Of a stretch of DNA of 64,000 nucleotides, positions 1 through 64,000 are shown one piece after another. The notes under the pieces were generated by a model. That model was not told where the DNA came from, made no database searches, and saw only the letters and a list, made by a program, of their open reading frames with translations. A program made the position numbers and the translations under genes. Source of the DNA: Aquamicrobium lusatiense (GTDB taxonomy: Bacteria; Pseudomonadota; Alphaproteobacteria; Rhizobiales; Rhizobiaceae); assembly GCF_014201615.1 (NCBI RefSeq), contig NZ_JACHEU010000002.1, positions 186,001-250,000 on the forward strand, given 5' to 3'. Position 1 is the stretch's first letter; each line of letters opens with the position of its first letter.

Positions 1-357
1 ATCGGCAATATCTATTGGGGCCCGCTGGTCTCGCGCAAGCCGGCCGCCACCGAAGCGCAATTCCTGTTCGCCTCCTATGTCTTCGATGAACTCGGCTATC
101 GCCGCTATGAATGGAAGTGCAACAACGCCAACGAACCCTCGAAACGCGCCGCCGAACGTTTCGGCTTCACGTTCGAAGGCCTTTTTCGCCAGCACATGGT
201 GGTGAAGGGCGCAAATCGCGACACGGCGTGGTATTCGATCATCGACAAGGAGTGGCCGGCGCTGAAAAGCGCCTATATTTCCTGGCTGGACCCGTCCAAT
301 TTCGATTCGGACGGACAGCAGATCCGGCGGCTGGAGGAATTCCGCGCCGTCACCTGA
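1..357 (+). CDS. GNAT-family N-acetyltransferase, C-terminal part (cut by window edge)
   Basis: Frame 1 is open from the first base to the TGA at 355-357, giving 118 residues of a protein whose start lies outside the window. The visible part matches the C-terminal half of a RimJ/RimL-like GNAT acetyltransferase: the stretch YEWKCNNANEPSKRAAERFGF is the usual acetyl-CoA-binding end of that fold (an Asn followed by a Ser/Lys-containing helix), and the RQHMVVKGANRDTAWYSI segment is the typical last strands. Such enzymes transfer acetyl groups to N-terminal residues or small amines in the cytoplasm; the substrate cannot be read from this fragment. The next gene starts 20 bases downstream on the same strand, so the two may be cotranscribed. 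Confidence 0.85.
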   Translation: MGNIYWGPLVSRKPAATEAQFLFASYVFDELGYRRYEWKCNNANEPSKRAAERFGFTFEGLFRQHMVVKGANRDTAWYSIIDKEWPALKSAYISWLDPSNFDSDGQQIRRLEEFRAVT

Positions 358-376
358 GCCTCGAAAGGCGGCGAGC

Positions 377-1378
377 ATGGCTCATTCGCACAAGGCTGGC
401 GAAGCAGCGCACGGTCACGCGGCACATAATCATGCCGGCCATAACCATGCGCATGACCATGGCGGCGCCACCGACAAGCGCCGGGTGATGATCGCTGCCT
501 GCCTGACGGGCGGCTTCATGATCGCCGAGGCGCTGGGCGGCATCTTCACCAATTCGCTGGCGCTGCTTGCCGATGCCGGCCACATGCTCACCGACACGCT
601 GGCGCTCAGCCTGGCATGGTATGCGTTCCATCTGGCCGAACGTCCGGCCACGGCCCGCATGTCCTACGGTTTCGGACGGGTGAAGACGCTGGTTGCCTAT
701 ACCAACGGCATTGCCATCTTCGTCATTGCCATATGGATCGTCTATGAGGCGTGGCAGCGTTTTCAGGAGCCGCCGCAGGTGCTCGGCGCTCCGATGCTGG
801 TGGTCGCGACGCTCGGGCTGTTGGTCAATGTCGCGGGCTTCCTGATCCTGCATGGCGGCGACCGCGAAAGTCTCAACATGCGCGGCGCCATCCTTCATGT
901 GCTGGGCGACCTTTTGGGGTCGGTCGCCGCCATTGCCGCGGCGCTCATCATCATCGCCACCGGCTGGTACCCGATCGATCCGATCCTGTCGGTGCTGGTG
1001 GCTGTCATCATCCTGTCCACGGCCTGGCGGCTGATGCGCGAGGCTGCCCATCTCCTCCTGGAGGGCACGCCCGAAACGCTGGACCGCGACGCGGTCGCAG
1101 CCGATCTCACAGCCAATATCGCGGGCTTGCGCGACGTCCATCATGTGCACCTGTGGTCTCTCGACGGCTCGAAGCATATGGCCACGCTTCACGCCCGGCT
1201 GGACGAAGGAGCCGACGCCCATGAGACGGTCGCGGCTATCAAGCGAAGGCTGGCTTCAGATCATGGCGTAGACCATGCGACGGTCGAAACGGAACTCGGT
1301 TGCTGCGCAGACGGCCATGGCAACGAGGACGAACACCATGGTCATTCGCAGCACAACGTGGCAAAGCAGGGTTCATGA
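377..1378 (+). CDS. CDF-family cation efflux protein (CzcD/DmeF-like)
   Basis: This 333-residue protein is a cation diffusion facilitator, an inner-membrane proton-coupled exporter of divalent metals such as Zn, Co, Ni or Cd. The N-terminus (about residues 1-36) is a histidine-rich tail with repeated H-x-H pairs. Six hydrophobic segments follow. The metal-site motif LLADAGHMLTDTLAL (about residues 69-83) carries the H/D residues of TM2, and HVLGDLLGS in TM5 supplies the second H-x-x-x-D pair. The C-terminus has the cytoplasmic ferredoxin-like domain (VHHVHLWSLDGSKHMATLHA) and a second His-rich tail. The ATG at 377 is preceded by AAAGGCGG. Its neighbours are a small membrane protein and a convergent NicO permease, so the locus handles transition metals. 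Which metal is exported is not visible. Confidence 0.93.
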   Translation: MAHSHKAGEAAHGHAAHNHAGHNHAHDHGGATDKRRVMIAACLTGGFMIAEALGGIFTNSLALLADAGHMLTDTLALSLAWYAFHLAERPATARMSYGFGRVKTLVAYTNGIAIFVIAIWIVYEAWQRFQEPPQVLGAPMLVVATLGLLVNVAGFLILHGGDRESLNMRGAILHVLGDLLGSVAAIAAALIIIATGWYPIDPILSVLVAVIILSTAWRLMREAAHLLLEGTPETLDRDAVAADLTANIAGLRDVHHVHLWSLDGSKHMATLHARLDEGADAHETVAAIKRRLASDHGVDHATVETELGCCADGHGNEDEHHGHSQHNVAKQGS

Positions 1379-1427
1379 TGTTTGACATGGCTGGCTGGCG
1401 CCAGCCGCACGCCACCGAGGAACGACC

Positions 1428-1631
1428 ATGACCCGCGAAACCAGACAGACGGCGATCGCCACCTTCCTGATTCTGGCCGTGTTCGGGACATTCCTTTATT
1501 TCGTGCCGCAGATCATGATCGCGGTCGGCGCCATATCGCCGGTTCTGGGCGCCGTCGTCATCGGGCTCGTTCTGGTGGCTCCGTTCCTGTTTTTCTGGCT
1601 GCGTTCGCGCCGCCAGAACGGCAACAGTTGA
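1428..1631 (+). CDS. Small two-helix membrane protein, function unknown
   Basis: This 67-residue protein has two clear hydrophobic segments (about residues 9-26 and 30-56) with short charged ends (MTRETRQ at the front, RSRRQNGNS at the back). I do not recognise a family. It starts 49 bases after the CDF exporter on the same strand, with GAGGAACG just before the ATG, so it is probably translated and cotranscribed with the exporter. It ends only four bases before the convergent stop of the NicO gene. It may be an accessory or stress-related membrane peptide of the metal cassette, which is inference from position only. Confidence 0.6.
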   Translation: MTRETRQTAIATFLILAVFGTFLYFVPQIMIAVGAISPVLGAVVIGLVLVAPFLFFWLRSRRQNGNS

Positions 1632-1635
1632 GTCC

Positions 1636-2742
1636 TCAGACGCTGAGGCTGGCCGACAGAAGGGTCACGCCGACAAGGAAGATGAAGGCGGCGGCGCCGA
1701 TCTCGATCGTGGCATGAATGCGGTTGCCAAGCCTGCCGCCGCCGGCCAGCAGCACCGCCCAGTTCTTCGCCGTCACCGCCAGAACGGCCAGCGTCGAGAC
1801 GGTGATGGCGGTGCCCAGCGCCATCGCCAGAACCGACAGGATGCCCGCCATCCATAGCCCGTTCAGCAGGGCAAAGGACAGCACGATCAGCGCTCCCGAG
1901 CACGGCCTGAGGCCGACGGCCGCCATGGCCGACCATGCGGTGCGCCAGTCGAACCGGTCCGTCGACAGAAGCGCCGGGTCAACGGCATGCGAATGGCCGC
2001 AGCTCGAGCACACCATGCCATCTTCATGATGATGGGCATGATCGTGGTGATGATGCGCGTCGTCATGGGTATGGTGGCCGTGGCTGCAATGGCCGTCATG
2101 ATGGTGGTGATGCGCCTCATCATGGTCATCGTGATTGACGTGCGCTGCGCTGGCTGCTGAAAGGCTGTAGGCTGGGGCTACTCCCACCATCCGCCTCACG
2201 ACCGGCCCCGCCTTCTTCCACAGAAGCCAGGCGCCGAAGCCGGTAACGAAGACATAGCTCGCGATTTCAAGGAAATGCGCGGCATTGGTCATCGACACGG
2301 ACGTGCCGCGCAGCACGAAATAGGCAAGCAGCATGATCACGATGGCGGTTGCCGCCTGCAGGAATGCCGAGATGAAGGACAGCACCACGCCGCGGCGCAG
2401 TGCTATCTCGTTGGCCAGCATGTAGGAAGAAATCACCGCCTTGCCGTGGCCGGGTCCGGCCGCATGGAAAACGCCATAGGCGAAGGACAGGCCAACCAGC
2501 ATCCACACCTGCCCGCCATCGTCGCGCAGCGCCTTCATGGCTGATGACAGCGAGCGGTAGAACGCCTGCTGATGCTGGTTGATCCAGATCATCAGCCCCG
2601 AAAACATGCCGGTGGAGGGGATGACGGCTTCATTGGCGCCGATGCCGAGCGAGCTTTGCGCATGGGCATGGCCGGCGAAATGCGACAGGATATAGGCGAC
2701 CGCCAGCAGGGCGAACGTTGTGCGTATGAAGATCTTGTTCAA
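1636..2742 (-). CDS. NicO-family nickel/cobalt transporter with His-rich loop
   Basis: The protein (368 residues from the chosen TTG) has a signal-like first segment, then TM segments with the NicO/RcnA hallmark GVFHAAGPGHGKAVISSYML (H-x-x-G-P-x-H-G-K, about residues 94-113) and a late GLRPCSGALIVLSFAL segment. Between the two halves lies a very His/Asp-rich loop (about residues 200-250) with around thirty histidines and a CSSCGHSH motif. The family moves Ni or Co, as exporter (RcnA) or permease. An ATG at 2760 has no ribosome site; the TTG at 2742 has GAGGA seven bases upstream, starting in the stop codon of the DUF1007 gene, so translational coupling is likely. The pairing with a secreted DUF1007 protein is common in proteobacteria, but the direction of transport is not settled by sequence. 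Confidence 0.88.
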   Translation of the reverse strand: MNKIFIRTTFALLAVAYILSHFAGHAHAQSSLGIGANEAVIPSTGMFSGLMIWINQHQQAFYRSLSSAMKALRDDGGQVWMLVGLSFAYGVFHAAGPGHGKAVISSYMLANEIALRRGVVLSFISAFLQAATAIVIMLLAYFVLRGTSVSMTNAAHFLEIASYVFVTGFGAWLLWKKAGPVVRRMVGVAPAYSLSAASAAHVNHDDHDEAHHHHHDGHCSHGHHTHDDAHHHHDHAHHHEDGMVCSSCGHSHAVDPALLSTDRFDWRTAWSAMAAVGLRPCSGALIVLSFALLNGLWMAGILSVLAMALGTAITVSTLAVLAVTAKNWAVLLAGGGRLGNRIHATIEIGAAAFIFLVGVTLLSASLSV

Positions 2743-2752
2743 GGGACGGTCC

Positions 2753-3415
2753 TCACGCATGGCATTTGAGTTCGAGCTTGGTCGCGAAAATCTTGCTCAT
2801 GTCGGTGCCTGCCGGATCATTGAAGAATGCCTCGGTCAGGGTCTGCTGGTTTTCGGCCAGGGCGGCATCTGGATCGGGACGAATCACCGTGCGGACGCAG
2901 GAAGAAGGCAAGCCCTCCACCGCCATGTTGGCGTCTTCGGTGAAGTCGATGGCGGTATAGAAGGTGGGATCGTAGACGCCGAGACGGATGTCGCCTGCGA
3001 GCTGGATCGGCGTCTCGGGCTCGGATTCGAACAGGATGATGAGCTGGTTGTTCTCGAAATTGGCCATGATCGCGGCCGGCGGCTTCATCTTTACATCCTT
3101 GCCGTCCACGGTGACGAGCTGGAAATAGTTGAAGTCGGCCAGCGAGGCATGGATGGTGTTGGCCACCTCCTGCAGCTCGGCAGCGTCGAGCTTCAGGTCG
3201 GCATTGGCATCGAACTCCATCAGGACGGTGGAGGAAAACAGGTCGTCGAAGCGCCACAGATGGCGCAGCGCCTTCACCGTCTGGTGATCGGGACCAAGCA
3301 CCACGTCGAGCCGCGCTTCGGCGAACACATGCGGATGCACGCTTGCGGGAACCGTACATGCAAGCAGGGCGGCAATCGCGGCCCCCGCCTTCAGCACTGT
3401 GCGTTTGAAGGACAT
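2753..3415 (-). CDS. DUF1007 family secreted protein, partner of NicO transporter
   Basis: A 220-residue protein with an N-terminal signal peptide (KRTVLKAGAAIAALLACTVP, cleavage near ASVHPHVF). The mature start HPHVFAEARLDVV is the conserved N-terminus of DUF1007 proteins, whose exposed histidine at the mature end is thought to bind metal. The rest carries the usual acidic strand FEFDANADLKLDAAELQ-like segment and VTVDGKDVKM. I start it at the ATG at 3415 because translation from there gives a clean signal peptide; the frame is open 25 codons further upstream without signal-like sequence. It leads the operon with the NicO permease and overlaps its longest frame. The likely role is periplasmic metal delivery or sensing for the permease; that is inference from family context. 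Confidence 0.85.
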   Translation of the reverse strand: MSFKRTVLKAGAAIAALLACTVPASVHPHVFAEARLDVVLGPDHQTVKALRHLWRFDDLFSSTVLMEFDANADLKLDAAELQEVANTIHASLADFNYFQLVTVDGKDVKMKPPAAIMANFENNQLIILFESEPETPIQLAGDIRLGVYDPTFYTAIDFTEDANMAVEGLPSSCVRTVIRPDPDAALAENQQTLTEAFFNDPAGTDMSKIFATKLELKCHA

Positions 3416-3495
3416 ATGAAGGTTCGTGTTCCCTGTCTTGCTGCGTGCCCGAGGATTATCACAAAGCAGGCGAAAATGGGACAATCGCACGAAAC

Positions 3496-3513
3496 CATGA
3501 CAGATGTGTCATG
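3496..3513. promoter_or_regulatory. Inverted repeat CATGACA-N4-TGTCATG upstream of the DUF1007-NicO operon
   Basis: Perfect 7-base arms separated by GATG, lying about 80 bases upstream of the DUF1007 start and running over the stop codon of the LysR gene. The placement suits an operator of the metal operon, but it could also be chance or part of a weak LysR terminator. No matching regulator is identified. Confidence 0.3.
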
Positions 3514-4408
3514 GCGCTGCGCGGGTTTTGAACCAGTCGGCGAGATAATCCACGAAAACACGCACCTTGGCCGGCAGGTAGCGTCGGTGCGGGTAGACCG
3601 CGAAGATGCCGCCGCCTTCCAGGATCCGGTCTTCCAGAACCGGCACCAACCGGCCGGCGGCAACCTCCGGTTCGGCGATGAAATCCGGCAGACCGGCGAA
3701 GCCGAGGCCGGAAACGGCGGCAGCGCGCGCGGCGATCGGGCTGTTGACCTCGATGGGGCCGGCCACGGACACGCTGATCGTCTCGCCGCCCTCGCCCTTG
3801 AAGGGCCAGTTCGACAGCCACCTTCCGTTGGTGTCAACGATGCAGGGCATGCCGGCGAGGTCCTGCGGCCTGGCGGGCCTGCCATGCGCAGCCAGCAGCT
3901 CCGGCGAACCGCAGATCATCACCCTGAATGGCGCCAGCTTGCGGGCGATCAGCGACGAGCTCTCCAGCCGCGAGATGCGAATGGCGAGGTCGAAGCCCTC
4001 TTCGACCAGATCGACAAAGCGGTCGTCGAGCCTGATCTCCAGCACGATGTCGGGATGAGCCTTTGCAAAATCGACCAGTGACTGGCCAATGGGCGCGTCG
4101 GCAAGGGTACGCGGCGCCGACAGTTTGATTCGCCCGCGCACGTCGCCGGATGATTCGCGCACCGAATCAGCAAGGCTGTCGATCTCACGGACGATCTCGG
4201 AGGCGCGCCGGTAGTAGGTGTGGCCGGCCTCGGTGAGGGAGAACTGGCGCGTGGTGCGGTTGAGCAAAAGCGCGCCCAGCTCGTCCTCAAGTTCGCGCAC
4301 ATATTTGGAAAGCAGGGCCTTCGACCGCCCTATCTTGCGTGCGGCGGCCGAAAAACCCTCGGCCTCCACCACATCTATGAATGCGCGCATGCGTGTCAGC
4401 GTGTCCAT
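3509..4408 (-). CDS. LysR-family transcriptional regulator
   Basis: This 299-residue protein has the LysR layout: an N-terminal winged helix-turn-helix (MRAFIDVVEAEGFSAAARKI, then LLSKYVRELEDELGALLLNR, residues 7-55) and an effector-binding domain from about residue 90 (RIKLSAPRTLADAPIGQSLVDF) to the end. It belongs to the large DsdA/AaeR-like group acting on unknown ligands. LysR proteins usually control a divergent neighbour; here the divergent gene is the ornithine decarboxylase, 579 bases away with its own long leader, so a link is possible but not shown. The gene downstream on the same strand is the metal operon, with 93 bases between stop and start. The translation start ATG at 4408 fits the family length. 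Confidence 0.92.
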   Translation of the reverse strand: MDTLTRMRAFIDVVEAEGFSAAARKIGRSKALLSKYVRELEDELGALLLNRTTRQFSLTEAGHTYYRRASEIVREIDSLADSVRESSGDVRGRIKLSAPRTLADAPIGQSLVDFAKAHPDIVLEIRLDDRFVDLVEEGFDLAIRISRLESSSLIARKLAPFRVMICGSPELLAAHGRPARPQDLAGMPCIVDTNGRWLSNWPFKGEGGETISVSVAGPIEVNSPIAARAAAVSGLGFAGLPDFIAEPEVAAGRLVPVLEDRILEGGGIFAVYPHRRYLPAKVRVFVDYLADWFKTRAAP

Positions 4409-4549
4409 GAGGCTTCCTTCCGCCGGATAACAGGCGCAGCCATCGTCTCCAAAAGTGAAACGATGATGGCAGGATTGTTCGATGCCGGAATTTTTTCAAG
4501 GCACTCAAAGATTTGAGTTGATTGTGACATGCGCTGTTCCTATATCGCG

Positions 4550-4975
4550 CTTGCCCAAAGTCGCACGTGCCTGTGGGCGTCCCCCGGTTCCTCGAATGGC
4601 GAGGACAATCGGGACGGTACCCGGGAAATAACGAGCCCGGTCGATCAAGTGGCCAACCACGTGATCGAGGACGCCTTGAAGCAACGACGGTGCGGGCCTT
4701 TCTGGTGTCTGCCGATCGTCCATAGATCGGGGTTACTGAAGAGGCACACCTTCATTGCCGGCAGTGCGGTTGGGAATTCCCATCCAAGCCAAGGCAGACA
4801 AAGCGAGCCGAAGCCGGGCAAGGCTTCAGCTCACCGCCGCGGAAAGGCGTTTCGGGGTTCCGGTGTCTCCACCGGCCGGCTCCCCGCAAATTCTCTTCCG
4901 CCTTTGTCCACCGCGTTCATGCGAGGCTGCGCGCCCGCTCGACGCAGCCTTTGTGTGCGCCTTGTCCGGCGCGAT
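4550..4975 (+). ncRNA. Long structured leader, probable speF-type RNA of ornithine decarboxylase
   Basis: The 579 bases between the LysR gene and the decarboxylase have no convincing gene but many hairpins. Clear ones are GTCCC..GGTT.CCTCG (4579-4594) pairing with CGAGG..AATC.GGGAC (4600-4615), CCGGG (4621) with CCCGG (4636-4640), and GATCAAGTGG pairing with CCACGTGATC (4643-4666). A speF leader RNA is an established conserved element before ornithine decarboxylase genes of alphaproteobacteria, and gene, position and length agree here. The mechanism is thought to be control of decarboxylase expression by polyamine status. The boundaries are approximate and I judge it from context and foldability, not from a covariance search. 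Confidence 0.65.
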
Positions 4976-4987
4976 GGAGAAGACCCC

Positions 4988-6121
4988 ATGGCCACTCAGC
5001 GTATCCTCGATTTCCTCGCCACCCGCCGCCCGAGCGGTCCCTGCCTCGTCGTCGATCTCGACGTCGTGCAGGAGAACTATCGCGCGTTCGAGAAGGCGCT
5101 TCCGCAGTCGCGCATCTTCTATGCGGTGAAGGCTAACCCTGCGCCCGAGATCCTGCGCCTGCTCGCTTCGATGGGCTCGTCCTTCGACACCGCCTCGGTC
5201 GCCGAGATCGAGATGGCGCTCGATGCCGGTGCCACGCCCGACCGCATCAGCTTCGGCAACACCATCAAGAAGGAGCGCGACATTGCCCGCGCCCATGAGC
5301 TGGGCATCCAGCTCTATGCGGTGGATTGCGTCGAAGAGGTGGAGAAGATCGCGCGCGCCGCTCCCGGTGCCCGCGTGTTCTGCCGCGTGCTGACCGATGG
5401 CGAAGGCGCCGAATGGCCGCTGTCGCGAAAGTTCGGCTGCGCCCCGGCGATGGCCGTCGACGTGCTGCGCCATGCCGCGGCGCTCGGCCTCGACGCCTAT
5501 GGCGTGTCGTTCCATGTCGGCTCGCAGCAGACCGACCTCACCTCGTGGGACCGCGCGCTGGCTGACGCCGCCAATGTGTTCGGCAAGCTGGCGGCGGAAG
5601 GCATCGTGCTCAAGCTCGTCAACATGGGCGGCGGTTTCCCGACCCGTTACCTGACCGACGTTCCCGCCGCTCAGGCCTACGGACAAGCGATCTTCGATGC
5701 GCTGTCGAAGCATTTCGGCAACCGCATCCCCGAAACGATCATCGAGCCGGGCCGCGGCATGGTCGGCAATGCCGGCGTCATCAAGTCGGAAGTCGTCCTG
5801 ATCTCGAAGAAGGCCGACAACGACAATGTGCGCTGGGTCTATCTCGACATCGGCAAGTTCGGCGGTCTGGCAGAAACCATGGACGAGTCCATCCGCTACC
5901 CCATCGTCACCCCGCGTGACGGCGATGCGATGGAGCCGTGCGTACTGGCCGGCCCGACCTGCGATTCGGCCGACGTGATGTACGAGAAGAAGCCCTATCC
6001 CCTGCCCCTGTCGCTGACCATCGGCGACGAGGTGCTGATCGAGGGCACGGGCGCCTACACGACCACCTATTCGGCGGTCGCCTTCAACGGCTTCGAGCCC
6101 CTCCGATCCTACGTGATCTGA
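4988..6121 (+). CDS. odc2: Ornithine/lysine decarboxylase, alanine-racemase fold (type III PLP enzyme)
   Basis: The 377-residue enzyme decarboxylates ornithine (and possibly lysine) to putrescine (cadaverine) in the cytoplasm. It is of the eukaryote-like barrel type: PLP lysine in IFYAVKANPAPEILRLL (about residue 50), FHVGSQQ and VNMGGGFPTRY in the barrel, the phosphate-binding EPGRGMVGNAG, and the catalytic cysteine in LAGPTCDSADVMYEKK. The active site is formed at a dimer interface. The ATG at 4988 is seven bases after GGAGA; the frame is open far upstream but that part is the leader RNA. In rhizobia this gene is known as odc2, also followed by a GNAT gene. Homospermidine synthase at 14579 could use its product. 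Confidence 0.93.
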   Translation: MATQRILDFLATRRPSGPCLVVDLDVVQENYRAFEKALPQSRIFYAVKANPAPEILRLLASMGSSFDTASVAEIEMALDAGATPDRISFGNTIKKERDIARAHELGIQLYAVDCVEEVEKIARAAPGARVFCRVLTDGEGAEWPLSRKFGCAPAMAVDVLRHAAALGLDAYGVSFHVGSQQTDLTSWDRALADAANVFGKLAAEGIVLKLVNMGGGFPTRYLTDVPAAQAYGQAIFDALSKHFGNRIPETIIEPGRGMVGNAGVIKSEVVLISKKADNDNVRWVYLDIGKFGGLAETMDESIRYPIVTPRDGDAMEPCVLAGPTCDSADVMYEKKPYPLPLSLTIGDEVLIEGTGAYTTTYSAVAFNGFEPLRSYVI

Positions 6122-6219
6122 CGGGCTCCCGGCTCGTCAGATCATCCGTGCGCCGGTGAAATTGTCTCCGGCGCGCGGGCTCGCTCGTGGAAAAACTCCG
6201 CCTGTGAAGGATCGCGGAT

Positions 6220-6825
6220 ATGAACAGCCTCGCCATCGCCTCTGCTGATTTCAACATCTCGTTCGGAACTGCCGGTGCAGTTCAGGACATGCCGGCTTTC
6301 GCCATCGAAGCCGAACGTCCAGCCGACAAGGCTGCGCGCGAGGCTCTGCTCGACCGCGCCATGGGGCCGGGACGCAAGCGCAAGTCTTCCGAGGCGCTAC
6401 GCCGCGGACGCCTGCCGGCAGAGGGTCTTGCGCTCGTCGCCCGCTCGGCCGATGGCGCGGTTCTCGGAACCGTGCGCCTGTGGAATGTCACCCTCGGCGC
6501 CGGCGGCCGGCCGGCCCTGCTGCTTGGCCCGCTCGCGGTGGAACCGTCCGTGAAAAGCGCCGGCATCGGCTCCGCCCTCATGCGGCAGGCGATCGCCGAG
6601 GCGCGCGATCTCGGCCACGGCGCGATCCTGCTTGTCGGCGACGAGCCCTATTATGGCCGTTTCGGCTTTTCGGCCGAGCGCACCGGGGAACTGGCAATGC
6701 CCGGCCCCTATGAGCGTCACCGCCTGCTGGCGCTCGAACTGACGCAGGGCGCGCTGGATGGTGCCTGCGGCACCATCACCGCATCCGGCCGCCGGAAACG
6801 GAACGAACGCACACGCGCCGCTTGA
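6220..6825 (+). CDS. GNAT-family N-acetyltransferase next to the decarboxylase
   Basis: A 201-residue protein with the YhbS-like GNAT core: GTVRLWNVTLGAGGRPALLLGPLAVEPSVKSAGIGSALMRQ (about residues 86-126) contains the acetyl-CoA pyrophosphate loop Q/R-x-x-G-x-G/A in the form SAGIGSALM, followed by VGDEPYYGRFGFS, a motif of this subgroup. The N-terminal 40 residues are extra. It starts 98 bases after the decarboxylase on the same strand and ends just before a strong terminator, so the two genes probably form one unit. Acetylation of a polyamine or its precursor is an attractive guess from context, but the substrate is not known from sequence. Confidence 0.88.
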   Translation: MNSLAIASADFNISFGTAGAVQDMPAFAIEAERPADKAAREALLDRAMGPGRKRKSSEALRRGRLPAEGLALVARSADGAVLGTVRLWNVTLGAGGRPALLLGPLAVEPSVKSAGIGSALMRQAIAEARDLGHGAILLVGDEPYYGRFGFSAERTGELAMPGPYERHRLLALELTQGALDGACGTITASGRRKRNERTRAA

Positions 6826-6840
6826 TTTTCATATGAAAAA

Positions 6841-6870
6841 GGCCACCCCGTTCCGGGGTGGCCTTTTTTT
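6841..6870 (+). terminator. Strong intrinsic terminator
   Basis: A perfect 9-base stem GGCCACCCC/GGGGTGGCC with a 5-base loop is followed by seven T. It ends the decarboxylase-GNAT unit 15 bases after the GNAT stop. The A-run before the stem means it may also act on the opposite strand. Confidence 0.93.
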
Positions 6871-7102
6871 ATTGTCCTCGCGCCGATGTCTTTAAAGGCC
6901 GAACCCAACTCATCCGTCGGGAACTCAGTTCACCCGCATTTGCAGGGTGGCCTGCCTGTTTTGCAGTCCCAACCGTTCCCGGCCGCCAGAGCATTTTGCA
7001 GCCAGATTGAAACACCTTGCGGTGCATAAATGCAGCGAAAACAAAGAGATACAGCATTTCTGCGATTCAGAGAAAGGCAGAAATGCTTTATTGGCCGAAA
7101 CC

Positions 7103-8929
7103 TCAGTTGACCTTGGTTTCAAATTTGGCCACGGACAGGAAGTTCACGGCAGTTCCGGTGAACTGATTGGCTTTCCCCATCTCGTTACGGGCCTGGAAAC
7201 CGGTGGTGTAGACCTCGGTCGGCGCGGTGCGCACCAGATTATAGGCATAGCGCGGTGCGGTCGTGGCGTTGGCGGCCTTTTCCACATGCTCGCCGGAATT
7301 GAGCGCCCAGCGGGCAAGCTTCGGCTCGGCGGAAACAACCACAGCCTTAGGCTCCGGCTTCGCTACATCGGGCGTCGGGCGGGCAGCCTTGCGGGTGGTC
7401 TTGACCGAGCCGCCGATCGCGCCAGCCGGATCGGCCGGCGTTGCGATGGCTGCCGAGCGTGGAGAGGCTGCAGGTGCAGCATCAACATCGGCGGGATCGA
7501 CAAAAGCCGAGCGCGGCGTCGGCACGGCGGCCACCTGATATTCGGCAAGGTCCTCCGTCTTCTTTTCCGCTTCAGCCAGCAATGCCTTGACCTCGTCATT
7601 CGGGCGGGCGGTCGGCACGGCAGCAACCACGGCGTCCGAAGCAGGAAGAGCTTCATCGACTTCCAGCGCTGCAAGTGCGGTCAGGTTCTGCGAAGCCGTG
7701 CTTTCACGCGGCCGGAAACTCGGCACCGGCACGCTTTCATTCGCGGCCACCTGCGGCGGCGGCTCGGCGCTGGCCTGAGCGAACGGAACATTCGCCGGTG
7801 GCACAGCCGCCGTCTGAATCGGGTTGACGTCGGCAATGCCGAACGGAACCTGATCCGGCGTCTGAACGCCCACCTCTGCCCTGGGTCGCGGCGCGGCGCC
7901 CGGAACAGGAATGCTCCTGACCGGCAGTGCGGCAATGATCGTCTCAGGCGTTTCCTGCACCGGCTCGTCCGCAAGCTGTGGAATTTCGGCACGATTGGCC
8001 CGATCAGGCGAGATCACGGCAATGCCGGGCAATGGCTCTGCCGGCTTCTTTGCCTGTGCGGAAGCGGGTGCCGAGGCAACCGGCTTCTTCGGCGCAGGCG
8101 CTGCCGCAACGGCCACGCTGTTATCCTCGTCCTCATCAGCTCCGCCACCGCGGAACAGGGCTGCCAGCAGGCCTCCGGACTTGCCCGACTTGCCCGATGT
8201 GGTGGGGCCGGCCAGAGCGATTGCCGGCGCACCGGCCGCATTTCGCGACTTGTAGGCAGCCAGAGCCTGCTCATAGCCCGGCAGCGGCTTGCCGTCGCTC
8301 GGGACATGCAGCGTCTTGCCGTCGGGGAACACGCTCGCCAGTTCCTTGCGGCTGATGCCCGGCCAGTGACGAACATTGCCGACGTCCATGTGAACGAAGG
8401 GCGATCCCGATGTCGGATAATAGCCGACGCCGCCGCCCTGCATCTTGAGGCCGATGTCGCGCAGCTTCTTCAGCGGCACACCGGGAATGAAGAAGTCCAT
8501 CGCCTTGCCGAGCATGTGCTGGCTTTTCTGGGCAACGCCCTTCGAGCGGCCACGCAGCATGTTGTTGGTCGCGGGCGAGCGATAGGCGCTGACGACATGG
8601 ATATATTCGCGCGATCCGCTGGCCCTGTAAGCCTCCCAGACAAGATCCATCAGGCGGGGATCCATCTTTGTGGGCTCGTTGCGGCGCCAGTCACGCAGAA
8701 AAACGTTGAGTTTCTTCAGGCCATCCTGATCGTAGCGTCCATTGCGCTTGAACACGATCTCCGCCTTCTCCTTGGTGTGGAGATTGTGGAGCTTCAGCGT
8801 CCTCACCTCCGCATGAGCGGCTGTAGAAGAAACTGAATAAAGACCGAAAGCGCATACCGCCGCCGCCACCCATCTGGTGAGGGTTCCGCAGGAATGCCGA
8901 CCGTTGATGTGTCGCTCGCTTCTGTTCAA
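7103..8929 (-). CDS. DUF882 (M15-like peptidase fold) secreted protein with long Pro/Ala-rich tail
   Basis: The N-terminus has a signal peptide (RWVAAAVCAFGLYSVSSTAA). The DUF882 domain (about residues 45-200) resembles M15 D,D-carboxypeptidases: SAYRSPATNNMLRGRS, KSQHMLGKAMDFFI and FVHMDVGNVRHWPG carry the His/Asp zinc-ligand pattern. It is probably a periplasmic or envelope enzyme acting on peptidoglycan. About 400 further residues are low-complexity Ala/Pro/Val-rich sequence, ending in a short folded-looking stretch. The frame is open to an ATG at 9106, but those 59 residues do not look signal-like; a TTG at 8929 gives a normal signal peptide, so I start there with moderate certainty. It faces the GNAT terminator and has its own 200-base AT-richer upstream region. 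Confidence 0.8.
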   Translation of the reverse strand: MNRSERHINGRHSCGTLTRWVAAAVCAFGLYSVSSTAAHAEVRTLKLHNLHTKEKAEIVFKRNGRYDQDGLKKLNVFLRDWRRNEPTKMDPRLMDLVWEAYRASGSREYIHVVSAYRSPATNNMLRGRSKGVAQKSQHMLGKAMDFFIPGVPLKKLRDIGLKMQGGGVGYYPTSGSPFVHMDVGNVRHWPGISRKELASVFPDGKTLHVPSDGKPLPGYEQALAAYKSRNAAGAPAIALAGPTTSGKSGKSGGLLAALFRGGGADEDEDNSVAVAAAPAPKKPVASAPASAQAKKPAEPLPGIAVISPDRANRAEIPQLADEPVQETPETIIAALPVRSIPVPGAAPRPRAEVGVQTPDQVPFGIADVNPIQTAAVPPANVPFAQASAEPPPQVAANESVPVPSFRPRESTASQNLTALAALEVDEALPASDAVVAAVPTARPNDEVKALLAEAEKKTEDLAEYQVAAVPTPRSAFVDPADVDAAPAASPRSAAIATPADPAGAIGGSVKTTRKAARPTPDVAKPEPKAVVVSAEPKLARWALNSGEHVEKAANATTAPRYAYNLVRTAPTEVYTTGFQARNEMGKANQFTGTAVNFLSVAKFETKVN

Positions 8930-9141
8930 ATCAAAAGGCCTTGCAGGCTGCCGTTTGTCCCCGGATTTGAGCAAACGGATATGGATTAACCAAATCCGAA
9001 TATCAATCCTAATGGTTAATGGTCCCTTATTGAAGGCCAAATGCGGTGACAGCGTGGCAACCGCACGGCCAAAAACGCACATGGCCGCGCATGGTAAACA
9101 AGCCATTTATAAAGCGTTAACAAAGAGCTAACGTGACAGAC

Positions 9142-10641
9142 TTACGCCGTCTCGACCCGGACGGCGCGCCCGGTTTCCGGGTCGATGCCATATTCCCTGA
9201 GCTTGCGATAAAGGGTCGAGCGACCGATACCCAGCCTTCGTGCCACCTCGCTCATGCGGCCGTTGTAGTGTTCGATCGCAAAACGAATCATTTCAAGCTC
9301 GGCTGCTGAGAGCGCGCGCACATGGCCGCGCGCGTCCAGCATCGGAAGAAGGCCCGGCCGCAATTCCGGCTCCGAAGGTTGCGCAGGCGCCTCGACAGGT
9401 GCTTCATCCGGGTTTGGAACAGGTGGTTCCCTGCCAGTTCCGCGCTCGCGGTCAAGGTCGATCGTCCCTTCCACCTGTGCGCGGATCTGCGGGAACTCCT
9501 CTTCCGTCAGCATATCCCCTTCGCAGAGCACAGATGCGCGGAAAACAGCGTTTTCAAGCTGCCTGATGTTTCCCGGCCAGTCATAGGCCTCAAGCAGCGA
9601 GAGAGCTCGATCGGATATGTTTCGCGGGGGATGGTCGACGACCACCTCCTTCATGAAATGCTTCACCAGCAGCGGAATGTCTTCCCGGCGCTCACGCAGC
9701 GGAGGCACCAGAATTGGAAAAACATTGAGCCGGTAGAACAGGTCTTCGCGGAATTTGCCGTCCCGCACCTGCTGGATCAGGTCGCGGTGTGTGGCCGAGA
9801 TCAGCCTGATGTCGACCTTCACCGTCTGGCGACCGCCGACCGGATCGACCTCGCCTTCCTGCACCGCGCGCAACAGCTTCACCTGCGCATCCAGAGGTAG
9901 GTCGCCCACTTCGTCCAGGAACAGCGTTCCCTCATGCGCCTCGACGAATTTGCCGGTATGGCGATCCGTGGCGCCGGTGAAAGCGCCCTTCTCATGGCCG
10001 AACAGGATGCTTTCGACGAGATTTTCGGGGATGGCGCCGCAATTGACGGTGACGAAAGGTTTCGTGCGGCGGTCGCTGCTGCCCTGTATGGCGCGTGCCA
10101 CCATCTCCTTGCCGACGCCGGATTCGCCTTCGATCATGATCGGAATGCGCGAGGCTGCGGCCTTCTGGCCGAGCCGCAGCACGCGTTCCATCGCCGGGCT
10201 GCGTGTCAGCAGGTCCCTGAAGGTGAGTATGCCGGCAGCACGCCGCGCCACCCGTCGCGTCTCCCCCTCGGCCGCACCGACCTTCAGCGCACCGGTGATC
10301 GCCGACTGGATGCGCTCGGGCGATGCCGGCTTGACGACGAAATCGAAAGCGCCGTGGCGCATGGCCTGCACGACCGTTTCAATGCCGCCCTGCGCGGTCT
10401 GAACGATGACCGGCACGCGGATATCGCGCTCGCGCATGGCCCTGAGCACGCCGATCCCATCCAGCCCCGGCATCGACAGGTCGAGGATCGCGACCGAAAT
10501 ATCGCCTCCCCCGTCGAGGGCCCGAAGGCCGGCCTCTCCGCCATCGGCAACCACGGCCTTGTGGCCGAATTTCGAGACCGCCGCCTCCAGCAGCCTGCGC
10601 TGGACCGGATCGTCATCGACTATGAGCACGGAACCTGACAT
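9142..10641 (-). CDS. NtrC-type sigma-54-dependent response regulator
   Basis: This 499-residue protein has three domains. A receiver domain (residues 1-120) has the acidic pair after VLIVDDD, the phospho-acceptor Asp in VAILDLSMPGLDGIG and the Lys in FVVKPAS. The AAA+ domain (about residues 145-380) has Walker A EGESGVGKE, the sigma-54-contact motif GAFTGA and Walker B GTLFLDEVGDLPL. A C-terminal Fis-type helix-turn-helix (RMSEVARRLGIGRSTLYRKL) ends the protein. It activates sigma-54 promoters when phosphorylated by a sensor kinase that is not in the window. It is divergent from pepF. I found no good -24/-12 sigma-54 promoter next to it, so its targets are elsewhere or not recognised. Confidence 0.95.
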   Translation of the reverse strand: MSGSVLIVDDDPVQRRLLEAAVSKFGHKAVVADGGEAGLRALDGGGDISVAILDLSMPGLDGIGVLRAMRERDIRVPVIVQTAQGGIETVVQAMRHGAFDFVVKPASPERIQSAITGALKVGAAEGETRRVARRAAGILTFRDLLTRSPAMERVLRLGQKAAASRIPIMIEGESGVGKEMVARAIQGSSDRRTKPFVTVNCGAIPENLVESILFGHEKGAFTGATDRHTGKFVEAHEGTLFLDEVGDLPLDAQVKLLRAVQEGEVDPVGGRQTVKVDIRLISATHRDLIQQVRDGKFREDLFYRLNVFPILVPPLRERREDIPLLVKHFMKEVVVDHPPRNISDRALSLLEAYDWPGNIRQLENAVFRASVLCEGDMLTEEEFPQIRAQVEGTIDLDRERGTGREPPVPNPDEAPVEAPAQPSEPELRPGLLPMLDARGHVRALSAAELEMIRFAIEHYNGRMSEVARRLGIGRSTLYRKLREYGIDPETGRAVRVETA

Positions 10642-10791
10642 GAACGCCCGAACAGCCCGCCTTTGATTTTCCCCTATGGATCAACGTGGCACAGGGTTCT
10701 AAATAAGGTTTCAAGAAAGCCGGTGAATGAATTGTTTCGCCGCCGGCCAAATGGCCGCTGTACTATAGAATTTCAGATCGAAAGGTTTCCC

Positions 10792-12636
10792 ATGCCAAGT
10801 TTCCCGGAAAGACAGTTTGCCGCGTCCTCCGCAGCACAGGCGAAGGCGGATCTCGGCGACCTGCCGGTGTGGAACCTTTCGGATCTCTATGCCAGCCACG
10901 ACGCACCGGAACTGAAGCGCGATCTGGAAAAGGCGGCGGCCGATGCCATCGCCTTCGAAACCCGCTGGAAAGGCCGGCTCACCGCCGAGGCCGAACGCGG
11001 CAGCGAGGGGGGGCTGGGCGCAGCCATGCGCGAATATGAAGCACTGGACGAACTGGCCGGCCGCATCGGCTCCTATGCCGGCCTGCTCTACACGGGCGAC
11101 ACGTCCGACCCGGTTCGCGCCAAGTTCTACGGCGACGTGCAGCAGAAGCTGACCGATGCCGGCTCGCATCTCCTGTTCTTCGGGCTTGAGCTGAACAAGA
11201 TCGACGATGCGCTGATTGAAAAAGCGCTGTCGGCAGATGCGGGCTTCGGCCACTACCGGCCGTGGATTGAGGATCTGCGCAAGGAAAAGCCCTATCAGCT
11301 CGAAGACCGCGTCGAGCAGCTTTTCCATGAAAAATCCGTCACCGGGCGCGGCGCGTGGAACCGCCTGTTTGACGAGACCATGACCGGCCTGCGCTTCCAG
11401 ATCGACGGCGAGGAGCTGACGCTGGAACCCACGCTGAACCGCTTGCAGGATGCCGATGGCGAAGTGCGCCGCAAGGCTTCCGAGGCGCTCGCCGCCACTT
11501 TCTCGAAGAACATCCGCACCTTCAGCCTGATCACCAACACGCTCGCCAAGGACAAGGAAATCTCCGACCGCTGGCGTGGCTTCGAGGACATCGCCGATTC
11601 CCGCCACCTCGCCAATCGCGTCGAGCGCGAGGTGGTCGACGCGCTGGCGTCAGCAGTGCGCGAAGCTTATCCGCGCCTGTCCCACCGCTATTATGCCATG
11701 AAGGCCCGCTGGCTCGGCATGGAGACCATGAACCACTGGGACCGCAACGCGCCCCTGCCCGAGACCCCGCAGGCGACAATCGGCTGGAACGACGCCAGGA
11801 GCACCGTTCTCGACGCCTATAACGGCTTTTCGCCGAAGATGGCCGACATTGCCCGCCAGTTCTTCGATCTGAACTGGATCGACGCGCCGACCCGCCCCGG
11901 CAAGTCGCCGGGCGCCTTCGCGCATCCGACGGTGCCGTCCGTCCACCCCTATGTGCTGCTCAACTACATGGGCAAGCCGCGCGACGTGATGACGCTGGCC
12001 CACGAACTGGGTCACGGAGTGCATCAGGTGCTGGCCGGCGCACAGGGCGCGCTGATGGCCTCCACCCCGCTGACACTGGCCGAAACCGCTTCGGTTTTCG
12101 GCGAGATGCTGACCTTCCGCTCGCTGCTTGAGCGCACCACCGACAAGCGCGAGCGCAAGGCCATGCTTGCCCAGAAGGTGGAGGACATGATCAACACGGT
12201 CGTGCGCCAGATCGCCTTCTACGAATTCGAGCGCAAGGTGCACACCGAGCGCCGCAATGGCGAACTGACCTCTGAACAGCTTGGACAGTTCTGGATGGAG
12301 GTACAGGCTGAAAGCCTCGGCCCGGCGATCAGGCTCGGCGAAGGCTATGAGACCTTCTGGGCCTATATCCCTCACTTCATCCACTCACCCTTCTACGTTT
12401 ACGCCTATGCCTTCGGCGATTGCCTGGTGAACTCGCTCTACGCCGTCTACCAGAACGCCGAAAGCGGCTTTCAGGAGAAGTATTTCGACATGCTGCGCGC
12501 CGGCGGCACGAAGCACCATTCCGAACTCCTGAAGCCGTTCGGGCTCGATGCCACCGATCCCGGCTTCTGGCAGGGCGGACTCGGTGTCATTTCCGCGCTG
12601 ATCGACGAGCTTGAAGCTCTGGACAGCGCTGCCTGA
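10792..12636 (+). CDS. pepF: Oligoendopeptidase F (M3 family metallopeptidase)
   Basis: The 614-residue protein is a cytosolic zinc peptidase that cuts oligopeptides. The zinc motif HELGH lies in MTLAHELGHGVHQVL (about residue 404) and the third ligand glutamate in LTLAETASVFGEM about 25 residues later, as in the M3/M3B family. The N-terminal half is the helical PepF domain (ending around NTLAKDKEISDRWRGFEDIADSRHLANRV). I use the ATG at 10792 because AAAGG sits six bases before it and the residues before it are not conserved-looking. The gene is divergent from the NtrC-type regulator and leads a run with pabB and the class IV aminotransferase, starting 14 bases ahead of pabB. Confidence 0.95.
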   Translation: MPSFPERQFAASSAAQAKADLGDLPVWNLSDLYASHDAPELKRDLEKAAADAIAFETRWKGRLTAEAERGSEGGLGAAMREYEALDELAGRIGSYAGLLYTGDTSDPVRAKFYGDVQQKLTDAGSHLLFFGLELNKIDDALIEKALSADAGFGHYRPWIEDLRKEKPYQLEDRVEQLFHEKSVTGRGAWNRLFDETMTGLRFQIDGEELTLEPTLNRLQDADGEVRRKASEALAATFSKNIRTFSLITNTLAKDKEISDRWRGFEDIADSRHLANRVEREVVDALASAVREAYPRLSHRYYAMKARWLGMETMNHWDRNAPLPETPQATIGWNDARSTVLDAYNGFSPKMADIARQFFDLNWIDAPTRPGKSPGAFAHPTVPSVHPYVLLNYMGKPRDVMTLAHELGHGVHQVLAGAQGALMASTPLTLAETASVFGEMLTFRSLLERTTDKRERKAMLAQKVEDMINTVVRQIAFYEFERKVHTERRNGELTSEQLGQFWMEVQAESLGPAIRLGEGYETFWAYIPHFIHSPFYVYAYAFGDCLVNSLYAVYQNAESGFQEKYFDMLRAGGTKHHSELLKPFGLDATDPGFWQGGLGVISALIDELEALDSAA

Positions 12637-12649
12637 GAACGGGTGCAAG

Positions 12650-13801
12650 GTGCCGGACACTTCCTTCATTCTGTTCCGCGACGATCCCGCGCGCCGCGAA
12701 AAGCTGTTTTCGCAGCCTTCCGAGATCATAGCGCCCTTTGAAGCCGATGAATTCGAGCCCGCATGGGAGCGGCTGCAGGCAGCTCACGAGGCCGGGAAAT
12801 GGCTGGCCGGCTATCTTTCCTACGAAGCCGGCTACCTGCTGGAGCCCAAGCTTGTGCCGCGCCTGCCCGATGGCAGGCGTGCGCCACTGCTGTGCATCGG
12901 TGTCTTCGATGCGCCGCTGGAGCAGCAGGCGCCTGAGCCGGCACGGCCGGCCACCAACGACCCCATTCATGATGCGCAGGCACGCTGGTCCTTCGCCGAT
13001 TACGAGAAGCGGTTTTCGCGCCTGCACCGGCATCTGCGCGAGGGCGACTGCTATCAGGGCAATCTGACCTTCCCGATCGACGCGCAATGGACCGGCGATC
13101 CGCTCGCCGCTTTCGATGCGCTGACCGAGCGCCAGCCCGTTCGCTACGGCGCCTTGTCAAATCTCGGCGCGGGTCCCATCGTGCTGTCGCGCTCGCCCGA
13201 ACTGTTCTTCGAGATCGACGGGGAAGGCTGGATCGAGACCCATCCGATGAAAGGCACCGCGCCGCGGGGTGCCACGCCGGAAGAAGACGCGCGGCTGAAG
13301 GAATTCCTGCGCAACGACGAGAAGAACCAGGCCGAAAACCGGATGATCGTCGATCTTCTGCGCAACGACATTTCCCTCATCAGCGAAGTAGGCTCGCTCG
13401 ATGTGCCGGAACTGTTCCGCATCGAAAGCTATCCGACCGTCCACCAGATGGTGAGCCGCGTGCGGGCAAAGCTTTTGCCAGACCTTTCGCTGCGCAACAT
13501 TTTTGCGGCCCTGTTTCCCTGCGGCTCGATCACCGGCGCGCCCAAGATCAGGGCCATGGAAGTGCTGCGGGACCTCGAAACCAGTCCGCGCGGCGTCTAT
13601 TGCGGCGCCATCGGCTGGATCGCGCCCGGCGGCGCCATGCGCTTTTCGGTCGCCATCCGCACCATCTCGCTCTACCCGCAGGGCGAGGCCGTCTACAATG
13701 TCGGCGGCGGTGTGGTGTACGATTCCACGGCTGAGGAGGAGTACCGCGAATGCCTGCTGAAGGCCCGCTTCGCGACCGGAACGGTCCCGGCTTCGAGTTG
13801 A
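12650..13801 (+). CDS. pabB: Aminodeoxychorismate synthase component I
   Basis: The 383-residue protein is a chorismate-binding enzyme of the PabB/TrpE family, making 4-amino-4-deoxychorismate for folate synthesis. Conserved pieces are SYEAGYLLEP in the N-terminal part, the catalytic HPMKGTAPRG, EKNQAENRMIVDLLRNDI and the C-terminal PCGSITGAPKIRAMEVL. It is short for the family, as usual for alphaproteobacterial stand-alone PabB that lack a glutaminase domain. A TTG at 12611 lies inside pepF; the GTG at 12650 gives MPDTSFILFRDDPA, the expected N-terminus. The last 52 bases overlap the aminotransferase gene, suggesting translational coupling. Confidence 0.9.
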   Translation: MPDTSFILFRDDPARREKLFSQPSEIIAPFEADEFEPAWERLQAAHEAGKWLAGYLSYEAGYLLEPKLVPRLPDGRRAPLLCIGVFDAPLEQQAPEPARPATNDPIHDAQARWSFADYEKRFSRLHRHLREGDCYQGNLTFPIDAQWTGDPLAAFDALTERQPVRYGALSNLGAGPIVLSRSPELFFEIDGEGWIETHPMKGTAPRGATPEEDARLKEFLRNDEKNQAENRMIVDLLRNDISLISEVGSLDVPELFRIESYPTVHQMVSRVRAKLLPDLSLRNIFAALFPCGSITGAPKIRAMEVLRDLETSPRGVYCGAIGWIAPGGAMRFSVAIRTISLYPQGEAVYNVGGGVVYDSTAEEEYRECLLKARFATGTVPASS

Positions 13802-14415
13802 TCGAGACGCTGCGACGGGAGCCCGAAACAGGCTTCCTGCGGCTCGACCGGCATATGGCGCGGCTTGCCGCCTCGGCCTGCGAACTTGGTTTTTCCTGCG
13901 ACACAGACAAGGCCGTTCAGGCACTGGAAAACGCCGCTGCCGGGGCAACGACGGCGCTGCGCATGCGATTGCTGCTCAGCCATGACGGCACGGTCACGGC
14001 CACCGCCCAGCCTTTCCAGCCCTTGCCGGAAGGCACGGTCTGGCTTTTGGGGCTGGCGCGGGCGCGCCTTGCCTCGAACGACCCGCTGCTGCGCCACAAG
14101 ACGACGCGGCGCACGCTCTATGAAAGCGCCCGTGCGGAATATCCCTTATCTGAAGTTGACGAGGTGCTTTTGATGAACGAGCACGATGAGGTCTGCGAAG
14201 GCACCATCACCAGCCTGTTCGCCGATTTCGGCGAGGGAGTTCTCGTCACGCCCCGCCTGCGCTGCGGCCTGCTGGCCGGCGTGTTGCGCGGCGCACTCAT
14301 CGATCAGGGGCGCGCCGTGGAAGGCGTGATCCCGGCCTCATCGCTTCCATCGGCAAGTGCGCTCTATGTGGGCAATGCGCTGCGTGGCCTGATCCCCGCG
14401 ACGTTTCTTCCCTAG
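13750..14415 (+). CDS. Class IV aminotransferase, probable 4-amino-4-deoxychorismate lyase
   Basis: This 221-residue PLP enzyme has the fold-type IV pattern: PLP lysine in LLRHKTTRRTLYESAR (about residue 117), the conserved NEHDEVCEGTITSLF segment with its E-x-T region, and a C-terminal LPSASALYVGNALRGL segment for cofactor phosphate binding. Coupled to pabB it most likely turns aminodeoxychorismate into 4-aminobenzoate and pyruvate, the role of PabC. The family also holds branched-chain and D-amino acid aminotransferases, so the call leans on the overlap with pabB (52 bases). It is somewhat short compared with E. coli PabC (269 residues). Confidence 0.85.
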   Translation: MPAEGPLRDRNGPGFELIETLRREPETGFLRLDRHMARLAASACELGFSCDTDKAVQALENAAAGATTALRMRLLLSHDGTVTATAQPFQPLPEGTVWLLGLARARLASNDPLLRHKTTRRTLYESARAEYPLSEVDEVLLMNEHDEVCEGTITSLFADFGEGVLVTPRLRCGLLAGVLRGALIDQGRAVEGVIPASSLPSASALYVGNALRGLIPATFLP

Positions 14416-14578
14416 GGAAAGACGGCTATCGCTTCACCATATATCGAGATTTAGCGGCCTGATCGGGTCGCAATTGTCGAACGCGCCGCCTTTCACTGGT
14501 ATGTGACAAAGATCTGTGATTGTTGCGCCGTCCTGCGGCAAGCCTGCCGAACGCGATCCAACAGGGAGCATGCGAAGA

Positions 14579-16042
14579 ATGGCAAACTCGAAATGGCCGG
14601 TTTACGGCGAGATTACCGGTCCGCTCGTCATGATCGGCTTCGGCTCCATCGGCCGCGGCACGCTGCCGCTGATCGAGCGCCATTTCAGCTTTGACAAATC
14701 GCGCCTGACGGTGATCGATCCGCGCGACACCAACCGCAAGCTTCTTGACGAGCGCGGCATCGCCTTCGTTCAGGAGGCCGTGACACAGGACAATTTCAAA
14801 GAGCTGCTCACCCCGCTGCTCACGGCCGGCGAGGGCCAGGGCTTTTGCGTGAACCTGTCCGTCGACACGGGTTCCGTCGATCTCATGCGCCTTTGCCGCG
14901 AGCTCGGCGTTCTCTATGTCGACACGGTGATCGAGCCATGGCTCGGCTTCTATTTCGACGAGAAGGCGGACAATGCCTCGCGCACCAACTATGCGCTGCG
15001 CGAAACCTTGCTGAAGGAAAAGCGCAGGCGGCCGGGCGGCACCACCGCGGTTTCCACCTGCGGCGCCAATCCCGGCATGGTTTCGTGGCTGGTCAAGCAG
15101 GCGCTGGTCAATCTCGCCGGCGATCTCGGCCTCGATGCCAATGATCCGCCCGCACCGGGCGACCGCGAAGGCTGGGCGAAGCTCATGCGCGATGCCGGCG
15201 TGAAGGGCATCCACATCGCCGAGCGCGACACGCAGCGCGCGAAGAAGCCCAAACCACTGGATACGTTCTGGAACACATGGTCGGTCGAGGGTTTCATCGC
15301 CGAGGGATTACAGCCCGCCGAACTCGGCTGGGGAACCCACGAAAAATGGATGCCGAAAAATGCCCGTGGCCACAAGAAAGGCTGCGGAGCGGGTATTTAT
15401 CTGGACCAGCCCGGCGCCACCACCCGGGTGCGGAGCTGGTGCCCTACCCCCGGGCCGCAATATGGCTTCCTCGTCACCCATAACGAAGCCATCTCGATCG
15501 CCGATTTCTTCACGCTCCACGGCAAGAAGGGGGGCGGCAAGAAGGGCAAGGTCCACTACCGGCCGACCTGCAACTACGCCTATCACCCGTGCAACGATGC
15601 GGTGCTGTCGCTGCACGAAATGTTCGGCGCCGCCGGAAAGCCGCAGGCCACCCAGCATGTGCTGGAGGAAAAGGAGCTGCTCGACGGCGTCGATGAACTG
15701 GGCGTGCTGCTCTACGGCCACGACAGGAACGCATACTGGTATGGTTCGCAGCTTTCGCTCGCCGAAGCGCGCAAGCTGGCACCCTACCAGAATGCCACCG
15801 GCCTTCAGGTCAGCTCCGCCGTGCTTGCCGGCATGGTCTGGGCACTGGAAAACCCGCAAGCCGGCATCGTCGAGGCAGACGAAATGGATTTCAGGCGCTG
15901 CCTTGAGATCCAGTCGCCCTATCTAGGGCCTGTGAACGGTTACTATACCGACTGGACGCCGCTCGAGAACCGCCCCGGCATGTTCCCCGAAAGCATCGAC
16001 GCCAAAGATCCGTGGCAGTTCCGCAACATATTGGTGAGATAG
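14579..16042 (+). CDS. hss: Homospermidine synthase
   Basis: The 487-residue enzyme makes sym-homospermidine from two putrescines (or putrescine and spermidine) in an NAD-dependent reaction; this polyamine is typical of rhizobia. The N-terminal Rossmann motif GFGSIGRGTLPLIERHF is directly visible, followed by a STCGANPGMVSWLVKQAL active-site region, and MPKNARGHKKGCGAGIYLDQPG. I choose the ATG at 14579 (MANSKWPVYGEITGP), ten bases after GGAG, over the ATG at 14570, which is too close to that site, and over the open frame before it. It probably uses putrescine from the decarboxylase at 4988. Nothing in the short upstream region shows how it is controlled. Confidence 0.96.
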   Translation: MANSKWPVYGEITGPLVMIGFGSIGRGTLPLIERHFSFDKSRLTVIDPRDTNRKLLDERGIAFVQEAVTQDNFKELLTPLLTAGEGQGFCVNLSVDTGSVDLMRLCRELGVLYVDTVIEPWLGFYFDEKADNASRTNYALRETLLKEKRRRPGGTTAVSTCGANPGMVSWLVKQALVNLAGDLGLDANDPPAPGDREGWAKLMRDAGVKGIHIAERDTQRAKKPKPLDTFWNTWSVEGFIAEGLQPAELGWGTHEKWMPKNARGHKKGCGAGIYLDQPGATTRVRSWCPTPGPQYGFLVTHNEAISIADFFTLHGKKGGGKKGKVHYRPTCNYAYHPCNDAVLSLHEMFGAAGKPQATQHVLEEKELLDGVDELGVLLYGHDRNAYWYGSQLSLAEARKLAPYQNATGLQVSSAVLAGMVWALENPQAGIVEADEMDFRRCLEIQSPYLGPVNGYYTDWTPLENRPGMFPESIDAKDPWQFRNILVR

Positions 16043-16125
16043 GCTTGTGCCCTTCCCGGTTGCCCTGCTTGCAATCGAGCCTAAATCGCGCGATTGAACA
16101 GAAGCGGATCGAGGAGATGCCCAGG

Positions 16126-16503
16126 ATGAACATTGCCCGTAAAGTTGTAAATGCAGGCCTGATCATGTTGATGGCCGGTGCGCTGGCCGCCTGTACGACA
16201 GCCCCACCGCCTCCCGGCGGACCAGTTGCGGCGCGCAACGGTGTCGACGGCTCGTGGATCGATGCGCAGGGCACCGGTCTTTCCACCTTCTCCAGAGGCG
16301 CCTTCCAGACGGTCGCCACCGACACCGGCCAGAAGCTGTCCGACGGCAGCTACCGCATGACCGGCGCGAATTCGGTCGAGATCAGCGGCACCTCGCTGAT
16401 CCGCCAGTCGCCCATCAGCTTCAACTGCCTGATGGTATCGACCAGCCAGCTCAACTGCACCAGCGCCACCGGCCAGAATTTCGTCCTGACGCGCCGCGCC
16501 TGA
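16126..16503 (+). CDS. omp10: Omp10-like outer-membrane lipoprotein
   Basis: The 125-residue protein has a lipoprotein signal with lipobox LAAC (MLMAGALAACTTA), so the mature protein begins at Cys 22 and is lipid-anchored. The mature sequence GVDGSWIDAQGTGLSTFSRG, the ATDTGQKLSDGSYRM repeat-like strand, and the end LNCTSATGQNFVLTRR match the small Omp10 lipoprotein of Brucella in order and spacing. Its role there is an outer-membrane structural lipoprotein and antigen; no enzyme function is known. The ATG at 16126 lies nine bases after GAGGAG. It follows homospermidine synthase by 83 bases and may share its transcript. Confidence 0.88.
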   Translation: MNIARKVVNAGLIMLMAGALAACTTAPPPPGGPVAARNGVDGSWIDAQGTGLSTFSRGAFQTVATDTGQKLSDGSYRMTGANSVEISGTSLIRQSPISFNCLMVSTSQLNCTSATGQNFVLTRRA

Positions 16504-16622
16504 GTTCCCTGATCTGAGCACACATGCGGCGTATCGTCCGCCGCATGTGGGTGCGGCCAGACGCTGCATTGCATCCTGACAGGACAGCGCTAGGTTCTGC
16601 GGCTCGTGGAGAAAGCGAGCGC

Positions 16623-17699
16623 ATGACACAGATCGATCAGACAGAAGCCGCCGCCGTCAAATCGCCGGCGGCCCAGCCCGGCCAGCCTGTTTCCCGGCAG
16701 GTTCCGGTCCGCCCCGCCAAGGTCGGCGTCATGCTGCTCAATCTCGGCACGCCCGACGGCACCGAGTTCAAGCCGATGTGGCGCTATCTGCGGGAATTCC
16801 TGTCAGATCCGCGCATCGTCGAGCTGAACAAGCTGATCTGGTATCCGATCCTGTATGGCATCGTGCTGACCGTGCGTCCGAAGAAATCCGGCGAGAACTA
16901 CGCCCGCATCTGGAACCGCGAGCGCAACGAATCGCCCCTGCACACCTTCACCCGCTCGCAGAGCGAGAAACTGTCGGTTTCCCTGCGCGATCTGGCCAAT
17001 GTCACCGTCGACTGGGCCATGCGATACGGCAATCCTTCGACCGGCAGCGTGGCGAAGAAGCTGGTTGAGCGCGGCTGCGACCGCATTGTCTCGTTCCCGC
17101 TTTATCCGCAATATTCGGCCACCACCACCGCCACCGCCAACGACCAGCTCTTCCGCGCGTTCATGAAGATGCGCCGCGCACCCGCCGTTCGCAGCATACC
17201 GCCCTATTACGACGAGCCGGTTTACATCGACGCGCTCGCCACCTCGATCCGGAAACATCTGGCCACGCTCGATTTCGAGCCGGAGGTGATCCTCGCCTCC
17301 TATCACGGCATTCCGAAAGCCTTTTCCGACAAGGGCGACCCCTACCGGCGCCATTGCCTGGAAACCACGCGCCTGTTGCGCGAGAAGCTGGGCTGGGGCG
17401 AAGACAAGCTCATGACCACCTTCCAGTCGCGCTTCGGCGCGCAGGAATGGCTGCAACCCTACACGGACGCCACGGTCGAGAAACTGGCGAAGGATGGGAT
17501 AAAGCGCATCGCCGTCCTCAATCCCGGTTTCGTATCGGACTGCATCGAGACCCTCGATGAGATCGGCCGCGAGGTTTGCGAGGAATTCATTCATGCCGGC
17601 GGCGAGAAGTTCAGCCATATTCCGTGCCTGAACGACAGCCCCGAAGGCATGGCCGTCATCGAGACTCTGGTGCGCCGCGAACTGGCCGGCTGGGCCTGA
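16623..17699 (+). CDS. hemH: Ferrochelatase
   Basis: The 358-residue enzyme inserts Fe(II) into protoporphyrin IX as the last step of haem synthesis, at the inner face of the membrane. The conserved LNLGTPDG start, KSGENYARIWNRE, the catalytic-histidine region ASYHGIPKAFSDKGDPYRRHC and FVSDCIETLDEIG (with the conserved Glu) are all in place. An N-terminal extension of about 35 residues, rich in Ala, Gln and Pro, precedes the core. The ATG at 16623 is ten bases after GGAGA. It is followed by the SPFH gene 132 bases later. No iron operator of the TGA-N9-TCA type is visible before it. Confidence 0.96.
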   Translation: MTQIDQTEAAAVKSPAAQPGQPVSRQVPVRPAKVGVMLLNLGTPDGTEFKPMWRYLREFLSDPRIVELNKLIWYPILYGIVLTVRPKKSGENYARIWNRERNESPLHTFTRSQSEKLSVSLRDLANVTVDWAMRYGNPSTGSVAKKLVERGCDRIVSFPLYPQYSATTTATANDQLFRAFMKMRRAPAVRSIPPYYDEPVYIDALATSIRKHLATLDFEPEVILASYHGIPKAFSDKGDPYRRHCLETTRLLREKLGWGEDKLMTTFQSRFGAQEWLQPYTDATVEKLAKDGIKRIAVLNPGFVSDCIETLDEIGREVCEEFIHAGGEKFSHIPCLNDSPEGMAVIETLVRRELAGWA

Positions 17700-17831
17700 T
17701 CCCAGCCTTATCCTGCTTTCCGGACACTGAACCTGTGTGAAGCCGCTGTTTTTGCAGCAGGCGGTTTCCACTTCGGCCGGCAATGCTCTAAATGTCTTTC
17801 GACAGCAAATGCTTTCGAGAGGTAACGGGCG

Positions 17832-18782
17832 ATGCTCGCAGGGTTCGATATTGTCATAGTGGTGCTGGCGGTGGTTGTGCTGCTGGTGCTGTTCGCGGGC
17901 ATCAAGACGGTGCCGCAGGGCTTCAACTTCACCGTTGAGCGCTTCGGGCGCTACACGCGCACCCTCTCCCCGGGCCTCAACCTGATCGTTCCCTTCGTGG
18001 ACCGCGTCGGCGCGAAGATGAACATGATGGAGCAGGTGCTCGATGTTCCGACGCAGGAGATCATCACCCGCGACAACGCCATCGTCGCCGTGGACGGCGT
18101 CGCCTTCTATCAGGTGCTGAACGCCCCGCAGGCCGCCTATCAGGTGGCAGGCCTGCAAAACGCCATCCTCAACCTGACCATGACCAACATCCGCACCGTC
18201 ATGGGCTCGATGGACCTCGACGAACTGCTCTCCAACCGAGACACCATCAACGAGCGCCTTCTGCGCGTGGTGGACGAGGCAGCCCATCCTTGGGGCATCA
18301 AGGTCACGCGCGTCGAGATCAAGGACATCAACCCGCCCGCCAATCTGGTGGACTCCATGGCCCGCCAGATGATGGCCGAACGCGACAAGCGCGCCCAGAT
18401 CCTGACCGCCGAAGGCCTCAAACAATCGCAGATTCTCGAAGCCGAGGGCCGGCGTGAAGCCGCCTTCCGCGACGCCGAAGCGCGTGAGCGCGCGGCAGAG
18501 GCGGAAGCCCGCGCCACGCAGGTGGTTTCCGAAGCCATTTCCAAGGGCGACCTGCAGGCGCTCAATTATTTCGTCGCGCAGAAATACACCGAGGCTCTGG
18601 CGAAAATCGGTTCTGCCACCAATTCCAAGGTGGTGCTGATGCCAATGGAAGCCTCGGCCCTGATCGGCACGCTGGGCGGCATCGGCGAGATCACCAAGGA
18701 AGTGTTCGGCAATGGCGGCAGCTCGGCCGGCGCACGCCAGTCCGGTGCACGCCCGCCGGTGGTTCGGTCCACCGACTCGTGA
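17832..18782 (+). CDS. qmcA: SPFH/band-7 (stomatin-like) membrane protein
   Basis: The 316-residue protein has one N-terminal membrane segment ([20 protein letters not shown]) and then the SPFH/band-7 domain (about residues 25-190: [24 protein letters not shown], then [35 protein letters not shown]). A long charged coiled-coil region follows ([36 protein letters not shown]), and the C-terminus is Ser/Gly-rich. Such proteins form large ring assemblies that organise membrane microdomains and often work with the FtsH protease. It sits 22 bases before the NfeD gene, its standard partner, so the pair forms an operon. Confidence 0.93.
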
Positions 18783-18804
18783 GATTTAGCAACAGGCGGA
18801 AGCC

Positions 18805-19272
18805 ATGATCGCGCCCATCATCTCAGAACTCGGACCGTGGAACTGGGTCGTTCTCGGCCTCGTTCTGCTCGGCCTCGAAATCTTCGCGCCGGGCGTCTAC
18901 CTGCTGTGGATCGGCATTGCCGCGCTCATCGTCGGCGCCGCGTCTCTGGCCTTGTGGGAAGCAGGCTTCTGGGGCTGGCAGGTGCAGGTTCTGCTGTTCC
19001 TCATCCTGTCGCTGGCGTCGGCCTATTTCGGCAAGAAATTCGTCGTGTCACGTCAGGGCGACACCGACCAGCCTCTGCTCAACCGCCGCAGCGAGCAAAT
19101 GATCGGACGCACCGCCACGCTGGCCGAGCCGATCCGCGACGGGCGCGGCCGCATCCAGCTCGGCGATACTCTGTGGCGTGTCTCCGGCCCAGACCTGCCG
19201 GCCGGTACGCGCGTGCGCGTCATTGCCGCGGCCGATACCGATCTCGAACTGACAGTGGAAAAGGCCGAGTAA
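18805..19272 (+). CDS. NfeD-like membrane protein
   Basis: The 155-residue protein is a short-form NfeD: two to three hydrophobic segments (LGPWNWVVLGLVLLGLEIFAPGVYLLWIGIAALIVGAASLAL, then VLLFLILSLASAYF) and a C-terminal OB-fold domain (MIGRTATLAEPIRDGRGRIQLGDTLWRVSGPDLPAGTRVRVI). These proteins partner with SPFH proteins in membrane quality control. It follows the SPFH gene by 22 bases. It ends 14 bases from the convergent stop of the DUF411 gene, with no clear terminator between. Confidence 0.92.
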   Translation: MIAPIISELGPWNWVVLGLVLLGLEIFAPGVYLLWIGIAALIVGAASLALWEAGFWGWQVQVLLFLILSLASAYFGKKFVVSRQGDTDQPLLNRRSEQMIGRTATLAEPIRDGRGRIQLGDTLWRVSGPDLPAGTRVRVIAAADTDLELTVEKAE

Positions 19273-19286
19273 AAGCTCTTGGCCCG

Positions 19287-19742
19287 TCAGTAGCGGGCGA
19301 AGCTGCGCGCACCCTCGGCACCGAAGATGAGAACGTCATAGGTGTCCGGCGTTCCGCCGGTTTCCATGCCGGGCGAGCCGACCGGCATTCCGGGCACCGC
19401 GAGACCGATTGCGGGAGGCCGCTCCGCAAGCAGACGGCGAATTTCGCGCGCCGGCACATGTCCCTCGATGACGTAGCCGTCGATGACCGCCGTATGGCAG
19501 GACTGGACAGAGGCGGGCACACCGAGCGCGGTCTTGAGCGGATCGAGGTCCTCAACCAGCCGGTCGCGCACAACAAAACCCTCGGCCCTCATATGGTCGA
19601 TCCAGGCTCCGCAGCAATTGCAGGAAGGCGAACGCGCGACTTCGACCACCTGTTGCGCGGCAAATACGCGCCCGCCGCCAAGCGCCATCCCAATCCCGGC
19701 TCCGGCCAGAGCCATTACGGTGCGACGGCTTAATCCCTTCAT
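19287..19742 (-). CDS. CopG-like copper-binding protein (DUF411)
   Basis: The 151-residue protein has a twin-arginine-like signal (KGLSRRTVMALAGAGIGMALGGG) and a DUF411 domain: VARSPSCNCCGAWIDHM carries the C-x-C-C metal motif, followed by SCHTAVIDGYVIEGHVPA with a second Cys/His pair. In CopG, a DUF411 family member, these cysteines and histidines hold a copper cluster in the periplasm, giving copper resistance. The ATG at 19742 has AAGGG eight bases upstream. About 60 bases ahead lies a MerR-type copper operator, which fits. No copper ATPase or regulator gene is in the window, so it appears as a stand-alone member of a copper regulon. Confidence 0.88.
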   Translation of the reverse strand: MKGLSRRTVMALAGAGIGMALGGGRVFAAQQVVEVARSPSCNCCGAWIDHMRAEGFVVRDRLVEDLDPLKTALGVPASVQSCHTAVIDGYVIEGHVPAREIRRLLAERPPAIGLAVPGMPVGSPGMETGGTPDTYDVLIFGAEGARSFARY

Positions 19743-19796
19743 GCAGATATCCCTTCTCAGCAGGTTCTGATCCCACCGCAATCATCGGCGCAGACC

Positions 19797-19829
19797 TTGC
19801 TGCCACCTTCCAGCGCTGGAAGGTCAAGA
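19797..19829 (-). promoter_or_regulatory. CueR/HmrR-type copper promoter of the DUF411 gene
   Basis: The 20-base perfect palindrome ACCTTCCAGCGCTGGAAGGT at 19805-19824 matches the ACCTTCC-x-GGAAGGT operator of MerR-family copper regulators. On the minus strand it overlaps a -35 box TTGACC (19827-19822), and about 19-20 bases further lies a poor -10. The long spacer is the hallmark of MerR-type promoters. It points to the DUF411 gene 55 bases downstream. Confidence 0.75.
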
Positions 19830-19876
19830 CCTTTTTAAGGGGCTTTTTTAAAAGGAATGCCCGGCAACCTGACGGA

Positions 19877-20869
19877 TCAGGCAGCGCCAACGCGCAGCAG
19901 ATCGTGGAAATGCAGGATGCCGACAGGCCGGCCTTCCTCGGCCACCACCAGCGCGCTGATCGAATGCTGGTTGAGCAGAGCCACCGCCGAGCCGGCGAAC
20001 ATATCCGGCTCAATGGTCTTCGGCGAGCGCGTCATCACATCGTCGACGGTCGTGCGGGTCAGATCGCGATGCAGATTGCGAGCCAGATCACCATCGGTGA
20101 TGATACCCACCAGCTTGCCGGCATCATCCACCACGCACACGCAACCCACGCGCTTCTGCGCGAGCATCGCGATGGCTTCGGGCATTCCAGTGCCCGGCCT
20201 GACCACGGGAATCTGATCCCCGACACGCATGATTTCCGAAACCCGCGTCAGATTCGCGCCAAGCTGTCCGCCCGGATGAAAGGTGCGGAAGTGTTCCGGC
20301 GTGAAACCCCGCGCTTCCAGAAGCGCGATGGCCAGAGCATCGCCAAGCACGAGTTGCAGCAGGGTCGAGGTGGTAGGCGCCAGCCCATGCGGACAGGCTT
20401 CCGCAACCCGCGGCAAAAGCAGAACCACGTCCGACGCCCGCGCCAAAGCCGATTCCGCACCGGAAGTAATGGCGATCATCGGAATGGAGAAACGGCGCGA
20501 ATAGGCGATGATGCCCTTCAGTTCCGCCGTCTCACCCGACCATGACAGCGCAATGATCGCGTCGTTGGGGGCGATCATGCCAAGGTCGCCATGATTGGCC
20601 TCGGAAGGATGCACGAAGAAAGCCGGCGTGCCCGTCGAGGCGAGCGTGGCGGCGATCTTGGAACCGATATGCCCGCTCTTGCCCACGCCGGTGACGATGA
20701 CCCGGCCCTTTATGGCCGAAATCGTATCGACGGCCTGCCGGAAAGGCCCGGCCAGTCCGTTCTGCAGGGCATCGGTCAGAGCAAGCAATCCCGCCTGCCC
20801 GGTCGCGACGGTGCGGAGTGCGGATTCCACGGTCGGGTGCCGCAGATCGGAAGCGCTGGTATCGGTCAT
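19877..20869 (-). CDS. kdsD: Arabinose-5-phosphate isomerase, KdsD/KpsF family
   Basis: The 330-residue enzyme interconverts ribulose-5-phosphate and arabinose-5-phosphate, the first step to Kdo for lipopolysaccharide. An N-terminal SIS domain (about residues 40-175: VIVTGVGKSGHIGSKIAATLASTGTPAFFVHPSEANHGDLGMI) contains the active-site Lys/His and sugar phosphate loop, and two CBS domains follow (VSEIMRVGDQIPVV..., then VDDVMTRSPKTIEPD...). Its usual neighbours lptC/lptA are not here, so the gene stands alone. The upstream gap of 135 bases separates it from the divergent outer-membrane protein gene. Confidence 0.94.
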   Translation of the reverse strand: MTDTSASDLRHPTVESALRTVATGQAGLLALTDALQNGLAGPFRQAVDTISAIKGRVIVTGVGKSGHIGSKIAATLASTGTPAFFVHPSEANHGDLGMIAPNDAIIALSWSGETAELKGIIAYSRRFSIPMIAITSGAESALARASDVVLLLPRVAEACPHGLAPTTSTLLQLVLGDALAIALLEARGFTPEHFRTFHPGGQLGANLTRVSEIMRVGDQIPVVRPGTGMPEAIAMLAQKRVGCVCVVDDAGKLVGIITDGDLARNLHRDLTRTTVDDVMTRSPKTIEPDMFAGSAVALLNQHSISALVVAEEGRPVGILHFHDLLRVGAA

Positions 20870-21010
20870 GGGCGTGCGCTTAGCGCTTCATACGCTTCAT
20901 GTCCAATAATTTGCTCCTGACGCCCTCACCCGAACCTCCATTCAACCCTCCGTTAACCATCACCGTTTACGGTTCGGTAAGCATGGCGCGCCCGCGCCTA
21001 TGAGGTGGTG

Positions 21011-22594
21011 ATGCCGCGTTTGAACTCCAGATTCGGAACCGTTCAGCGTGCCGGGAAACTCGGCGCGCTGCTTCTGATGACGAGTTTTCTGATACCTGTC
21101 GCGCCATCGTCAGCTCAGGATATGGAGTTGCGCGGAACCTCCGCTTCACCCCGGCAGCAGGAGCGTCAGCGGGGCATTCCGGCACCCGCCTACCGGCCTG
21201 CCACCTCCGGCGCAGACTCCGAACCGCCACCAGACGCAAACATCGCGCAGGGCGTCGACCCGCTGGTCGATGCAGCACTCGATGCGCCTCCCGAACCCGC
21301 GCCCACCCGTCGCCGGCCGGCAACGGTGACAGAAGAACGCGAGGAAGGACAGGCGCCGAACCCGCGCACAGGTGCCGTCAATCCGGAAGAGATTTCGCGA
21401 ACCAACATGCGTGAGGAGCGCACCGGCGCCATAGAACGCGGAACCGGCAGCTTCGATGACGATCCGTTTGCGGCGCCCGGCATCAGAATGGGCAGCTTTA
21501 TGTTGCGCCCCTCATTTGAACAGGGCCTGACTGCGACATCGAACGCCAGCGGCAGTGCTGGCGGCGGTTCCGCCGTGCTTTCCGACACGACGCTGCGCCT
21601 CGGTGCCGTATCGGACTGGAACAGGCATTCGGCCGACATCACCGGCTACACGACATGGCGCAAATCCGTTTCCGGCGAGCATCTGGACGAGGTGCGGGGC
21701 CGGATCGATGCCACGCTCAATCTCGACCTCGACCGGGAATGGCGCGCCATTGCACGGCTCGGCTATGAAAGCTCGCCCGAATCCGCCTCGTCGCCGGTCG
21801 CCATCACCGGCACGGCCTCGCAGCCGACGCGCCACAGGATCGACGGCAGCATCGGTGTGGAGAAGTCTCTCGGCAAATTGCGCCTCGGCCTTACCGGCGA
21901 AGTTCAGCGCGACCTCTATGAGGACGCGAAGCTCTCATCGGGTGGAACGCTTTCGCAAAAACATCGCGATTCGACGCTTTACACCGCTAGGCTGCGCACG
22001 GGTTACGAGATTTCGCCCGCATTGACTCCGTTCGTGCAGATCGAAGGCGGGCGGCGCATTTATGACGAGCGCGTCGATCCGGGCACCTATCGCCGCTCCG
22101 CCGACCGTGTCGGCGCCAGCATCGGCACGGAATTCGATCTCGGCGAGAAGCTGGGCGGCGAAGTAGCCGCCGGCTGGCTGCGCGAAAGCTTCGACGACGA
22201 TCGCCTCCGCCCCCTTTCGGCGGCCACGCTGGATGCGACGCTCAGATGGTCACCGCAGCGCGGCACCAATATCGGCCTGCGTGGCACGACAACACTTGAG
22301 GGCAGCACGACGCCGGGCGAAAGCGGGTCGGTGCTCTACGCGCTCCGCCTGACCGGCGATCGCCAGATCCGCGCCAATCTGACGGCCAATGCCGCACTTG
22401 GCATCGACTGGCGCGACTACAGCGGCTCGGATGCGCGCGATCTCATCTACAGCGCCGAAGCCGGCCTGACATGGTGGATGAACCGCTATATGGGTCTTAC
22501 CGTGCGTGCCCGCCACGAGACGCTGGACAGCAATATCACGGGCCGGGATTCCAAAACCAACAGTGTCTATCTGGGTATCACCGCAAGACGCTGA
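21011..22594 (+). CDS. Outer-membrane beta-barrel protein (BBP2_2-like)
   Basis: A 527-residue secreted protein. The N-terminus has a signal peptide (LGALLLMTSFLIPVAPSSAQ), then about 120 residues of Pro/Arg/Glu-rich linker (PPPDANIAQG, PTRRRPATVTEEREEGQ). From about residue 155 to the end it is made of alternating amphipathic strands (MLRPSFEQGLTATSNAS..., WRAIARLGYES..., NSVYLGITARR), ending in an aromatic/Arg strand like barrel proteins. I place it in the rhizobial outer-membrane barrel family with no known substrate. Three start codons in a row (GTG, GTG, ATG) occur at 21005-21013; I take the ATG at 21011 because GAGG lies at a normal distance from it. It is divergent from kdsD. Confidence 0.8.
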   Translation: MPRLNSRFGTVQRAGKLGALLLMTSFLIPVAPSSAQDMELRGTSASPRQQERQRGIPAPAYRPATSGADSEPPPDANIAQGVDPLVDAALDAPPEPAPTRRRPATVTEEREEGQAPNPRTGAVNPEEISRTNMREERTGAIERGTGSFDDDPFAAPGIRMGSFMLRPSFEQGLTATSNASGSAGGGSAVLSDTTLRLGAVSDWNRHSADITGYTTWRKSVSGEHLDEVRGRIDATLNLDLDREWRAIARLGYESSPESASSPVAITGTASQPTRHRIDGSIGVEKSLGKLRLGLTGEVQRDLYEDAKLSSGGTLSQKHRDSTLYTARLRTGYEISPALTPFVQIEGGRRIYDERVDPGTYRRSADRVGASIGTEFDLGEKLGGEVAAGWLRESFDDDRLRPLSAATLDATLRWSPQRGTNIGLRGTTTLEGSTTPGESGSVLYALRLTGDRQIRANLTANAALGIDWRDYSGSDARDLIYSAEAGLTWWMNRYMGLTVRARHETLDSNITGRDSKTNSVYLGITARR

Positions 22595-22635
22595 AAGCTG
22601 TCGTCAGACCGAAACCCCATCTGAACGGAAGCCTC

Positions 22636-22665
22636 AAAAACGAAACGGGCGGCTCACTGCCGCCC
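22636..22665 (-). terminator. Intrinsic terminator of galU
   Basis: On the minus strand a 7-base stem GGGCGGC/GCCGCCC with a 5-base loop is followed by a GTTTCGTTTTT tract. It lies 27 bases after the galU stop. Read on the plus strand, the barrel-protein gene ends 41 bases before it, so it could also help stop that transcript. Confidence 0.75.
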
Positions 22666-22691
22666 GCCGTTAAGTCACATGCGTTTGCCGA

Positions 22692-23576
22692 TCACGCAGG
22701 TTTGATCTCGTCCAGCAGCGACCGGATCGAGCCGGCCATCGAAGCGCTCAGGTCGCTGCGCCACAGGGCGAAAGCCACATTGGCCTCGACAAATCCTTCA
22801 GGCGAGCCGCAATCATAGGTGCGCCCTTCGTAGCGATAGCCATAGAAGGGCTGTTCCTTGCCCAGACGCAGCATGGCGTCCGTGAGCTGGATTTCGTTGC
22901 CCGCACCCTTCTCCTGCCCTTCCAGAATGCTGAAGATTTCCGGCTGCAGAATATAGCGACCATTGATGTAGAGATTGGAAGGTGCGGTGCCCGGAGCCGG
23001 CTTTTCCACCATCTCGGTGATGCGGAACCCCGAATGTGCCGCTTCTCCCCGCCCGACGATGCCATATTTATGGGCCTCGGCCGGATCGCATTCCTGAACG
23101 GCCACGATGTTGGAGCCGGTGTTCTCGTAAAGCTCGACCATGGAGGCGAGGCAACTCTTGCGCGACTGCATGATCATGTCCGGCAAAAGCAGGGCAAACG
23201 GCTCGTTTCCGACCAACTCGCGCGCGCACCATACCGCATGGCCAAGCCCGAGCGGCACCTGCTGGCGGGTGAAGCTGGTCTGGCCCGGAGCCGGCTGCAA
23301 CTGCTGCAGGCGCTCCAGCACCTCGGTTTTTCCGCGCTGTTCCAGCGTGTCGTAGAGCTCGAACTGAATATCGAAATGATCCTCGATCACCGCCTTGTTG
23401 CGTCCGGTGACAAAGATAAAATGCTCGATGCCCGCTTCGCGCGCTTCATCGACAACATATTGAATGACAGGCCGGTCCACCACCGTCAGCATTTCCTTCG
23501 GAATGGCCTTCGTAGCCGGAAGGAAGCGCGTACCCAGTCCCGCGACCGGGAAGACTGCCTTTCTTACTTTCTTCAT
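22692..23576 (-). CDS. galU: UTP-glucose-1-phosphate uridylyltransferase
   Basis: The 294-residue enzyme makes UDP-glucose for surface polysaccharides. The nucleotidyltransferase motif [23 protein letters not shown] at residues 8-30 and the following [27 protein letters not shown] are diagnostic, as are the [13 protein letters not shown] and VEKPAPG segments. Length is normal. The start ATG at 23576 begins [13 protein letters not shown] as in other bacteria. It is transcribed alone and has a terminator at 22636-22665. The divergent gene on the other side is a lytic transglycosylase. Confidence 0.97.
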
Positions 23577-23793
23577 AATCTCAGCGTCTCACTCTTTTCT
23601 TGCCACCACCGTACGGAACATTCGCATGGCGAAATTGAGGAATACTGAACAGCCGGAATCCGACCGCTCCCGGCGGTTACGTGGAGTAAACAGCCTGCCC
23701 TCGTTTTCGTTCCTCTGTCAGGCCTATGGTAAACTAAATCCTAACCCAATTCCTGCAATGGATTGGCTTTCCGGCATATCTCAGGAGAACCAG

Positions 23794-25020
23794 ATGTCCG
23801 ATCGAAAAGCACGCCCCTTCCTGCGCGCCCTGACCGTGGCAGGTCTGTCGCTCGCTCTAATGCTTCCGGCAGGCTCGGCCTTTGCCGATGCCGGCTTCCG
23901 CCAGTGGGTGGAAAGCTTCCGCACCACGGCGACGCAGAACGGCGTCTCCGGCGCCACCTTCGACCGCGCCTTCCGGGGCATTACCGAGATCGATCCCGTG
24001 GTTCTGGAGAAAGCCCGCTTCCAGCCGGAATTCGTGGCACCCACCTGGGACTATTTCGACAATCGCGTTCACGACGAATCCGTCGCCACCGGCCGCCAGA
24101 TGGCACGCCAGTGGAAGCCATGGCTCGACCGCATCGAAAAGCGCTTCGGCGTCGACCGGCACATTCTGCTCGCCATCTGGTCGATGGAATCGAACTATGG
24201 CGAAATCCTCAAGCGCGACGACGTGATGCGCTCCGTCGTGCGTTCGCTGGCCACGCTCGGCTATGCCGACAAGCGGCGGGCGAAGTTCGCGCGCACCCAG
24301 CTGATCGCAGCGCTGAAGATCCTGCAAAGCGGCGACATCGACGAGAGCCACCTCACCGGCTCGTGGGCCGGGGCCATGGGCCACACCCAGTTCATCCCCA
24401 CCAGCTATCAGGCCTATGCGGTTGACATGGACGGCAACGGCAAGCGCGATATCTGGAGCTCCGTTCCCGACGCGCTCGGCACCGCCGCCAACCTGCTCGC
24501 CAAGAACGGCTGGCAGAGCGGCCGCACATGGGGTTACGAGGTTGTGCTGCCGCCGGGCCGCAAGTTCCCCAGCGGTTCGATGTCGCTCGACAAATGGGCC
24601 TCGATCGGCGTCAAGCGCGCCAACGGCAAACCTTTCGTCAGCGGTTCGGATCAGGCGGAACTGAAGGTTCTCGACGGCCGTCAGGGTCCGGCTTTCCTCG
24701 TCATCAAGAACTTCTCAGTGATCAAGCGCTACAACAATGCCGACAAATACGCGCTGGCGGTCGGCCTGCTCGCCGACGAGATCGCCGGCTATGGCGGGAT
24801 GGTGCAGGACTGGAACCGGCCTTTCACGAAGCTGAGCTTCGTCGAGCGGCAGGAACTGCAGCAGCGCCTGTCGCAGTATGGCTACTATAGCGGCAAGTTC
24901 GATGGTAAGATCGGCTCCGGCTCGCGGTCCGCGATCATGGCCTACCAGGCCAAGATCGGCATGCAGCAGGATGGCCATCCGAGCATGGAAGTGTTGTCGC
25001 GGCTGCGGCGCAACCAGTAA
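23794..25020 (+). CDS. Lytic murein transglycosylase (MltB-like) with peptidoglycan-binding domain
   Basis: The 408-residue protein has a signal peptide (LRALTVAGLSLALMLPAGSAFA), then a MltB-type SLT_2 domain: the catalytic glutamate is in LAIWSMESNYGEILKRDDVMRS, followed by GSWAGAMGHTQFIPTSYQAYAVDMDGNGKRDIW, and a C-terminal PG_binding_1 domain (ELQQRLSQYGYYSGKFDGKIGSGSRSAIMAYQ). It cleaves peptidoglycan glycan strands to 1,6-anhydro ends in the periplasm. The ATG at 23794 follows AGGAGA. It is preceded by 217 bases shared with the divergent galU gene. Confidence 0.95.
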   Translation: MSDRKARPFLRALTVAGLSLALMLPAGSAFADAGFRQWVESFRTTATQNGVSGATFDRAFRGITEIDPVVLEKARFQPEFVAPTWDYFDNRVHDESVATGRQMARQWKPWLDRIEKRFGVDRHILLAIWSMESNYGEILKRDDVMRSVVRSLATLGYADKRRAKFARTQLIAALKILQSGDIDESHLTGSWAGAMGHTQFIPTSYQAYAVDMDGNGKRDIWSSVPDALGTAANLLAKNGWQSGRTWGYEVVLPPGRKFPSGSMSLDKWASIGVKRANGKPFVSGSDQAELKVLDGRQGPAFLVIKNFSVIKRYNNADKYALAVGLLADEIAGYGGMVQDWNRPFTKLSFVERQELQQRLSQYGYYSGKFDGKIGSGSRSAIMAYQAKIGMQQDGHPSMEVLSRLRRNQ

Positions 25021-25037
25021 GGGTCGCGAGCAGCCAT

Positions 25038-25085
25038 ACGGGAACCGCCGGTTGCCAGAAAAGGCGGCATGAGCGCGGTTCCCGT
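25038..25085. repeat. Inverted repeat, arms ACGGGAACCGC / GCGGTTCCCGT
   Basis: Two perfect 11-base arms (25038-25048 and 25075-25085) separated by 26 bases, in the 95-base gap between the transglycosylase and the DUF459 gene. No T-run follows, so it is not a standard terminator. It may be a leader hairpin, a transcript-stabilising structure, or an attenuator for the downstream gene. Confidence 0.6.
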
Positions 25086-25115
25086 GTAAGTCTTCAGGCT
25101 CGGAGAGGGGTCGCC

Positions 25116-26360
25116 TTGGCTTTGCCATTGTCTCAGCGGATCGGAAAAATGGCGAAGCCTGCCCTGCTGGCGGGCTTTGCCGTTCTGGTTCTGGGCGCCG
25201 GCGCCTCATTGCAATCTTCACCCGCTTACGGGCAGGATTTGCAGCTGCGGCCGTGGCTGCGCAACCTGTTCTCGCCGCGCCGCGCCGAGCGGGTCGAACC
25301 TCCCGCCGCCGTGCCACAGAAGCAGCAGCCGAGAACCCAGGCTCCTGCCGCCAGGAAGAATGTGGTGCGCGCCAGGCCGGCAGAACCCGCCCCACCGCCG
25401 GCTCCGGTTGTGGAAAAGGCAGCCGACGCGCGCGTCGTGCTCGTGGTGGGCGATTTTCTGGCCAGCGGGCTGGCCGACGGGCTCACCACCGTCTTCGCGG
25501 AGAACCCGGCCGTGCGCGTGGTGGACCGCTCCAACGGCTCGTCCGGTTTCGTGCGTGACGACTATTACAACTGGCCGGGCGAGATCGGCCCCATACTGGA
25601 AACCGAGAAGCCGGCCGTCGTTCTGGTAATGATGGGGTCCAACGACCGCCAGCAGATGAAGGTCGGCGAGGGCCGTGAAGCGCCGCGCACGGAAGGCTGG
25701 ACGCAGGAATACAAGCAGCGGACCGTGAATTTCGGCAAGCACATCGCAGAGGCGAAGCTGCCCTTCCTGTGGGTGGGCATGCCTTCCTTCCGGCCGGGCA
25801 CGATGACCTCCGATATGCTTGCCCTCAACGAGATTTACCGCGATGCGGCCGAGACCGCCGGCGGAGAATTCGTCGACATATGGGAAGGCTTCGTCGACGA
25901 AAACGGCGCCTTCATCACCAGAGGCCCCGACATCAACGGCCAGCCCGTGACCCTGCGCGCCGAGGACGGCATCAACATGACGCGCGCCGGCAAGCGCAAG
26001 GTCGCTTTCTACACCGAAAAGCCGTTGCTGAAGCTGCTCGGGCTGGCTTCTCCCAATGCCACGACGGCAGATCTGGTGCTTCCGGCCCCGATCCCCGGCT
26101 CGCCGGACAGCCCGCAGATGCCGGTCAATATCGACCGCACGCCGCCGATGCTGCTGAGCGACCCGGCACTGGACGGCGGCACGGAACTGCTCGGCGCGTC
26201 CCTGCCGACCAAAGACACCCCTGCAAAAAAAGAGCAGGATACGCGTGAGGCCGGCAAGGTCTCTCCCGGCCGGGCCGACGATTTCACATGGCCGCCGCAG
26301 CGCACGACCGCGACGGCTGCGCCGCAGGAGACGACCGGTTCCGTGACCCGCAGGAACTGA
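25116..26360 (+). CDS. DUF459 (SGNH hydrolase-like) membrane/periplasmic protein, likely lacking triad residues
   Basis: The 414-residue protein has an N-terminal hydrophobic segment (ALLAGFAVLVLGAGASLQ) acting as signal or anchor, a Pro/Arg/Ala-rich linker (to about residue 100), then the SGNH-fold DUF459 domain (about residues 105-305: VVLVVGDFLASGLADGL, VLVMMGSNDRQQM, LPFLWVGMPSFRPG, DGINMTRAGKRKVAFY). The tail is Pro-rich and disordered. In active SGNH enzymes the first motif is GDS and the last DxxH; here they are GDF and DGIN, so the nucleophile Ser and catalytic His appear replaced. I start at the TTG at 25116 because CGGAGAGGGG sits right before it; an ATG at 25149 is possible. It may act in cell-wall polysaccharide O-acyl chemistry as a binding protein. 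Confidence 0.82.
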   Translation: MALPLSQRIGKMAKPALLAGFAVLVLGAGASLQSSPAYGQDLQLRPWLRNLFSPRRAERVEPPAAVPQKQQPRTQAPAARKNVVRARPAEPAPPPAPVVEKAADARVVLVVGDFLASGLADGLTTVFAENPAVRVVDRSNGSSGFVRDDYYNWPGEIGPILETEKPAVVLVMMGSNDRQQMKVGEGREAPRTEGWTQEYKQRTVNFGKHIAEAKLPFLWVGMPSFRPGTMTSDMLALNEIYRDAAETAGGEFVDIWEGFVDENGAFITRGPDINGQPVTLRAEDGINMTRAGKRKVAFYTEKPLLKLLGLASPNATTADLVLPAPIPGSPDSPQMPVNIDRTPPMLLSDPALDGGTELLGASLPTKDTPAKKEQDTREAGKVSPGRADDFTWPPQRTTATAAPQETTGSVTRRN

Positions 26361-26406
26361 CGCCTTTCCGGCAAAAGTGGCGGCAATCTTGCCCCCGGAA
26401 TTGGCC

Positions 26407-26511
26407 TTAAAGCGTGTCGCGATCTTTCAGATTCGTTCCTTACGCTTTAAGTTTCTGCTTTTGCGCATGTCGTTGTCCCGAAACCGGTTCCCACTTTTGG
26501 GCGGCATGCTC
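26407..26511. repeat. Palindromic intergenic repeat of rhizobial type
   Basis: Two adjacent hairpin-forming units: TTAAAGCGT (26407-26415) with ACGCTTTAA (26442-26450), and GCATG..CCCGAAA (from 26465) with TTTGGG..GGCATGC (to 26509). The second unit, with its CCGAAACCGGTTCCCACTTT core, has the look of the mosaic palindromic repeats found many times between genes in rhizobia and Brucella. The IS element is inserted at the TA that follows. Whether it is multicopy in this genome cannot be seen from one window. Confidence 0.7.
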
Positions 26512-26513
26512 TA

Positions 26514-27327
26514 AGGCTTGTGGGGATTCACAAGGAGCGTGAGATGTGATTCACGCTTTGGATGGATCGCTATGTTTTGACGGACGCCCAATGGGCGAGG
26601 ATGGAACCGCACTGTCTGGGGAAGCGCAGCGACCCCGGCCGGAGCGGCAGCGACAATCGTCGGTTTGTGGAGGCGGTGCTCTGGATCGCCCGCACGGGTA
26701 GCCCTTGGCGTGACCTTCCGGCGCATTTCGGCAATTGGAGCACGGCCTTTAGGCGTTTTAGAGATTGGCGCGCAGCCGATGTCTTCATCCGGCTTTTCGA
26801 GGCGTGCTCGGACGAGCCGGACATGGAATATGCCATGGTCGATGCGACGATCGTAAAGGTCCACCGGCACGGTCAGGGCGCAAAAGGGGGACTCAGAGCC
26901 AGGCCATCGGCCGCTCCAAAGGCGGTATGACGACCAAAATCCTCGCGCTCACCGACGCGCTGGGCAATCTGGTCCGCTTCCGCCTCATGCCGGGCCATCG
27001 CTTCGACACAGTCGGAGTTCCGCCTTTGCTCGACGGCATCGCCTTTGGGGGCCTGATCGCCGACAAAGCCTTCGATAGCGACGCCATCGTCGCCGATCTC
27101 GACGCACGCGGCGCCAAGGTCGTCATCTCCCAGCATCCGAGCCGCGCAAAGCCGCTCCCGCTCGATCGCGACCTCTACAAATGGCGCCATCTCATCGAAA
27201 ACTTCTTCTGCAAGCTCAAGGAGTTCAAGCGCATCGCCATGCGCGCCTGCAAGACGGACCGCAGCTTCTCAGCCATGATCTATCTCGCCGCAGCCGTCAT
27301 CAATTCACAATGAACCCCCACAAGCCT
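26514..27327 (+). mobile_element. IS5-family (IS427 group-like) insertion sequence, complete
   Basis: The 814-base element is bounded by inverted repeats of 17 bases with one mismatch (AGGCTTGTGGGG then A/G then TTCA; left 26514-26530, right 27311-27327) and flanked by the dinucleotide TA on both sides (26512-26513 and 27328-27329), the probable target duplication. It carries one transposase in two overlapping frames. It sits at the edge of a palindromic repeat and between the DUF459 gene and gltD, so it breaks no gene. Both ends and the catalytic residues are intact, suggesting a recent and possibly still active copy. Confidence 0.92.
26562..27313 (+). CDS. IS5-family transposase, two frames joined by a -1 shift
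   Basis: The first frame (26562-26930, 122 residues) starts MDRYVLTDAQWARMEPHCLG, a typical IS427-group N-terminus, and holds the first catalytic Asp in YAMVDATIVKVHRHG. The second frame (meaningful from about 26886 to 27313) holds the second Asp in IADKAFDSDAI and the Glu in YKWRHLIENFFCKLKEFKRIAMR, the usual Y-R-E signature. The frames differ by -1. A run AAAAGGGGG at 26882-26890 lies where the two must join and would give a product of about 250 residues, normal for the group. Programmed frameshifting is usual for these elements, so I do not call it a pseudogene. Confidence 0.9.
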
Positions 27328-27337
27328 TAGAGCGCCG

Positions 27338-28792
27338 TCACCGCGGCAGCAGCGAGGCCCCCATCAGCGCCTCGTCGATGGCGCGCGCGGCCTGCCGGCC
27401 TTCGCGGATCGCCCATACCACCAGCGACTGGCCCCGCCGTGCATCGCCGGCAGCGAACAGGCGGTCCATGCTGGTGCGATAGTCGCGGTCGCTGGCGGCG
27501 ATGTTGGTGGAGCGGCGATTGTCGGTTATCGTCTTCATGCGCCCGTCCAGTTCCGTCAGCACGCCCTTCCGGAACGGCCCGGCAAAGCCGATGGCGATGA
27601 AGGCGAGATCGGCACGAATGACGAATTCCTTGCCCGCGATAGGCTTGCGCTTCTCGTCCACCTCGCAGCACTTGACGCCGACAAGCCTGCCGTCCTCGCC
27701 GATGAATTCCAGCGTCGCCACCTGAAATTCGCGATTTGCGCCCTCGGCCTGCGAAGAAGAGGTGCGCATCTTAGTCGCCCAGTAGGGCCAGACCGAAAGC
27801 TTGTCCTCCTTCTCGGGCGGCTGCGGCCGGATGTCGAGTTGGGTGACGCGCACGGCTCCCTGCCGGAAGGCGGTGCCGACACAGTCGGATGCGGTGTCGC
27901 CGCCGCCGACCACCACGACATGCTGGCCGTTGGCGAGGATTTCCGGCGACGCCCATGCCACCGACTGGATATCTTCTCCGCCGACGCGGCGGTTCTGCTG
28001 CACCAGATAGGGCATGGCGTCGTGCACGCCTTCCAGATCGGCACCGGGAATGCCGGCGGCGCGCGGCGTTTCGGAGCCGCCGCAGTAAAGCACCGCGTCA
28101 TACTCCGCCAGCAGGCTGTCCACGCTCCTGTCAACGCCGATATTCACTCCGCAGAAGAAGGTGACGCCTTCGCCCTGCATCTGCTCGATGCGGCGGTCGA
28201 TGAAATGCTTCTCGATCTTGAAGTCGGGGATGCCGTAGCGCATCAGCCCGCCGGGGCGGCTCTCGCGCTCATAGACATGCACCTCGTGGCCGGCCCGGCC
28301 GAGCTGCTGCGCCGCGGCCATTCCGGCCGGGCCGGAACCGATGATGGCAACCCGCCTGCCGGTCTTCATCAGCGGCGGATAGGGCCGGATATAGCCGATC
28401 TCATAGGCCTTGTCGGCCAGCGCCTGCTCCACCGTCTTGATGGCAACCGGAATGTCCTCGAGGTTCAGCGTGCAGGCTTCCTCGCAGGGCGCGGGGCAGA
28501 TACGGCCGGTGAACTCGGGAAAATTGTTGGTGGAGTGCAGGTTGCGGATCGCCGTCTCCCACTCGCCATTGTAGACGAGATCGTTCCAGTCGGGGATCTG
28601 GTTGTGCACCGGGCAGCCGGTCGGCCCATGGCAGAACGGAATGCCGCAATCCATGCAGCGCGCCGCCTGCTTTTCCACCTCGCTGTCCGACAGGGGCAGC
28701 GTGAACTCGCGAAAATGACGTATGCGATCGGATGCCGGCTGATACTTGTGAACCTGCCGGTCGATCTCCAGAAAACCAGTTACCTTGCCCAT
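27338..28792 (-). CDS. gltD: Glutamate synthase [NADPH] small subunit
   Basis: The 484-residue flavoprotein passes electrons from NADPH through FAD and 4Fe-4S clusters to the large subunit. The N-terminal cysteine cluster is seen in AARCMDCGIPFCHGPTGCPVHNQIPDWNDL and CPAPCEEACTLNL. FAD binding is at RVAIIGSGPAGMAAAQQLGRAGHEVHVYE and NADPH binding at VVVVGGGDTASDCVGTAFRQGAVRV. I start at the ATG at 28792 (MGKVTGFLEIDRQVHKYQP), five bases after AAGGAAG; the frame upstream is open but unlike family. It lies 199 bases after gltB on the same strand and forms the gltBD operon. An IS element ends 11 bases beyond its stop. Confidence 0.97.
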   Translation of the reverse strand: MGKVTGFLEIDRQVHKYQPASDRIRHFREFTLPLSDSEVEKQAARCMDCGIPFCHGPTGCPVHNQIPDWNDLVYNGEWETAIRNLHSTNNFPEFTGRICPAPCEEACTLNLEDIPVAIKTVEQALADKAYEIGYIRPYPPLMKTGRRVAIIGSGPAGMAAAQQLGRAGHEVHVYERESRPGGLMRYGIPDFKIEKHFIDRRIEQMQGEGVTFFCGVNIGVDRSVDSLLAEYDAVLYCGGSETPRAAGIPGADLEGVHDAMPYLVQQNRRVGGEDIQSVAWASPEILANGQHVVVVGGGDTASDCVGTAFRQGAVRVTQLDIRPQPPEKEDKLSVWPYWATKMRTSSSQAEGANREFQVATLEFIGEDGRLVGVKCCEVDEKRKPIAGKEFVIRADLAFIAIGFAGPFRKGVLTELDGRMKTITDNRRSTNIAASDRDYRTSMDRLFAAGDARRGQSLVVWAIREGRQAARAIDEALMGASLLPR

Positions 28793-28991
28793 TATGCTTC
28801 CTTGACCTTTGCGTGCGGCACGCAGGCGCATGGCGCGCGGGCCGTTCGTACGGGTGCTGACGGTTCCGGGCGCGACGCCGCGCCCGACGGGTACGGGAAC
28901 CCTGCGCGGCAAGGCTCCTCAGGCTAGCGCGGACGCGCCCCCGGTTTGAGGTCTGGCGGAACACCGTAGAGGAAGAGCGGCGTGCTCATTC

Positions 28992-33719
<4,728 letters not shown>

Positions 33720-34165
33720 CGCTGTCGTCCTCCATTTTCGCGCCGGAGAGGCGTCTGGTTGCCTTGGGGAGCATCAGGCTCCCGGTTGGGTATGCGTAAC
33801 CGCTGGCGAGAACTCTTCACGCCCCGCCGGTCAGCGGGGAAAAGCCGCTTGCGCCACCAGTCGGATCGACAATTTCACTATACGCCGATCCGGGCTGCTT
33901 TGCGCGGATAAATAAGACAGCATTGCTGTCCTAAATTTCTATGGCAGAAATCAAAAAAGCGCACAAGACCGATTGATGAAAAAAATTGCGTCTTTTGGAT
34001 AGAAAGTTGCGAAAGCCTGACACAAAGGGAAACTTTCCGTCGATTCTTGCTCACTCCGAAGCCACTTGCGGGCAGCAAAGCGGCACAATGCCCATCGCTA
34101 CCTTGCAAGGCGCTGCTGAAAAGGATCAATTGCGCACCTGAAAAGCATCAGCATCGGAGCCGGAA
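33720..34165. other. Intergenic region between gltB and the threonine aldolase gene, no gene seen
   Basis: 446 bases between divergent genes. The half near gltB is GC-rich; from 33905 to 34020 it is AT-rich with A-runs and contains a 15-base perfect dyad. A TATAGT-like -10 (minus strand, about 33881-33876) may belong to gltB. No frame has a good start with ribosome site and no RNA gene is recognised. Confidence 0.7.
33916..33930. promoter_or_regulatory. 15-base dyad GACAGCA-T-TGCTGTC upstream of gltB
   Basis: A perfect palindrome with 7-base arms, about 200 bases before gltB and roughly 35-40 bases before a possible -10 of gltB on the minus strand. That spacing suits an activator or repressor site (for example of an Lrp/AsnC or LysR type), but no known consensus is assigned. 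Confidence 0.4.
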
Positions 34166-35215
34166 ATGTTCTTCGCGTCAGACAACTGGGCCGGCGCCCA
34201 CCCTGCCGTTGCCGCGCGCATGTCAGGGGCTGCGGCGGGCTTCAGCACGGCCTATGGCGACGGTGATCTCGACCGCGCCGTCTATAAAAAATTCAGCGAA
34301 GTCTTCGAACGCGAAGTGGCGGTGTTCTTCGTGTCCACCGGCACGGCGGCCAACTCGCTTTCCCTGGCCCTTTATGGAAAGCCCGGCGGCATTTCATTCT
34401 GCCACCGGGAAGCGCATGTCATGGAGGACGAGTGCGGGGCGGTCGAATATTTCTCCGGCGGCGGGCGGCTGCTCGGCATCGATGGCAGCCTCGGCCGCAT
34501 GGACCCGGCAGCGCTGGAGAAGGCACTCGGCCATTTCTTCCCCGAATCAGTTCACACCGGGCGTCCGGCCATCATATCGATCACCCAGTCGACCGAAATC
34601 GGCACTGTCTACTCACTGCAGGATATCGAGGCGATTTCCACCATCGCCGGCAGCCGCTGCCTGCCCCTGCACATGGACGGCGCGCGCTTCGCCAATGCGC
34701 TGGTGGCACTTGAAACCACGCCGGCGGAAATGACGTGGAAGCGCGGAATTGACGTGGTGTCCTTCGGCGGCACCAAGAATGGCTGCTGGTGCGCCGAGGC
34801 CATCGTGCTGTTCGACCTCGATCTGGCGCGCGAAATGGCCTTCCTGCGCAAGCGTGCCGGGCAGCTGTTCTCGAAATCGCGCTTCGTGGCCGCACAGTTC
34901 GACGCCTATTTCCATGACGGCCTGTGGCTGGAAAACGCCCGGCACTCCAATGCCATGGCCAGCCGCCTTGCCGAAGCGATCGACGCAGCCATCACCGCGC
35001 GCCTCGCATGGCAGCCGCAGGCCAACGAGGTTTTCGCCATATTCGGCGATGACATGGCCGCCAGACTGCAGGCCGCCGGCGCGACTTTCCACCAATGGCC
35101 GGCGCCGGCGGGGTTTAGCGGACAGCTTGGCGAGGACGAAAAAATCTATCGTTTCGTCACCAGCTTCGCCACGCAGAACGATGATATAGAGCGGCTGGCC
35201 GGCCTGATCCGCTGA
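34166..35215 (+). CDS. ltaE: Low-specificity L-threonine aldolase
   Basis: The 349-residue PLP enzyme splits threonine or allo-threonine to glycine and acetaldehyde. The N-terminal FASDNWAGAHPAVAARM is the family start, the PLP lysine is in IDVVSFGGTKNGCWCAEAIV (about residue 205), and PLPLHMDGARFANALV carries the Asp that contacts the pyridine nitrogen. Length agrees with the bacterial type. It is monocistronic: the hsp20 gene beyond is convergent and a terminator-like hairpin lies 19 bases after its stop. It starts 446 bases after the divergent gltB. Confidence 0.95.
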   Translation: MFFASDNWAGAHPAVAARMSGAAAGFSTAYGDGDLDRAVYKKFSEVFEREVAVFFVSTGTAANSLSLALYGKPGGISFCHREAHVMEDECGAVEYFSGGGRLLGIDGSLGRMDPAALEKALGHFFPESVHTGRPAIISITQSTEIGTVYSLQDIEAISTIAGSRCLPLHMDGARFANALVALETTPAEMTWKRGIDVVSFGGTKNGCWCAEAIVLFDLDLAREMAFLRKRAGQLFSKSRFVAAQFDAYFHDGLWLENARHSNAMASRLAEAIDAAITARLAWQPQANEVFAIFGDDMAARLQAAGATFHQWPAPAGFSGQLGEDEKIYRFVTSFATQNDDIERLAGLIR

Positions 35216-35229
35216 TCCCGCGTGAACGC

Positions 35230-35257
35230 AAAAGCGGCGCGGGTTTCCCCGCGCCGC
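35230..35257 (-). terminator. Intrinsic terminator for hsp20 (hairpin may serve both strands)
   Basis: A 10-base GC stem GCGGCGCGGG/CCCGCGCCGC with a 4-base loop lies between two convergent genes. On the minus strand it is followed by TTTTGCG, so it is a terminator for hsp20. On the plus strand no T-run follows, but it may slow the aldolase transcript. Confidence 0.75.
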
Positions 35258-35284
35258 CTCTCCCTCGGGAGGAGTGAGAGAAGA

Positions 35285-35755
35285 TCAGTTGACGGTCTTG
35301 GCTTCGATCTGCCGGGAATTGTCAGCCGGCACCGAGGTGATGGCGATCCTGCGCGGCTTCAGTTCCTCGGGGATGTTGCGCTTCAGGTCGATGTGGAGCA
35401 GGCCGTTCTTGAGGGCCGCGCCGACGACATCGACATGGTCGGCAAGCTGGAACCGGCGCTCGAAGGAGCGCGAGGCAATGCCGCGATAAAGCAGTTCGGC
35501 GCCGTCGCTTTCGGTCTCCTGCCCGCGCTCACCCTTGATGGTCAGCACATTGCGATGAGCCTCGATGGAAATCTCGTCATCCGCGAAGCCGGCCACGGCC
35601 ATGGAGATGCGATAGGCATCCTCGCCGGTTTTTTCGATGTTGTAGGGCGGATAGGACTGGCCGCCTTCGGGCTGACCGAGCGAGTCAATCATATTGAACA
35701 GGCGGTCGAAGCCTACGGTCGAGCGATAGAGGGGCGAAAAATCAACGTGACGCAT
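35285..35755 (-). CDS. Small heat shock protein, Hsp20/IbpA family
   Basis: The 156-residue chaperone binds unfolding proteins in the cytoplasm during heat stress. The N-terminus FSPLYRSTVGFDRLFNMID is the rhizobial class A signature, and the alpha-crystallin domain runs from about residue 36 to 130 (YPPYNIEKTGEDAYRISMAVAGFADDEISIEA, then RGIASRSFERRFQLADHVDVVGAALKNGLLHIDL). The frame is open further upstream, but the ATG at 35755 has AGGAGAA and starts at the family N-terminus. A heat-shock promoter and a thermometer-like leader precede it, so it is likely regulated both in transcription and in translation. Confidence 0.96.
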   Translation of the reverse strand: MRHVDFSPLYRSTVGFDRLFNMIDSLGQPEGGQSYPPYNIEKTGEDAYRISMAVAGFADDEISIEAHRNVLTIKGERGQETESDGAELLYRGIASRSFERRFQLADHVDVVGAALKNGLLHIDLKRNIPEELKPRRIAITSVPADNSRQIEAKTVN

Positions 35756-35852
35756 GGTGTGTTCTCCTGTCGAGCAACAAGGTTTGCGTTGTGACCACTT
35801 GAAAACCCTGATGGCGCTTTCCGGGCCAGCGGCCCCGACATCGGCGACCGCA
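35756..35852 (-). ncRNA. ROSE-type RNA thermometer leader of hsp20
   Basis: From the predicted transcript start to the ATG is about 97 bases. The 3' hairpin pairs GUU-G-CUC (complement of 35772-35778) with GAGAAC (complement of 35761-35766), covering the Shine-Dalgarno AGGAG with one bulged G. The conserved UUGCU core with a bulged G opposite the ribosome site is the hallmark of ROSE elements in rhizobia. Upstream hairpins GGGCC-GCU-GGCCC and GGUUU..AAACC are also present. Melting at high temperature would open the ribosome site. Confidence 0.8.
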
Positions 35853-35858
35853 CAGTAC

Positions 35859-35887
35859 ATTTGGGTGCCTGCCAAAACGGTTTCAAG
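35859..35887 (-). promoter_or_regulatory. RpoH (sigma-32) promoter of hsp20
   Basis: On the minus strand CTTGAA (35887-35882) is separated by 16 bases from CCCAAAT (35865-35859), matching the CTTGAA-N16-CCCATNT heat-shock consensus at all but one position. It would start transcription near 35852. It places hsp20 under the heat-shock sigma factor. Confidence 0.8.
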
Positions 35888-36051
35888 ACCCTGTCGCTCA
35901 TGCCATTCGCGCAGGGATGAACGCGCGATGAACGGCTCGCTCAAAAGCCGTTCAGCTTGTGTGCCCTATTCCTTTCTCTGCAACGGAACGGCGGCGATGC
36001 CAGACCAGAGCCGATCCGGGTGTAACGTCCCTTCCATCCGGGTCGACAGTG

Positions 36052-36080
36052 GCCGGAAGTCGTTTGAGGCGACTTCCGGC
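36052..36080. repeat. Hairpin, arms GCCGGAAGTCG / CGACTTCCGGC
   Basis: A perfect 11-base stem with a 7-base loop, 111 bases before the lysophospholipase-like gene in the 435-base gap that also holds the hsp20 promoter and leader. No T-run follows. It may be a repeat element or leader structure. Apart from this I see no gene between 35888 and 36190. Confidence 0.5.
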
Positions 36081-36190
36081 TCCCACTCCGCCACAAGCGT
36101 GCCGGATTGTTCCTGCAATGATTTCCTTTGCAATATGAACGTGCCCTTCCTATCACCGTGACCAGACCCGCAGCACAGGCCGGCGGCCGT

Positions 36191-37156
36191 ATGACAGAGC
36201 TTTTCTTTCACACGACGGACAACCCCGTTCCCGACAATGCCAGCGGCGGCTTTTTCAGAGCCCGCGACGGCAGGCAGATCCGCTATGCGCGCTTTGCGCC
36301 CGGCGGCCGGCCCGAAAAAGGAACGGTCGTCCTGCTGCAGGGCCGCAATGAGTGCATCGAAAAATATTTCGAGACCATCCGCGATCTGTCGGCGCGAGGG
36401 CTGGGCACCGCCACCTTCGATTTGCGCGGTCAGGGCGGCTCGGACCGGCTGATCCGGGATCCCCAAAAGGGATACGTCAAAAGCTTCGGCCAATATGTGG
36501 ACGATCTGGACATCTTCTTCCGGGAGGTCGTGCTTCCGGATTGCCGCGGCCCCTACTACATCCTCGCCCATTCGACCGGCGCGCTGGTCGCTCTGCTGGC
36601 GTCAGCCTCGCTGGTCAACCGCGTCCAGCGCATGGTTCTGCTGACCCCGCTTATCGGCATGCCGGGGCAGCGCTACTCGATGAAGTCGATCCGCACCATG
36701 ACGACGGCTCTCATGTTCATGGGACTTGGCCGGATGTACGTCAAAAGAAAGCGGGCGAAGGCGGCGGCACCTTTCGAGATCAACGACCTGACCTCGGATC
36801 CCGTCCGATACCGGCGCAATACGTCCGTTTATGAAGAGCATCCCCATCTTGCGCTCAGCGGGCTGACGGTGCGCTGGCTGCGCGCGGCCAGCATGGCCGT
36901 GCTCAGGGTCAGCGATCCGCAATTCCTGGCCGCCATGCGCATTCCGACCCTGATCGTAACCGCCGGGGCCGACAGCATCGTCTCCACTCGTGCCGCATCC
37001 GACTATGCCCGGCGCCTGCGGCTCAGCTCGCTGCTCACCATAGACGGCTCCCGCCACGAAATCCTGCAGGAAGCCGACTTCTACCGCGAGCAGTTTCTGG
37101 CTGCCTTCGATGCCTTCATTCCCGGCACCGAAGAAGAGATATTCAAGGCCGCCTGA
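36191..37156 (+). CDS. pldB: Alpha/beta hydrolase, lysophospholipase (PldB-like)
   Basis: The 321-residue hydrolase has the monoacylglycerol lipase/PldB pattern: a G-x-x-x-Y-NRAH-like oxyanion region at LLQGRNECIEKYFETIRDL, ATFDLRGQGGSDR, the nucleophile serine in ILAHSTGALVALLASA (about residue 140), the acid in LIVTAGADSIVS and the histidine in TIDGSRHEILQEAD. It probably acts on lysophospholipids at the inner membrane. I use the ATG at 36191, after a weak GGCCGG, since the extra 21 residues upstream look unlike the family. It is alone on its strand, with the convergent hisN 43 bases beyond its stop. Confidence 0.9.
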   Translation: MTELFFHTTDNPVPDNASGGFFRARDGRQIRYARFAPGGRPEKGTVVLLQGRNECIEKYFETIRDLSARGLGTATFDLRGQGGSDRLIRDPQKGYVKSFGQYVDDLDIFFREVVLPDCRGPYYILAHSTGALVALLASASLVNRVQRMVLLTPLIGMPGQRYSMKSIRTMTTALMFMGLGRMYVKRKRAKAAAPFEINDLTSDPVRYRRNTSVYEEHPHLALSGLTVRWLRAASMAVLRVSDPQFLAAMRIPTLIVTAGADSIVSTRAASDYARRLRLSSLLTIDGSRHEILQEADFYREQFLAAFDAFIPGTEEEIFKAA

Positions 37157-37199
37157 AGGCTGAGCGCGGCATCAGCCGCGCAGAGTGGCAATTACGGCC

Positions 37200-37973
37200 T
37201 CAGTTACGCAGGGCGGCCATCGCTGCTTCGTGCAGCTGCGGCGTCGCCGCAGCCACTATGTCACCGCCATTTTCGGCCGGCCCGCCGTCGAAGGTGGTCA
37301 CGATGCCGCCGGCCTGCTCGATGATCGGGATCAGCGCCACGATATCATAGGGCTTCAGGCCGGGATCCATGACGATATCGACGCATCCCGCCGCCAGCAT
37401 GGCGAAGGCGTAGCAGTCGGTGCCGTAGCGCGCCAATTGCACCTTGCTCTCGAATGCGTCGTAACGTTTGCGCATATCGCCCTTAAACAGGGAAGGCGTG
37501 GTGGTGAACGAGATGGCCTCGGCAAGATTTTCGGTCTTGCGGGTGGCAAGCCTTCGCGGCCCGCCCGGTCCCTCATAGTGCGATCCCGCACCATCGGCAT
37601 AGAACAGCTCGCCGGTAAACGGCTGGGACATCATTCCGGCGACCGCTTCGCCATCGATCGTCAATCCCACCAGCGTGCCCCATACCGGCAGGCCGGAAAT
37701 GAAGGCACGGGTGCCGTCGATCGGGTCGATCACCCACACATGGCTGCTGCTAAGGTTCTCGCTGCCATGCTCCTCACCCAGAATGCCATGATCGGGAAAC
37801 TCGGCATTGATCAGGCGCCGGATCGCCAGCTCGGCCTGCTGGTCTGCCTCGGTCACGGGATCGAAACCAGCCGCCTCCTTGTTGTCGACGGCTCCCTGAG
37901 CGCGGAACCGGGGCAACGTCTCGGCCGCGGCAACTCCGGCGACGCGCCGAAGAAAATCGGGTGAAATGTGCAA
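37200..37973 (-). CDS. hisN: Histidinol-phosphatase, inositol monophosphatase type
   Basis: The 257-residue metal-dependent phosphatase belongs to the inositol monophosphatase family, in the HisN subgroup that completes histidine synthesis in alphaproteobacteria and others. The metal site is visible as GILGEEHG (first Glu pair), VWVIDPIDGTRAFISGLPVWGTLVGL (DPIDGT motif) and CVDIVMDPGLKPYDIVALIPIIEQAGG (last Asp). Length is normal. The start ATG at 37973 is supported by the N-terminal SPDFLRRVAGVAAAETLPRFR. It lies downstream of the N-formylglutamate amidohydrolase gene on the same strand, 79 bases away. Confidence 0.93.
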   Translation of the reverse strand: MHISPDFLRRVAGVAAAETLPRFRAQGAVDNKEAAGFDPVTEADQQAELAIRRLINAEFPDHGILGEEHGSENLSSSHVWVIDPIDGTRAFISGLPVWGTLVGLTIDGEAVAGMMSQPFTGELFYADGAGSHYEGPGGPRRLATRKTENLAEAISFTTTPSLFKGDMRKRYDAFESKVQLARYGTDCYAFAMLAAGCVDIVMDPGLKPYDIVALIPIIEQAGGIVTTFDGGPAENGGDIVAAATPQLHEAAMAALRN

Positions 37974-38052
37974 TGGTATCTCCTGATCGGGAAAGCGCAG
38001 GTGTCAGCCAGTCATAGCAAAGCCGCAGACAAAGTCACGGGGCTGCAGAGGC

Positions 38053-38994
38053 TTATTCCGCGGCAAGCGGCGGGATGCGAAAATGATGGTCCGTCAACGC
38101 CATCAGGTCGGCGCAGAACTGGGTCAGATCCTCGACAAGCGCATCAAATCCGGCAGTCTTCTGAAGCGTGCCCTCGTTCATGTAGAGCCCACGATTGATC
38201 TCGATCTGCAACGCGTGGACCTTTCGTGTCGGGCGGCCGTAGTGCTCGGTGATGAAGCCGCCGGCATAGGGCTTGTTGTGGGCCACGCTGTAGCCCATGG
38301 CCGAGAGCAGGTCGATCGCGGTGACGGTCAGCGCGCTTGAGGCGGAGGTGCCGAACCTGTCGCCGACGATGAAATCGGGGCGCAGCCCCGTATCGGAAAC
38401 ACGCACACCGGCGGGCATGGAATGGCAATCGACCAGCACGGCAAAACCGAAGGCCGCATGAGTGCGCATTACCAGCTTTTTCAGGGTTTCGTGGAAAGGC
38501 TTGTAGACGGTTTCGATCCGCATCACCGCCTCGGCCAGCGGCAGGCGGCCGGAATAAATGTCGAAGCCGTCGCCGACCAGCTTCGGCACGGTGCCAAGGC
38601 CGCCCGCCACGCGGGCGGAGCGAATGTTGCAATAGGGAGGCACCGGCTCCGAAAACATACGCGGATCGAGTTCCCAGGGCTCCCGGTTGGCGTCGAGATA
38701 GGCGCGCGGAAAATTGGCCGCCAGCAGGGGAGCGCCAAGCATGACACAGCCGCCGAACAGTTCGTCGACATAGCAGTCCTCGGAGCGGCGCACATTGTGC
38801 TCGTCGAGCCGGCTCATCGCCAGAAAGCGCTGCGGGTAATGGCGCCCGCTGTGCGGCGAGCTGAAAACGAACGGCACCCGCTGCTCGGCGGCCGATCTCA
38901 CCTCGAAGGCGGGAACAACCGAAAAATCCTCGGCCGCGCTTGTCAATGTCGGTAAACCTCTGAACCGTGAAACGTCATTCCCGGAAAGTGCCAT
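38053..38994 (-). CDS. N-formylglutamate amidohydrolase family protein, stand-alone copy
   Basis: The 313-residue protein is of the FGase/HutG-like family, which cuts N-formyl-L-glutamate. Motifs visible are FVFSSPHSGRHYPQRF (first His/Asp region), ILRSEDCYVDELFG-like VRRSEDCYVDELFGG, VLVDCHSMP, and ITEHYGRPTRKVHALQIEINRGLYM near the end. It sits alone beside hisN and cpdR, a neighbourhood also seen in other rhizobia, and not with hut genes. Its real substrate may differ from N-formylglutamate. A second, shorter family member occurs at 56809 in the transporter operon. The two share the HSG and RPLD/PHSG-like motifs but are not near-copies. Confidence 0.9.
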   Translation of the reverse strand: MALSGNDVSRFRGLPTLTSAAEDFSVVPAFEVRSAAEQRVPFVFSSPHSGRHYPQRFLAMSRLDEHNVRRSEDCYVDELFGGCVMLGAPLLAANFPRAYLDANREPWELDPRMFSEPVPPYCNIRSARVAGGLGTVPKLVGDGFDIYSGRLPLAEAVMRIETVYKPFHETLKKLVMRTHAAFGFAVLVDCHSMPAGVRVSDTGLRPDFIVGDRFGTSASSALTVTAIDLLSAMGYSVAHNKPYAGGFITEHYGRPTRKVHALQIEINRGLYMNEGTLQKTAGFDALVEDLTQFCADLMALTDHHFRIPPLAAE

Positions 38995-39157
38995 TCGCGG
39001 CCGGGCCTGTCCATAGCTTCACCCACAGCTTCACGAAGCCAGGAACCGGCACGTATGGCGCTGTCTTCACTTGATCTTTACCGGCGCTGGCTCATATACA
39101 ATCAGATTATCAGGCTGGGGCACACGCCGGCCGGGTTAGTGATTCGGACGGGAAATC

Positions 39158-39520
39158 ATGGCACGCATTCTGCTTGCAGAAGACGACGACGATATGCGCC
39201 GCTTTCTGGTGAAGGCGCTGGAACGCGCCGGCTACCAGGTCAGCGACTTCGACAATGGCGCCAGCGCCTATGAGCGGCTGCGCGAGGAGCCATTCTCTCT
39301 CCTCCTGACCGATATCGTCATGCCGGAAATGGACGGTATCGAGCTTGCCCGCCGGGCCACGGAGATCGATCCCGACCTCAAGGTCATGTTTATCACCGGC
39401 TTCGCGGCCGTTGCCCTGAACCCCGATTCCAAGGCCCCGCGCGACGCCAAGGTGCTGTCCAAGCCCTTCCACCTGCGCGACCTCGTCAACGAGGTGGAAA
39501 AGATGCTGCAGGCTGCATAA
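39158..39520 (+). CDS. cpdR: CpdR-type response regulator
   Basis: The 120-residue protein is a single receiver domain with no output domain. The acidic pair in LLAEDDDD, the phospho-acceptor Asp in LLLTDIVMPEMDGIE (about residue 52), Thr in FITGFAA and Lys in SKPFHLRDL are intact, and the sequence is the CpdR type of alphaproteobacteria. CpdR, when unphosphorylated, delivers substrates to the ClpXP protease at the pole and so couples the CckA-ChpT phosphorelay to the cell cycle. It is monocistronic and followed by tRNA-Val. No CtrA site is clear before it. Confidence 0.95.
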   Translation: MARILLAEDDDDMRRFLVKALERAGYQVSDFDNGASAYERLREEPFSLLLTDIVMPEMDGIELARRATEIDPDLKVMFITGFAAVALNPDSKAPRDAKVLSKPFHLRDLVNEVEKMLQAA

Positions 39521-39588
39521 GGAGCGCAATTTTCCAATTTGCGCTATTGACGGGCTCCAGCAAAAATGATGTAAGCCCGCCATCGGAT

Positions 39589-39663
<75 letters not shown>

Positions 39664-39932
39664 TCCGTTTCAATAACTTAGCAAAGTTTCATATAGGTCC
39701 CCGTGGGTTCTCCGAACCTCACGGCAGAGCAGCGTCGACCCGGCCTGCGCCAGCGCGGCATGCAGCTTGCCGACCCCGCCCTCTTCACGCACGGCCTGCC
39801 CGGAACGAGGCGCATCGCCACTCGCCCACAGCGAATAATTGCTCTCCGGACAGGCGACGACCACTACGGGCCATCGCCTTTCCTCACCACGGTTTGCCGG
39901 CAGCGCTCAGCGCACGGCCAAAACGTCCGGCG

Positions 39933-40184
39933 TCAACTCCTGACGGCGCGGGCGCCCCATATCAGGATGCATGCGCCAACGAAGCCTGCGACGAGGTATC
40001 CGAGCCAGCCGCCGAACGACACGCCAAGAAAACCGAAGATGAAGCTGGCGACAGCCGCGCCGATGATACCGAGTATGACGTTCATGAACACGCCGGTGTC
40101 GCTGTTCATGAACCTTGAAGCGATCCAGCCTGCAAGGCCGCCGATGATGATGGCTGCAATCCAGCCTACGCCTGCGTCATCCAT
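39933..40184 (-). CDS. GlsB/YeaQ/YmgE-family small membrane protein
   Basis: The 83-residue protein has three hydrophobic glycine-rich segments: GWIAAIIIGGLAGWIASRFM, VFMNVILGIIGAAVASFIFGFLGV and WLGYLVAGFVGACILIWGA. This is the transglycosylase-associated (GlsB/YeaQ/YmgE) family, an inner-membrane stress-linked protein of unknown mechanism. The ATG at 40184 follows GGAGA. It stands alone, divided from the EamA transporter gene by 123 bases on the same strand; the 269 bases toward tRNA-Val hold no gene I can support. Confidence 0.9.
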   Translation of the reverse strand: MDDAGVGWIAAIIIGGLAGWIASRFMNSDTGVFMNVILGIIGAAVASFIFGFLGVSFGGWLGYLVAGFVGACILIWGARAVRS

Positions 40185-40307
40185 GGACAATCTCCATTCC
40201 CAACCACAGGGCAGAGAATGCGGAACGATGCGGTGTTCGTCAAGACGACCCCGCAAGGCCTGCGGGCGCCGGCTTGCGCCGCGCCTTTTTCAACGAGATG
40301 GCAGCCC

Positions 40308-41153
40308 TCAGCTGAGCCGAAGCGCCACCACCCCGGCCACGATGCACAAGGCGGAAGCGGCGCGCCAGCCGGTCATCTTTTCGCCCAGCGCGAAAACCGA
40401 GATCGCCATGGCGAAAAGAATAGAGGTCTCGCGCAGCGACGCCACGGAGGCGATCGGCGCCTTCGTCATCGCCCACATGGCGATCGCATAGGCCGCACCG
40501 CTGAGAAACCCCGTGAGCAGGCCGATACGCCATTCCAGCGCCAGCGTGTTGGCCAGCCGCCGGCCACGATAGATCAGCGCAACGGTTGTGGCGACGATGC
40601 CGTCGCACACGAACAGCCACGCGGCATAGGAGAGCGCGGTCCGCGCTGCGCGCGCCCCCAATCCGTCCGCCAGCGTGTAACCGGCAATGAACAGCGAGGT
40701 CGTCAGCGCGTAGAAGACGGCGGCCGGGTTGAGAGCGGCCAGCCGCCCTCCCCCACGCAGGCACATGAGAAATGTGCCTGCCGACAACAGCAGAATGCCG
40801 ATCAGGGCAAACTGGCCGGGCACCTCCTGAATGAGGACGATACCGCCGACCGTGGTGATGAGCGGCGCCGTTCCCCGCGCCAGCGGATAGGTCTGGGCAA
40901 GATCGCCAACCTCATAGGCGCGGATCAGGAACAGCCGGTAGCCGATGTGCATGAACAGCGAAACGCCGATCCACATCCACGCCATCCTGCCCGGAAATGC
41001 AACGAAGGGCAGCACCGGGAGCGCCGTGATGGCCATGCCCAGCGACGTCAAAGAGATCGAGGCGAAACGGTCCAGCCTGACCTTGATCAGGGCATTCCAC
41101 GAAGCATGCATCAGCGCCGCGGCAAGAACGGCGCTGAAAACGGCAAGGCTCAT
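40308..41153 (-). CDS. EamA/DMT-family transporter
   Basis: The 281-residue inner-membrane protein has about ten hydrophobic segments in two homologous halves, each with the EamA pattern: AALMHASWNALIKVRLDR in the first, and LEWRIGLLTGFLSGAAYAIAMWAM and VASLRETSILFAMAISVFALGEKM in the second. Family members export amino acids, purines or other metabolites. The substrate cannot be read from sequence. The ATG at 41153 begins MSLAVFSAVLAAALMH. It is divergent from the iron importer gene fbpC, which starts 197 bases away. Confidence 0.9.
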   Translation of the reverse strand: MSLAVFSAVLAAALMHASWNALIKVRLDRFASISLTSLGMAITALPVLPFVAFPGRMAWMWIGVSLFMHIGYRLFLIRAYEVGDLAQTYPLARGTAPLITTVGGIVLIQEVPGQFALIGILLLSAGTFLMCLRGGGRLAALNPAAVFYALTTSLFIAGYTLADGLGARAARTALSYAAWLFVCDGIVATTVALIYRGRRLANTLALEWRIGLLTGFLSGAAYAIAMWAMTKAPIASVASLRETSILFAMAISVFALGEKMTGWRAASALCIVAGVVALRLS

Positions 41154-41349
41154 GTCATTTCACCTGCTGTCGCCTCCGGATTGCAAAGAGCCAGCTTAAA
41201 TCCGTTACCCGCCGTAAAGGTCTGCAACCTCTCTTGCAATGCGCATGAACCACGCGATCCTTTGGTCCACTGAACCCGCGCCATCCTTGATTTGGACGCC
41301 ATGGCCATGTAGCCCGGTTCAGATGGCTGAAGCTGGAGGGGATCGTTTC

Positions 41350-42423
41350 GTGGCGGAACAACTTCATGGCAGCGGGAATCCTCCGGAACCGGTTCTGGAG
41401 ATCGACAGGCTCGCGCGCAGGCTCGGGCCCGGATTTGCGCTCGGCCCGGTCGATCTTGCCATCGAGCCGAAGCAGATCGTTTGCCTCGTCGGCCATTCGG
41501 GTTGCGGAAAGTCCACGCTGCTGCGCCTGATCGCAGGCATCGAGCAACCGGACAGCGGAACCTTGCGGCTGGACGGCAGGGAACTCGCCGGTTCAGATGT
41601 GTTCGTCGAGCCCGAAAAGCGCAATATCGGCTTTGTCTTTCAGGACTATGCCCTGTTTCCGCATCTGACCATCGAACAGAATGTCATGTTCGGCTTGCGC
41701 AAATGGTCGCGTGAAGCCGCCCGAGCGCGCGCTGCCATGCTGCTGGAAATGACGGCGCTCTCGGCGATGGCAGACCGCTATCCGCACATGCTGTCCGGCG
41801 GAGAACAGCAGCGGGCGGCACTGGCGCGCGCGCTGGCGCCGCAGCCCGCGGTTGTGCTGATGGACGAACCCTTCTCAAATCTCGACCGCGACCTGCGCGA
41901 ACGGGTGCGCCATGACACCATCGCCCTCCTGCGACGCACCGGCACGACCGCCATCATCGTTACCCACGACCCCGAGGAGGCACTGTCCACCGGCGATCGC
42001 GTCGTGCTGATGAAGGCGGGCCGCATCGTCCAGAGCGGCACCGGCCGCGATCTGCATGACCGGCCGGTCGATCGTTATGCGGCGGAGTTCTTCAGCACCT
42101 TCAACCGGATTCCCGGCACCTATCGCAATGGCCGGCTGCACACGGCGCTCGGCGCCTTTCCGTGCAGGCTGGATCTTGCCGAGGGCGGCCAGGCGCTCGC
42201 CTTCATCCGCCCGCAGGCCGTATGCCCCTGCCTTGCCGAAGACGCCTTTTTCGGCGCGGTCCGCGCCCGCAGCTTCCGCGGCGAGATCGAGCAGCTCGAA
42301 CTTGAGGTCGAGGGACTGGAAACACCGCTCACCATGCGCACCACGCAGCCCTTGCAGATACGGGACGGCAGGCTGCACTTCCAGATCGATCCGAACACGG
42401 TTCTGGCCTTCGCCGCTTCCTGA
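41350..42423 (+). CDS. fbpC: Ferric iron ABC transporter ATP-binding protein
   Basis: The 357-residue ATPase powers import of ferric iron with FbpA and FbpB. Walker A is GHSGCGKSTLLRLIAG, the Q-loop region FVFQDYALFPHLTIEQNVMFGL, the signature MLSGGEQQRAALARAL, and Walker B VVLMDEPFSNLD, followed by the His switch VTHDPEEAL. The C-terminal part is the FbpC-type regulatory domain. Start choice: GTG at 41350 is nine bases after GGAGGGG and gives the normal length; ATG codons further upstream have no such site. It leads fbpA by 114 bases, where an iron operator lies, so fbpC may have its own promoter too. Confidence 0.9.
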   Translation: MAEQLHGSGNPPEPVLEIDRLARRLGPGFALGPVDLAIEPKQIVCLVGHSGCGKSTLLRLIAGIEQPDSGTLRLDGRELAGSDVFVEPEKRNIGFVFQDYALFPHLTIEQNVMFGLRKWSREAARARAAMLLEMTALSAMADRYPHMLSGGEQQRAALARALAPQPAVVLMDEPFSNLDRDLRERVRHDTIALLRRTGTTAIIVTHDPEEALSTGDRVVLMKAGRIVQSGTGRDLHDRPVDRYAAEFFSTFNRIPGTYRNGRLHTALGAFPCRLDLAEGGQALAFIRPQAVCPCLAEDAFFGAVRARSFRGEIEQLELEVEGLETPLTMRTTQPLQIRDGRLHFQIDPNTVLAFAAS

Positions 42424-42476
42424 CGATTTCGGCAATAAACTTTCCGTGATCGACGCCAAACTGGCCCAAGAAAACT

Positions 42477-42491
42477 TGACTATCTGGATCA
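42477..42491. promoter_or_regulatory. Iron-responsive operator (RirA-type, TGA-N9-TCA) upstream of fbpA
   Basis: TGA-CTATCTGGA-TCA exactly fits the 15-base iron-responsive motif of rhizobial RirA targets, 46 bases before the fbpA start and overlapping a TTGACT -35-like box at 42476-42481. RirA, an iron-sulfur repressor, would hold the importer off when iron is sufficient. RirA itself is not in the window. Confidence 0.6.
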
Positions 42492-42537
42492 TAAATGGTG
42501 CTCAGCTTGTGTAGCCCAACACAGGAGGAGAGGTTCC

Positions 42538-43560
42538 ATGCGCAACGCACATTTCAAGACGACGCTTCTCGCCGCCGCCTCACTGCTTGCCGTTGCCAAT
42601 GTGGCCTCGGCAGCGGAGGTGAGCATCTACACCACCCGCGAACCCGGCCTGATCCAGCCGCTGCTGGATTCCTTCAGCAGCTCGACCGGCATCAAGGTCA
42701 ACACCGTCTTCCTCAAGGATGGCCTCGCCGAGCGCGTGGCCTCTGAGGGCGAAAGCTCGCCGGCCGACATCCTGATGGCGGTCGATGCCGGCAACCTCGT
42801 CGATCTGGTCGACAAGGGCGTGACGCAGCCGGTGGAATCGGCCGTACTGAGCGAAGCGATTCCGGCCCAGCTTCGCGATGCCAACGGTCACTGGTTCGGC
42901 CTGTCGATGCGCGCCCGCGTGCTCTACACCGCCAAGGATCTCGATCTGGACGCGGTCACCTATGAGGACCTGTCCGATCCGAAATGGAAGGGCAAGGTCT
43001 GCATCCGCTCGGGCCAGCACCCCTACAACACCGCCCTGATCGCCGACTACATCGCCCACTACGGTGCTGAAGAAACCGAGAAGTGGCTGACCGGCCTGAA
43101 GGGCAACCTCGCCCGCAAGGCAGCCGGCGGCGACCGCGAAGGCGCCAAGGACATTCTGGGCGGTGTCTGCGACATCGCCGTCGCCAACTCCTACTATGTC
43201 GGCCTGATGCGTTCGGGGTCCGGCGGCGACGAGCAGAAGCAATGGGCCGATGCCATCAAGGTCATCCTGCCGACCTTCAAGGACGACGGCACCCATGTGA
43301 ACATCTCGGGCGCTGCCGTCGCCAAACACGCACCGAACAAGGACGAGGCGGTCAAGCTGCTGGAATATCTGGTTTCGGACGAGGCGCAGAAGATCTACGC
43401 CGAAGCGAACTATGAATATCCGGTCAAGGCCGGCGTCGCCGCCGATCCGCTGATAGCCGAACTCGGCGACCTGAAGATCGACTCCAAGCCGCTCACCGAA
43501 ATCGTCGCCAACCGCAAGGCTGCCAGCGAACTGGTCGACAAGGTCGGCTTCGACAACTGA
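42538..43560 (+). CDS. fbpA: Ferric iron ABC transporter, periplasmic substrate-binding protein
   Basis: The 340-residue protein has a signal peptide (TLLAAASLLAVANVASA, cleavage near AEVSIYTTREPG) and the FbpA/AfuA fold: the YTTREPGLIQPLLDSFSSSTGIKVN start, AVDAGNLVDLV, GRDREGAKDILGGVCDIAVANSYYVGLM with the iron-ligand tyrosines (SYYV), and YAEANYEYPVKAGV near the end. It captures Fe(III) in the periplasm for FbpBC. The ATG at 42538 follows GGAGGAGAGG-like. A terminator hairpin directly after the gene probably makes this the most abundant product of the operon, as usual for binding proteins. Confidence 0.93.
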   Translation: MRNAHFKTTLLAAASLLAVANVASAAEVSIYTTREPGLIQPLLDSFSSSTGIKVNTVFLKDGLAERVASEGESSPADILMAVDAGNLVDLVDKGVTQPVESAVLSEAIPAQLRDANGHWFGLSMRARVLYTAKDLDLDAVTYEDLSDPKWKGKVCIRSGQHPYNTALIADYIAHYGAEETEKWLTGLKGNLARKAAGGDREGAKDILGGVCDIAVANSYYVGLMRSGSGGDEQKQWADAIKVILPTFKDDGTHVNISGAAVAKHAPNKDEAVKLLEYLVSDEAQKIYAEANYEYPVKAGVAADPLIAELGDLKIDSKPLTEIVANRKAASELVDKVGFDN

Positions 43561-43567
43561 CATGGGA

Positions 43568-43600
43568 GAATGGCATCCTCGCGGATGCCATTCCATTTTT
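43568..43600 (+). terminator. Hairpin with T-run between fbpA and fbpB
   Basis: A perfect 11-base stem GAATGGCATCC/GGATGCCATTC with a TCGC loop, then CATTTTT, lies between the fbpA stop (43560) and the fbpB start (43602). It should cut transcription partly, lowering fbpB and protecting fbpA mRNA. Confidence 0.85.
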
Positions 43601-43601
43601 A

Positions 43602-45338
43602 ATGACCATGGCAGCAAGGGGTTCAGGATCGAACAGAAGGCGGCGCTCCGGCGCCGCCTGGCTCATTGTGGCGGGATTTGCCGCCCTTGGCGTCGCGCTG
43701 CCTTTTCTCGCCCTGTTTTTCGAGGCGCTGCACGGCTCGCAAGGGCTATGGGCGCATCTCTTCTCCACCATCCTGCCGGTTGCCCTGCGTGATACGCTGA
43801 TCCTGCTTGCCGGTGTCGGCATTCTGGTCGCCGTTCTCGGCACCGGAACGGCATGGCTGGTCACCGCTTACGAATTTCCCGGACGCCGCACGCTGGAATG
43901 GGCGCTGCTGCTGCCGCTGGCGGTCCCGACCTATATCGTCGCCTATACCTATCTCGACATATTGCACCCGATCGGCGTCGTTCAGGGCGCCATTCGCACC
44001 GTTCTCGGCTATTCCAGCCCGCGCGAATTCCGCCTGCCCGACATCCGTTCGATGACGGGCTGCATAATCCTGCTTTCCTTCGTGCTCTACCCTTACGTCT
44101 ACATCGCCACCCGCGCCATGTTCCTGACGCAGCCGGCAAGCCTGATCGAGGCGGCCCGCACGCTCGGCGTCTCGCGCCGGGCTGTGTTTTGGCGTGTCGC
44201 CCTGCCGCTGGCCCGGCCGGCCGTTGCGGTCGGCATCAGCCTTGCGCTGATGGAGACGCTGAACGACATCGGCGCCGCCGAATTCCTTGGCGTGCGCACG
44301 CTGACCGTATCGATCTACACGACATGGATCACCCGCTCCGACCTGCCGGGCGCATCGCAGATCGCACTTTCGCTGCTGGTCGTCGTGGTGGCGGTCGTAG
44401 CGCTTGAACACTATGCGCGGCGGCGCCAGCGCTTCGCGGCCGGCGCACAGCGCGGCGGCAAGAGCTTTGAACGCCATCGCGTGTCCGTCTCCACCGGAGC
44501 GCTGCTGCTGGTGCTCGGCCTGATACCTGTCCTGATCGGCTTCATCGGGCCAGCGCTTTATCTGGCGACGGAAGCCTGGGCCCGCATCGGCTATGCCGGC
44601 GTACCGCCACGCTTCCTGTCGACCGTATCGGGCACGATATTGCTTTCGGCGGCAGCCACCCTGCTCACGCTGGCGCTCGGTGCGGCAGCGGCCTATGCGG
44701 CGCGCATTCGGCCGGGCGGCTTTTCCGCTTCAGCCTTCCGCCTTTCCACCATCGGCTATGCCGCGCCCGGAACCGTCATCGCGATCGGGCTCGTTATCGT
44801 GCTGGGAGCCTTCGACCGCACGGTGAACGCACTGGCCGGGTCATGGTTCGGCATCTCCACCGGCCTCATCTTCCTAGGTTCGGGTGCGGCGCTGGTCTAC
44901 GCCTATACGGCGCGCTTCCTCGCCATTTCGGCGGGCGGAATGGCTGCCGGCCTCAGCCGCATCCCGCAATCGCTGGACGAGGTTTCGCGCACGCTCGGCG
45001 AAACCGCATCCGGCACCCTGCGGCGCGTGCATCTGCCCCTGTCGAAGACGGCGCTCGCCGCCGCCGCCCTGCTCGTCTTCGTCGATTGCGTGAAGGAGCT
45101 GCCGGCAACGCTGCTGCTGCGCCCGCTCAATGTGGAGACGCTGGCCACCCATCTTTATGGCGAGGCCGCGCGCGGCACCTATGAGGAGGCGTCGATTTCG
45201 GCGCTCGCCATCGTGCTGATCGCCCTGTTGCCGGTGGTGCTCCTGTCGCGCGTTGGCGCGGAGCGCAATCTGCGGCAGGCAGACACGCCGCTTGTGCCGC
45301 AGTCGCTGCCGTCAGTTCAGCAGCAGAACATCGCCTGA
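43602..45338 (+). CDS. fbpB: Ferric iron ABC transporter permease, double-domain
   Basis: The 578-residue inner-membrane protein holds two binding-protein-dependent permease domains, with EAA-like loops at LIEAARTLGVSRRAVFWRVALPLARPAV in the first and LDEVSRTLGETASGTLRRVHLPLSKTAL in the second. This fused type is normal for FbpB. About twelve hydrophobic segments are visible. The start is uncertain: ATG at 43602 comes directly after the T-run of the terminator and has no clear ribosome site; ATG at 43608 is equally poor. It overlaps the last 27 bases of the convergent ABC ATPase gene tail to tail. Confidence 0.9.
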   Translation: MTMAARGSGSNRRRRSGAAWLIVAGFAALGVALPFLALFFEALHGSQGLWAHLFSTILPVALRDTLILLAGVGILVAVLGTGTAWLVTAYEFPGRRTLEWALLLPLAVPTYIVAYTYLDILHPIGVVQGAIRTVLGYSSPREFRLPDIRSMTGCIILLSFVLYPYVYIATRAMFLTQPASLIEAARTLGVSRRAVFWRVALPLARPAVAVGISLALMETLNDIGAAEFLGVRTLTVSIYTTWITRSDLPGASQIALSLLVVVVAVVALEHYARRRQRFAAGAQRGGKSFERHRVSVSTGALLLVLGLIPVLIGFIGPALYLATEAWARIGYAGVPPRFLSTVSGTILLSAAATLLTLALGAAAAYAARIRPGGFSASAFRLSTIGYAAPGTVIAIGLVIVLGAFDRTVNALAGSWFGISTGLIFLGSGAALVYAYTARFLAISAGGMAAGLSRIPQSLDEVSRTLGETASGTLRRVHLPLSKTALAAAALLVFVDCVKELPATLLLRPLNVETLATHLYGEAARGTYEEASISALAIVLIALLPVVLLSRVGAERNLRQADTPLVPQSLPSVQQQNIA

Positions 45339-46376
45339 CGAAAAGCTGATCTCGACATGATCGCCGATCTGCGGCGGTGGCGTCGCAGGATTGTTGAACG
45401 TATCCAGCGAGACGATGCTGTCGCCCACCCTGACCCGGACCCGGATGACCGAGCCGAGGAAATGCACGTCGGCGATCTCGCCCGAAAGCATCGCGTCGTT
45501 GCCCTCGCGGTGGCCGAGGGCAATCGCCTCAGGGCGCAGCGCCAGCGACAGCGCATCGCCCGCCCTCACCCCTTCAGGCTCCTGCCGCAGCGAAAACGCG
45601 CCACTGCCGAGCTGCACCTTGCCTGCCGGCCCCAGCGTGCCTTCGAGCACGTTCAGCGTGCCGACGAAACCGGCCACGAAGCGCGTGGCGGGGCGGTTGT
45701 AGATCTCGAAGGCAGCGCCGACCTGCTCCACCTTGCCGCCATACATGACCACGATGCGATCCGAGATCGACAGCGCCTCTTCCTGATCATGGGTGACGAA
45801 AATGGTGGTGATGCCGAGCTTCTTCTGGATGGAGCGGATTTCCTCGCGCAGCGACACACGCACCTTTGCGTCCAGCGCCGACAGCGGTTCGTCGAGCAGC
45901 AGCACCTTCGGCCTTGGCGCGAGCGCACGCGCCAGCGCGATGCGCTGCTGCTGGCCGCCGGAGAGCTGATAGGGGTAGCGATTGCCGAACTCGCCGGCCG
46001 GCAGCTTGATGATGTCGAGCATCTCGGCGACGCGGCTGTCGATTTCGGCTTTCGGCACCCCGGCCACTTTCAGGCCGAAGCCGATGTTCTGCGCCACGGT
46101 GAGGTTGGGAAACAGCGCATAGGCCTGAAAAACCATGCCGATATTGCGCTGGTTCGGCTTCAATGCGGTGACATCCTTGCCGCCAATGACGATACGCCCC
46201 GCACTCGGCTCCTCGAAACCCGCCACCATGCGCAGAACCGTGGTCTTGCCGCAGCCGGAAGGGCCGAGGAAGGAAACGAATTCACCCGCTTCGACGTCGA
46301 GATTGAAATCCTGCACGACGGTGGTGGCACCGAAGGATTTGCGCACGTGCTGGATCGACAGGAAGGGCTCTGGCAT
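45312..46376 (-). CDS. ABC transporter ATP-binding protein (PotA/UgpC-like)
   Basis: The 354-residue ATPase drives the importer formed by the three genes upstream. Walker A is GPSGCGKTTVLRMVAGFEE, signature QLSGGQQQRIALARALAPRP, Walker B VLLLDEPLSALDAKVR, and a C-terminal TOBE domain runs from about residue 275. The sequence belongs to the group serving polyamines, iron, thiamine or phosphonates, and cannot fix the substrate. It starts 20 bases after the second permease gene. Its stop overlaps the end of fbpB by 27 bases, in the opposite direction. Confidence 0.92.
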   Translation of the reverse strand: MPEPFLSIQHVRKSFGATTVVQDFNLDVEAGEFVSFLGPSGCGKTTVLRMVAGFEEPSAGRIVIGGKDVTALKPNQRNIGMVFQAYALFPNLTVAQNIGFGLKVAGVPKAEIDSRVAEMLDIIKLPAGEFGNRYPYQLSGGQQQRIALARALAPRPKVLLLDEPLSALDAKVRVSLREEIRSIQKKLGITTIFVTHDQEEALSISDRIVVMYGGKVEQVGAAFEIYNRPATRFVAGFVGTLNVLEGTLGPAGKVQLGSGAFSLRQEPEGVRAGDALSLALRPEAIALGHREGNDAMLSGEIADVHFLGSVIRVRVRVGDSIVSLDTFNNPATPPPQIGDHVEISFSSGDVLLLN

Positions 46377-46396
46377 TGGCTGTGCGGTCTCCGTTC

Positions 46397-47188
46397 TCAG
46401 TGCTGAACGCCCGGCGCCTTGGGCGCGAACTTCGAGACGAACTGGATCAGGGCCATGCAGCCCCAGGTTATGGCAAAGGCGATCACGGCAAGTGCCGCCG
46501 GCTCATAGGCGCGGTTGGCGCCGAGCAACTGCATGTACGGGCCGAAGGATGGCCGGTTGAGCAGCGCCGCCATGACGAACTCGCCGATGACGATGGCGAA
46601 GGTGATGAAGGCGCCCGACAGAACCGCCACCGCCACATTCGGCAGGATCACCCGCGCAAGGATCGTGATCCATCCGGCACCAAGGCTCTGCGCGGCCTCC
46701 GTCAGCGTGGCGACGTCGATGGCGCGCAGGCCGGTATCCACCGCCCGGTACATGTAAGGCAGCGAAAGGATCACATAGCCGAACATCAGGAGCAGATTGG
46801 TGCCCATGGCCGAGCCGGTCAGCGGCAGCCATGACGAGGTGTTGTAGAGGCGGATATAGCCGAACACGATGACGATCGGCGGAATGATCAGCGGCAAAAG
46901 CGTGACGAATTCCAGAACCGGACGCCAGCGCGGCAGCTTCAGCCGAACCCAGTAGGCGGTTGGCACCACAAGCAGCACGCCGAAGGCGATGGTGGCGAGC
47001 GCCATCAGCACGGAATAGGTGAAGGTCTGCTGGAAGCGCGGATCGGCCAGCACCGTCCAGTAGGCATCGAGCGTGTAGGCGCCGCGACGCATCTTGAGCG
47101 AGAATTCGGCCGTGCTGACCAGCGGGAAAATGAAATAAAGCGCGCCAATGCCGAAGAACAGCCAGGACCAGATGCGGTTGATCTTCAT
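46397..47188 (-). CDS. ABC transporter permease (second of two)
   Basis: The 263-residue protein has six hydrophobic segments (IWSWLFFGIGALYFIFPLVSTAEF, then TYSVLMALATIAFGVLLVVPTAYW, VLEFVTLLPLIIPPIVIVFGYI) and the EAA loop LTEAAQSLGAGWITILARVILPNVAVAV. This is the PotC-like partner. The ATG at 47188 overlaps the stop of the first permease by four bases (ATGA), showing translational coupling. The frame is open far upstream, but that is the other gene's shadow. Confidence 0.93.
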   Translation of the reverse strand: MKINRIWSWLFFGIGALYFIFPLVSTAEFSLKMRRGAYTLDAYWTVLADPRFQQTFTYSVLMALATIAFGVLLVVPTAYWVRLKLPRWRPVLEFVTLLPLIIPPIVIVFGYIRLYNTSSWLPLTGSAMGTNLLLMFGYVILSLPYMYRAVDTGLRAIDVATLTEAAQSLGAGWITILARVILPNVAVAVLSGAFITFAIVIGEFVMAALLNRPSFGPYMQLLGANRAYEPAALAVIAFAITWGCMALIQFVSKFAPKAPGVQH

Positions 47189-48072
47189 TTCATCCACCTC
47201 TCGCTGCGGGCGCGAAGCCAGATATAGATGAAGTTCGCGATGCCGGTGATGACGATCATGCCGAAAGCGAGCGCATAGCCCAGATGCGGGTCTTGCAAGA
47301 CATCGCCCCGGATCTGCGCGAACAGCAGGATCGGCACGATGGACAGCGAGCTGCCGGTCAGCGCATAGGCGGTTGCGACCGCGCCGAAGGCATTGGCGAA
47401 CAGCAGCGCGAAGGTGCCGAGCAGGCTGGGCCACAGGATCGGCAGCGCCACCATGCGCCAGTACTGGAAGGGCGATGCCCCCAGAATGGAGGCAGCCTCG
47501 CGCCATTCGCGGCGCATGCCGTCCAGCGCCGGCGTCATGATCAGGATGGTCAGCGGAATCTGGAAGAACAGATAGGTCAGCGTCAGCCCGCCGAAGGATA
47601 GGATGTTGAAGCCCATTCCGTAAATATTGATGCCGAACCAGTCGCGCAGGATGAGCGTGACCAGGCCGAGCCGCCCGAAGGTGGCGAGAAATGCAAAGGC
47701 CAGCGGAATGCCGGCGAAATTGGAAGCGACGCCCGAGAAGGTGAGCATCGGCGAGCGCAACCATACGGGCAGCCCGCCCAGCACCATTGCCCATGCCATG
47801 AGGAAGCCGACAAGGCAGCCGAGCAGCGCGGAAGCCACGCTGATGCGGATCGAAATCCAGTAGGCCGCCATGATCGACGGCTGAAACAGGTTGATGATGT
47901 TGTCGAGCGTGAATTCGCCCGCCGCATTGCGGAAGGAGCCGACGATGATCTGCATGGTCGGCAAGACAAGAAACAGAAGCGCGAACAGCAGAAACGGCAT
48001 CACGCCAAGCCACGCAAACGACATGCGCGGGCGTGTTACCGCAGAAGCCGGCGCGGCGATCGATTGGCTCAT
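47185..48072 (-). CDS. ABC transporter permease (first of two)
   Basis: The 295-residue protein is the PotB-like partner: SFAWLGVMPFLLFALLFLVLPTMQIIVGSF is the first membrane segment, and the EAA loop is WREAASILGASPFQYWRMVALPILWPSLLG. I start at the ATG at 48072 (MSQSIAAPASAV), as the frame upstream of it is not conserved-looking. It is 166 bases after the binding-protein gene and overlaps the next permease by four bases. Confidence 0.92.
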   Translation of the reverse strand: MSQSIAAPASAVTRPRMSFAWLGVMPFLLFALLFLVLPTMQIIVGSFRNAAGEFTLDNIINLFQPSIMAAYWISIRISVASALLGCLVGFLMAWAMVLGGLPVWLRSPMLTFSGVASNFAGIPLAFAFLATFGRLGLVTLILRDWFGINIYGMGFNILSFGGLTLTYLFFQIPLTILIMTPALDGMRREWREAASILGASPFQYWRMVALPILWPSLLGTFALLFANAFGAVATAYALTGSSLSIVPILLFAQIRGDVLQDPHLGYALAFGMIVITGIANFIYIWLRARSERWMK

Positions 48073-48238
48073 GCGCGACACATGCCTTCTTCCCGCGATC
48101 ACCGCGCACTTTAACAGCCACGCTCTGGCGATCTTACCCCTCTGTAGAGGCAATGGGCGAAACCGGTGCGGCTTCGCACAATGCCCGGTCGCTCCGGCGC
48201 GGTTCCCTGCGGAGCCGCGCCGGATTGTTCAGGCCGCC

Positions 48239-49339
48239 TTACTGGACGTTGGCGCCGACGACGCTGTCCCAGCCGCCGGTGACGGCGTTCTTGTTGGCAT
48301 CCTGTTCCTCAAGCGTCGGGAACACGGCCTTGGTGTAGGCCTCCGCCGGCGGCAGCTTGTCGAGGATTTCCTGCGGCACCTTGCCCTCGGAAACCAGCTG
48401 GTTGAAACGGGCCGGGTGGCAGTAGCCCTTCAGGAAGCCGATCTGGCCCTCGTCGGAATAGATGTATTCCAGCCACAGCTTGGCGGCGTTCGGATGCGGC
48501 GCATGGGCGCTGATCGCCTGCGCGTAAACGCCGGCGAGAACACCGCTCTTCGGCACCACGACCTCAACCGGCGGGTTGCCGTTCAGCGTGTCGCGGTCCG
48601 CAAGGGCGTTGTAGTCCCAGCGCACGATGATCGGCGTGGTGCCCTGCGCAAGCGAAGAGGCCTTGCCGATGACCGGCACGAAATTGCCCTTCTCGTTGAG
48701 CTGCTTGAAGAAGTCGAGACCGGCTTCCGAAGCCTTGGAGGCGTCGCCGCCGGCAGCCGAAAGACCCGCAGCATAGACCGACAGGATCGCCTGGTTCGCC
48801 GCGCGCGGATCACCCGCCAGCGCAACGGAATTGGCATATTCGGGCTTCAGCAGATCGGCCCAGTCCTGCGGCACTTCCTTGACGATGTCGGTGTTCACCT
48901 CGAAGGCGAGAACGCCATAATAGCCGCCGTACCAGTGGCCATCCGGATCCTTGACCTCGATGCCGTCGAAGGTCGAAACCTTGTAAGGCAGGAGGAGTCC
49001 TTCCTTGGTGGAGGACGGGCCGAAGGCGAGACCGACGTCGATCACGTCAGGAGCCTGCGGACCGGTGTTGCCCTTGTTGGCGCGGATCGCCTCAATCTCG
49101 TCGGCCGAGCCGGCGTCCGGGTTCAGTTCATTGATGGTGATTTCCGGATACTTGGCCTTGAAACCGGCCAGAATGCCTTCCCATCCGCACCAGTCGTGCG
49201 GCAGGGCGATGGTGGTCAGCATGCCTTCCTTCTTGGCCGCCTCGACGATTTCATCCAGCGACTGGGCGGACGAAATGGCCGACGTGACCATCAGAGCGGT
49301 TGCCGTTACGGACAGTACCTTCCCCGCAAACTTGAACAT
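48239..49339 (-). CDS. ABC transporter substrate-binding protein, substrate unknown
   Basis: The 366-residue protein has a signal peptide (VLSVTATALMVTSAISSAQ) and an extracellular solute-binding domain of the PotD/FbpA superfamily (EGMLTTIALPHDWCGWEGILAGFKAKYPEITINELNPDAGSADEI..., then VALAGDPRAANQAILSVYAAGL and IIVRWDYNALADRDTLNG). GGAG lies eight bases before the ATG. This type binds polyamines, iron, thiamine or phosphonate derivatives. It leads the ABC operon, separated by 223 bases from the alcohol dehydrogenase gene on the same strand, so it may have its own promoter yet belong to the same catabolic regulon. Confidence 0.88.
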   Translation of the reverse strand: MFKFAGKVLSVTATALMVTSAISSAQSLDEIVEAAKKEGMLTTIALPHDWCGWEGILAGFKAKYPEITINELNPDAGSADEIEAIRANKGNTGPQAPDVIDVGLAFGPSSTKEGLLLPYKVSTFDGIEVKDPDGHWYGGYYGVLAFEVNTDIVKEVPQDWADLLKPEYANSVALAGDPRAANQAILSVYAAGLSAAGGDASKASEAGLDFFKQLNEKGNFVPVIGKASSLAQGTTPIIVRWDYNALADRDTLNGNPPVEVVVPKSGVLAGVYAQAISAHAPHPNAAKLWLEYIYSDEGQIGFLKGYCHPARFNQLVSEGKVPQEILDKLPPAEAYTKAVFPTLEEQDANKNAVTGGWDSVVGANVQ

Positions 49340-49562
49340 CTCGTTATCTCCATTGAGCTGACGCCTTGTGACGCCTGCGACGCGGTAGCGAGTTCATGTG
49401 ACGTTTGGATGAAAGCCAGATGAAACCCGCCCGCCACAAAGTGAAAGGCTAAACTACTTTGACCGATACTAGCAATCGGCCCCTATTATTTTCCGGCTAA
49501 ATAATACCCTCCTGCTTCCCCTCTGGAGTTTCTGTTGCGGTCCGGGCAGCTTATGCCGCTTC

Positions 49563-50735
49563 TCAGACGGTTCCGGTGAGAGCGCCCTCAAGCAGTCTGA
49601 GCGCGCCTTCCTTGGTCAGCTTGAGCGGATTTCCGCCAGCGGTCGGATCGACGATGGCCATTTCCGCGATGAGGTCCTTGCGTGTGGCATCCATATCGAG
49701 GTCCTTGATCAGGCCCGGCAGCGTATGCGGAACTTTCAGTTCCTCACGCAGCCTGATGATTGCCGCCGCAAATCCATCGAACCCGCCCTCAATGCCGCAA
49801 TAGGCTGCGAGCCGCTCGATGCGTTCCTCGATCGCCTCGCGGTTGAAGGCCAGCACATAGGGCATGAACACGGCATTGGTCATGCCGTGGTGGGTGTCGT
49901 AAAGCGCGCCGCTCGGGTGCGACAGCGAGTGGATGGCGCCAAGCCCCTTCTGGAACGCGGTGGCGCCCATGGCCGCCGCCGACATCATGTTGGCGCGGGC
50001 GATCAGATCCGAGCCGTCATGGAACGCCTTCGGCAGGTTTTCCAGAACCAGACGAACACCTTCCACGGCAATGCCGTCGGCCATGGGGTGATAGCCCGGT
50101 GCGCAATAGGCTTCGAGGCAGTGCGCCAGCGCATCCATTCCGGTGCCGGCGGTGATGAAGGGCGGCATTCCGGCGGTCAGCTCCGGATCGGCAATCACGA
50201 TGGCCGGCATCATCTTCGGGTGGAAGATGACCTTCTTGGTGTGCGAGGCCTCATGCGTGATGACACCCGCGCGGCCAACCTCCGAGCCGGTTCCGGCCGT
50301 GGTCGGCACCGCCACGATCGGCACGATCTTGTCCGCGTCGGCGCGCGTCCACCAGTCGCCGATGTCCTCGAAGTCCCACACCGGGCGGCTCTGCCCGGCC
50401 TGGAAGGCGATCAGCTTGCCGAGATCGAGCGCCGAGCCGCCGCCGAAGGCGATGACGCCGTCATGGCCGCCCTTGTTGAAGACCTCGATGCCGGCCGTCA
50501 GATTGGACTCAACCGGGTTCGGCTTGACGTCGGAGAACACGCCGTAGGGCACCTTGGCGGCATCGAGAATGGCCAGTGTCGAGGCAACCACGGGCAGCTT
50601 CGCCAGACCCGGATCGGTGACGAAGAGCGGGTTGCTGATGCCGGTGGAAGCAAGCGCTGCCGGCAACTCGTTGATGCGGCCGACTCCGAAGAAAACGGTG
50701 GTCGGATAATTCCATTTGGAGACGGGATTGGTCAT
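49563..50735 (-). CDS. Iron-containing alcohol dehydrogenase
   Basis: The 390-residue enzyme belongs to the Fe-ADH family, which oxidises alcohols (or reduces aldehydes) with NAD(P). The coenzyme-binding part is VIAFGGGSALDLGKLIAF, and the metal ligands lie in GTGMDALAHCLEAYCAPGYHP and GLGAIHSLSHPSGALYDTHHGM. Known relatives act on ethanol, propanediol, 4-hydroxybutyrate and amino alcohols. It follows the aldehyde dehydrogenase by 94 bases on the same strand. In this operon the natural order would be alcohol to aldehyde, then aldehyde to acid by the neighbour. Confidence 0.95.
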   Translation of the reverse strand: MTNPVSKWNYPTTVFFGVGRINELPAALASTGISNPLFVTDPGLAKLPVVASTLAILDAAKVPYGVFSDVKPNPVESNLTAGIEVFNKGGHDGVIAFGGGSALDLGKLIAFQAGQSRPVWDFEDIGDWWTRADADKIVPIVAVPTTAGTGSEVGRAGVITHEASHTKKVIFHPKMMPAIVIADPELTAGMPPFITAGTGMDALAHCLEAYCAPGYHPMADGIAVEGVRLVLENLPKAFHDGSDLIARANMMSAAAMGATAFQKGLGAIHSLSHPSGALYDTHHGMTNAVFMPYVLAFNREAIEERIERLAAYCGIEGGFDGFAAAIIRLREELKVPHTLPGLIKDLDMDATRKDLIAEMAIVDPTAGGNPLKLTKEGALRLLEGALTGTV

Positions 50736-50778
50736 GTAGATGATCTTTCGATGGGGAAGCCAGATTGGGAGCCGATGT

Positions 50779-50823
50779 CCGTCATTCCGTGGAACGCGGC
50801 GAAGCCTGTATCCGGAATGACGG
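50779..50823. repeat. Palindromic repeat between the two dehydrogenase genes, arms CCGTCATTCCG / CGGAATGACGG
   Basis: Two 11-base arms enclose 23 bases rich in GC, in the gap between the aldehyde and alcohol dehydrogenase genes. The sequence has the form of REP-like palindromes that recur in rhizobial genomes. It may stabilise the upstream part of the transcript or reduce read-through. Confidence 0.65.
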
Positions 50824-50829
50824 CGAACA

Positions 50830-52218
50830 TCAGATCTTTTCCTTCAGATGGTAGCTCTTCGGGCGTGTCAGGTTGTCGTAGCCGATGGCCGACAATGCCG
50901 CGCCCTTGCCGGTGTCCTTCACGCCGGTCCACACCAGCGCCGGATCGAGATAGTCGCAGCGGTTCATGAAGACGGTGCCGGTTTCGACCCGGTCGCCGAT
51001 CGAAATCGCGTGCTCTGTATCGCTGGTCCAGATCGAGGCCGTGAGACCATACGGGCTGTCGTTCATCAGCGCGATGGCCTCTTCGTCATTGCGCACCTTC
51101 ATGATGCCGACGATAGGGCCAAAGCTCTCTTCGCGCATAACGCTCATCTGGTGATCGACATTGGTGAGCACTTCCGGCCCGATATAGGGCGAACCGGCGA
51201 CGTCGCCGTCGACCTTCATGTTGATATGCGCAACCGCGCCCTTGCGCAGGGCTTCGGCCTTCTGCTCGCGGATCAGGTCGGCAAAGCGCGCATGCGCCAT
51301 CGGCCCGAGCGTCGTGGACTGCTCCAGCGGATTGCCCACCACATAATTCTTCGTCTCGGCAATGAAGCCTTCCACGAACTGGTCATAGACCTTCTCGTGC
51401 ACATAGACGCGCTCGATGCCGCAGCAGCACTGCCCCGAATTGAAGAACGCGCCGTCGACAAGGCTGGCGACCGCATTTTCTATGCTCGCATCCGGCAGCA
51501 CATAGGCGGGATCCTTGCCGCCGAGCTCGAGGCCGAGCGTCATGAAGGTGCCGGCGGCTGCCTTTTCGATGGCACGCCCTCCCCCCACCGATCCGGTGAA
51601 GTTGACATGGTCGATCTTGCCGGAACCGAGCAGCTTCTCGGTCTGGCCGTGGTTGAGCACGACGTTCTGGAACACGCCCTTCGGCAGACCGGCCATCTCG
51701 AAGGCTTTGGCGAAGCGCTCGCCCACCAGCAGCGTCTGGGCCGCGTGCTTGAGGATCACCGTCGAGCCGGCCATCAGTGCCGGAACGATGGTGTTGACCG
51801 CCGTGAGATAAGGATAGTTCCACGGCGCGATGACCATCACCACGCCCAGCGGCTCCTTCTTCACATAGCGGCGGAAACCGTCCTTCGGATTGGCTGCGGC
51901 GACCGGCTTCAGGGCCTGTTCGGCAATTTCGATCATATAGGAAGCGCGCTCGCGCACGCCGCCGAATTCGCCGCCATAGCGAACCGGACGGCCCATCTGC
52001 CACGCGATTTCCGGCACGACCTCGTCGGTCATGGAGAAAAGCGCTTCCAGCATGGCGAGCATGTATTTGCCGCGCTCGGCGACTGATACCTGCGCCCAGC
52101 CGGACTGGGCAGCGCGGGCGCGCTCGACGGCAGCGTTGAGCGCCTGATCGGTCGCGACCGATCGTTCGGCGTAGACCGAGCCGTCGATCGGAGAGATGAG
52201 CTTGACCGTTTCGGTCAT
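50830..52218 (-). CDS. NAD-dependent aldehyde dehydrogenase
   Basis: The 462-residue enzyme oxidises an aldehyde to the acid. Visible motifs are APWNYPYLTAVNTIVPALMAGSTVILK (coenzyme), the catalytic Glu in TLGLELGGKDPAYVL (about residue 250) and the catalytic Cys in FFNSGQCCCGIERVYVHEKV. An unusual triple Cys (CCC) sits at the active site. The protein is slightly shorter than the common 480-500 residues, lacking some N-terminal residues. It lies between the glutamine-synthetase-family ligase and the alcohol dehydrogenase on one strand, and the genes are separated by about 100 bases each. Confidence 0.95.
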   Translation of the reverse strand: MTETVKLISPIDGSVYAERSVATDQALNAAVERARAAQSGWAQVSVAERGKYMLAMLEALFSMTDEVVPEIAWQMGRPVRYGGEFGGVRERASYMIEIAEQALKPVAAANPKDGFRRYVKKEPLGVVMVIAPWNYPYLTAVNTIVPALMAGSTVILKHAAQTLLVGERFAKAFEMAGLPKGVFQNVVLNHGQTEKLLGSGKIDHVNFTGSVGGGRAIEKAAAGTFMTLGLELGGKDPAYVLPDASIENAVASLVDGAFFNSGQCCCGIERVYVHEKVYDQFVEGFIAETKNYVVGNPLEQSTTLGPMAHARFADLIREQKAEALRKGAVAHINMKVDGDVAGSPYIGPEVLTNVDHQMSVMREESFGPIVGIMKVRNDEEAIALMNDSPYGLTASIWTSDTEHAISIGDRVETGTVFMNRCDYLDPALVWTGVKDTGKGAALSAIGYDNLTRPKSYHLKEKI

Positions 52219-52333
52219 GGTTGTCGTCCTTCGTCAGTTGTCCGGGCGGACACACCGCCCCATTTCCTGCAGTTCCGGCTGTTCCGGAAAGAGCCGCTGC
52301 CCTGCAGCCGCTCCCTCCGGAATCTGGCTGTGC

Positions 52334-53704
52334 TCAGTAGCGCTCGAAACCGCGATGCAGTTCCCAGTCGGTGATGCGCCGGTCATACTCCATCTGCTCC
52401 CAGCGGGCCGTATGGACATAATGCTCCACCACATCGTCGCCGAAGGCCTGCCGCAGCAGCTTCGACTTGTTCAGGGTCTCGGTCGCGTCGCGCAATGTCT
52501 TGGGAATTTCGGGAAGTCTGGAGGCCTGATAGGCGTCGCCCACGAACGGCTTCTGCAGTTCCAGCTTCTCGTCGAGACCGGCAAGGCCGGCGGCGATGAG
52601 CGCAGCGAATGCCAGATAGGGATTGAGGTCCGCGCCGCCGATCCGGCATTCCATGCGGATCGCCTTGCTGCCCTCGCCGCACAGGCGGAAGCCGGCGGTG
52701 CGGTTGTCTTCCGACCACATGATCTTGGTCGGCGCGAAGGTGCCGGCCTGAAAACGCTTGTAGGAGTTGATGTAGGGCGCGAGGAAATAGGTATACTCGC
52801 GTGCGTATTTGATCTGGCCGGCCGACCACTGGCGACCGAGTTCGGACAATGTCCACGGTGCGTTCTTGTCGAAGAACAGCGGCGTCTTGCCGTCGGCGCT
52901 CCACACCGAATTGTGGATGTGGCTGGAATTGCCGGCAAGATCGTAATTGTACTTGGCCATGAAGGTCACGGCCTTGCCTTCCTGATGGGCGATCTCCTTG
53001 GCCCCGTTCTTCATGAAGACATGGCGGTCGGCCATTTCGAGCGCTTCGGCATAGCGGCCGTTGATTTCCTCCTGGCCTGGCCCCCATTCGCCCTTGGAAC
53101 ACTCGATCGGGATGCCCGCCGCGCTCAGCTCATTGCGCAGCCGCCGCATATACCCCTCTTCCTTGGAGGTGATATCGATCAGATAGTCACCGATATAGGG
53201 AGAGGCCGTGTCGAGCTTCTGCCAGTACTTGTCACGGGCAGTCGCATAGGTTTCCGAAAACAGGAAGAATTCCAGCTCGGAGGCGAAATAGGCGATGTAG
53301 CCGCGCTCCTCCAACCTCTTGAGCTGGCGGCGCAGAATGCCGCGCGGCGAATGCGGCAGATCCTCGCGGGTATGGTGATCCTGCGCGTCGCAGATCACCA
53401 GCGCCGTCTTTTCCAGCCATGGCACGGGGCGGATGGTCGACAGGTCGGGCTTCATGACGAAGTCGCCATAGCCCTTCGACCAGCTTGCCGCCTTGTAGCC
53501 GGGCACCGGCTCCATATCGATGTCGTCTGCCATCAGATAGTTGCAGCCATGCGTCTCTTCATAGGCGGAATCGACGAAGAACTGCGCCACGAAGCGCTTG
53601 CCGATGAGACGCCCCTGCATGTCGACAGATGCCGTCAGAACGGTATCGATTTCGCCCGAGGCGACTGCGCTCTTCAATTGATCGAACGAAAGTTTTCCGG
53701 CCAT
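52334..53704 (-). CDS. Glutamine synthetase family ligase (gamma-glutamylamine ligase-like)
   Basis: The 456-residue protein has the GS catalytic domain: FASELEFFLFSE with the first metal Glu, EWGPGQEEINGRYAEALEMADRHVF with two more ligands, GNSSHIHNSVW with the ammonium-side His, INSYKRFQAGTFAPTKIMWSEDNRTAGFRL with the Arg/Pro loop, and ECRIGGADLNPYLAFAALIAAG. It lacks the adenylylation loop of GlnA, so it is not the housekeeping enzyme. Relatives such as PuuA and GlnA4 attach glutamate to putrescine or ethanolamine. The catabolic context (TRAP transporter, dehydrogenases, an amidohydrolase) fits a gamma-glutamylation step on an amine. Confidence 0.9.
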   Translation of the reverse strand: MAGKLSFDQLKSAVASGEIDTVLTASVDMQGRLIGKRFVAQFFVDSAYEETHGCNYLMADDIDMEPVPGYKAASWSKGYGDFVMKPDLSTIRPVPWLEKTALVICDAQDHHTREDLPHSPRGILRRQLKRLEERGYIAYFASELEFFLFSETYATARDKYWQKLDTASPYIGDYLIDITSKEEGYMRRLRNELSAAGIPIECSKGEWGPGQEEINGRYAEALEMADRHVFMKNGAKEIAHQEGKAVTFMAKYNYDLAGNSSHIHNSVWSADGKTPLFFDKNAPWTLSELGRQWSAGQIKYAREYTYFLAPYINSYKRFQAGTFAPTKIMWSEDNRTAGFRLCGEGSKAIRMECRIGGADLNPYLAFAALIAAGLAGLDEKLELQKPFVGDAYQASRLPEIPKTLRDATETLNKSKLLRQAFGDDVVEHYVHTARWEQMEYDRRITDWELHRGFERY

Positions 53705-53798
53705 TCTCTTCTCCGCCGCCCCTGCAGCTGCATGATTGCGAATTCAGTTCAAAATCTGGAAAGAGGTCCGGCCACCGGAGCGGCCGGACCGAAATACA

Positions 53799-54869
53799 TC
53801 AGCCGTAGCGATAAGGTGCGCCGGCCTTGCGCATCGTGTCCTGATACTTTTTCAGGATTTCAACGACCTTGGCGTTGCGCTCGCTCTTGGCGGCGATTTC
53901 GTCCCAGAACTCCATCGCCATGTCCTCGACGCCCTTCCACTCCTCTTCGGGAATGGTGGTGAGTTCGAGCTTGCCGCCGGTGGTGCGGTAGTGCGCCTCG
54001 CCCCACCAGTACCAGTGCTGGCGATAATAGTGCGAGGAATCCATCGCCAGATTGAACAGCGTCTTGAGATGATCGGGCACCGCGTTCCATTTGTCGGTGT
54101 TGGCGAAGAACGAGCCTGACCATGCGCCCGAGATGTTGTTGGTGAGATAGTATTTGGTGACATCCGCCCAGCCCACCGTGTAGGTTTCGGTGGCGCCGCA
54201 CCATGCGATACCGTCGATCTCGCCGGTCTGGAGCGCGACTTCGATGTCTTCCCACGGCAGGGTAACCGGCACCACGCCAAGGCGCGAGATGAACTGGCCG
54301 CCGGTCGGGAAGGTGTAGACACGCAGGCCCTTCAGGTCCGCCACCGAGCGGATCGGCTTGGTGGTGGCGAAGTTGCACGGATCCCATGCGCCGGCGCTGA
54401 GCCAGGTCACGCCGGGGACCTCGCCATAGGCTTCTTCCCAGATCTCCTTCAGGCCATACCAGTTCCACAGCACCGGAACGTCGAGGCTGTAACGCGAGGC
54501 GAATGGGAAGTAGGCGCCGAACACGGCGACATCCACGGGCGACGCCATGGAATCATCGTCGCTCTGGGCGGCGTCGATGGTGCCAGTCTGCACGGCGCGA
54601 AACAGTTCGCCCTGCGGCACGAGCTGGTCGGCGGTGTACATCTCGATCACCATCTCGCCATTGGCCGCCTTGTTGAACGCGTCGATGGCCGGCTTGCAGA
54701 CGTGGTCGGCAAGCGCCGGGCCGGCATAGGTCTGGAGGCGCCACTTGATCGGCGCCTGCGCCTTCACATAGGGGGTGGCAAGTGCCGTGGCGCCCACGGC
54801 GCCAGCCCCTGTCAGAACGGATTTGCGCAGGAAATCGCGCTTGCTGATGGTCTTCTTGCTGTCGGTCAT
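53799..54869 (-). CDS. TRAP transporter periplasmic substrate-binding protein
   Basis: The 356-residue protein starts with a twin-arginine-like signal (KKTISKRDFLRKSVLTGAGAVGATALATPYVKA). The mature part belongs to the DctP-like family, closest in look to the TakP branch for carboxylate-type ligands: WRLQTYAGPALADHVCKPAIDAFN, VEIMYTADQLVPQGELFRAVQTG-like segment, LRVYTFPTGGQFISRLGVVPVTLPWEDIEVALQTGEIDGIAWCG. AGGGAGC precedes the ATG. It feeds the two membrane subunits encoded next. The likely ligand is an organic acid or an acid-bearing amine. Confidence 0.93.
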   Translation of the reverse strand: MTDSKKTISKRDFLRKSVLTGAGAVGATALATPYVKAQAPIKWRLQTYAGPALADHVCKPAIDAFNKAANGEMVIEMYTADQLVPQGELFRAVQTGTIDAAQSDDDSMASPVDVAVFGAYFPFASRYSLDVPVLWNWYGLKEIWEEAYGEVPGVTWLSAGAWDPCNFATTKPIRSVADLKGLRVYTFPTGGQFISRLGVVPVTLPWEDIEVALQTGEIDGIAWCGATETYTVGWADVTKYYLTNNISGAWSGSFFANTDKWNAVPDHLKTLFNLAMDSSHYYRQHWYWWGEAHYRTTGGKLELTTIPEEEWKGVEDMAMEFWDEIAAKSERNAKVVEILKKYQDTMRKAGAPYRYG

Positions 54870-54978
54870 GAGTTGCTCCCTCTGTTATGTCGAACCGTCA
54901 ACGCTTCACTCACTCGGGCGGGCCGGCATGTTTCGCCCCGCCCCACGCCTTCCGGAAACAAGGCGCATATGGCTCATC

Positions 54979-56307
54979 TCAGCGCTTGCCCATGTAGGTC
55001 TCAGGCAACCACATCGCGATGTCCGGGAAGATCATGATAATGATCATCGTCAACACCATCATGAAGAAGAACGGAATGATCGACTTGTAGATGTCGACAA
55101 TGGTGATTTCCGGCGGCGCCATGGCGCGCATCAGGAACAGATTGTAGCCGAAGGGCGGCACGATATAGGCGATCTGACAGGTGATCGTATAAAGAATGCC
55201 GAACCAGATCAGATCGAAACCGAGCGCCTTGACCAGCGGAATGTAGAGCGGCGCGACGATGACCAGCATCGCGGTGTCGTCGAGGAACATGCCAAGGATG
55301 ATGAAGGAAAACAGCATCATCGACAACACGCCCCACGGGCTCAGCTCCCAGGTGTGAAGCAGCAGGTTCTCGATCGCCTTGATGGCCCCCAGACCGTCGT
55401 AGACGGCACTGAAGCACAACGCGCCAAGGATGATCCACAGGAACATCGCCGAGACCGACAGCGTGTTGCGCGTCGTCTCCTCCATCACGCTCTTCGTCAG
55501 GCGCCCGGTGAACAGCGCGGCCAGCAGCGCCAGAAGCGCACCGACCATCGAGGTTTCAACCAGACTGGTGGTGCCGGTGAGGAACAGGCCCATGATCGTG
55601 GCGAACAGGCCGAAAGGCAGCAGGCCCGCGCGCAGCAGAACCAGCTTCTCGCGCATGGTGATCTGGCTGAGTTCCTCCTTCGAGAGCGCTGGTCCCATCT
55701 CGGGCTGCAGGCGGCAGCGTATATAGATGTAGGCGGTGAAGATGATCGCCATCAGGATGAACGGCCCGATGCCGGCAAGCCACAGTTGCAGAACCGGCTG
55801 GCGCGCGATCATCGCATAGAGGATGAGCACCACCGAAGGCGGCCCCATGATGCCGAGCGACGAGCCGCCCTGAATGACGCCCGTGATCATCGTCTTGTCG
55901 TAGCCGCGGCGCAGCAGTTCCGGCAGCGCCACCGTCGCTCCTATGGCCATGCCCGCCACCGACAGGCCGTTGACCATCGAAATGATGATCATCAGGCCCA
56001 TGGTGCCAATGGCAAGACCGCCGCGCACAGACCCGAACCAGACATGGAACATGCGGTAGAGATTGGTGGCGATGCCGGATTCCGAGAGCATGTAGCCCAT
56101 GAAGACGAAGAACGGCACGGTGATCAGCGGATACCAGTTGAGCACCTGGAAAGCCGCATTGAACGGCATTTCGGCCGCGCCATCGCCCCACAGCCACAGT
56201 GCCGCACCGGCGCCCACCGCGCCGATGACTCCGAACACGCGCTGCCCCGTCGCCATGAGCAGCAGCATGGACGCGAACATGAAAAGGGTGATCAGTTCCG
56301 AACTCAT
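54979..56307 (-). CDS. TRAP transporter large permease subunit
   Basis: The 442-residue membrane protein is the DctM-type subunit, with about twelve hydrophobic segments: ITLFMFASMLLLMATGQRVFGVIGAVGAGAALWLWG, VLNWYPLITVPFFVFMGYML, ITGVIQGGSSLGIMGPPSVVLILYAMI and a C-terminal MVLTMIIIMIFPDIAMWLP. It uses the sodium gradient to import the ligand bound by the TRAP binding protein. It starts inside the stop of the small subunit gene (ATGA, four bases overlap), a standard pairing. Confidence 0.95.
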   Translation of the reverse strand: MSSELITLFMFASMLLLMATGQRVFGVIGAVGAGAALWLWGDGAAEMPFNAAFQVLNWYPLITVPFFVFMGYMLSESGIATNLYRMFHVWFGSVRGGLAIGTMGLMIIISMVNGLSVAGMAIGATVALPELLRRGYDKTMITGVIQGGSSLGIMGPPSVVLILYAMIARQPVLQLWLAGIGPFILMAIIFTAYIYIRCRLQPEMGPALSKEELSQITMREKLVLLRAGLLPFGLFATIMGLFLTGTTSLVETSMVGALLALLAALFTGRLTKSVMEETTRNTLSVSAMFLWIILGALCFSAVYDGLGAIKAIENLLLHTWELSPWGVLSMMLFSFIILGMFLDDTAMLVIVAPLYIPLVKALGFDLIWFGILYTITCQIAYIVPPFGYNLFLMRAMAPPEITIVDIYKSIIPFFFMMVLTMIIIMIFPDIAMWLPETYMGKR

Positions 56308-56816
56308 GTCAGCGGCTTCCCACGCGCTTCAGCCACGTTCTTGAAGAAGGTGGAAATGGATTGCAGCAGCATCAGGAAGATGCCGAATGTCATGATCGTC
56401 TTGATCGGCCACAGAGGCGGCGCCCAGGCCGTGTAATTCTTCTGGCCGTAGGTGATGGCATATTCCGTGGACGACATGCCCGCACGGAACAGCACCGCCA
56501 GATAGAAGATGACGAAAAGAATGGTGAAAGCATCGGTCATCGCACGGCGGCGCGGCGACATCATGCCGTAGAACAGGTCCATGCGCACATGCGCATCGAT
56601 CTGCAGGGAATAGGCTCCGCCCAGCAGATAATATGCCGACAGCATGAACTGCGACATCTCCATGACCCAGTTGACCGGGTAGCCGAAGACGACGCGCATG
56701 ACCGTCGAGTAGAGCAGTATCGCGCCCATCGGAAAGATCAGATACATCGCGAAACGACCGACCCGATAGCCGATCGCATCGACCCAGCGAACGTAGAGCC
56801 TGATGGGTTCAGGCAT
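56304..56816 (-). CDS. TRAP transporter small permease subunit
   Basis: The 170-residue DctQ-like protein has four membrane segments: MYLIFPMGAILLYSTVMRVVFG, WVMEMSQFMLSAYYLLGGAYSL, AMTDAFTILFVIFYLAVLFRAGM and a last IKTIMTFGIFLMLLQSIST. It pairs with the large subunit; the ATG at 56816 (MPEPIRLYVRWVDAIGYRVG) overlaps the stop of the amidohydrolase gene by eight bases, and its stop overlaps the next start by four. The frame upstream of 56816 is open but belongs to the neighbour's shadow. Confidence 0.93.
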   Translation of the reverse strand: MPEPIRLYVRWVDAIGYRVGRFAMYLIFPMGAILLYSTVMRVVFGYPVNWVMEMSQFMLSAYYLLGGAYSLQIDAHVRMDLFYGMMSPRRRAMTDAFTILFVIFYLAVLFRAGMSSTEYAITYGQKNYTAWAPPLWPIKTIMTFGIFLMLLQSISTFFKNVAEARGKPLT

Positions 56817-57597
56817 TGACGCCTCCCTTGTCTCCCCCAGTGTTGCCGCCGACATGGATGTTGGCGAGCAGCGAGCCGAGCAGTTCCGCCCATTTGCGCT
56901 GGCCGGCCGCGTCGGCGATCTCGTCATTGCGGATTTCGATCATCGCGCAGGCAAGCCCACGCGCGCGGGCGTGATGCTCCAGCGTGAAATAAACCAGATC
57001 AGCGGGTGAATAGGGCTCATTCGCCCCCACCCTGATGCCGGCCACGGAATTCAGCGCGCGCAGCAATGGCGCTGAAATGCGCTCGTCCTCATCGTGGATG
57101 ATTCCGATGTGCCAGGGCCGCTTTTCTCCGAAATAGACCGGCGTGTAGGAATGGACGGATACCAGCCGCGTCTCGCGTCCCGCGGCCAGCCGCTCCTCGA
57201 TGGTGGCGGCGATCGTGTTGTGAAACGGCCTCCACGCAAGATCGACGCGCGCCTGCCTTTGATCGGGCGTCAGGCCGGCATTGCCGGGTATGGTCGTGGT
57301 TTCGCTGGTTGCCGGGATCAGATTGTGCGCATCGAGCGGGCGGTTGCAGTCGATCACCAGACGCGACATGCAGGTTTCGATCAGCGTGGCATCGAGCGCA
57401 TTCGCCATCACGGTCGCGACCGCCAAAGCGCCGGGGTCCCAGGCTATGTGACGCTGAAAATCATCCTGCGACAGGCCAAGCGTTCCGATTTCGGCCGGCA
57501 TGTAGTTGGATGCATGGTCGCAGGTGAACACATAAGGGCTTTGCCCTCCCGGATTCGTAACCCTGACAGCCTGCTCTGATGAACGCTCGTTCCCCAT
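56809..57597 (-). CDS. N-formylglutamate amidohydrolase family protein, transporter operon copy
   Basis: The 262-residue protein is a short FGase-like hydrolase: VFTCDHASNYMPAEIGTLGLSQDDFQRHIAWDPGA (metal/His region), LIETCMSRLVIDCNRPLDAHNLIP, LVSVHSYTPVYFGEKRPWHIGIIHDE and ARGLACAMIEIRNDEIADA. It may hydrolyse an N-acyl or gamma-linked glutamate derivative made in the same pathway. GGAGAG lies before the ATG. It is the first gene of the TRAP operon, and its start is 142 bases from the divergent RpiR gene. Confidence 0.88.
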   Translation of the reverse strand: MGNERSSEQAVRVTNPGGQSPYVFTCDHASNYMPAEIGTLGLSQDDFQRHIAWDPGALAVATVMANALDATLIETCMSRLVIDCNRPLDAHNLIPATSETTTIPGNAGLTPDQRQARVDLAWRPFHNTIAATIEERLAAGRETRLVSVHSYTPVYFGEKRPWHIGIIHDEDERISAPLLRALNSVAGIRVGANEPYSPADLVYFTLEHHARARGLACAMIEIRNDEIADAAGQRKWAELLGSLLANIHVGGNTGGDKGGVNA

Positions 57598-57619
57598 AGC
57601 TCTCCGTTCCCCAGGCGAC

Positions 57620-57633
57620 GTATCATATGTTAC
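57620..57633. promoter_or_regulatory. Dyad GTATCATATGTTAC between the RpiR gene and the TRAP operon
   Basis: A 14-base near-perfect dyad (GTA-n-CATATG-n-TAC) in the 142-base divergent gap, 22 bases before the amidohydrolase start. AT-rich blocks lie next to it. It is a candidate RpiR-family operator, with no consensus match to support the choice. Confidence 0.35.
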
Positions 57634-57739
57634 TTATTGTTTTTCATTTCGCCTTGACGGATGATTTCATACACATTGCTCAGCTTTGTCAAATCCGTTT
57701 TATCGGGCTCTGGCCCAATCGCTTCCAAATGGGGATATC

Positions 57740-58567
57740 ATGAACTCCAGCATCGCCGAGCTTATCACGGAGCGCATCGATGACATGCCGGCCGGCGAAC
57801 GGCGGGCAGCACAGACGCTGATCGCCAACTATCCGCTGCTGGGTCTGAAGACGGTGGCGGACTTCTCGCAGCAGGCCGGAGTGTCGTCCCCCACCATCCT
57901 GCGCTTCGTCGCCCGGCTGGGGTTTCACAACTACGCCGAGTTTCAGGCCACGCTTCAGGACGAGCTTGCCGCGCAGCTGCAATCGCCCGCCTCGCGCACC
58001 TATGCGCCGAGCAGCCGCGGCAAGGGCGCGGTCTCGCCGATGCTGGAGGCAACCCTCGACAATCTGCGTGAGACATTCCGTCATATTTCCGACCGCCAGC
58101 TTGAGGATATCGCCGCCTGTCTGGCGGAAAAGCGCGGGCATCTGTTTTTGATTGGCGGCCGCTTTACCGATCCGCTGGCCCGTTACACGGCTGCCCATCT
58201 GGCCATCATCCGCCCGAACGTCTTTCATCTGGCGGGGCAGGAAAGCATGTGGCGCGACCGGCTCATCGACATGGGCAAGCAGGATATCGTGCTGATCTTC
58301 GACATCCGCCGCTATCAGGACAGCCTGCTGCGTTTCGCCGAAAAAGCGCACCAGCGCGGCGTTGCCATCGTGCTCGTCACCGATCAGTGGCTGTCGCCCA
58401 TATCGCGCTTCGCCAAATATGTGGTGGCAGGCCGCACCGCCATGCCTTCGGCCTGGGATTCCTCGGCTTCGCTTTTCGTCATAGCGGAATCGCTGATCGA
58501 CGCCGTCACAAGACGCCTTGAAACGGAAGGCGCCAGACGTATCCGCGAGATGGAAGGCCTGCGCTGA
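57740..58567 (+). CDS. MurR/RpiR-family transcriptional regulator
   Basis: The 275-residue regulator has an N-terminal helix-turn-helix (TLIANYPLLGLKTVADFSQQAGVSSPTILRFVARLGFHNYAEFQATLQDEL) and a C-terminal SIS sugar-phosphate-like domain (HLFLIGGRFTDPLARYTAAHLAIIRPNVF, then DIVLIFDIRRYQDSLL). I use the ATG at 57740, after GGGGA, and the rest of the open frame upstream is weak. RpiR proteins often sense a phosphorylated or acidic metabolite; this one probably controls the divergent transporter operon. The effector is unknown. Confidence 0.93.
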   Translation: MNSSIAELITERIDDMPAGERRAAQTLIANYPLLGLKTVADFSQQAGVSSPTILRFVARLGFHNYAEFQATLQDELAAQLQSPASRTYAPSSRGKGAVSPMLEATLDNLRETFRHISDRQLEDIAACLAEKRGHLFLIGGRFTDPLARYTAAHLAIIRPNVFHLAGQESMWRDRLIDMGKQDIVLIFDIRRYQDSLLRFAEKAHQRGVAIVLVTDQWLSPISRFAKYVVAGRTAMPSAWDSSASLFVIAESLIDAVTRRLETEGARRIREMEGLR

Positions 58568-58738
58568 AACGCATCTTCTGCAAGGGGTTGAGCAACCTTA
58601 CGCAGATTTAATGTGCTTTGACACCGGAGAATTGTCATAAAGGTTGGGTACCGGGCACGATGTGCATTTCGTGGTACCCTGCGCTTGAATTCCACGCTCG
58701 GAATGCGGCGCGCAGTTTGGCAGACGACCGGAGTTTCG

Positions 58739-59881
58739 ATGGCAGCCTGGAAGCAGATCCTGTTCTCAATAGCGATTCTCGCTGCAATCGCAGTTGGGGG
58801 CTATATGTTCATGCCTGCCTCGACCGACACTCTGGCCCGTCTCGGCATCGGCACGGCAGAAAACCCTGCCACCCGCACCGGCTCCATCGCGACCGGCGAA
58901 CAGGGTGAAGGCCCGCGCAGCGTTTCGGTCGTCGCGGCCACCGCCACCACCGCGACAATCAACGACAGGCTCAACGCCATCGGCACCGGCCGCGCCAAAG
59001 CCACGGTGGCCGTGACACCCTATGGCTCCGGCCGCCTGACTGAACTTCTGGTCGTCTCGGGCTCGCGCGTGGAAGCCGGACAGGTCATTGCCAGACTGGA
59101 TTCCGCCACCGAGGAAATCGCCGTCGAGCGCGCGAAAGTCGTTCACGAGGATGCCGTTGCCAAGGTTGCGCGCATCCGTCAGCTCCGTTCGTCCAACGCC
59201 GCCACGCAGGTTCAGCTCACGGATGCAGAACTTGCGCTGCGCAACGCCGAACTGAGCCTGCACGACGCTGAAGTGGCGCTGGACCGCCGCTCCGTCACGT
59301 CGCCCATTTCCGGCGTCGTCGGCATTCTGCCGATCGAGGCCGGCAACTATGTCACCAGCCAGACGTCGATCGCCACCATCGACGACCGCTCCTCGATTCT
59401 TGTCGATTTTCACGTCCCTGAACGTTTCGCATCGATGATCGAGATCGGCGCTCCGATCAGGGCGACGCCGCTTGCCAATCCCGACCGGGAATATGCGGGC
59501 ACGGTCAGCGCCATCGACAATCGCATTGACGAGAAAAGCCGCACGCTCTGGGTGCAGGCAACGATCGCCAATCCCTCGGATTCTTTGCGTGCCGGCATGT
59601 CGTTCCAGATCAACATGTCGTTCCCCGGCGAATCCTACCCGGCGGTCAGCCCGCTTGCCGTGCAGTGGGGCTCGGAAGGCGCATTCATCTGGACCGTGGA
59701 TGACGGCAAGGCAAAGCGCGTGCCCGTGCGCATCGTTCAGCGCAATACCGAAAATGTGCTGATCGACGCACCGATCGCTGCTGGCACTGTCGTCGTTATC
59801 GAAGGCGTGCAGAGCGTGCGTGATGGCGGCGGCGTGCGCATCGCTGGCGACACGGCCCGAAGCGTGGATGCGGACGGCTGA
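58739..59881 (+). CDS. RND efflux periplasmic adaptor subunit
   Basis: The 380-residue protein has one N-terminal membrane anchor (AAWKQILFSIAILAAIAVGGYMFM) and the HlyD/AcrA adaptor fold: barrel-sandwich (VVSGSRVEAGQVIARLDSATEEIAVERAKVVHEDAVAKVARIRQL, a helical hairpin), and beta-barrel (VTSPISGVVGILPIEAGNYVTSQTSIATI, then PVSPLAVQWG-like strand). It bridges the pump to an outer-membrane channel not encoded here. The ATG at 58739 follows GGAG by five bases. The pump gene starts 32 bases later, so the two form one operon. Confidence 0.92.
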   Translation: MAAWKQILFSIAILAAIAVGGYMFMPASTDTLARLGIGTAENPATRTGSIATGEQGEGPRSVSVVAATATTATINDRLNAIGTGRAKATVAVTPYGSGRLTELLVVSGSRVEAGQVIARLDSATEEIAVERAKVVHEDAVAKVARIRQLRSSNAATQVQLTDAELALRNAELSLHDAEVALDRRSVTSPISGVVGILPIEAGNYVTSQTSIATIDDRSSILVDFHVPERFASMIEIGAPIRATPLANPDREYAGTVSAIDNRIDEKSRTLWVQATIANPSDSLRAGMSFQINMSFPGESYPAVSPLAVQWGSEGAFIWTVDDGKAKRVPVRIVQRNTENVLIDAPIAAGTVVVIEGVQSVRDGGGVRIAGDTARSVDADG

Positions 59882-59912
59882 AGGCCGTCCCCGGAAATAA
59901 CGAGACCATGCC

Positions 59913-62900
59913 ATGAATGACGAGATCAAGAGTGGCCAGAACGGCCTGACGGCGCTTTTCATCCGCCGCCCGGTTCTGGCCTTCGTGCTCAACGTGCTGA
60001 TTGCAGTGGCCGGCGTCGCCGCCTTCTACGGCGTCGAGGTGCGTGAGTTGCCGGACGTCGACCGCGCCGTCATTTCCGTGAACACCAACTTCACCGGCGC
60101 GGCGGCCGAAACGGTCGACCGCGAGATGACCGACGTCATCGAAAGCGCGGTTGCCCGCGTCTCCGGCGTGAAGTCCATCTCGTCGCGCTCGTCCTATGGG
60201 TCGAGCCGCGTCACCATCGAGTTCAATGACGGCGTCGATCTCAACGTCGCCGCCTCCGACGTGCGTGACGCCGTCTCGCGCGTCACCAACCAGCTGCCCG
60301 ACGAGGCCGACGCGCCGCGCATCGTGAAGGCCGACGCCAATGCCGAAGCGGTCATGCGTCTGGCCGTCACCTCCGACTCGATGACCGTCGAGGACATGAC
60401 CGTCATCGTCGAGGACCAGATCGAGGACACGCTGGCCGCCGTGCCGGGCGTGGCAGACGTCCAGATCAACGGCGATCGCGAGAAGATCTTCCGCATCGAC
60501 GTCAACCAGGCAAGGCTCGCGAGCCTTGGCTTCACCGTGGCGGACCTGCGCGCGGCGCTGGCCTCCGTCGCCTTCGACAAGCCGGCAGGATCGATCTCCA
60601 CCTCCGACCAGAATCTGGTCGTGCGCACCAGCGCCGAAGTAAACACGCCCGAAGCTTTCGAGCAGATCTACATCGACGGCAACACCCGCATCGGCGATGT
60701 GGCGACCGTGACGCTCGGCCCCGATATCGGCCAGAGCATGCTGCGCTCGGACGGCAAGACCGGCATCGGCATCGGCATCGTGCGCGCCGCCGAATCCAAC
60801 ACGCTTGAAATTTCCAATGGCGTGAGGGCCGCGGTCGAAAACATCCAGCAGAACCTGCCGGAAGGCATGACCATCAAGATCACCTCGGATGATGCCGTCT
60901 TCGTCAACGGCGCGGTTCACGAGGTCGAGATCGCGCTGGCGCTGGCGGTGTCGATCGTGCTCATCGTCATCTACGCCTTCCTGCTCGACTGGCGCGCCAC
61001 CCTCATTCCGGGCCTGTCCATGCCGGTGGCCATGATTGGCACCATCGCCGCCATCTATCTGGCCGGCTTCTCCATCAACATCCTCACCTTGCTGGCGCTG
61101 GTTCTCGCCACCGGCCTCGTCGTCGACGACGCCATCGTGGTGCTGGAAAACATCGTGCGCCGGCGCAATCAGGGGTTAGGCCCCCGCGCCGCCGCCGTAC
61201 TTGGCACGCAGGAAGTGTTCTTCGCCGTGGTGGCAACCACGGCAACCCTCATCGCCGTCTTCGTGCCGATCTCCTTCATGCCGGGCCAGACGGGCGGCCT
61301 GTTCCGCGAATTCGGCTTCGTGCTGGCGATCTCCGTCCTGCTCTCGGGCGTGGTGGCGCTGACTCTGTGCCCGATGCTGGCGTCGCGCATGCTGACCTCG
61401 GCGTCATTGCACCATGAGGGCGGAACCGGCATCGGAAGCCGTATTGGCGCGAAGCTCGGCAGCCTCTACAAGCGCTGCCTGAACGCCTGCCTCAACGCCC
61501 CATGGCTGGTGGTGCTGGTGGCGGTTCTGTTTGCCGGCCTCGCGGTCATCCTGTTCGGAACGATCCGTCAGGAACTGACGCCGAGCGAAGACCGCTCCAT
61601 GGTGCTGCTGCGGGTCAGCGCCCCTCAGGGCGTCAGCCTCGACTATACGGCCGCGCAGATGCGCACCATCGAGCAACTGATCGAACCCATGCGCATGACG
61701 GGCGAGATCGAAAGCACGTTCCAGTATGCCGGCAACAGCGGCAACTACAACAGCGGCTTCATGGTGATCACGCTCGCGCCCTGGGACAAGCGCAGCCGCA
61801 GCCAGCAGGAAATCTGGTCGCAGATCAATGCCCTGACGCGCCAGATGCCGGCCATACGCGTCTTCCCCATCCAGCCCAACAGCCTCGGCATCCGCGGCGC
61901 GGGCAACGGCCTGCAGTTCGCCCTCGTCGGCAATGACCGCGCCACGCTCAGCGCCATCGCCGACAACATCATCGCCACCATGGAGCAGGATCCGCGCTTC
62001 GAGAAGCCGCGCCTGTCCATCGACCCGTCGCAGCCGCAGCTCTCGGTCGCCATCGACCGCGAGCGGGCATCCGACCTCGGCATCGACATCAACGGGCTGG
62101 CCAATACGCTGCAGGCCATGCTCGACGGCAACGAGATCGGCGACGTCTTCATCGGCGACCGCGCGTTCGGCGTCAAACTCGTCTCGACCACCAATCCTGT
62201 CAACGACCCGACCGACCTGGAGAACCTGTTCCTCAGGACGGGCGACGGCCGCTTCGTGCCGATGTCGACCATCGCCACGCTGACCGAGAAGGCAGTGCCG
62301 CCGACCCTGACGCGCGAGCAGCGGCAGGCCTCGGTGGCCATTACCACCGACCTGCGCGCCGATTTCGCGCTTGGCGACGCCTATGTCGAAGCGCAGCGCA
62401 TCGCCGAACCGCTGATACCGGCCGGGGTGCGGATCCTGCCACTGGCCGAAGCCGCGACGCTTGGCGAAACCAATGCGGGCATGATCACCGTGTTCGGCTT
62501 CGCGCTGGTCATCATCCTTCTGGTGCTGGCCGCACAGTTCGAAAGCTTCGTATCGGCCATCATCATCATGGCCACGGTGCCGCTTGGCCTGGCCTGCGCC
62601 ATCGTCGCGCTGGTGCTCACCGGCACCAGCCTCAACGCCTACAGCCAGATCGGACTGGTGCTGTTGGTCGGCGTCATGGCCAAGAACGGCATCCTCATCG
62701 TGGAGTTCGCCAACCAGTTGCGCGACCGTGGCGCCAATGTGCGTCAGGCGATCGAAGAGGCGGCCAACGTGCGCCTGCGCCCGGTGCTCATGACCATGAT
62801 CTGCACCGTGCTTGGCGGCCTGCCGCTGGTGCTGGCCAGCGGCGCCGGCGCCGAGGCACGCATCGCGCTCGGCTGGGTCATCGTCGGCGGCCTCGGCCTT

Positions 62901-63041
62901 GCCACCGTCTCCACCCTCTTCCTCACGCCGGTCGCCTATCTGCTGCTCGGCCGCTTCGTCACGCCGAAGGTCGAGGAACAGAACCGCCTGCGCCGCGAGC
63001 TTGAAGAAGCCGCCTACACCAATGTAGAGCCCGCGGAATAG
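59913..63041 (+). CDS. RND efflux pump inner-membrane subunit
   Basis: The 1042-residue protein belongs to the AcrB/MexF-like HAE1 RND family, a proton-driven exporter. The first membrane segment is VLAFVLNVLIAVAGVAAFYG; the proton relay Asp pair is in TGLVVDDAIVVLENI (about residue 410) and the Lys in LVGVMAKNGILIVEFANQLRDRG; the two large periplasmic loops are of normal length. It probably exports drugs or toxic compounds. An outer-membrane channel and a regulator are not next to it. Confidence 0.95.
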   Translation: MNDEIKSGQNGLTALFIRRPVLAFVLNVLIAVAGVAAFYGVEVRELPDVDRAVISVNTNFTGAAAETVDREMTDVIESAVARVSGVKSISSRSSYGSSRVTIEFNDGVDLNVAASDVRDAVSRVTNQLPDEADAPRIVKADANAEAVMRLAVTSDSMTVEDMTVIVEDQIEDTLAAVPGVADVQINGDREKIFRIDVNQARLASLGFTVADLRAALASVAFDKPAGSISTSDQNLVVRTSAEVNTPEAFEQIYIDGNTRIGDVATVTLGPDIGQSMLRSDGKTGIGIGIVRAAESNTLEISNGVRAAVENIQQNLPEGMTIKITSDDAVFVNGAVHEVEIALALAVSIVLIVIYAFLLDWRATLIPGLSMPVAMIGTIAAIYLAGFSINILTLLALVLATGLVVDDAIVVLENIVRRRNQGLGPRAAAVLGTQEVFFAVVATTATLIAVFVPISFMPGQTGGLFREFGFVLAISVLLSGVVALTLCPMLASRMLTSASLHHEGGTGIGSRIGAKLGSLYKRCLNACLNAPWLVVLVAVLFAGLAVILFGTIRQELTPSEDRSMVLLRVSAPQGVSLDYTAAQMRTIEQLIEPMRMTGEIESTFQYAGNSGNYNSGFMVITLAPWDKRSRSQQEIWSQINALTRQMPAIRVFPIQPNSLGIRGAGNGLQFALVGNDRATLSAIADNIIATMEQDPRFEKPRLSIDPSQPQLSVAIDRERASDLGIDINGLANTLQAMLDGNEIGDVFIGDRAFGVKLVSTTNPVNDPTDLENLFLRTGDGRFVPMSTIATLTEKAVPPTLTREQRQASVAITTDLRADFALGDAYVEAQRIAEPLIPAGVRILPLAEAATLGETNAGMITVFGFALVIILLVLAAQFESFVSAIIIMATVPLGLACAIVALVLTGTSLNAYSQIGLVLLVGVMAKNGILIVEFANQLRDRGANVRQAIEEAANVRLRPVLMTMICTVLGGLPLVLASGAGAEARIALGWVIVGGLGLATVSTLFLTPVAYLLLGRFVTPKVEEQNRLRRELEEAAYTNVEPAE

Positions 63042-63149
63042 CAAACCTTCAGGTGAAGCGAACACCGGAAGGGTGACAGGGCGGGCACGGCCCTGTATTG
63101 CTCCTGCCCGAACCAAGGTCATATGCGGGCATCAGGAGAAGCGGCAGCC

Positions 63150-63620
63150 ATGCAACCGATCACGCTCGATGAGCTTCTGGCAAGCGTCGGAACGGAAGTG
63201 GGCGTCTCGCCGTGGCGCACCGTAACCCAGACCATGATCAATCAGTTCGCCGACGCGACAGACGATCACCAGTTCATCCATTGCGATCCTGAACGCGCCG
63301 CACAGGAAACCCCCTTCGGCGGCACCATCGCCCATGGCTTCCTGCTTCTTTCGCTGCTCTCGGCCATGACCTTCGAGACATTGCCGCCGCTGGAGAAAGG
63401 CAAGATGGGCGTCAATCAGGGCTTCGACGAAGTTCGCTTCATGGCGCCGGTCAAGACCGGATCGCGCATCCGCGCCCGCTTCGTGCTGGCGGATGTCAAG
63501 GCCCGCCCGTCCGGCTGGGTGCAGGTGATGCACGATGTGACCGTTGAGATCGAGGGATCGAAGAAGCCCGCCTTCACCGCACGCTGGCTCACGCTCACCT
63601 TCGCCGAACCGCAAGCCTGA
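63150..63620 (+). CDS. MaoC-family dehydratase (NodN-like)
   Basis: The 156-residue protein is a hot-dog-fold enoyl-CoA hydratase 2-type dehydratase. The catalytic motif is FADATDDHQFIHCDPERA followed by TPFGGTIAHGFLLLSLLSAM, which carry the Asp and His of the family. It resembles NodN of rhizobia and related single-domain MaoC proteins acting on acyl-CoA. The ATG at 63150 is preceded by AGGAGAAG. It lies between the efflux pump and a TetR gene on the same strand. Confidence 0.92.
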   Translation: MQPITLDELLASVGTEVGVSPWRTVTQTMINQFADATDDHQFIHCDPERAAQETPFGGTIAHGFLLLSLLSAMTFETLPPLEKGKMGVNQGFDEVRFMAPVKTGSRIRARFVLADVKARPSGWVQVMHDVTVEIEGSKKPAFTARWLTLTFAEPQA

Positions 63621-63669
63621 CGCTGCGGCACGGCTTGCCCCCACTCATATCAGGGATATAGTCGCTCCT

Positions 63670-64000
63670 GTGGAGGACACTCGCAAAACAAAGACCGTGT
63701 CGCCCACCGTTCAGGAACGGCGCGAACGACACAGAGAAACGCTTCGATCAGACCTGATCGAGGCGGCGCGCCAGCTTGTGCAGGAAGAAGGCTATGATGG
63801 CCTCACCATCCGCAAGCTCGCCAGGCGCGTCGGCTATGCGCCGATGTCCGTCTATTCCTATTTCGCCGACAAGCAGGATATTTTGCTGGCACTGGCGGAA
63901 GACCGCTTCGCCATCCTTGCGCGACGCATCGAGGAAAACACATCCGACGATCCGGTCGAGGCGCTGCGCGCGGTGATGACCGAATACGCAGCCTTCGGCC
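63670..64000 (+). CDS. TetR-family transcriptional regulator, N-terminal part (cut by window edge)
   Basis: The frame is open to the window end. About 110 residues are visible: a charged N-terminus (VQERRERHRETLRSDLIEAARQL), then the TetR helix-turn-helix (GYDGLTIRKLARRVGYAPMSVYSYFADKQDILLALAEDRF) typical of the family. I start at the GTG at 63670; a second GTG at 63697 is possible. The ligand-binding domain is not visible. It may control the MaoC gene 50 bases upstream or genes beyond the window. Confidence 0.85.
   Translation, partial: MEDTRKTKTVSPTVQERRERHRETLRSDLIEAARQLVQEEGYDGLTIRKLARRVGYAPMSVYSYFADKQDILLALAEDRFAILARRIEENTSDDPVEALRAVMTEYAAFG

Follow-up and report, generated by a model that had tools for sequence, protein, structure and literature searches.

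A probable ethanolamine gamma-glutamylation operon of Aquamicrobium lusatiense with a candidate second importer of the ABC type

Results

The gene run

The window, by which we mean the whole 64,000-nucleotide stretch of Aquamicrobium lusatiense DNA that was analysed, holds a run of eleven minus-strand genes, assigned by Pfam as an ABC ATPase, two ABC permeases, SBP_bac_6, Fe-ADH, Aldedh, Gln-synt_C, DctP, DctM, DctQ and FGase. An RpiR gene (HTH_6 and SIS) lies divergently on the plus strand. An earlier note on this DNA had described this run and its regulator; the families were borne out by Pfam, and the gene order recurs in other genomes, so the grouping is not due to chance. The eleven genes have no internal stops, and the intergenic gaps range from -8 to 223 bp, the 223-bp gap lying between the Fe-ADH and the ABC binding-protein genes. 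A 574-aa open reading frame at 46397-48121 resolves into two permease genes that overlap, one at 47185-48072 and the other at 46397-47188. The most likely starts are 56816 for DctQ (170 aa) and the ATG at 57740 for RpiR (275 aa). A Pfam search of six neighbouring open reading frames found no family, and these may not be genes. The features are as follows.

45312..46376, minus strand: ABC ATPase (Pfam ABC_tran and TOBE_2; best NCBIfam models PhnT2 and PotA-like, both below cut-off)
46397..47188, minus strand: ABC permease B (Pfam BPD_transp_1 in the C-terminal part of the 574-aa frame; ATG at 47188)
47185..48072, minus strand: ABC permease A (Pfam BPD_transp_1)
48239..49339, minus strand: ABC solute-binding protein (SBP_bac_6), proposed second ethanolamine importer (Pfam; ligase linkage; EutB complementarity)
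49563..50735, minus strand: iron alcohol dehydrogenase, proposed gamma-glutamylethanolamide dehydrogenase (Pfam Fe-ADH; operon position)
50830..52218, minus strand: aldehyde dehydrogenase, proposed for the gamma-glutamyl aldehyde (Pfam Aldedh; operon position)
52334..53704, minus strand: GS-like ligase, proposed ethanolamine gamma-glutamylase (Pfam Gln-synt_C; nearest solved structures 11zs and 5dm3)
53799..54869, minus strand: predicted TRAP ethanolamine-binding protein, EtoX (4uab/4xf5, Csal_0678, E 4.2e-153, 68% identity)
54979..56307, minus strand: TRAP large permease DctM, EtoW (Pfam DctM)
56304..56816, minus strand: TRAP small permease DctQ, EtoV (Pfam DctQ; start corrected)
56809..57597, minus strand: FGase-family amidohydrolase, proposed gamma-glutamylglycine hydrolase (Pfam FGase, 162.6 bits; nearest solved structure 2odf, E 8e-56)
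57660..57693, minus strand: intergenic block TTTGACAAA-N13-TATGAAATCATC, probable promoter/operator of the operon, judged from conserved words
57740..58567, plus strand: RpiR-family regulator, 275 aa (Pfam HTH_6 and SIS; longest frame begins at TTG 57686)

A match to the published ethanolamine operon

The order RpiR, then FGase-DctQ-DctM-DctP-GS-ALDH-FeADH, corresponds one to one with that of the ethanolamine operon in Phaeobacter sp. MED193, which is given as RpiR-GGAH-EtoV-EtoW-EtoX-ETAGA-GAADDH-GETADH (Sci Adv 2023, PMC10132767). According to that source the same seven genes stand in the same order, with RpiR adjoining GGAH, as the gene in the FGase position is named there, and with a TRAP binding protein of the same family; five of the operon proteins were up on phosphoethanolamine, and EtoX binds ethanolamine with a Kd of 7.9 uM (PMC10132767). 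Looking for the same gene order in other genomes, as the earlier note had suggested, found it again, including on Ruegeria and Paracoccus plasmids, and in Chelatococcus EtoVWX-type genes lie near eutBC. Aquamicrobium defluvii shares the order of all eleven genes. A set that the earlier note had not recognised thus proves to have the order of a published operon, and a pathway new to the literature is ruled out since that order is already in print.

The window's DctP is 68% identical (E 4.2e-153) to Csal_0678 of Chromohalobacter salexigens (4uab/4xf5), of which 4uab was solved with ethanolamine. Judged from the sequence offset together with the residue numbers of the entry, DctP Glu228 corresponds to Glu220, the ligand-holding platform of 4uab, and at least 98% of 147 sequences have it; the predicted DctP structure is only fair (pLDDT 72.3). 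The families listed for ethanolamine use in C. salexigens (PF00120, PF00465, PF00171 and PF05013) are the enzyme families of the window, and the two systems are compared here by these and by the TRAP protein. The substrate, which the earlier note had left open, is narrowed by the published operon order and by this closeness to a solved ethanolamine-binding protein.

An operon serving mainly another small amino alcohol, for example 2-amino-1-propanol (alaninol), converted by way of gamma-glutamylalanine to alanine, would be compatible with the second Csal_0678 structure, 4xf5, whose ligand we take to be 2-amino-1-propanol. C2 and C3 amino alcohols are not separable by gene content alone, and ethanolamine ammonia-lyase accepts 2-aminopropanol too. 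However, parts of the operon co-occur with ethanolamine ammonia-lyase and with ethanolamine-permease-like proteins, and the Phaeobacter relative is reported to respond to phosphoethanolamine and to have a Kd for ethanolamine (PMC10132767), and we consider alaninol an unlikely main substrate.

The ligase and the hydrolase

The Puu putrescine pathway follows a logic of glutamylating, oxidising and deglutamylating. The window operon shares this logic, whereas its ligase scores far below the cut-off for gamma-glutamylputrescine synthetase (NF045547; 188.6 against 650 bits). It is likewise below the NCBIfam cut-offs for type I GlnA (TIGR00653; 242.8 against 429.15 bits) and type III glutamine synthetase, and on these cut-offs we reject an ordinary glutamine synthetase and a Puu ligase. 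The GlnA motifs FDGSS and GYEAP are not kept in the ligase; for the GlnA residues Asp50 and Glu327 we presume the customary roles. The ligase is 24-29% identical to the seven other GS-domain proteins of the genome, and its near solved structure 5dm3 is, we assume, that of the gene adjoining Csal_0678. A GS catalytic domain is present, as would be expected of an ordinary glutamine synthetase in a chance group of genes, but the scores above, a better GlnA elsewhere in the genome (470 bits) and a gene order kept across genomes make that reading extremely improbable.

HutG is rejected as the identity of the FGase protein on its score against the N-formylglutamate deformylase model TIGR02017 (35.2 bits, cut-off 278.75). 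Ligase and FGase change together across loci: of 12 loci with a distant ligase, none had FGase and eight had a class-I amidotransferase, which is also present at a Halomonas-type locus (L083). An FGase-type last step has been proposed in print before, for the Streptomyces coelicolor GlnA4 pathway, where a formylglutamate-amidohydrolase-family enzyme was suggested (PMC6529630). Ethanolamine glutamylation by GlnA4 (SCO1613) is likewise reported there as the first step; unlike the window, the legend for that system gives a short-chain dehydrogenase, a putative ethanolamine transporter and a glutamine amidotransferase, and no TRAP set (PMC6529630).

The regulator and the intergenic region

Loci were sampled as the best 148 of 184 ligase-match genomes, the weakest matches being left out, and the identity thresholds for gene calls at them were set by us. 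RpiR is divergent from FGase at 129 of these 148 loci. Conserved words precede FGase in many of the 129 regions (TTTGACAA in 61, GTATGAAA in 45 and TATGAAATCA in 38), and RpiR probably controls the divergent operon. Before the ABC binding-protein gene these words are nearly absent (0-1 of 105 regions hold the listed 10-base words, and 0-9 the listed 8-base words), and common control of the ABC genes is therefore shown by position only. Scans for sigma-70 promoters and terminators gave no more matches than shuffled sequence, and a 14-base palindrome, suspected among the upstream words that go with one RpiR subtype, was dropped, being present in none of the 129 regions.

The ABC genes and their companions

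The ABC genes lie beside the ligase at 104 of the best 148 loci, and among the matches listed for both, 104 of 114 genomes have the ABC binding protein no more than 15 kb away from the ligase. At most such loci an amino-acid permease occupies the TRAP slot (47, then 10 more), which rules out that the ABC system simply replaces TRAP and makes it mostly an additional importer. Most ABC loci hold another importer, so the ABC system is rarely alone (sole importer in 11 of 104). Of the slot permeases at those 10 of the best 148 loci, two were scored; both matched the NCBIfam ethanolamine permease model best, at 361-362 bits, below its cut-off of 381.75, and one of them shares 86% identity with the permease adjoining EutC at another locus (L272). 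By these matches the slot permeases of the 10 loci appear ethanolamine-permease-like. Among 80 EtoX loci, 25 had no ligase, nor EutB or EutC within the 3.6-21 kb examined.

EutBC ethanolamine ammonia-lyase acts on the same substrate by other chemistry, and EutB (PF06751) had no match in the window's genome. EutB and the ligase are largely exclusive, with EutB in 12 of 184 ligase-positive and 29 of 63 ligase-negative genomes. Among the latter, EutB accompanies the ABC binding protein in 22 of 24 genomes, as against 7 of 39 without the protein (Fisher 6.5e-9, descriptive since the genomes are related). With one genome per genus (G000-G109 minus G073, by genus name) the counts were 13 of 15 and 4 of 18 (Fisher 3.6e-4, likewise descriptive), and a control binding protein showed no link to EutB (p 0.45 and 1.0). 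In ligase-positive genomes the link is weak (11 of 119 with the binding protein, 1 of 65 without; p 0.06). EutB is within 15 kb of the ABC binding protein in just one of the 22 genomes (G042).

The ABC ATPase falls short of the 2-aminoethylphosphonate model PhnT2 (432.7 bits, cut-off 457.7) and of the potA subfamily (347.8, cut-off 355.6), as does the binding protein of the 2-aminoethylphosphonate binding protein NF011620 (44.3, cut-off 310) and of PotD (31, cut-off 582). A structure search with the binding-protein model gave 5t1p, for which no ligand is named, as the nearest solved entry, followed by a broad range of binding proteins.

The importer may instead carry another compound, for instance glycerophosphoethanolamine or some other precursor that bears ethanolamine, or an amine without relation to it; the importer would then be only co-located or feed the pathway indirectly. 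Among the relatives of its parts are systems for polyamines, iron, sugar phosphates and aminoethylphosphonate, no intergenic words are held in common before its binding-protein gene, a TRAP or amino-acid permease is already in most ABC loci, and two genomes (G036 and G078) keep it with neither ligase nor EutB. Against this stand the two main layouts in which the ABC genes adjoin the ligase (51 and 48 of 104), eight loci where the ligase stands too close to the preceding gene for a further importer to fit between them, and the frequency of EutB in ligase-negative carriers given above. We consider a different cargo less likely than not. Taken alone, the claim that the ABC substrate is ethanolamine is one that we somewhat favour.

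Discussion

We think it very probable, judging from gene order and protein families, that the run represents the ethanolamine gamma-glutamylation (eto) operon already in print, joined by an ABC importer, and that ethanolamine is its substrate. Ethanolamine would enter through TRAP DctPQM (EtoXVW) and, we propose, through the ABC importer as well. The GS-like ligase would join it to glutamate with ATP, giving gamma-glutamylethanolamide, which the iron alcohol dehydrogenase and the aldehyde dehydrogenase would take from alcohol through aldehyde to acid, yielding gamma-glutamylglycine. The FGase-family enzyme would then cleave this to glycine and glutamate, and since glutamate is released it would be recycled. 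We infer each of these enzymatic steps in A. lusatiense. The import, glutamylation, two oxidations and FGase-like hydrolysis put forward in the earlier note agree with the published model for this gene order; the ABC importer had been given no role there.

The core pathway is already known, and what is added here is the ABC importer, of which we found no description in the open-access full-text literature. The legend to the Phaeobacter MED193 operon names no ABC genes, whereas the window adds a binding protein, two permeases and an ATPase downstream (PMC10132767). We infer that these make up a second uptake system, for ethanolamine or one of its precursors. On balance, we suggest that the four ABC genes code for an ethanolamine importer of this bacterial family not described before. 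The first importer at its side would vary (TRAP, or either of two kinds of amino-acid permease), and the ABC system would be retained where ethanolamine ammonia-lyase takes the place of glutamylation; the pathway would then be built of modules, with the importer and, in other lineages, the ligase and hydrolase exchanged around a fixed dehydrogenase pair.

Ethanolamine forms a head group in one of the main membrane lipids and supplies many bacteria with nitrogen and carbon. The coupled replacement of ligase and hydrolase could be used to test FGase-like cleavage, the least documented step. If the ABC importer takes ethanolamine, the binding protein of many genomes, now labelled as iron or putrescine/spermidine transport, would receive a new annotation, and bacteria from soil or associated with plants would gain an uptake route missed by surveys based on EtoX.

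Gene order and the published pathway

Pfam and ORF checks of the window bore out the run of eleven minus-strand genes with a divergent RpiR regulator described in the earlier note; the ORF checks also revised the start positions of DctQ and RpiR and split a 574-aa ORF into two permease genes. The eto operon comprises FGase, the TRAP genes DctQ, DctM and DctP (EtoV, EtoW and EtoX), a GS-like ligase, an aldehyde dehydrogenase (ALDH) and an iron alcohol dehydrogenase (ADH). Its surroundings are as follows:

39589-39663, plus strand: tRNA-Val (gac), the sole tRNA detected in the window
41239-45338, plus strand: second ABC importer (ATPase, SBP_bac_6 protein, permease ORF of 578 aa)
45312-49339, minus strand: ABC importer attached to the operon (SBP_bac_6 binding protein, here SBP, two permeases, ATPase)
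58685-63041, plus strand: HlyD-type adaptor and AcrB-type RND pump, adjoining RpiR

The second importer converges on the attached one, with a 27-bp overlap into the latter's ATPase gene. Of 148 family loci, 56 have the HlyD/RND pair adjoining the eto cluster.

The seven-gene core is a member of a published ethanolamine system, because both gene order and enzyme families match. In Phaeobacter MED193, consecutive locus tags encode RpiR, gamma-glutamylglycine amidohydrolase, EtoV, EtoW, EtoX, ethanolamine gamma-glutamylase, gamma-glutamylacetylaldehydeamide dehydrogenase and gamma-glutamylethanolamide dehydrogenase; phosphoethanolamine raises five of the operon's proteins, EtoX binds ethanolamine with a Kd of 7.9 uM, and the genes are close relatives of those shown in Chromohalobacter salexigens and A. 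tumefaciens C58 (PMC10132767, excerpt). Ethanolamine use in C. salexigens involves PF00120, PF00465, PF00171 and PF05013 (PMC9397018, excerpt), and in Streptomyces the last step is proposed for an enzyme of the formylglutamate-amidohydrolase family (PMC6529630, excerpt). The gene set that the earlier note did not recognise thus belongs to a pathway already published for MED193 (PMC10132767, excerpt). Judged by that pathway, the chemistry it proposed (glutamylation, oxidation of the alcohol, then hydrolysis) is right in outline, with ethanolamine as the most likely substrate.

The order recurs in other genomes. Proteins named Aquamicrobium defluvii and A. terrae share 90-91% identity with the ligase, and the same run is found in A. 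defluvii DSM 11603, flanked on one side by RpiR, HlyD and RND genes and on the other by the convergent permease; in the source genome (4.39 Mb) the window sits in contig 2. Plasmids of Ruegeria sp. B32 and Paracoccus denitrificans PD1222 show the same annotated order but lack the ABC genes. Among the five plasmid records compared, L012 is unannotated, L011 has its TRAP set near eutBC, and L013 carries TRAP, ligase, ALDH and ADH without FGase. In L011 and L013 (Chelatococcus and Paracoccus plasmids), EtoX-type TRAP genes also have an FGGY kinase and a pair of FAD oxidoreductases close by, a neighbourhood possibly linked to glycerophosphoethanolamine use.

EtoX and the ligase

The window DctP matches 4uab/4xf5, structures of C. 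salexigens Csal_0678, with an E value of 4.2e-153 and 68% identity. Csal_0678 was solved with ethanolamine, its Glu220 holding both amine and hydroxyl (PMC12410723, excerpt), and is without the carboxylate-selecting Arg of other TRAP proteins (PMC4646407, excerpt). By sequence alignment, window Glu228 falls on chain position 217, and window residue 40 on chain position 30, which is residue 33 in the entry's numbering; entry numbers are therefore chain positions plus 3, and Glu228 corresponds to Glu220. Among 147 relatives at least 98% retain its equivalent, which is invariant across a 20-row alignment.

The ligase scores below the GlnA, type III and gamma-glutamylputrescine cut-offs. Its closest solved structures are 11zs (785 bits) and 5dm3 (540 bits), and it shares 24-29% identity with the other seven GS-domain proteins encoded in the source genome, which holds six GS-like proteins beyond GlnA and the eto ligase. 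It reads VPGYK and GTFAP where the genome's GlnA has FDGSS and GYEAP; the GlnA residues that handle ammonium are not conserved in the ligase. E206, H262, R335, E352 and R354 are conserved in at least 97% of 179 sequences.

Variation among loci

Among the best 80 of 217 confirmed EtoX stretches, 55 carry the ligase, 53 ALDH, 53 iron ADH, 48 FGase and 47 RpiR. In this same sample, FGase accompanies 42 of 43 ligases at least 50% identical and none of 12 at 29-50%, while a class-I amidotransferase (PF00117) accompanies 0 of 43 and 8 of 12, respectively; since 10 of those 12 loci bear titles of Halomonas and kin or of Gammaproteobacteria, lineage confounds the pairing. The legend of the Streptomyces cluster likewise names a glutamine amidotransferase, although the paper's text credits the formylglutamate amidohydrolase family with the last step (PMC6529630, excerpt). 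The pairing fits, without proving, the idea that FGase and amidotransferase perform the same last step. In 25 of these best 80 loci we found no ligase, and no EutB or EutC within the stretch examined. Ligase-free EtoX-type loci include L045, L049 and L061, the first with a flavin-type oxidoreductase downstream.

Two RpiR subtypes pair with different upstream words. Across 129 family loci, TATGAAATCA occurs in the RpiR-FGase intergenic region of 38/63 loci with RpiR at least 50% identical and 0/66 below that value; for GAATTCTTCA the counts are 0/63 and 42/66. In Mycoplana and Shinella loci (L016, L018), ORFs belonging to one family stand downstream of the iron ADH, and the L016 member encodes a chemoreceptor that contains a protoglobin domain. 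In L024 (JAHREI010000002.1), a record titled Bacillus subtilis SK6B4, the eto cluster shows identities resembling those of Pseudochrobactrum loci; the record is probably mislabelled or a mixed assembly.

Importers around the ligase

Of 247 family genomes searched, 143 had the ABC SBP, 120 EtoX and 184 the ligase; ligase neighbourhoods were read in 148 of the 184, the window included and the weakest matches left out. RpiR, FGase, ligase, ALDH and iron ADH are all present in 129 of these 148 loci. The slot before the ligase holds a TRAP set in 69, a first kind of amino-acid permease in 48 and a second kind in 10. Two of the ten second-kind permeases were scored, and ethanolamine permease was the best model for both (360.8 and 361.6 bits; cut-off 381.75). 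Such ethanolamine-permease-like genes fill the TRAP slot in ten loci (L216 and L131, for example), and a near twin lies beside EutBC, the ethanolamine ammonia-lyase, in L272: one shares 86% identity with the permease adjacent to EutC there. The importer slot itself therefore points to ethanolamine. The first-kind permease is unlike the L272 type (22% identity over part).

The ABC importer is found in 104 of the 148 loci, accompanied by TRAP in 36, the first permease in 47 and the second in 10, and alone in 11. Eight of these 11 have less than 350 bp before the ligase, and three have no scored gene close upstream. Loci without the ABC importer have TRAP alone (33), the first permease alone (1) or none (10). 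Relative to the ligase, the SBP is downstream and on the same strand in 51 of the 104 loci, upstream on the opposite strand in 48 and placed otherwise in 5. With each genus represented by a single genome, the importer is present at 43 of 61 loci.

An ABC importer for ethanolamine would be expected to co-occur with ethanolamine ammonia-lyase as well. Of the 247 genomes, 41 have EutB, which is largely mutually exclusive with the ligase (12/184 ligase-positive versus 29/63 ligase-negative genomes). Among the 63 ligase-negative genomes, EutB is present in 22/24 with SBP versus 7/39 without (Fisher 6.5e-9), and with one genome per genus in 13/15 versus 4/18 (Fisher 3.6e-4), values that are descriptive since the genomes are related. 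Ligase or EutB occurs in 141/143 SBP genomes versus 72/104 without SBP; in ligase-positive genomes the SBP-EutB link is weak (11/119 versus 1/65, p 0.06). As a control, the SBP of the neighbouring importer (41239-45338) showed no association with EutB in the 63 ligase-negative genomes (14/34 versus 15/29, p 0.45), nor did its close matches (4/8 versus 25/55, p 1.0). In L272, a span of about 10 kb around the ABC genes takes in EutB, EutC and an ethanolamine-permease-like gene; of the 22 genomes, the other 21 have EutB at a greater distance or on a separate contig.

From these co-occurrences we predict that the attached ABC importer would be a second importer of ethanolamine or an ethanolamine precursor. 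Our search of the open-access literature, a scope outside which two key originals lie, found no paper on this importer. The pathway itself was already known; what is new here is the role predicted for the ABC importer.
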